DNA of 20,526 nt from a virus. Location of the stretch: the IMG/VR virus record IMGVR_UViG_3300023176_004803, positions 1 through 20,526 of that record. One strand, written 5' to 3'. The position numbers were made by a program, and so were the translations under genes. The notes beneath the pieces are model-generated. The model was given only the letters and a program-made list of their open reading frames with translations, was not told where the DNA came from and ran no database searches. Shown here piece by piece: positions 1 through 20,526 of the stretch (position 1 is the first letter of the stretch; each line of letters opens with the position of its first letter).

Positions 1-183
1 ATCAACATTGTTTCCTGTACGACCCATCCCCCTTGCAGTGAGATAGGTAATGTAGTGCCCTTCATCATATAACTTATTGATCTTATCAATCCTATCTTGT
101 ATAGGAGTGGCACCAGTATATCTTGTCTTTTCAGTTTCACCAGGGACACAGATTGTCCCATCAATATCTACAACATATCTCAT
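1..183 (-). CDS. HAD-family phosphatase, N-terminal fragment (runs off left edge)
   Basis: Only the first 61 residues lie in the window. The protein opens MRYVVDIDGTI, the HAD motif I (DxDGT) whose first Asp is the nucleophile. A later TARGMGRTGN stretch is where motif II (hydrophobic-T/S) is expected. This points to a small sugar-phosphate or capsule-type HAD phosphatase. The ATG at 181-183 follows a good AGGAG site placed in the last codons of the upstream cupin gene, and the cupin stop lies one base before it, so the two are probably translationally coupled. Being last in a row with heptose genes, it could do the GmhB step (removing the 7-phosphate of heptose 1,7-bisphosphate). GmhB usually has DRDGT rather than DIDGT, so this is inference only. 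Confidence 0.75.
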   Translation of the reverse strand, partial: MRYVVDIDGTICVPGETEKTRYTGATPIQDRIDKINKLYDEGHYITYLTARGMGRTGNNVD

Positions 184-184
184 A

Positions 185-544
185 TCAATCTCCTTTCTCA
201 ATCCTATAACTATCAGAGTCAAAGTGTGGTGTTGAGAACTCAAAGATTGTAGTATCCTTGAGTGCTATCATTTGATGTCTCATTCCACGTGGCACATGGA
301 ACTTCTCTCCTTCAATAAGGACTTTGAGATCTGCAGTTTCTAAACAATCATCATTGCTGTAGTAAACCTGCAATACTCCTGATTGCACATAGAATACTTC
401 ATCCTTCAGTTTATGATAGTGCCAAGAACACTTCCTATCCTTAGAGAAGAATAAGATTTTACCACAATATTCTGGTGAGTTTACAATCCACTTCTCATAA
501 CCCCACCCCTTTGGTACAAACTTGATGGGATCAGATGCGTGCAT
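185..544 (-). CDS. Single-domain cupin protein (sugar isomerase/epimerase-like)
   Basis: A 119-aa cupin. Motif 1 is visible as SWHYHKLKDEVFYV with the His-x-His and Glu metal ligands. Motif 2 is visible as FHVPRGMRHQM with Pro-x-Gly and a His. Such cupins act as mannose-6-phosphate isomerase-like or WbuC-like proteins in polysaccharide clusters, but the substrate cannot be read here. The reading frame is open further upstream to 718, but that part overlaps the cytidylyltransferase-type gene and starts at a hydrophobic stretch unlike a cupin. The ATG at 542-544 has a clear GAAGGTG site upstream and overlaps the preceding stop by 14 bases, so I chose it. It sits between the hldC-like gene and the HAD gene and probably belongs to the heptose branch. 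Confidence 0.8.
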   Translation of the reverse strand: MHASDPIKFVPKGWGYEKWIVNSPEYCGKILFFSKDRKCSWHYHKLKDEVFYVQSGVLQVYYSNDDCLETADLKVLIEGEKFHVPRGMRHQMIALKDTTIFEFSTPHFDSDSYRIEKGD

Positions 545-938
545 TTTTACACCTTCTGATGATGTCTGTGGAAGAGTATCCTCCAATCCTGTGAAAAAAC
601 CTAACCTCTTTCGCATACTGTCTGCCAACTCCTTCATGATTCCTCCAATCACCACCATCCACAAGAATATCAGGATTATAAAGTTCAATGAGGTTTTCCA
701 GTTCCTCTTTTGAGTCAAAACCTATTACCAGATCTATATATCTGATTGACTCTAATAGAATTTTTCTATTCTCAAAGGAGTTGATTGGTCTTGTTTCTCC
801 TTTATCTTTTTTGATCTTCTCATCAGAATCAAGACCAACAATTAGTTTGTCTCCAAGGGACTTTGCAATCTTGAACAGTTCTATATGACCTGGATGAAGT
901 AGATCAAAACATCCATTTGTCCAAACTATCTTTGACAT
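531..938 (-). CDS. hldC: D-glycero-beta-D-manno-heptose 1-phosphate adenylyltransferase-like (HldE C-terminal domain / HldC type)
   Basis: A 135-aa nucleotidyltransferase of the cytidylyltransferase superfamily. It shows the signature HPGH (residues 15-18) after WTNGCFDLL, and a GYSSTDIIRR C-terminus equivalent to the STTxII/STSxII of RfaE domain II and related enzymes. The family transfers AMP (or CMP) from the triphosphate onto a sugar or polyol phosphate. Beside an HldA-type kinase and an HldD-type epimerase, the likely reaction is heptose 1-phosphate plus ATP to ADP-heptose. In E. coli this domain is fused to the kinase as HldE; here the two are separate genes with hldD between them. A TTG three codons upstream could also start it, but the ATG at 936-938 is more likely. 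A glycerol-3-phosphate cytidylyltransferase is the main alternative. Confidence 0.83.
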   Translation of the reverse strand: MSKIVWTNGCFDLLHPGHIELFKIAKSLGDKLIVGLDSDEKIKKDKGETRPINSFENRKILLESIRYIDLVIGFDSKEELENLIELYNPDILVDGGDWRNHEGVGRQYAKEVRFFHRIGGYSSTDIIRRCKNARI

Positions 939-1725
939 AATTTTCAACAGAAGTAAATTTGTGTTTACCCCATTCTTTCTTTGCTTTTGTATAAGTTTGG
1001 TACTTATTCTTCAGATGATCTGGGAATGGAATGTATTCTATATCTGCATTGTAGCACTTAGCAACCACTTCTGCAACATGTTGAAAACTTACTGGATGAC
1101 TGGTGCCAAGATCATAGACTCCAGATCCTTTTTCATTATTGAGAACAATGTCAACCAGGTCATCTACACAGATGAAATCTCTCAGGTATTGATCTGAGTT
1201 CTCAAAGAGTTCTATCTTTCCAAACTTTACTGCTTGATAGATGAACTTAGAAATAGGTGATGATTGATTTCTTGCTACCTTCTTCTCTTCATGTAGACCA
1301 TAGACATTGAAATATCTGAATCCTTGGATCAGTGGGAAGTCTTCCAGATGATCCTTTACCCAATAGTCAATGGTCAGTTTAGATAGAGCATAATAATTCA
1401 GTGGATTATACTCTGGATAATTGTTTCCATACACAGAAGCAGATGATGCATACTTTACAGGAATACCCTTTGCTCTTGCAGCGTCAAAGAGCGAAAGAGT
1501 GAAGTCAATATTGTAGTTATAGATTTTGTAGATATCTGTCTCTGTAGTGTCTGAGACAGCACCTTGATGCAAGATGAATTCCACATCATCCCACTCAGTG
1601 AAATGTCTCAGGAACTCCCAACAATCATTGATCTCTACTGGGACTACAGTCCAGTCATGGATAAGCTTTCTACGAAAGTTCTGACCAATGAATCCATCTG
1701 CTCCTGTAAGAATGACCTTACTCAT
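904..1725 (-). CDS. hldD: ADP-L-glycero-D-manno-heptose 6-epimerase (HldD/RfaD)
   Basis: A 273-aa extended short-chain dehydrogenase. The Rossmann motif is TGADGFIG (7-14) and the catalytic pair is Y112/K116 in YYALSK. The HldD-specific stretches are clear: HQGAVSDTTETD (53-64), GFRYFNVYG, and IEYIPFPDHLK followed by YQTYTKA near the C-terminus, all closely matching the E. coli enzyme. The family uses bound NADP to invert C-6 of ADP-D-glycero-D-manno-heptose. It is somewhat shorter than the roughly 310-residue bacterial form. Its start overlaps the stop of the kinase gene (ATGA type) and its end overlaps the start region of the adenylyltransferase gene, so the three heptose genes should be translated together. 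Confidence 0.92.
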   Translation of the reverse strand: MSKVILTGADGFIGQNFRRKLIHDWTVVPVEINDCWEFLRHFTEWDDVEFILHQGAVSDTTETDIYKIYNYNIDFTLSLFDAARAKGIPVKYASSASVYGNNYPEYNPLNYYALSKLTIDYWVKDHLEDFPLIQGFRYFNVYGLHEEKKVARNQSSPISKFIYQAVKFGKIELFENSDQYLRDFICVDDLVDIVLNNEKGSGVYDLGTSHPVSFQHVAEVVAKCYNADIEYIPFPDHLKNKYQTYTKAKKEWGKHKFTSVENYVKDSLDKWMF

Positions 1726-2453
1726 ATGATTGTGACTCCTTTGTGCTTAACTACTTCTGATGCATATTCATTGGCAGTATTAATAGCAGATTCAATATCG
1801 TATGTATCTGTATAAATTGTTGCCAAAGTTGCCATAAATGTATCACCTGCACCAGAAACGTCCATCACTTCTACTTTTTTCTTTACAGGAAAAAGTTTAC
1901 CTTGATATTCACATCCATCTCCACCAATAGTTTTGATGATTTTATCATTGATTTGCCCATCAATAAATTTTTGTGATCTTTCATACTCATAATTATTGAT
2001 CTTAATAAACTTTGCGTTCTTTGCCCAGTCACCAAGAACCTTTTTAGTATCCAGAAAAACCTGTGAATGATTAGAACAAATGTACTCTATTTGTTCTTCT
2101 GATAAAAATCCTTTATCATAATCAGAGACAATGATAGTTTCATATTCAAAAGAGAGTGACTCATGAGAGATCATATTGATCTTCTCTGCAGAATCAACTC
2201 TCATAAACATATGATTACTTTTTTCATCAACATACCTCACCTTCTGAACTTCTTTCCAATTTGAATTGGTAATGAGATCACAAGATGTTGTGAGAGAGTG
2301 TACATTGCGAAAAACATTGTGTGCCATTCCTGGTGTAGCAATGGTACGAATCTTTTCCAAAACAGGGACAGGTTTATCAGGTGCTAACCTGGAAGTTTTG
2401 CAGTAAGTATAGACATCCAGGCAACTATCACCAATAACTAAAATCTTCTTCAT
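1722..2453 (-). CDS. hldA: D-glycero-beta-D-manno-heptose-7-phosphate kinase-like PfkB protein (HldA / HldE N-terminal domain)
   Basis: A 243-aa PfkB/ribokinase-family kinase. The N-terminus has GDSCLDVYTY and then SRLAPDKPVPVLE, matching the SRISPEAPVPVV block of HldE domain I. VSDYDKGFLS sits mid-protein. The ATP/anion-hole motif DVSGAGDTF near the C-terminus contains the catalytic Asp. HldE domain I is usually about 315 residues, so this copy is short, with the reduction apparently in the lid and central region. The expected reaction is 1-phosphorylation of heptose 7-phosphate. A TTG lies directly before the ATG; the ATG at 2451-2453 overlaps the upstream TGA (TGATG) and is the better start. 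It lies directly downstream of the thiamine-dependent enzyme. Confidence 0.87.
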   Translation of the reverse strand: MKKILVIGDSCLDVYTYCKTSRLAPDKPVPVLEKIRTIATPGMAHNVFRNVHSLTTSCDLITNSNWKEVQKVRYVDEKSNHMFMRVDSAEKINMISHESLSFEYETIIVSDYDKGFLSEEQIEYICSNHSQVFLDTKKVLGDWAKNAKFIKINNYEYERSQKFIDGQINDKIIKTIGGDGCEYQGKLFPVKKKVEVMDVSGAGDTFMATLATIYTDTYDIESAINTANEYASEVVKHKGVTII

Positions 2454-3646
2454 CAATAGCGTGATTTTCTTTCAATAATCATAGCAGGTCTGCCACTTTC
2501 TTTAGCACCTCTAAATGCTCTGATAACATCATCACCAGTCACAGGATCATGTACAGGGAAACTAACTGCCTCTCTGAATACATTAGTGAAGTCCTGAGAG
2601 TGAGTGATGCCTGAATAGAAAGGACCAGCATCAGCAGTTACAGCACGAATGATAACAGGGACTTTAAATTCACCATGAGAGATTCTTTCAATCTTATCAA
2701 TATGGTTGATGATTGCATCTGCTGCCACCAACATAAAGTCATGGCGTTCAAAGTAAACAACAGGAGTGAATCCTTCAAATGACATGCCAATAGCCAGACC
2801 TGCCATCAGGTTTTCTGCCACAGGTGTTTCAAGTTTCTGTTCATCAGAAACATCCTTTAAAGTTCCAATAGCATTACCATACAGAACATTGTAACCAATG
2901 AAGATAGCACCCTCTTCACCAAGTTCAGTCATGGACTGAATCATTGCTTCCTTGTAAGAAAGGTTGGTTTCTTCATACTGAGGATAGACAAATGGTTCCA
3001 GGGGTGGGAAGTATTCATTGTCTGTCTTCTTCACTGCTTTGGAAAGGTCAATCATTCCAGGTTTACGACAGTGAGGATAGGTACAAGAATATTGATACCT
3101 AATCACATTGGGTGAGTTCCAAGTTGGGTGAGCAGTTTTCCCCCAACGATCTGCATTGCTTGCTTCACAAGAGCGATCATTGCTTTCAATTACAAAGGTG
3201 CATGGAAGATCAAAACCATCCACATATCTAACTGCCTCTGAGAGGTGTCCATTGTCCTCTGTACCATCTCCCACAAAGCACCAGACCCTTTGAGAAGAAC
3301 CTTTACGCTTGAGTGCCCAAGCAACACCAGCAGCAATGGCAGGGGTGCCACCAATAATTGCTGATAGGAAAAAGTTACGCTCACGATCATAGACAAACAT
3401 ACTGCGTCCATCTTTGATCTTCTCTTCCAATTCTTCAGGGGGAATCCCATGCAACAATGCATGATAGTGATTACGATGATTAGAGATTACATAATCACCT
3501 TCTTTAATATCCTTGAAGATATCAATCAACTGCTCTTCATTTCCACCAGAAAGATGAAAGAGGAATGGCAGTTGGTTATCCATGTAAAGATCACCAATCC
3601 TATCTTCAAAGGCAATCAGTTCCTCCTTTGTCCACACCTTTCGCAT
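2453..3646 (-). CDS. Compact single-chain thiamine-diphosphate E1/transketolase-like enzyme
   Basis: A 397-aa protein carrying both halves of a thiamine-diphosphate enzyme. The E1-alpha-like half has GDGTEDNGHLSEA (126-138) and then VIESNDRS, matching the ThDP motif GDG...N. The E1-beta-like half, from about residue 229, has ETPVAENLMAGLAIG, in which E278 is the expected cofactor-activating Glu. Separate E1-alpha and E1-beta are about 330 residues each, so this fusion is strongly shortened, and little is left of a C-terminal transketolase domain. No E2 or lipoyl partner is visible. It is coupled to the MDR dehydrogenase upstream (TAATG, with a GGAG site) and to hldA downstream. Inference: a sugar carboligase, for example one supplying or altering a C7 precursor. 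The substrate is unknown. Confidence 0.8.
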   Translation of the reverse strand: MRKVWTKEELIAFEDRIGDLYMDNQLPFLFHLSGGNEEQLIDIFKDIKEGDYVISNHRNHYHALLHGIPPEELEEKIKDGRSMFVYDRERNFFLSAIIGGTPAIAAGVAWALKRKGSSQRVWCFVGDGTEDNGHLSEAVRYVDGFDLPCTFVIESNDRSCEASNADRWGKTAHPTWNSPNVIRYQYSCTYPHCRKPGMIDLSKAVKKTDNEYFPPLEPFVYPQYEETNLSYKEAMIQSMTELGEEGAIFIGYNVLYGNAIGTLKDVSDEQKLETPVAENLMAGLAIGMSFEGFTPVVYFERHDFMLVAADAIINHIDKIERISHGEFKVPVIIRAVTADAGPFYSGITHSQDFTNVFREAVSFPVHDPVTGDDVIRAFRGAKESGRPAMIIERKSRY

Positions 3647-4659
3647 TAATTTTCTCCAATCTTGATCATAATTCTACCAGCTTTTCCAGACCTAAGCAAA
3701 TCAAATGCCTCATTCACTTCATCAAGTGTAAATGTATCAGTATGAAGTGATTCAAACTCCAAAGCACCTTTCATTGCAAGAGAGATATATCTTGGAATGT
3801 CTGTCTCTGGATTGGTTCTACCACCTTGACTTGCTTTGATTGTCTTTCCTGTACCATCAAACATAGATACAGCATTCATGATTTCCAGACCTTTACCAGG
3901 TGCAGGTTGACCAACAAGAATCAATCTGCCACTTGGAGCAAGTTTCTGATATGCCTCATTGATAACTTCTGGAATACCAGTGGTGTCAATGATGACATCA
4001 ACTTTACCTTCAATATATTCACACTTACTTGTGAACTCATCAGCACCAACAATATGCGATAGCACTCTCATTTCGTGTTTGATATCAATTGCATAAATGG
4101 GATTAGCATTCTTCATCTTTGCTGCCTGGAGTAAGTTCAAACCAACTCCACCACAACCAATCACTGCTACTGATTCACCAAACTTAAGATCACATTCATT
4201 ATCAATGATTCCCAGTGCAGTAGTCATAGAACATCCAAGCATTGCTGCCAGGACACTGGGAGTATCAGAGGAAACCCTGGTAACTCTATTCTCAGAAACA
4301 ATAGAATATTCACTCAGAGTGGTCACCTTACCACTGGAAATAGTGTTACCATCAAGAACATAGTTAGGAAATGGTGCCTCAATACCTGTGCCTGGTCGCC
4401 AGTGCATCACAACCTTGTCACCTTTCTGAACAGTGGTTACACCAGGACCAACTTCCTCAACAATGCCACAACCTTCATGACCCATTAGGTGAGGGAGAAA
4501 TTTTGCATTTCCTTTGTGACCTCTAATTTCATGAAGTTGTGCTCCACAAAGACCACTGATCAAAACCTTTACCAGGACTTGTCCAACTTTAAGTTCTGTG
4601 AGTTCTACTTCTTTAATAGCTAGAGGAGCATCTATCTCCTCAAGAATTGCTGCTTTCAT
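3646..4659 (-). CDS. Zinc-type medium-chain alcohol/polyol dehydrogenase (MDR)
   Basis: A 337-aa MDR-family dehydrogenase. The catalytic zinc ligands are visible: C38 in GLCGAQLHE, H61/E62 in GHEGCG, and C143 in LGCSMTTALG. The last resembles the class III alcohol dehydrogenase/formaldehyde dehydrogenase pattern. The Rossmann part has VIGCGGVGLNLLQ. The usual structural-zinc lobe with four closely spaced cysteines is missing; the equivalent stretch (about residues 85-112) contains none. The family oxidises alcohols or polyols, or reduces aldehydes and ketones, with NAD(P). Its start overlaps the SDR gene by 20 bases and its end is coupled to the thiamine enzyme, so it probably acts on that enzyme's substrate or product. 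The actual substrate cannot be read from sequence. Confidence 0.87.
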   Translation of the reverse strand: MKAAILEEIDAPLAIKEVELTELKVGQVLVKVLISGLCGAQLHEIRGHKGNAKFLPHLMGHEGCGIVEEVGPGVTTVQKGDKVVMHWRPGTGIEAPFPNYVLDGNTISSGKVTTLSEYSIVSENRVTRVSSDTPSVLAAMLGCSMTTALGIIDNECDLKFGESVAVIGCGGVGLNLLQAAKMKNANPIYAIDIKHEMRVLSHIVGADEFTSKCEYIEGKVDVIIDTTGIPEVINEAYQKLAPSGRLILVGQPAPGKGLEIMNAVSMFDGTGKTIKASQGGRTNPETDIPRYISLAMKGALEFESLHTDTFTLDEVNEAFDLLRSGKAGRIMIKIGEN

Positions 4660-5281
4660 TTCTCTTCCTTAAAATTAACTCGTTGACGTAGTGTTTTTTA
4701 TTTGAGATTAGATCTATGATTTGTTCTGCAACCTCATCTACTCTCATCAGGGAATCATAATTAGGTCTGCTCTCTGTCATTCTTGTTTGGATAGCACCAG
4801 GATAGACGTCTATAATTTCTACACCGGTGCCAATTGCTTCTATTTGTAAGGATTTAGAAAATCCCTTAAGGGCAAATTTAGTTGCAGAGTATATAGATTC
4901 GTTTTTAGATGGGAAAATTCCAGACAAAGAATTGATATTAATAATCAATCCTTGCCCCTGCACTTTAAAAAAATTATATGCTCTTTTGATTAGAAGAATC
5001 TGACTGGTCAGATTGGTACTAATAGTTTCTTCTATGAGTTTATCAGAAGTATCTTCCAGTGGTCCTCCACAATACACTCCTGCATTATTGATGAAAACAT
5101 CTGCACTTGCCTCATGAAGATACTCAGTAAACTTATCTAAGAATCTAACATCAGTGATGTCTCCAGTCAATCCAAAATGACCCTTCCTGTAATGAGGAAA
5201 AACCACATGTTTATGTGATGCGCTCTGATACAGTGCTTTACCTAATCCAGATCCACATCCTGTAATAACAATACTCTTCAT
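4640..5281 (-). CDS. Short-chain dehydrogenase/reductase (classical SDR)
   Basis: A 213-aa classical SDR. The cofactor motif is TGCGSGLG (7-14), the NNAG motif is at 65-68, the catalytic Ser is in NINSLSG around 118, and the catalytic Y131/K135 are in YSATK. PGAIQTRM follows in the usual place after the active site. It is slightly short for the family (about 250) but all key residues are present. It should be a soluble NAD(P)-dependent oxidoreductase. It lies between the GxLGDxL protein (ATGA overlap) and the zinc dehydrogenase, so a role in modifying a sugar or sugar-derived intermediate is inferred; the substrate is unknown. Confidence 0.88.
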   Translation of the reverse strand: MKSIVITGCGSGLGKALYQSASHKHVVFPHYRKGHFGLTGDITDVRFLDKFTEYLHEASADVFINNAGVYCGGPLEDTSDKLIEETISTNLTSQILLIKRAYNFFKVQGQGLIININSLSGIFPSKNESIYSATKFALKGFSKSLQIEAIGTGVEIIDVYPGAIQTRMTESRPNYDSLMRVDEVAEQIIDLISNKKHYVNELILRKRNESSNS

Positions 5282-6051
5282 AAAACAACGTAATCAACAC
5301 AATCAAGATAGAAAGCACCAAAGGGTGGTACTTTATTTTCCAACCATAACATCATATTATTATAGAGGGTCTTGGATACAAATACATTAATGGTCAATTC
5401 TTCATTATATCTCTGTACTGCTGCAGCCAGGGCAACAGATCCACTATGAAGTCCCCATACTCCAGAACAAGAATTCATTAGATCACAATAATGATAAATG
5501 GAAGTGATTGCGACTTCTGCATCACAATCAACATCTACTTTTGATTCACTTACAGTTTGATCAAAAACAACCTTAGCAAATCTTTTATCTGAATTTGTTC
5601 TCTTAAGTTCACTATACTTATCTTTAAGAAGATTCAAATCATAACCATTTCCAACACCATCAAACTTCAAGCTAGTCGCTGTAAAATCAACCAAGATTGT
5701 GTCCTTAAATCCATCAATCTTCTTTGGTTGATAATAAATTTTTGGTCTGGTATTGGTTGGTTTCAATCCATGAAGATGTTCCCAGTTGCTAATCCAGTTG
5801 TTTGTAGTATTTTCAACTACAATCTCTGAAATATCTCCAGCATTTCTTCTACCTTCTTTAATGCCTTTGATATAGGGATTATGTCCCCATACCAGGTCAT
5901 AAATTTCTTTATTTCTAAAATCACTACCATCTAACAGATAAGTTTCTCTTCTCTGTTGTTTGTAAAATTCTTCTGGAAGAGTGGAGAACTGAAGTTGATC
6001 ACCCAGTCCACCATTCCATGCACCAAGAATTACATCAGTTCCCTTTCTCAT
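5278..6051 (-). CDS. Unknown protein with GxLGDxL motif, possible glycosyltransferase
   Basis: A 257-aa protein that I do not firmly recognise. Near the N-terminus it has WNGGLGDQLQFSTLP, which resembles the GxLGDxL opening of GT-B enzymes such as GT9 heptosyltransferases and some fucosyltransferase-like families. A C-terminal SGVWGLHSGSVALAAA could be the second nucleotide-sugar-binding segment of a GT-B fold. No signal peptide or membrane helix is seen. The start at 6049-6051 overlaps the upstream methyltransferase-like gene by 17 bases. Given the ADP-heptose genes downstream, a heptosyltransferase-like role is attractive but unproven. Confidence 0.6.
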   Translation of the reverse strand: MRKGTDVILGAWNGGLGDQLQFSTLPEEFYKQQRRETYLLDGSDFRNKEIYDLVWGHNPYIKGIKEGRRNAGDISEIVVENTTNNWISNWEHLHGLKPTNTRPKIYYQPKKIDGFKDTILVDFTATSLKFDGVGNGYDLNLLKDKYSELKRTNSDKRFAKVVFDQTVSESKVDVDCDAEVAITSIYHYCDLMNSCSGVWGLHSGSVALAAAVQRYNEELTINVFVSKTLYNNMMLWLENKVPPFGAFYLDCVDYVVL

Positions 6052-6694
6052 ATTCCAACAATTCTTTTGGACTGGTGTAGATTGCCTTTAAACTATAATC
6101 ATAATCAGGTAACATATGGGACAAGTCATCTCTTACCATAATAACATTGCCAATATGAATCACAGGTTTGTACCCTTTATCATTTGCCAATTTTGATAGA
6201 GAAAGTAAAGAACAACCCTTATCTTCTGAAATGAATTCCTCATGTGGTTGATATCCACTGCTTACTTCTACAATAAGAACTTTAGGTTTGTGTTTTTGAA
6301 GAGATTCAAAGACATAATAGTCATAAGAATCAATATCTATAGACATCAATGCAAAGTTATCCTCTGAAGTGTCATACTGACACTTACTCAAAAGGTTATC
6401 TATACTATTTTCGTCAGAAGAACTCTTAGCAACACCAACTTGCATTGTTTGGACATCATAATCTTTAGTATTCTCCACTAAAGATCCATATCTATTTCCA
6501 CAAGATTCTATCAATAAGGCAGAGAAATTTTCATTCTTCCATAGATTAGCAGTGTTGCTTGAGAGAAATCCATCCCAAGCACCAAACTCACATACAAGTC
6601 CGCTCTTGATATTCAAATCTTTGAACAACTGTTCAATGACGCCATCTTCACCATTTGCTGAGTGAATATTCTTTCTAAAATTTCTGTAAGTCAT
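6035..6694 (-). CDS. FkbM-like class I SAM methyltransferase-type protein
   Basis: A 219-aa protein beginning with a region containing SANGEDGVIEQLF, then CEFGAWDGFLSSNT, which fits motif I of class I SAM-dependent methyltransferases in the FkbM-like group. LLIESCGNRY follows at the acidic end of beta-2, and ALMSIDIDSYDYYVFESL resembles the FkbM stretch with the DxxG/E pattern. This group commonly O-methylates sugars in polysaccharide clusters. Start and stop are coupled to neighbours on both sides (four-base overlap with the upstream gene). Acceptor sugar unknown; a non-methyltransferase Rossmann protein is possible. Confidence 0.65.
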   Translation of the reverse strand: MTYRNFRKNIHSANGEDGVIEQLFKDLNIKSGLVCEFGAWDGFLSSNTANLWKNENFSALLIESCGNRYGSLVENTKDYDVQTMQVGVAKSSSDENSIDNLLSKCQYDTSEDNFALMSIDIDSYDYYVFESLQKHKPKVLIVEVSSGYQPHEEFISEDKGCSLLSLSKLANDKGYKPVIHIGNVIMVRDDLSHMLPDYDYSLKAIYTSPKELLEYEKGN

Positions 6695-7335
6695 AGTTTC
6701 CAGATGATTTGATATCCATCATGCAGAAGTTCAGCACCAATATCATTCATAAAATCTTCAATGAATGTTGCCTTACCACCTTGAGCAAGTGTTGCTCTGT
6801 ACTGATCAAAATTTGGTGTGTTTAAGTGATCATCAACACAGATGATAGTTCCCTTCTTAAGATTCTTCATGACAGCACACAACTCTTTGAGGTGATGCTT
6901 TTGTGAGGGGACAGGATTATTTGGTTCAAAATCATATGAATCCAGATAAAGAAAGTCAATCTTTTTCTTTGCAGGAATATTCCACAAGAATTCCACAGAA
7001 TCTGAGCAATACACAGTAGTTCTATCAGAGACCATGCTTTGTGCATGTGCCACATTGTTGGGATTGATGTCTACTGAGACGACTTCACCATCATAATAAT
7101 TGATGAAGTCATCAAAGATATATGTACTTGCACCATCATCACCAAGAGCAAGTTGACCGTGGTCTGCTCTCATGCAACCAGTTTCTACAATAAAAAAGTT
7201 CTTATCTTTCTTTTGATCTAAAAGTTCAAAGACCAGTGAAAGAGATGATGCTCTGTCCCTTACAGGGTTCATTGGACCTGCAGGTTGGAGAAGACGTGAG
7301 AAAAATTTGCTGCTGAATCTTTTACTGTAAGTCAT
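6691..7335 (-). CDS. Class I SAM-dependent methyltransferase-like protein
   Basis: A 214-aa protein with a Rossmann-type start, FFIVETGCMRADHGQL (motif I, E-x-G), then VVSVDINPNNV, in which the Asp would bind the SAM ribose. FLYLDSYDFE and IICVDDHLNTPNF follow in the positions of motifs II and III. The last is typical of small methyltransferases in sugar clusters, where the Asp-Asp/His group may hold a metal. The N-terminus, about 45 residues, is basic and unlike the core. The gene overlaps the bifunctional glycosyltransferase upstream and the FkbM-like gene downstream by four bases each. Two methyltransferase-type genes in a row suggest decoration of a glycan, but the acceptor is not visible. 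Confidence 0.68.
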   Translation of the reverse strand: MTYSKRFSSKFFSRLLQPAGPMNPVRDRASSLSLVFELLDQKKDKNFFIVETGCMRADHGQLALGDDGASTYIFDDFINYYDGEVVSVDINPNNVAHAQSMVSDRTTVYCSDSVEFLWNIPAKKKIDFLYLDSYDFEPNNPVPSQKHHLKELCAVMKNLKKGTIICVDDHLNTPNFDQYRATLAQGGKATFIEDFMNDIGAELLHDGYQIIWKL

Positions 7336-8915
7336 TTCAATTCTCTGTTCTCAATAATACGATAATCCTCTAACACATCAGCATTTCTCTCATAAAAGAT
7401 CTTGCTGTTTTTATGCTGTGCTTTATATAGCCATGGAGCAGGCTCCCCAGTTTCTTTTCTGGTCCCACCCCATGATGGATCGGATTCAAAATCAATCCAA
7501 TAGCAACCACATACCTTACCAAGTTTCTTTCTCATCCTGAACATCAGATCATGATCATCCATGTCCTGTGGTGAGAATGCTTCATCAAGATAACCCATCT
7601 CCTCAAGATCTTCTCTGTTGATCATCAGAGGACCACGATTGACTGTACCTCTTACAGCAAACACATCTCTGGGAGTATTAGTTCTATCTGCGCAATCACA
7701 AGGATCAACAATGTCACACCAACAGTTATCCATGTCTTCCTTACCAAGATGAGTTGCTGCACCCATCTTATAATTGTGTGCAGTTCTTGCAGTCACAGCA
7801 AAGACATCACCAAATGCATCAAAAGGTTTTCTCATTCTTGTGTTCCAACCTTTCTCTTTGATGACCATATCATCTTGAATGATGATTACATACTGACCTG
7901 ATGCTTCCTTGAGTCCAATGTTATTTGCCTTGGTTTCAAATACATCATCTGCATGAAGGATAGTAACCTTACTGGTAATAGTTGAATCATGGAGATAAGC
8001 ATCCACAACTGCTTCAGTATTATCAGAACAACCATCCAGAACAATAATCAATTCATAATCACCCTCAGTATTGTCTTCAATACCAGAGAGAACTTGTTCA
8101 ATTATATTCTCTTGATTATGAACTGTGAGAATCAAACTGTATGTTACTTGTTGAAATAAGAAATTGATTTTATCTCTGGTCACCATCAGGAATCTATCAA
8201 TCTCTCTGTAAGGTTGAACTGATCCTTTATCCAATCTTTCATACCAGTATTGATAATCACATTCAATAAACTGTCTAAATTCATGGTGTGCTACAGGAAG
8301 ACCTTCACGAATAGCGATGTTAGTCAGAATACTTTGATCCCACCTGTGCTCTTTGAAGGTATCAAACTCTTCACCATGTTCACTGGGAGCATCAGCATTC
8401 ACATTATACTGTAGACACCAATCCAGATACTCCTTCAGAAGTTCCTTTGATCTATCACATACCTTCCAGACCTGAAGACCTGCTTCCAGTTGATTAGAGT
8501 TCCAGTAATCCTCTTCATCACAATTCATCAAGACAAAAGTGTCTCTCTTTGTGTAATCACCATTCCTGTTATTACCAAGAAGCAAAAGACAAGGTTCATC
8601 CTCATCCAAGTTTGATTCTATAAAAGGGATGATTCCAGGAGAGAACATATCCTTCCTGTCAACATACAGAACCACATCACCTTCTTCACACTCATTCATT
8701 GCATCAAGAATGGTGAGTGGTTTCCATGCCCAAAGTCCACCAGTTGGATGATCTAATATATCTCTATGACTTTCATAGATTTTATGATTAGTCAACCATG
8801 CTCTGTTGTATGCATGGGGAGTAAACTTACTCTGAATAGAGTGTAGAATTCTTTGTTGTGATACAGATTCCTCTCCAAAGGTTTCATCTGCATAGGTAAC
8901 GAGATGCCAGTTCAT
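7332..8915 (-). CDS. Two-domain glycosyltransferase: unknown GT-like domain plus GT2
   Basis: A 527-aa protein in two parts. Residues 1 to about 250 match the stand-alone protein at 9697-10455 through shared blocks: GG.WKP, EGDVV.Y.D..D, TKRD, MNCDEE.YW, QLE.G and HR.DQSI.TN. This suggests a nucleotide-sugar-binding fold with acidic metal sites. The C-terminal part, from about 257, is a GT-A family 2 glycosyltransferase: YSLILTVHNQEN, ELIIVLDGCSDNTE, an IIIQDDM metal-binding block, and a late SPQDMDDHDLMFRM. Two active sites on one chain suggest that it adds two sugars in sequence, or that the N-domain is a carrier. No membrane segment is seen, so it is probably cytoplasmic. Donor sugars cannot be named. 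Confidence 0.82.
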   Translation of the reverse strand: MNWHLVTYADETFGEESVSQQRILHSIQSKFTPHAYNRAWLTNHKIYESHRDILDHPTGGLWAWKPLTILDAMNECEEGDVVLYVDRKDMFSPGIIPFIESNLDEDEPCLLLLGNNRNGDYTKRDTFVLMNCDEEDYWNSNQLEAGLQVWKVCDRSKELLKEYLDWCLQYNVNADAPSEHGEEFDTFKEHRWDQSILTNIAIREGLPVAHHEFRQFIECDYQYWYERLDKGSVQPYREIDRFLMVTRDKINFLFQQVTYSLILTVHNQENIIEQVLSGIEDNTEGDYELIIVLDGCSDNTEAVVDAYLHDSTITSKVTILHADDVFETKANNIGLKEASGQYVIIIQDDMVIKEKGWNTRMRKPFDAFGDVFAVTARTAHNYKMGAATHLGKEDMDNCWCDIVDPCDCADRTNTPRDVFAVRGTVNRGPLMINREDLEEMGYLDEAFSPQDMDDHDLMFRMRKKLGKVCGCYWIDFESDPSWGGTRKETGEPAPWLYKAQHKNSKIFYERNADVLEDYRIIENRELK

Positions 8916-9700
8916 GTTAGATATACTTTAGGTGACCAGTTGAATGTTTTTCTTGCTCTACTATTTTCAATATGAGTGTAGTGCATTTTTTCTGCACTTC
9001 TCAACCTGAGATTGAGAGTTCCATTGGAAGTAACTCTCTCCAAGATTTCTTTGATGGTAAGGCTCTGTGCTCCAACTACAAACGTTTGATGGGGCATTGC
9101 TGCTTCTGTCTCATAGATCTTGATAATCAAATTAGTGAGATCAGAAACATGAATCAAATCAATTCTTGAGTCAAGGTTAGCATAGAGATCAATGACTTCA
9201 TCTGTATCCAGAGCAGAAATCAATTTATCTACAAGACCATTGGTTCTTTTCTTGGAGTGGTTTCTTCCTCCCCATACATTGGAGATTCTAAGTGATACTG
9301 TGTTGCAGTCAATGGTTTTCAGAATGTTCTCCACTTGCAACTTACACTCACCATAGAGTGTCTTGGGAACAGGTGGTGTTGTTTCATCTACAGTTCTGTT
9401 ATGTCCACTCAGAAGATCTCCACCAGTTGAAGTGAAGATAATCTTTCCATTAGGATTCTTGGCAGAAAAGAAATCAAATAGTTTCTTACTGGGAATAACA
9501 TCATTGTACATGGCATTCTCAATCTCAGAGTAATCTACTCTTGTATTTGTAGACCATCCAAGATGAATAAGACATGCATTTTCATGTGATTCAAATACAT
9601 CCTCCACATCTCTACGATAAGAGATTGGTGTGATTGGATACTTACATCTTTTTATAAGTTCAGATCCAATGAACCCACTTGCTCCAGTAAGATAAATCAT
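8912..9700 (-). CDS. NAD-dependent nucleotide-sugar epimerase/dehydratase-like (extended SDR)
   Basis: A 262-aa member of the NAD-dependent epimerase/dehydratase family. It shows TGASGFIGSEL at the N-terminus, the active-site block with Thr-Ser-Thr (FTSTGG), and YGECK as the YxxxK pair, followed by SLRISNVWGG in place of the usual R-x-x-N-x-Y-G. A conserved IDLIHVSDLTNLI lies towards the C-terminus. Bacterial relatives are about 300-330 residues, so the C-terminal substrate domain is small. It acts on a nucleotide sugar, but epimerase, reductase and dehydratase cannot be separated from this sequence. It is coupled by four-base overlaps to glycosyltransferase-type genes on both sides. Confidence 0.85.
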   Translation of the reverse strand: MIYLTGASGFIGSELIKRCKYPITPISYRRDVEDVFESHENACLIHLGWSTNTRVDYSEIENAMYNDVIPSKKLFDFFSAKNPNGKIIFTSTGGDLLSGHNRTVDETTPPVPKTLYGECKLQVENILKTIDCNTVSLRISNVWGGRNHSKKRTNGLVDKLISALDTDEVIDLYANLDSRIDLIHVSDLTNLIIKIYETEAAMPHQTFVVGAQSLTIKEILERVTSNGTLNLRLRSAEKMHYTHIENSRARKTFNWSPKVYLT

Positions 9701-10455
9701 TTCAGAACTCCATTTTCATCCCAATTTTTTGATCCATTTGAATATTCTACACCATCTTTATGATAAAGTGCATTCCATTTTATGAATGCTCCAGCACCAG
9801 TGTTATCTAACCACCCATCCACTTTAGACAAATCATATTTGACTTGCAGGTTAGTTATAATACTTTGATCATGTCTATGGGAAACATAACCATCAAAGTT
9901 ATCCAATCCAGATTGATTTGGAATATCAGTAACGATCCTTTCATCTGTACAATACTTTAGGTATTCACTTAGGATTTGAACATTTCTTTCTGTTCTCTTC
10001 CATGCCATGAATCCACCTTCAAGTTGTACAGCATCCCAATACTTTTCTTCATCACAATTCATATAATAGAAGCAATCTCTCTTTGTGAAATGCTTATTCT
10101 TGTTATGAGGATGTTGCTGTATCAGATACTGATCATGTCTACTCATATGATCATAGACATTCTTTCTAAGTTTAGTGGATGGTATATCCCCACAATCCAT
10201 ATAAACCACCACATCACCCTCTTGGATAGATTCGAATGCAGTGAGAATGATGTATGGTTTCCAGATGCAATATCCACCCAACCTTTGCTTATCAAGAATC
10301 TTTTTATTCTCTATGTAAAAGTTCTTAGTAAGTAACCACTCTCTGGTATAAGGTATGACGCCATCAAAGATGTTGTTCACTCTCACATGGTGAACTAACA
10401 TCTCCTGGTTTCTTCTGAAGTTTGTGTCAGAGTAATTGATATAGATGACTTTCAT
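9697..10455 (-). CDS. Glycosyltransferase-like protein, paralogue of the N-domain of the two-domain transferase
   Basis: A 252-aa protein. It contains GGYCIWKPYII, EGDVVVYMDCGDIP (a DxxD-type acidic motif after a hydrophobic strand, as in GT-A enzymes), FTKRDCFYYMNCDEE, QLEGGFMAWKR and HRHDQSIITN. The same blocks in the same order occur in residues 1-250 of the 527-aa protein downstream. The ATG at 10453-10455 shares its first base with the upstream TAA (TAATG), which decides the start over a TTG 24 bases further out. No signal or membrane segment. Likely transfers a sugar or binds a nucleotide sugar; donor and acceptor unknown. Confidence 0.75.
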   Translation of the reverse strand: MKVIYINYSDTNFRRNQEMLVHHVRVNNIFDGVIPYTREWLLTKNFYIENKKILDKQRLGGYCIWKPYIILTAFESIQEGDVVVYMDCGDIPSTKLRKNVYDHMSRHDQYLIQQHPHNKNKHFTKRDCFYYMNCDEEKYWDAVQLEGGFMAWKRTERNVQILSEYLKYCTDERIVTDIPNQSGLDNFDGYVSHRHDQSIITNLQVKYDLSKVDGWLDNTGAGAFIKWNALYHKDGVEYSNGSKNWDENGVLK

Positions 10456-11255
10456 TATGAATAGGGAATCACTTTCCAATGCTCAGGGTACAGATCCTTA
10501 GTAGATTTGTTTGCATTGTTAGGACCAAACCATTTGTTGGGTGCAATTACAGTTCCTTTGTCTGCCAACCATGCACCCCACCATGAGAATGTAGAGTTGG
10601 CAATGATGAAGTCATTGCACTGAGTCATCAGATAAAGATCATGATAAGGACCATTACCCTCTGCAACTAAGAATCTATCTCCTTCAAAGATCTCCTGAAT
10701 GTGGCACCAATCAGGATCATCAGAGAAGATAATCACTTGTCTATCAGGAAACTCCTTCAGTGCTTCAGCATAATACTCCATGGAGAGATTGTGGTGATTT
10801 GCATTATTAATGATGTAGTCACCTCTACGAATATGAAGAGCAACTGGATTATCCAGCATACTCACCATCTCTTTACAATCTTCTACAATATCATCTTGGA
10901 ATGTGAATTCCTTTTTGACCTTATCTTTGATGTGTGAGAAATACTTTTCTGTCTGAAAGAACCCAAACAAAATAAATTCCTTCTCCTGAATATCAAAGAC
11001 ATTTGGATTGAACTCAAATGTCTTCTCTTGATACACAGCTTCAGATCTCAACAACCCAAGTTTTGGTGGATTGATCTTGAATGCATCAAACAATTCAATC
11101 CTGAGTTTGTTACCAAGACCATCCTCTACAACTTCATTGTGATTAGGAATAGTAAAAGATGTTCCAAGTTTGTCTGCAATTCCCATGAGTGCAGCATACT
11201 GGAACATCTGATTCCCAAGTTGTCCTAATTTGCCCAGATAGTTTAGTCCAATCAT
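10455..11255 (-). CDS. GT11 family alpha-1,2-fucosyltransferase-type glycosyltransferase (copy 1)
   Basis: A 266-aa GT11 protein. The opening GKLGQLGNQMFQYAA is the family's N-terminal signature. ALHIRRGDY (139-147) is the GDP-sugar-binding HxRRGDY motif. IIFSDDPDWC and IIANSTFSWWGAWL are the two later GT11 blocks. The family moves L-fucose from GDP-L-fucose to a galactose or similar acceptor. No GDP-fucose pathway genes (gmd, fcl) are in the window, but a GDP-mannose 3,5-epimerase heads this operon, so GDP-L-galactose may be the actual donor (inference). Length is close to bacterial homologues (about 290). Coupled to neighbours by overlapping stop and start codons. Confidence 0.93.
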   Translation of the reverse strand: MIGLNYLGKLGQLGNQMFQYAALMGIADKLGTSFTIPNHNEVVEDGLGNKLRIELFDAFKINPPKLGLLRSEAVYQEKTFEFNPNVFDIQEKEFILFGFFQTEKYFSHIKDKVKKEFTFQDDIVEDCKEMVSMLDNPVALHIRRGDYIINNANHHNLSMEYYAEALKEFPDRQVIIFSDDPDWCHIQEIFEGDRFLVAEGNGPYHDLYLMTQCNDFIIANSTFSWWGAWLADKGTVIAPNKWFGPNNANKSTKDLYPEHWKVIPYS

Positions 11256-12073
11256 TGATACTTCTTCAGATACTTCTGTTCTTTGTAATACTGCTTCAGC
11301 TCATCCTTATTCAAAGATTGAAGGAATTGCCAAAGAGCATTATTGTCTTGCATATGCGGATTAGTAATCCAAGAGTTTTGTCCTCTCTTATGTTCAAGAT
11401 GATAGACGAAACCTTCAATTCTGACAACCCTATATCCAAGAGTTACAAATCTGAACAACCTTTCCTTATCTTCTGGAGAGTATGACTTGAAGTTTTCATT
11501 CTCCATACCACCCTCAATCCAGGTGGACTTTCTGAAGAATTGAACATGTCCACTCTCAGCGTTGTCCATCTGATGATTGGGTTCTAAGTATTTGAAGTCA
11601 CAATCATTAGAAAGGAACTCAGAAACCATTTGATCTGTGGCATAGATTTTCTTCTGCCACATTCCTTGACCATAAGGATAGATTACATCTGCCTCATCTT
11701 CAATGATTAGTTTCTGTGCTTGAAGGTAGGTTTGTAATGGAAGAAGAACATCACAGTCATAGTTGACAACTACTTCTGTCTCACACATGGTGAGCATCTC
11801 ATTGATGTATCTCATTCTGTAGAAAGTATCATCAACAGGATCAGATTCCTCAAAGATGTGTGTCAGATTACTGATAGCATCCTCAACATACTCTGAGATC
11901 TGAGGTAGTGCTTCTTTCTGAAACACTGATTCCTTATCTACTTCCTTGATGATTACTTTAGTATCAAAGTTCTCTAAAAGAAAGCAGCAAGTTGTGATGA
12001 CATTTCTCAGTCTGTCATCAGATTCAATCCTGATAGGAACAATGAATGTTGTGTTTTTCAGATCGTACTTCAT
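11252..12073 (-). CDS. GT-A glycosyltransferase (GT2 / galactosyltransferase-like)
   Basis: A 273-aa protein with a family 2-like layout. The N-terminal strand TTFIVPIRIESDDRLRNV is followed by EVVVNYDCDVLLP, a DxD metal-binding motif. ESGHVQFFRKSTWIEGGMENENF and SPEDKERLFRFVTLGYRV resemble the C-terminal galactosyltransferase (GT7-C-like) block, in which an acceptor-side Glu-Asp pair sits in SPEDKE. The ATG at 12071-12073 lies one base after the upstream TGA. An earlier start at 12115 would add a stretch that overlaps the upstream gene and does not fit the family. It lies between two GT11 genes, so the three probably build one branched oligosaccharide. Donor unknown. Confidence 0.82.
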   Translation of the reverse strand: MKYDLKNTTFIVPIRIESDDRLRNVITTCCFLLENFDTKVIIKEVDKESVFQKEALPQISEYVEDAISNLTHIFEESDPVDDTFYRMRYINEMLTMCETEVVVNYDCDVLLPLQTYLQAQKLIIEDEADVIYPYGQGMWQKKIYATDQMVSEFLSNDCDFKYLEPNHQMDNAESGHVQFFRKSTWIEGGMENENFKSYSPEDKERLFRFVTLGYRVVRIEGFVYHLEHKRGQNSWITNPHMQDNNALWQFLQSLNKDELKQYYKEQKYLKKYQ

Positions 12074-12074
12074 A

Positions 12075-12986
12075 TCAATTAGGAATTGTAGTCCACTCCT
12101 CAGGATAAAGATCACAACAGTTGTTCACTGCTTCCAGAACAGGTCCATAGAAGTGTTCAGGAACAATCACAGGATTAGTTCTGTTCTTCTGTAACCATGC
12201 TCCCCACCAACCAAGAGTGCTGGATGAAAGAATAGCACCATTACACAGAGACATCAGACAAAGGTCAGTGTATGGAACTTTGGAGTGTCTGGTTCTACCA
12301 TCACCTTCCATACAGGAATGATCATACTCAGGAACATCTGTGTTGATCAGGAACCTTTCATTGTCAAAGAACTCTTGCTCAGAACACCACTCAGGATCAT
12401 CAGAACAGACCAGGACATGTGCATCATCATCAAAGTGCTCAAGTGCTCTCTGATAATAATCAAAGGTCATCATGCTGTAGTAATTCTCACGACCTACATT
12501 ATCACCACGTCTCACATGAAGATAAAGCAGATTATCAAATTGAGAAACAAACTCTTCACATGGTTTTAAGATCTCATCTTTGAAAGTGAGATCCTCACGA
12601 ATCTCATCTTCAATGTGCTTGAAATACTTTTCAGTTTGAAGATATCCATCAAGGTTTGAACCATCTTCAAAATTCTCAAACATCTCCTTATCAAAGTTGT
12701 AGCAACTCTCAGTTACATTCTTTGTGTCAGGATTGAGATTCTTGAGTGCATCAAAACTGAACATTGCCTGTGGAGAAACATTGGTATTCACAAAACCAAT
12801 ATTCTTTTCTGTCATGCTGGTCATCTTGAATGGATGATGCATTCCATAGTTAGCAAAGGTAGTATGACTATCTGGTGGAATGCACCAATCATAACCATGG
12901 TAAGCAGCAATACCTCTCAGTGCTGCAAACTGGAAGAGTTGATTACCAAATCTTCCATTAGTTCCAAGTCTGTCGTATCCAATCAT
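12075..12986 (-). CDS. GT11 family fucosyltransferase-type glycosyltransferase (copy 2)
   Basis: A 303-aa GT11 protein, distinct from the copy at 10455. N-terminal block TNGRFGNQLFQFAA; LYLHVRRGDN at the nucleotide-sugar site, with Asn where copy 1 has Tyr; VLVCSDDPEWCSEQEFF; and ILSSSTLGWWGAWL. It is about 37 residues longer than copy 1, including a loop around DHSCMEGDGRTRHSK that copy 1 lacks. The two proteins share the family fold but differ along their length, suggesting two acceptors or linkages rather than a recent duplication. It overlaps the upstream dehydrogenase gene by four bases. Confidence 0.92.
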   Translation of the reverse strand: MIGYDRLGTNGRFGNQLFQFAALRGIAAYHGYDWCIPPDSHTTFANYGMHHPFKMTSMTEKNIGFVNTNVSPQAMFSFDALKNLNPDTKNVTESCYNFDKEMFENFEDGSNLDGYLQTEKYFKHIEDEIREDLTFKDEILKPCEEFVSQFDNLLYLHVRRGDNVGRENYYSMMTFDYYQRALEHFDDDAHVLVCSDDPEWCSEQEFFDNERFLINTDVPEYDHSCMEGDGRTRHSKVPYTDLCLMSLCNGAILSSSTLGWWGAWLQKNRTNPVIVPEHFYGPVLEAVNNCCDLYPEEWTTIPN

Positions 12987-14152
12987 GTGTTTACAATGAA
13001 TATTGGTTCTGTGATGTTGTCCTTATTATCCACAAATTTTACTCTGTCACCAAACTCCTGAGTGAGAGAATCATATACTTGAGGTGTTACACGTCTGTCA
13101 TTCAGAATGTAAACACTGAATCCTCTCCTCAAGAGATCTTCACAGAGCCTAAACTGTTGACTCTCTGTAAGAATGTCTGTTCCTTTCTTGTATGTGATGG
13201 AGTCAAAGTAGAATGGAATACCTTTACCATTCAAACTCTCATAGTAATCACAAAGGAACTTAGCATGTTGATTGTTGATCTCATCTGTGACATAACCCAG
13301 ATTATAATCCAATCCTACACTTTTGGCAAAGTGTGCAAATGCTCTGTTATCTCTTGGAAGACAAGGACCACCATAACCAAATCCATATCCAAGATACTTC
13401 CTACCAACTCTACTGTCAGTTCCAATAGCATTCAGAACACCAGAGATCTCATCACCACATCCTGCTTGTCTAAGAGTATCACCAAGCATGTTGGCATAAC
13501 TGATCTTAGTGGTCAGGAAACAGTTGAGAGCAATCTTTGTGATCTCTGCTGCTGTAGTGGACATTCTACAGACAATTGCTCTTGTAGTTTGAATCTTCTG
13601 ATAGAGAGATGTGATGTCTTTGAGCACTGTATCATCACTATCAAATGGATCTGATCCAAGAAGAACCATGTCTGCCTTTCTCAGGTCATTGACAATAGAT
13701 CCTTGTGCAATGAACTCTGGGTTGTAGAATACCCTTACACTGCGAGGAAGTTCTTTTCTAAACTTATCACAGTCTCCAGGGTTTGTGGTGCATCCAACAA
13801 CAAAGTTCTTTACAGTGTTGCCAATGGTAGTCATCTCCTCTCTGAGATTATTGACTACATCCCATACAGCAGATACATCATAAGATCCATCATCAAGTGA
13901 TGGTGTAGCAACCAGAGTGTAAATCAAATCACACTCACGAATAACCTGACGATTGTCTGTAGTGGCATGAAAGTTCTTAGACCTCTTCAGAAGATTTTCA
14001 ACTTCTGGTTCATTGGTAACAATCTCTCTGTTGTTGAGACTATCCACATAGTCCTTTCTAATATCTGATACCAGAACATCATACCCTGCTGCTTCACACA
14101 ACAGGGCAAAACAGATACCAAGTCTGCCAGCGCCAATTACACCAATCTTCAT
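12983..14152 (-). CDS. UDP-glucose/GDP-mannose 6-dehydrogenase family protein
   Basis: A 389-aa member of the UDP-glucose/GDP-mannose dehydrogenase family. The NAD motif is GVIGAGRLG (4-12). YNPEFIAQGS is the conserved substrate loop. STTAAEITKIALN (198-210) contains K206. GFGYGGPCLPRD holds the catalytic Cys264. These enzymes oxidise C-6 of an NDP-sugar twice, using two NAD per turn, giving an NDP-uronic acid. UDP-glucose is the usual substrate in phage cassettes. GDP-mannose is a real alternative because the operon also carries a GDP-mannose 3,5-epimerase. It sits between the NAD synthase and the GT11 gene with four-base overlaps. The C-terminal nucleotide-binding domain is present but divergent (VYILNDRRVTP). 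Confidence 0.9.
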   Translation of the reverse strand: MKIGVIGAGRLGICFALLCEAAGYDVLVSDIRKDYVDSLNNREIVTNEPEVENLLKRSKNFHATTDNRQVIRECDLIYTLVATPSLDDGSYDVSAVWDVVNNLREEMTTIGNTVKNFVVGCTTNPGDCDKFRKELPRSVRVFYNPEFIAQGSIVNDLRKADMVLLGSDPFDSDDTVLKDITSLYQKIQTTRAIVCRMSTTAAEITKIALNCFLTTKISYANMLGDTLRQAGCGDEISGVLNAIGTDSRVGRKYLGYGFGYGGPCLPRDNRAFAHFAKSVGLDYNLGYVTDEINNQHAKFLCDYYESLNGKGIPFYFDSITYKKGTDILTESQQFRLCEDLLRRGFSVYILNDRRVTPQVYDSLTQEFGDRVKFVDNKDNITEPIFIVNT

Positions 14153-14889
14153 AGCTTAAATGTAGGAATAGGTTGCATTTTATGTTGGTTCATTTTATTG
14201 AACCTTTCAAGAACCTCTACAGCAGGACCAGTTCCATGCTCCATTGCTTCCTCAAGGTCAGCATAGGATGCACCAAGTTGATCCTCATCAGTTCTCTTAT
14301 CATCCCAAAGACCATCAGTTGGTTGTGCTTCGATAATATCCTGACTTACGCCCAAATACTTTCCAAGTTCCCATACTTCAGTTTTGTACAAGTCTGCGAT
14401 AGGAGCAATGTCAACTCCACCGTCACCATATTTAGTATAGAACCCCACACCATAATCTTCAACCTTGTTACCAGTTCCTGCAACAAGACCACCATTCTCA
14501 CCTGCAATCTGGTACAAGGTGACCATGCGAAGTCTGGATCTGGTGTTGGCAAGACTCAGTTCATCCTTTGCAAATCCTTGAAGGGATTTCTTGAATGATT
14601 CAAACAAAGTAGTCAGATCAAACTGAACCATAGAGACATTCTTATAATTCTCTGACAACCAAAGGAGATGGTTGGTTGAAAGAGATTTCTGTGCAGCATC
14701 CTGATGGATGGGCATCCCAAGTGCATACACAGGATACCCAGTTTCAGCACAGAGAGTTGATACTACTGCTGAGTCAATACCACCAGAAACACCAACTACA
14801 AATGCTCTTTGTCCACTTTCTTGAATATAAGTTTTCAACCAGGATACAATATTATCCTTTAGTTGACCATAATCACTGATTCTGTTCAT
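14149..14889 (-). CDS. nadE: NH3-dependent NAD synthase (NadE type, single domain)
   Basis: A 246-aa ATP-pyrophosphatase-fold protein. The PP-loop is SGGIDS (35-40). Typical NadE blocks are NTRSRLRMVTLYQIA, VAGTGNKVEDYGVGF, TKYGDGGVDIAPIADLYKTEV and PTDGLWDDKRTDEDQLG. It lacks the N-terminal glutaminase domain of long NadE proteins, so it should use ammonia. Reaction: deamido-NAD plus ATP plus ammonia gives NAD. The ATG at 14887-14889 has a GAGG site nine bases upstream and overlaps the epimerase stop by 17 bases. An earlier in-frame start would lie wholly inside that gene. Next to an NAD-consuming dehydrogenase and several NAD-binding epimerases it may supply cofactor. Amidation of a sugar carboxylate is a speculative alternative. 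Confidence 0.92.
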   Translation of the reverse strand: MNRISDYGQLKDNIVSWLKTYIQESGQRAFVVGVSGGIDSAVVSTLCAETGYPVYALGMPIHQDAAQKSLSTNHLLWLSENYKNVSMVQFDLTTLFESFKKSLQGFAKDELSLANTRSRLRMVTLYQIAGENGGLVAGTGNKVEDYGVGFYTKYGDGGVDIAPIADLYKTEVWELGKYLGVSQDIIEAQPTDGLWDDKRTDEDQLGASYADLEEAMEHGTGPAVEVLERFNKMNQHKMQPIPTFKL

Positions 14890-15928
14890 TGATTTGTTCC
14901 TCAATCCATGCATAAGTTTTGGCAATACCCTCTTCCAGGGTCTGCTCATAATCCCATCCTAACTCTTTTCTAATGATATCGTTGTTACTATTCCTACCAC
15001 GAACACCAAGAGGTGCATCCAGTTTATAAACTTTCTGAACCACTTTACCAGCAACCTTACCAGCAATTTCTACCAATTGATTGATGGTAACCATCTCTTC
15101 AGAACCAATGTTCACTGGTCCAATGAAGTTAGAGTCCATCAACCTTCGAGTTGCTTCAATGCATTCATCAATGAACAGGAAGGAACGAGTCTGTAGACCA
15201 TCTCCCCACACCTCGATGGCTCCACCCGTGTTTGGGAGGAGAGCGACCTTACGGCAGATTGCAGCTGGTGCCTTCTCTCTTCCACCGTCCCAGGTCCCCT
15301 CAGGACCAAAGATGTTGTGGTAGCGAGCAACCCTAACAGGAATGCCATAGTTGCGATGGTAGGCAAAGTAAAGACGTTCAGAGAACAGTTTTTCCCATCC
15401 ATATTCAGAATCAGGGTTAGCAGGATATGCAGATTCTTCACTGCAATCAGGATTATCAGGGTCCAACTGATTGTGCTCAGGGTACATGCAGGCAGAACCA
15501 GAGTAGAAGATCTTGGTATAGTTCTTACCCATCTTCTCATTCATCTGGTGCTGACCTTCCAGCACATTCAGATTGATAGTTGCAGAATTGTGCATAATAT
15601 CTGCATCATTCTCACCAGTGAAGACAAAACCTGCTCCACCCATATCAGCAGCAAACTGATAGATTTCATCAAAAGGATGAATATAACGATAAGGAACTGA
15701 CTTGTAAAAATTACCAGCAGTTCCTTTATATTCCAATACCCTATTCACAAAAGTGGGATCACGAAGATCCCCAAGAATGAATTCATGTGCTTCAGATTCA
15801 GAATACTCTGGACGCTTCAGGTCTACACCACGCACCCAATATCCTTCCTGACGAAGCCTTTTGACCATATGAGATCCAATAAATCCACCAGCACCAAGAA
15901 CAAGTGCCTTCTTTTGATATTGAGCCAT
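14873..15928 (-). CDS. GDP-mannose 3,5-epimerase (GME)
   Basis: A 351-aa extended SDR matching plant-type GDP-mannose 3,5-epimerase. GAGGFIGSH at the N-terminus; QFAADMGGAGF (91-101); SACMYPE with Cys147; EYGWEK with Y176/K180; RYHNIFGPEGTWDGGREKAPAA with K219; then WGDGLQTRSFLFIDEC and GVRGRNSNN. In the plant enzyme a Cys and a Lys at these places do the acid/base work. Reaction: GDP-D-mannose to GDP-L-galactose (and GDP-L-gulose), with transient oxidation by bound NAD. It starts the tightly coupled glycan cassette 29 bases after the 55-aa gene. The ATG at 15926-15928 has only a weak GAAG site. Plant proteins are about 377 residues, with an extra tail missing here. Confidence 0.93.
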   Translation of the reverse strand: MAQYQKKALVLGAGGFIGSHMVKRLRQEGYWVRGVDLKRPEYSESEAHEFILGDLRDPTFVNRVLEYKGTAGNFYKSVPYRYIHPFDEIYQFAADMGGAGFVFTGENDADIMHNSATINLNVLEGQHQMNEKMGKNYTKIFYSGSACMYPEHNQLDPDNPDCSEESAYPANPDSEYGWEKLFSERLYFAYHRNYGIPVRVARYHNIFGPEGTWDGGREKAPAAICRKVALLPNTGGAIEVWGDGLQTRSFLFIDECIEATRRLMDSNFIGPVNIGSEEMVTINQLVEIAGKVAGKVVQKVYKLDAPLGVRGRNSNNDIIRKELGWDYEQTLEEGIAKTYAWIEEQINEQNQ

Positions 15929-15957
15929 AATAACTTCAGTCTTTCCTTATTACTATA

Positions 15958-16125
15958 TCAGAATTTCATTTGCTTAGCAAGTCTCTTGATGAGATCATCA
16001 ACCTTTGCTTCCAGTGCTGCAACTCTCTCTTCAGTTACTGCAGGAACTGGTGCAGGTGCTGGTGCAGGTGCTGCCTTTACTACAGGTGCAGGTGCAGGTG
16101 CTGATACTTCCTTTTTGGTTGCCAT
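15958..16125 (-). CDS. 55-aa Ala/Pro-rich protein with C-terminal coiled-coil-like helix
   Basis: A short gene of 55 codons. Residues 9-30 are almost only Ala, Pro and Val, built on a repeated six-base GCACCT unit. Residues 31-53 (TEERVAALEAKVDDLIKRLAKQ) have hydrophobic residues spaced as in a coiled coil. It starts MATKKEV and ends QMKF. No Shine-Dalgarno-like site is obvious. It is the first gene after the terminator at 16161-16186 and may start the operon that holds the glycan genes. An extended Ala/Pro stalk followed by an oligomerising helix suggests a small structural or tether protein, but I do not recognise a family. Confidence 0.7.
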   Translation of the reverse strand: MATKKEVSAPAPAPVVKAAPAPAPAPVPAVTEERVAALEAKVDDLIKRLAKQMKF

Positions 16126-16148
16126 AGTTAAAAATTTGGAACTGGATA

Positions 16149-16155
16149 TATTTAG
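16149..16155 (-). promoter_or_regulatory. Possible T4-like late promoter (CTAAATA) before the glycan operon
   Basis: On the minus strand CTAAATA lies about 25 bases before the start codon of the 55-aa gene and directly after the T-run of the terminator. It resembles the TATAAATA -10 element of T4-like late promoters, with one difference. No -35 box is needed for that class. The position, between a terminator and a new gene row, is what makes it credible; the motif is short and AT-rich. Confidence 0.4.
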
Positions 16156-16160
16156 ATACT

Positions 16161-16186
16161 AAAAAAGGGTGGTTGCGAACCACCCC
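16161..16186 (-). terminator. Strong intrinsic terminator
   Basis: On the minus strand a GGGTGGTT stem pairs with AACCACCC around a CGC-type loop, and is followed at once by six T and then AGT. An 8-bp GC-rich stem with a T-tract is a textbook Rho-independent terminator for leftward transcription. It ends the unit that contains the three small genes and the structured region at 16187-16395. Confidence 0.9.
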
Positions 16187-16395
16187 ATTAGGTCTTTCAT
16201 GCACGCCACTTGCCCTTTAACCAGAGGCAAGAAACTGGGCGGAGAAAGAAATTCCCCATCCGCACCACTTGCTCTTGAGAGAAGCAAGAAACTCCGAGGG
16301 GTCTGTTAGACACCATCCCGACCAGGGCAGATTTTTACGTGTCTCCGTCACGGGCATAAAGGGGATTGACTCCACCAGGTTAAGTTTCAAGACAT
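16187..16395 (-). ncRNA. Candidate structured RNA with a duplicated hairpin module
   Basis: About 210 bases between the 78-aa gene and the terminator, clearly richer in G and C than the surrounding genes. Two imperfect copies of one module lie at 16263-16293 and 16205-16236. Each has the 3' flank CCAC, a 6-bp stem and the 5' flank AGTTT on the transcribed strand. The stems are CTTGCT/AGCAAG and CTTGCC/GGCAAG, so one base pair differs in both partners. Between them 16241-16257 can fold as GGGGAA/TTCTCC. Further 5' are GUCU/AGAC (16299-16314) and CGTG/CACG hairpins. It ends in the terminator at 16161-16186. Cyanophages are known to carry structured elements such as the manA and wcaG RNA motifs; whether this is one of them cannot be decided by eye. 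Confidence 0.5.
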
Positions 16396-16401
16396 TCCAG
16401 G

Positions 16402-16638
16402 TCAGTCATCATGGACATAAGCAGGGACATTATCTGGATCTAACCAGCAAGTGTAATCATGATCTTCCATAGCAGTCATCAACTGCATTTCATTATCACA
16501 AAGGTACATGTCCCTGTAGCGTCCAGTGTAAGAATCTACCTTTTGAATGCGACAGTCAGGTTTTCCATTGATTTCCAACTTACCAACCTGAATGTAGCGA
16601 TATGGAAAACGTTCCATAAGAACAGTTGGTTTTTTCAT
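16402..16638 (-). CDS. Small unknown protein (78 aa)
   Basis: A 78-aa protein, MKKPTVLMERFPYRY at the start and ending NVPAYVHDD. It is mixed in charge, with many aromatic residues (six Tyr, one Trp, one Phe), and has no signal peptide, membrane helix or zinc site. The FPYRYIQVGKLEIN and GRYRDMYLCDN stretches look like beta strands of a small folded protein. The ATG at 16636-16638 comes one base after the stop of the 43-aa gene (TGATATG). Third gene of the row driven by the promoter at 17012-17040. Function unknown. Confidence 0.75.
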   Translation of the reverse strand: MKKPTVLMERFPYRYIQVGKLEINGKPDCRIQKVDSYTGRYRDMYLCDNEMQLMTAMEDHDYTCWLDPDNVPAYVHDD

Positions 16639-16639
16639 A

Positions 16640-16771
16640 TCAATTCAAATAAACATAATTAGGATTTTGCTGTTTAAATAAATCAACTTGTTCTTGAGTT
16701 TTAAAGAACTTTGTCAAAACAGCATTTTCATGTTGTTTAAATAGATACTTTACTTCAATTAGATTTTTCAT
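16640..16771 (-). CDS. Very small unknown protein (43 aa)
   Basis: A 43-codon gene that a length cut-off would miss. It starts MKNLIEVKYLFKQHEN and ends QQNPNYVYLN. Lys-, Gln- and aromatic-rich, with no cysteine and no membrane segment. Support comes from the arrangement: its ATG lies two bases after the stop of the 71-aa gene and its TGA lies one base before the ATG of the 78-aa gene, so the three read as one translationally coupled row. The TQEQVDLFKQQNP part could be an amphipathic helix. No family recognised. Confidence 0.65.
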   Translation of the reverse strand: MKNLIEVKYLFKQHENAVLTKFFKTQEQVDLFKQQNPNYVYLN

Positions 16772-16773
16772 AA

Positions 16774-16989
16774 TCAAGCAACTTCAACAGTTTCCAGATC
16801 CTCTGCAAGGCAATCAATCAGAATATCATAATCATCAAGAGGATCACCAGAAAATACTACACCTTCATTCTCATAGTACTTACGAACTTTCTTGAACAGT
16901 TTGGGATTCTTTACATCCAGGTAGAAACTACCATCAACTGCAGAACGAAGGGTGGTGAGATCTTTTTTGAACTTAGAAGTGAGTGTCAT
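16774..16989 (-). CDS. Small unknown acidic-tailed protein (71 aa)
   Basis: A 71-aa protein with a basic N-terminal half (MTLTSKFKKDL, KNPKLFKKVRKYYEN) and an acidic C-terminal half (GDPLDDYDILIDCLAEDLETVEVA). The split in charge suggests a helix-strand fold that could bind nucleic acid or self-associate, but no family is recognised. First gene after the sigma70-like promoter at 17012-17040, whose expected start site would be about 15-20 bases before the ATG, giving a short leader. Confidence 0.75.
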   Translation of the reverse strand: MTLTSKFKKDLTTLRSAVDGSFYLDVKNPKLFKKVRKYYENEGVVFSGDPLDDYDILIDCLAEDLETVEVA

Positions 16990-17011
16990 TGTCTTTTGTG
17001 TTGACCTTGTT

Positions 17012-17040
17012 ATTGTAAGGCATCTGACTCAGAGAGTCAA
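17012..17040 (-). promoter_or_regulatory. Sigma70-like promoter for the 71/43/78-aa gene row
   Basis: On the minus strand TTGACT (17035-17040), a 17-base spacer, and TACAAT (17012-17017). One base differs from consensus in each box. It points left into the 71-aa gene. An inverted repeat TGACTC-TCT-GAGTCA (17025-17039) overlaps the -35 box and the first part of the spacer, and could be a protein-binding site or a hairpin on read-through RNA. Confidence 0.7.
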
Positions 17041-17043
17041 GTA

Positions 17044-17063
17044 GGACAGATGGTTGTCTGTCC
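17044..17063 (-). other. Hairpin just after the last tRNA
   Basis: Perfect 7-bp stem GGACAGA/TCTGTCC with a six-base loop, starting two bases after the 3' end of the CAU tRNA on the minus strand. No T-run follows, so it is not a classic terminator. It may mark the 3' end of the tRNA transcript or protect or guide 3' trimming. Confidence 0.55.
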
Positions 17064-17065
17064 AA

Positions 17066-17138
17066 TGGGGGTTGTGGGGATCGAACCCACCTCTGCCGAA
17101 TTATGAGTTCGGTGCATTCACCAGATTGCTAAACCCCC
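17066..17138 (-). tRNA. tRNA with CAU anticodon (elongator Met, or Ile-lysidine type)
   Basis: 73 nt. Acceptor GGGGGTT/AACCCCC with discriminator A; T-arm GTGGG-TTCGATC-CCCAC; anticodon loop CTCATAA on stem CCGAA/TTCGG. The lack of the three G-C pairs in the anticodon stem argues against an initiator. CAU could be Met, or Ile (AUA) if lysidine-modified. A tRNA-Ile with UAU lies directly upstream, so Met is more likely. CCA is not encoded. Confidence 0.93.
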
Positions 17139-17140
17139 AA

Positions 17141-17213
17141 TAGGAGTGCTGGGGATTGAACCCAGACTAACCCGTTATAAGCAGGTCGCTCTGACCAATT
17201 AAGCTACACTCCC
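17141..17213 (-). tRNA. trnI-UAU: tRNA-Ile (UAU)
   Basis: 73 nt. Acceptor GGGAGTG/CACTCCT (first pair G-U), discriminator A; D-arm AGCTTAATTGGTCAGAGC; anticodon loop CTTATAA on stem ACCTG/CGGGT; T-loop TTCAATC on stem CTGGG/CCCAG. Reads AUA, a codon rare in many hosts but favoured in AT-rich phage genes. Its 5' end is one base from the stop codon of the Phd-like gene. Confidence 0.95.
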
Positions 17214-17214
17214 A

Positions 17215-17385
17215 TCAACTAGCTTCGTTGTGTTCTGTGTATATTCGATATAGATCATCATCATAAGGCATCATAACTGCTGCTCTGCCTTCTTCATCTA
17301 TAAGACCAATGTGTTCTCCTTTTTCTACTCTATCAAGGAGATTATCAAAATCATTTTCCCATTCTTGAACAGTGTAGATTTCCAT
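17215..17385 (-). CDS. Phd/YefM-like small protein (orphan antitoxin-type)
   Basis: A 56-aa gene between two tRNAs, too short for most gene finders. Its layout follows the N-terminal half of Phd/YefM antitoxins: IYTVQEWENDFDNLLDRVEKGEHIGLIDEEGRAAVMMPYDD (positions 3-43) compares with the pattern of a short strand, a helix ending LLxxVxxGE, a strand, a G-R/K-x-A turn and VxxMVP. In the family this part forms the DNA-binding dimer and a C-terminal tail binds the toxin; here the tail is about 13 residues. No toxin gene lies beside it. Leader of about 30 bases after the tRNA-Pro 3' end without a clear ribosome site. The stop lies one base before tRNA-Ile. The family call is by pattern only. Confidence 0.55.
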   Translation of the reverse strand: MEIYTVQEWENDFDNLLDRVEKGEHIGLIDEEGRAAVMMPYDDDLYRIYTEHNEAS

Positions 17386-17415
17386 AGAATCTATAAAAGT
17401 TATTGTATATAGACA

Positions 17416-17489
17416 TCGGAGTGATAGGATTCGAACCTACGGCCCCTGCTTCCCAAAAGCAGTGCTCTACCAAACTGAGCTACACTCCG
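17416..17489 (-). tRNA. trnP-UGG: tRNA-Pro (UGG)
   Basis: 74 nt. Acceptor CGGAGTG/CACTCCG, discriminator A; D-arm AGCTCAGTTTGGTAGAGC; anticodon loop TTTTGGG-type with UGG on stem CTGCT/AGCAG; T-arm GTAGG-TTCGAAT-CCTAT. All canonical parts present. CCA not encoded. Confidence 0.95.
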
Positions 17490-17494
17490 AGGAG

Positions 17495-17579
17495 CGGAAA
17501 GGGTGGGATTCGAACCCACGGATGCTTTCACATCGCTGGTTTTCAAGACCAGAGCCATCAACCACTCGACCACCTTTCC
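17495..17579 (-). tRNA. trnS-UGA: tRNA-Ser (UGA)
   Basis: 85 nt with the long variable arm expected of a serine tRNA (GATG...CATC). Acceptor GGAAAGG/CCTTTCC with discriminator G; anticodon loop CTTGAAA on stem CTGGT/ACCAG; T-arm GTGGG-TTCGAAT-CCCAC. The 5' end directly follows the stop codon of the zinc-ribbon gene. Confidence 0.95.
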
Positions 17580-17831
17580 TTATTTGATTTCAAAGTCAAG
17601 TTTCCTGACTTTTCTTTTTCTTCTTTCTTCCTGATACAGCAGGTCTTCTGAAGAAAGGACACCATCTCTCTTGGTTTCCTTGTTTGATTTTACCATAACA
17701 ATCTTGGACAAGTCAAGTGCTGAAACTTTGTCACCAGTGACTGTCATCATATTAGTACACCCACAACATTTAGCCTGTGTTGGGTGACTGGTAATTTCCT
17801 TGTTGCATACTTTGCATCTGACGGTAATCAT
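17580..17831 (-). CDS. Small zinc-ribbon-type protein (83 aa)
   Basis: An 83-aa protein. The N-terminus has C-x2-C (CKVC, 6-9) and then KCCGC (21-25), enough for a four-cysteine zinc site. The C-terminal 20 residues are strongly basic (YQEERRKRKVRKLDFEIK), suggesting nucleic-acid binding. Such small zinc ribbons occur in phages, but I do not recognise a named family. The ATG at 17829-17831 has AAGGATGAAG upstream, a usable ribosome site, 12 bases after the stop of the HExxH gene. The TAA at 17580-17582 touches the first base of tRNA-Ser, so RNase P cleavage would cut exactly behind the stop codon. Confidence 0.78.
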   Translation of the reverse strand: MITVRCKVCNKEITSHPTQAKCCGCTNMMTVTGDKVSALDLSKIVMVKSNKETKRDGVLSSEDLLYQEERRKRKVRKLDFEIK

Positions 17832-17843
17832 TGTTCTTCATCC

Positions 17844-18506
17844 TTATTCCTTTAGATAATCGTTTTCAATAAGCCATTGTCTTGTCATTGGAGTGGGTTT
17901 ATAAACTTCCCACATCTTTCCTGTAGCACATGCCTCAAGTGCTTTGGCAGTCATACCTTCTGTTCTTCCTGCCCATGCTGCTTCTGCTTCCCAGGGGACT
18001 GCTGATGCTGGATAGGACTTCTCTACCATTTCTCTCCAGAACTCAGGTACATCCTCTTCTGGTTTGATGATGGCAATCATACTATTATCTATAGATCCTG
18101 CCATACAATCTTGTGCAGCGTGCCAACCTTCATGACGCATAACTGCCATGAGAGTTGAATACCTTTTTACAAGACCATCATTGAGATAAAAGTTATTACT
18201 GACTGTATGATATACACCTCTATGACCTGGTGGAAAATACTTCTCTGGTGCAATGTAAACCTTTACACCAATTTTCCCAAGTGCTTTCATCATTGAATTG
18301 AACTCACTATATAGCGGGTCCATCATGCCAGCCTTCTTGTAGTAACTGGCAATGTCCTTTGCACTTTTGATTTCTACAACACCATCAGTACATTCACGCA
18401 GAATCATGCACCCCATGGCATCCATGGAGTACCAACCTTTGGTAGGTTCTGCTAATGCTGGTGAAGCAGACAGAAGCAATGCTAATAATAGTTTTCTCAT
18501 GTCCAT
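17844..18506 (-). CDS. Secreted HExxH (zinc metallopeptidase-like) protein
   Basis: A 220-aa protein with a Sec signal peptide: MRKLLLALLLSASPALA with cleavage before EPTKG. The mature part has VMRHEGWHAAQDC, an HExxH zinc-peptidase motif at residues 125-129, and PWEAEAAWAG some 60 residues later, which could give the third zinc ligand as in gluzincin-type enzymes. Three further cysteines may form disulfides. It would act in the periplasm or outside the cell, perhaps on envelope or surface protein during entry, lysis or exclusion. The ATG at 18504-18506 lies 11 bases after the 3' end of tRNA-Val, with no ribosome site (MRK at 18500 is an alternative). The frame is open upstream only through the tRNAs. 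Peptidase activity is inferred. Confidence 0.75.
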   Translation of the reverse strand: MDMRKLLLALLLSASPALAEPTKGWYSMDAMGCMILRECTDGVVEIKSAKDIASYYKKAGMMDPLYSEFNSMMKALGKIGVKVYIAPEKYFPPGHRGVYHTVSNNFYLNDGLVKRYSTLMAVMRHEGWHAAQDCMAGSIDNSMIAIIKPEEDVPEFWREMVEKSYPASAVPWEAEAAWAGRTEGMTAKALEACATGKMWEVYKPTPMTRQWLIENDYLKE

Positions 18507-18517
18507 AAAGGTATGGA

Positions 18518-18589
18518 TGGGTGATGAGGGATTCGAACCCCCGACCCTCTCCGTGTAAAGGAGACACTCTACCGCTGAGTTAATCACCC
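18518..18589 (-). tRNA. trnV-UAC: tRNA-Val (UAC)
   Basis: 72 nt. Acceptor GGGTGAT/ATCACCC, discriminator A; D-arm ACTCAGCGGTAGAGT; anticodon loop TTTACAC on stem TCTCC/GGAGA; T-arm CGGGG-TTCGAAT-CCCTC. CCA not encoded. Confidence 0.95.
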
Positions 18590-18664
18590 TGGCTCCCCCT
18601 CCAGGATTCGAACCTGGGACCAAACGATTAACAGTCGTTCGCTCTACCGCTGAGCTAAGGAGGA
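18590..18664 (-). tRNA. trnN-GUU: tRNA-Asn (GUU), CCA encoded
   Basis: 72 nt plus an encoded CCA (18590-18592). Acceptor TCCTCCT/AGGGGGA (one G-U pair) with discriminator G; anticodon loop CTGTTAA on stem AACGA/TCGTT; T-arm CCAGG-TTCGAAT-CCTGG. Its CCA touches the first base of tRNA-Val, so the two are joined without a spacer. Confidence 0.95.
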
Positions 18665-18668
18665 ATAT

Positions 18669-18735
18669 GTGTGGATGACAGGATTTGATACCTGCATACC
18701 CTTATAAAGGTGTGTTTCCTTACATCACATCCACA
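18669..18735 (-). tRNA. Degenerate or unusual tRNA-like sequence (about 65 nt)
   Basis: A perfect 7-bp acceptor GTGGATG/CATCCAC with a 3' A encloses a T-arm GCAGG-TATCAAAT-CCTGT, whose loop has eight instead of seven bases, and a D-arm TGT-AAGGAAAC-ACA with the GG pair. The anticodon arm is irregular: ACC/GGT flank TTTATAAG, giving either a six-base loop or an eight-base loop with a mismatch, and almost no variable loop. It lies in line with the other tRNAs. It may be a decaying tRNA or one with a non-standard anticodon loop. The anticodon cannot be assigned (UAU or UAA region). Confidence 0.45.
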
Positions 18736-18739
18736 GTAT

Positions 18740-18756
18740 GGAACTGATCAAGTTCC
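18740..18756 (-). other. Short perfect hairpin between tRNA-Gly and the tRNA-like sequence
   Basis: GGAACT-5 bases-AGTTCC, a 6-bp perfect stem, four bases after the 3' end of tRNA-Gly on the minus strand. No T-run follows. Possibly a processing or 3'-end protection signal. Confidence 0.4.
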
Positions 18757-18759
18757 AAG

Positions 18760-18831
18760 AGCGGAATAGGGGATTTGAACCCCTGACATTCAGCTTGGAA
18801 GGCTGACGTTCTACCACTGAACTAATTCCGC
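18760..18831 (-). tRNA. trnG-UCC: tRNA-Gly (UCC)
   Basis: 72 nt. Acceptor GCGGAAT/ATTCCGC with discriminator T, usual for bacterial glycine tRNAs; anticodon loop CTTCCAA on stem TCAGC/GCTGA; T-arm AGGGG-TTCAAAT-CCCCT. CCA not encoded. Confidence 0.95.
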
Positions 18832-18835
18832 AAGG

Positions 18836-18908
18836 TGGAGAATAGGAGACTCGAACTCCTGACAGCCTGCTTGCAAAGCAGGTGCTCTACCAACTGAGCT
18901 AATTCCCC
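18836..18908 (-). tRNA. trnA-UGC: tRNA-Ala (UGC)
   Basis: 73 nt. Acceptor GGGGAAT/ATTCTCC (one G-U pair), discriminator A; anticodon loop TTTGCAA on stem CCTGC/GCAGG; T-arm CAGGA-TTCGAGT-type loop. The third acceptor pair is G-T, so the G3-U70 alanine identity element is present. Confidence 0.95.
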
Positions 18909-18983
18909 TGGAGCCACATGTCGGACTTGAACCGACGACCTACCGCTTACAAGGCGGTTGCTCTACCACTGAGCTAAAGTGGC
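18909..18983 (-). tRNA. trnT-UGU: tRNA-Thr (UGU), CCA encoded
   Basis: 72 nt plus an encoded CCA (18909-18911). Acceptor GCCACTT/ATGTGGC has one T-T mismatch; discriminator T; anticodon loop CTTGTAA on stem ACCGC/GCGGT; T-arm GTCGG-TTCAAGT-CCGAC. The CCA touches the 5' end of tRNA-Ala. Confidence 0.95.
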
Positions 18984-18985
18984 AA

Positions 18986-19059
18986 CGACTCAGGAGGGAC
19001 TTGAACCCCCGACCAACTGCTTAGAAGGCAGATGCTCTATCCAACTGAGCTACTGAGTC
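18986..19059 (-). tRNA. trnR-UCU: tRNA-Arg (UCU)
   Basis: 74 nt. Acceptor GACTCAG/CTGAGTC with discriminator G; anticodon loop CTTCTAA on stem TCTGC/GCAGT; T-arm CGGGG-TTCAAGT-CCCTC. First tRNA after the sigma70-like promoter; reads AGA. Confidence 0.95.
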
Positions 19060-19072
19060 TTGCGGTTTCCTT

Positions 19073-19101
19073 ATTATAGAGGGGAAACCTACCTCTGTCA
19101 A
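19073..19101 (-). promoter_or_regulatory. Consensus sigma70-type promoter for the tRNA array
   Basis: On the minus strand TTGACA (19096-19101), a 17-base spacer, and TATAAT (19073-19078). Both boxes and the spacing equal the consensus. The expected start site is a few bases before tRNA-Arg (5' end at 19059). The -35 box overlaps the stop codon of the 120-aa gene upstream. Confidence 0.9.
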
Positions 19102-19460
19102 CCTCTGAACTGATTGTATCCAGTTCCAGATTGCCATTCTTCAGAACCACCCAAAGAATCAAGAGAGAGTGTGGTAGCAACTCCCTTAGTTGCTTTATCA
19201 TACATCACTTGGTGGATGTTGTCAACCTCTTTGGACTTAGGTTGTTCAGCAAGTCTTTGATAGAGTTCCTCATTCTTTTGCATGACATACTCTATCACCT
19301 TTTCTGTTTTAGGTGCTTCTCCAAACCAAGAATCATTTGGAGATACCACAGGTGCAGGAACAGTAGTATGAACAACTGGTGCTGTTTCTTCTACTTTCTT
19401 TTCAGGTCTTGAAACTTCCTTCTTGAAAAGTTTCTTGATAAGTTTCTTGATCATGCCCAT
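19098..19460 (-). CDS. Unknown 120-aa protein with basic amphipathic N-terminus
   Basis: A 120-aa protein. Residues 3-16 (MIKKLIKKLFKKEV) form a strongly basic amphipathic helix like a membrane-surface anchor. A Pro/Val-rich, probably unfolded stretch follows (about 25-42), then a helical part (KVIEYVMQKNEELYQRLAEQ). The tail is Gly-, Ser- and Gln-rich and ends GTGYNQFRG. No cysteine. It follows the lysozyme gene with an overlap: the first ATG (19458-19460) overlaps it by ten bases, and a second ATG (19452-19454) makes an ATGA overlap and would remove two residues. A role with the lysozyme at the membrane is possible but not shown. I do not recognise a family. Confidence 0.75.
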   Translation of the reverse strand: MGMIKKLIKKLFKKEVSRPEKKVEETAPVVHTTVPAPVVSPNDSWFGEAPKTEKVIEYVMQKNEELYQRLAEQPKSKEVDNIHQVMYDKATKGVATTLSLDSLGGSEEWQSGTGYNQFRG

Positions 19461-20041
19461 ACAAGTTTCTTAGTGTAGTTATAGGCATATTGCTGCCTAT
19501 TACCTTTGATTCCCCAACCCAACCAATAATAACATGGAACCATGTACTGGTCAACAGTGAAACCTCTTCCCTCAAACTCTGGGAGATACTTTCTGAACTG
19601 GTTCTCATTCAACATATAACGAACCTGACCTTCAAGAGAAGATGGGTCACAATTATACTTTTTGCAGAACTTACCAAGTCCATTGTATCTAGCTGTAGTG
19701 GTCCATTGAATCAATCCATAACCACCCCTACGGCATTGCTTATAGGGGACAATAGCACCACCTTCACATACATTAGGGCGGAAACCAGATTCTGATTTGA
19801 TATTGCCCATGATTGTAGCAAGGGCATTCCTATCACGAATCTTTGTCCTTTTCTGAATCTCCTTCAGAACAAACTGTTCATTAGGATTACATCCAGGACA
19901 AGTCCATTCCTTCTCCACCACTTTGATTGGAACTGCTGCCACATTGACCTGGGGAGGATTACTAATTTCGCTAATGCTTGGATAAGCACATGCAGCTGGA
20001 ACAGAAGTAACAATCAAAGCAGTAAATAATTTTCTAAGCAT
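19451..20041 (-). CDS. Secreted phage lysozyme-domain protein
   Basis: A 196-aa protein. The N-terminus MLRKLFTALIVTSVPAACA is a Sec signal peptide; the Cys in PAAC could make it a lipoprotein, though the lipobox is not ideal. After a linker with CPGC, the domain from about residue 55 fits the phage-tail lysozyme type: NALATIMGNIKSESGFRPN with E84 as the expected catalytic Glu, then GGYGLIQWTTTARYNGL, and LEGQVRYMLNE. It should cleave peptidoglycan from the periplasmic side, as an endolysin or during entry. The ATG at 20039-20041 directly follows an in-frame TTG; the ATG is preferred. Six cysteines in the mature part suggest disulfides, in keeping with export. Confidence 0.85.
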   Translation of the reverse strand: MLRKLFTALIVTSVPAACAYPSISEISNPPQVNVAAVPIKVVEKEWTCPGCNPNEQFVLKEIQKRTKIRDRNALATIMGNIKSESGFRPNVCEGGAIVPYKQCRRGGYGLIQWTTTARYNGLGKFCKKYNCDPSSLEGQVRYMLNENQFRKYLPEFEGRGFTVDQYMVPCYYWLGWGIKGNRQQYAYNYTKKLVWA

Positions 20042-20073
20042 CAATTCAGTTGAACTCTACATCCACCTCTTGC

Positions 20074-20526
20074 TCAAGGCATGGGTGACTCAAAATAATC
20101 TTTACGATAGTAACGACCCAGGATGTTGCTATTGTAGTAGGCAGGGATCCCTTCTGTCAAGCTCTCTGTAAGTACATTATTTAGAAAGAGTTGACGGGTT
20201 TCCTCAAAGTTACATTTTCCTATGGTTTTGTGGAGGGAGAGGATTTCTCTAACAAAAGAGTCCCGTCCATATTTTGCAACATCCTCTTTAAGCTCTGGAC
20301 AAGATCCATAGTAGTCACGCCAGTTACTTTCAGTTGTAACTCTTCTCCTGCGCTTGTTTTCACCCACAGACTTAGGCTTTCGTTTTTGCCAGAAATACTT
20401 TCTACCGATATATTTTCTCTGGGTGACCTTACAGGTAATAAGGTAAACAAAACCGTAGTTGTCCCCAATAAGGCTCCCGTCAAACACCCTGCCACAATAG
20501 GTCCAGGGATTGGGGTAGTCAGGATA
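20074..20526 (-). CDS. GIY-YIG-like endonuclease, 5' end outside the window
   Basis: The frame is open to the right edge (first visible residues YPDYPNPWTYCG), so the internal GTG at 20487 is probably not the start. YGFVYLITCKVTQRKYIGRKYF fits the GIY-YIG core, with VYLI and YIG in place of GIY and YIG and a conserved Arg/Lys after it. SNWRDYYGSCPELKEDVAKYG follows where related phage proteins have a W-x-x-YYGS block, then FVREILSLH and a Glu (NFEETR). Stand-alone enzymes of this type move between phage genomes by cutting a DNA target, often beside tRNA or structural genes. The C-terminal half has no clear DNA-binding repeat. The stop lies about 30 bases before the lysozyme gene. Confidence 0.72.
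   Translation of the reverse strand, partial: YPDYPNPWTYCGRVFDGSLIGDNYGFVYLITCKVTQRKYIGRKYFWQKRKPKSVGENKRRRRVTTESNWRDYYGSCPELKEDVAKYGRDSFVREILSLHKTIGKCNFEETRQLFLNNVLTESLTEGIPAYYNSNILGRYYRKDYFESPMP

Follow-up and report, generated by a model that had tools for sequence, protein, structure and literature searches.

wcaG RNA as the putative 3′ end of a pseudoknot array in T4-like cyanophages

The wcaG RNA entered the literature in 2010, from marine metagenomes and T4-like cyanophages, as a candidate riboswitch without a known ligand (Weinberg et al. 2010, PMC2864571), and annotations of isolates, S-CREM1 and S-SCSM1 among them, have since included it (PMC9964418, PMC9602691). Its placement in a 5′-UTR goes back to an assumption that the 2010 work applied to any motif upstream of genes (PMC2864571). 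The same paper covers the STAXI RNA, a pseudoknot repeated two or three times with no assigned function, and the epsC/EAR RNA, a structured RNA linked to polysaccharide operons (PMC2864571). In T4-type phages, the promoter early stem-loop (PeSL) is a composite of promoter and terminator (Arbiol 2010 and Comeau 2014, as cited in PMC4503421).

Here we analysed a stretch of 20,526 nucleotides from a virus (IMG/VR record IMGVR_UViG_3300023176_004803, positions 1 to 20,526; hereafter, the window). Positions 16296–16195 on its minus strand matched the wcaG RNA (Rfam RF01761) over the complete model (1–98) in cmscan, with 92.8 bits and an E-value of 8.6e-17; the gathering score of this family is 42 bits. 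In a scan of 16130–16420 against Rfam, wcaG alone was above threshold, and the remaining matches up to an E-value of 10 were two chance snoRNAs. The sequence-only reading of this DNA had listed wcaG among the models to be searched; those listed with it, manA, PhotoRC and glnA, found nothing in the region, and STAXI, epsC, preQ1, T-box and PhotoRC-II models likewise had no match within 16130–16420. The gene context is that of wcaG, with polysaccharide or high-light genes downstream in cyanophage or marine DNA: an epimerase and sugar-nucleotide genes follow the RNA. We consider it near certain that the RNA in the window is the wcaG RNA of a T4-like cyanophage. The genes that flank it are as follows.

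16402–16638, minus strand: upstream gene of 78 aa, PHROG 481 (T4-GC_250 / gp206-like in annotated cyanophages), function unassigned (phrog_481, E 4.8e-40)
15958–16125, minus strand: first downstream ORF, 55 aa, Ala/Pro-rich and coiled-coil-like (weak phrog_35121 match)
14873–15928, minus strand: NAD-dependent nucleotide-sugar epimerase, gene 1 of the glycan operon (PF01370, E 3.8e-35; phrog_540)

The epimerase gene belongs to a long run of genes on the same strand (185–15928, minus), with sugar-nucleotide, glycosyltransferase and related genes that include an NAD synthase (14149–14949), a UDP-glucose dehydrogenase-like protein and a cytidylyltransferase. The 55-aa ORF lies past the terminator here, and similar small proteins occur before wcaG at some other loci. 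Upstream, the minus strand carries ten phage tRNA genes (17065–19059: Met, Ile, Pro, Ser, Val, Asn, Gly, Ala, Thr and Arg) and an ORF at 20074–20487 that by eye looks like a GIY-YIG-type endonuclease. In S-CREM1 (L127, 3545–3897), a manA RNA and an abiF RNA lie between tRNAs right after wcaG.

The distribution of related sequences is that of a cyanophage element. BLAST found related DNA in 88 phage records, all 88 of them cyanophages. Scanned with an exact pattern, 84,980 cellular genomes (species) gave four matches, one of them plausible; three lay in GC-rich sequence without P1/P3, and the fourth was on a short archaeal MAG contig in a phage-like context.

Within the match, the RNA is built from the following elements.

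16195–16296, minus strand: wcaG RNA as defined by RF01761, with P1, P2 and P3 (cmscan)
16268–16295, minus strand: type-A unit 1, flank GGAG (16295–16292) and P1 stem (covariation)
16288–16283 / 16273–16268, minus strand: P1 stem CTTGCT/AGCAAG (sequence, covariation)
16295–16292 / 16281–16278, minus strand: PK1, flank GGAG that can pair with the P1 loop CTCT (concordance of flank and loop classes)
16238–16267, minus strand: UGGUGCGGAU core and P2 hairpin GGGG...CTCC (P2 at 16267–16239; helix pairing in relatives)
16204–16238, minus strand: type-A unit 2, flank, P3 stem, then GUGGCG (PK3 and P3 covariation)
16231–16226 / 16214–16209, minus strand: P3 stem CTTGCC/GGCAAG (sequence, covariation)
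16238–16235 / 16224–16221, minus strand: PK3, flank CCAG pairing with the P3 loop CTGG (covariation)

P1 and P3 are the two look-alike hairpins from which the sequence-only reading had started, and they are real: both have AGTTT before and TGG after them and loops with the ends TCT...AAG, and they lie 57 nt apart. The third hairpin between them (P2), the hairpins 5′ of them, the terminator and the CTAAATA motif behind it were likewise all found in the sequence. The ends proposed for the region, 16187–16395, enclose a real feature but leave out the terminator and the upstream module's first nucleotides.

To score the structure (P1, P2, P3 and the P3 pseudoknot), we aligned 91 distinct relatives among the matches listed, from viral contigs and phage records (alignment A1). 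Pairing was found in 99.2% of cells, against 82.7% when shuffled and at most 52% when slid, and two-sided changes in 341 cells against 98 in shuffles; these values come from contig scans with at least 120 matches each, from loci that are partly related, and from shuffles that contain no phylogeny model. The covariation that had been predicted is far above both controls. P1 and P3 were each 100% paired in the 91 relatives, with two-sided changes at five of six pairs in each, so both look-alike hairpins covary beyond chance. Certain columns were invariant by design of the search pattern, mainly those of P2: its helix was 95.9% paired, in columns that the pattern had mostly fixed and that had little room to vary. 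PK3, taken as the four bases before UUUC and the P3 loop, formed 4 bp in 146 of 146 parsed loci (among the matches listed), in five compensatory forms and with zero exceptions; all 34 distinct combinations of flank and loop pair, where the shuffled maximum was 22. For PK1, the flank and loop classes were GG/CC in 62 cases, AG/CU in 25 and discordant in 3, and pairing over two to four bases was only modestly above shuffles. P1 may carry a pseudoknot similar to that of P3, weaker than it. Relative to the 98-nt Rfam model and its printed structure line, the P1 and P3 pseudoknots are new, while the 2010 figure may already show one of them.

Across P1, P3 and PK3 there were 14 G-U pairs and zero A-C pairs. 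Because of this asymmetry, the RNA of the minus strand is what selection acts on. That the hairpins arose by chance, or belong to a coding sequence, is almost certainly wrong. The minimum free energy of the window RNA did not fall below that of shuffles (z = −0.70, an uninformative value) and ORFs are called here in some phage annotations, both of which this reading would accommodate; the RF01761 match and the covariation already refute it. Conservation at codon level is also unlikely, because length differences in P1 and P2 are not multiples of three and UAA or UGA is frequent in the linkers of the upstream modules.

The repetition extends upstream of the Rfam match, where a second region of repeated modules spans 16403–16297.

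16294–16352, minus strand: type-B module 2, hairpin CGTG-ACGGAGA-CACG (16352–16338), A-rich linker, CUGGUCGGG, closing hairpin GGGATGGTGTCTAACAGACCCCTCGG (module family)
16361–16403, minus strand: type-B module 1, irregular, hairpin GAC-CTGGAAT-GTC, linker, CUGGUGGAGUCAAUCCCC (match to the module family)

In most loci, such type-B units lie between the upstream gene and wcaG. Each opens with a hairpin of 4 bp closing a loop of 7 nt; an A-rich linker, in most cases 9 or 11 nt long, leads to CUGGUSGG, and another small hairpin follows. Both copies in the window depart from this form: the linker of module 2 is irregular, with 12 nt, and the hairpin of module 1 overlaps the stop codon of the upstream gene and has a broken outer stem pair. 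Units were picked without a stem requirement, and among the matches listed there were 278 distinct ones, 248 with all four stem pairs; several of the unpaired candidates resemble matches in coding sequence. In the long-linker class, loop position 2 agrees with linker position 9 (C-G, U-A) and loop position 5 with linker position 8 (A-U, G-C, U-A); in the short-linker class, loop position 2 agrees with linker position 7 (C-G, U-A). None of these three pairs had an exception. In the alignment of type-B units (A2), 98.4% of cells were paired, and both loop–linker pairs were paired at 100%, with 25 and 33 two-sided changes. Upstream, 158 of 189 loci had at least one type-B unit and 74 of 189 had two (among the matches listed), and the modules had no Rfam match.

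The P1 position before this P2 can instead be occupied by a type-B unit or by another pseudoknot-like hairpin. At L140, L148, L151, L152 and L164, for example, other hairpin types fill the P1 slot before the same P2 core, some of them with apparent 5-bp loop–tail pseudoknots such as GUCGU/ACGAC. At five other loci (L018, L090, L092, L125 and L128), a third type-A-like hairpin lies 3′ of the core, after CCUUCCGUGUGG and before a final GUGGCGUGCAUG; tRNA-Gly often comes next there.

As covariation shows, the units appear to be compact, pseudoknot-like hairpins with UGGU and then a small hairpin behind each of them. On this structural reading wcaG would be the 3′ end of an array of exchangeable pseudoknots, and the Rfam wcaG model would correspond to its last one and a half units. 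Two functions were considered from motifs in the array: GGA recurs in type-B loops, which prompted the idea of a CsrA/RsmA-type sponge, and UGGU might pair with the ACCA ends of tRNAs. UGGU is not kept in the last unit, which has UGGC.

The 3′ side of the array carries two further elements.

16161–16186, minus strand: intrinsic terminator GGGGTGGTTCGCAACCACCC-TTTTTT (stem 16186–16166 plus T-run; terminator scan)
16149–16155, minus strand: CTAAATA, which resembles a T4-type late promoter (sequence)

Over 177 distinct loci among the matches listed, an intrinsic terminator lies shortly 3′ of P3 in 148, a tRNA in 13 and an ORF directly in 14, with 2 unclassified; the class with a terminator only took in some tRNA-flanked loci, such as L038, L077 and L133. 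A terminator together with a downstream tRNA was seen in 0 of 15 loci in one count, whose stricter terminator criterion missed many terminators. The terminator starts at a median of 22 nt past P3 (IQR 19–24 nt). In 133 of 148 loci, a −10-like box (at least 5/6) comes right behind it, including a few sites that also fit the late-type motif (e.g., L054 and L099). Such boxes were found at 77 of 90 wcaG terminators and 24 of 80 other terminators of the same loci, and exact TATAAT at 62 of 90 and 6 of 80, respectively. In a subset, the terminator loop also carries TTGACA or TTTACA at a spacing of 17 nt, and the common loop form, TTGCAT, is a poor −35. The late-like motif occurs in only a few relatives, most of which instead have TATAAT near there; in the window, TTCGCA and TATCTA (16179–16153) are poor as a sigma70 promoter. 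No cluster of sigma70-like promoters was found just upstream of the array in the relatives' loci, where matches were scattered and rare.

These positions bear on what the RNA might control. The sequence-only reading had described a structured, covarying phage RNA of repeated units ahead of a terminator and glycan genes, and this description holds. It had also proposed a tandem-aptamer riboswitch or attenuator gating the glycan genes, and this proposal fared poorly. Its other suggestion, a stable small RNA, may apply. A ligand-sensing riboswitch, possibly tandem, that controls terminator read-through or downstream translation, as put forward in 2010 (PMC2864571), is in our judgement unlikely. 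A compact pseudoknotted fold, repeated units, an adjoining terminator and the 14 of 177 loci in which the RNA is in a direct 5′-UTR position would all suit it. However, the glycan genes appear to start at their own promoter past the end of the array, which argues against a simple 5′-UTR riboswitch: a terminator-coupled switch would be bypassed in most loci, where the downstream genes could be expressed from the promoter behind the terminator. Such a switch is also expected to show alternative pairing between terminator and RNA that covaries, yet no covarying antiterminator was found among these loci, the 5′ arm of the terminator pairing no better with its own than with swapped RNA (p about 0.5) and the 3′ arms slightly worse with their own RNA than with that of other loci. 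The core further occurs before tRNAs (13 of 177) and directly before unrelated ORFs without a terminator (14 of 177), its mix-and-match units are unusual for one aptamer, and its 5′-UTR placement was, as noted above, an assumption.

An element for processive antitermination, put-like or EAR-like and serving the long glycan operon, needs no alternative pairing and fits the null antiterminator result, as well as the position of the RNA just 5′ of the terminator, the tight spacing between them and the long polysaccharide operon behind. We regard it as quite improbable: most loci have a promoter behind the terminator and so do not need read-through, loci that lack a terminator still have the array, and no other Rfam family, epsC/EAR included, matched it.

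Gene contexts, determined by tblastn against a small reference set, link the array to both sides. Among the matches listed, 81 of 105 loci have a homologue of PHROG 481 no more than 1.5 kb upstream and none has one downstream, and a sugar-nucleotide or glycan gene lies within 1.5 kb downstream in 120 of 148, which is a point in favour of the riboswitch. In annotated isolates, hli genes, tRNAs, oxygenases and a tail fibre gene are also found downstream. Linkage on both sides alone does not decide which transcript the RNA serves. The varying downstream gene content, together with exchangeable units and a terminator that overlaps a promoter, would be expected of a mobile cassette for recombination or shuffling, in which the array and the terminator–promoter are kept as DNA homology for PeSL-like module exchange. 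This we hold to be very unlikely, as compensatory changes and G-U pairs without A-C pairs indicate selection on the RNA of one strand, which DNA homology leaves unexplained.

The explanation that we favour, at about an even chance, is that the array forms the terminated, structured 3′-end RNA of an upstream phage transcript. It would be transcribed as the 3′ part of a transcript running through the PHROG 481 gene, and transcription would as a rule end at the terminator, some 22 nt beyond P3, and yield a structured RNA whose 3′ end is defined; in some relatives, the 3′ end may be set by the following tRNA instead. The glycan genes would restart from a promoter overlapping or just behind the terminator, of sigma70 type (−10 box) in most relatives and late-promoter-like in the window. 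A role of the array within the upstream transcript, or exerted from it, would be more likely than one as a leader switch for the glycan genes; the array might offer a protein several binding sites or shield the 3′ end of the RNA from decay. Counting for this explanation are the RF01761 match, the covariation of P1, P3, PK3 and the type-B units, G-U without A-C pairs, the terminator with its −10 box, the lack of an upstream promoter cluster and the linkage to the upstream gene. Counting against it are the glycan-type genes downstream, which a downstream-acting regulator would equally predict, the tight spacing of P3 and terminator, which could mean coupling, the loci in which the RNA directly precedes an ORF and would be a 5′ UTR, the want of a good sigma70 promoter behind the terminator in the window, and sequences that are not phylogenetically independent.

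A further-reaching and unlikely proposal is that wcaG is the tail of an unrecognised modular RNA, made of tandem exchangeable H-type pseudoknots with a UGGU core at the 3′ end of the upstream transcript, which during infection would bind a host or phage protein (or the 3′ ends of tRNAs) in a multivalent manner and not be a leader riboswitch.

wcaG, an orphan among riboswitch candidates since 2010, is treated in cyanophage annotation as a cis-regulator of exopolysaccharide genes. The idea of a leader switch for downstream genes is doubtful because, in most relatives, the next genes have a start signal that the terminator overlaps. A longer modular architecture and a promoter past the terminator would redirect searches for a ligand, and constructs made from the 98-nt core would leave out the greater part of the RNA. 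The array would also allow a concrete test of the way in which cyanophages keep shared genes apart from exchangeable islands of metabolic genes.

Among known systems, the preQ1-I type riboswitch, in which the loop of a small hairpin pairs with an A-rich tail 3′ of it, is similar to the type-B modules in its loop–tail pairing, whereas these have two or three such pairs only, stand in tandem and have no Rfam match. Repeated pseudoknots are common to STAXI RNA and the array, which differ in gene neighbours and by the absence of a STAXI match in Rfam. Like epsC/EAR RNA and the HK022 put RNA, a structured antitermination RNA tied to terminators, the array is a structured RNA tied to polysaccharide operons or terminators, but it has no Rfam match to them. 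With PeSLs, as far as the citing paper describes them, relatives share a terminator hairpin that overlaps an early promoter at a module boundary; the window has the intrinsic terminator stem-loop and, unlike a PeSL, the late-like CTAAATA in place of an overlapping early (sigma70) promoter. The cis-regulatory 5′-UTR label of wcaG is unsupported by promoter position in most loci. What the locus shares with wcaG is the full-length match, the order P1-P2-P3 and a cyanophage setting ahead of polysaccharide or hli genes; beyond the 98-nt Rfam model, it has the P1 and P3 pseudoknots and the type-B modules upstream.
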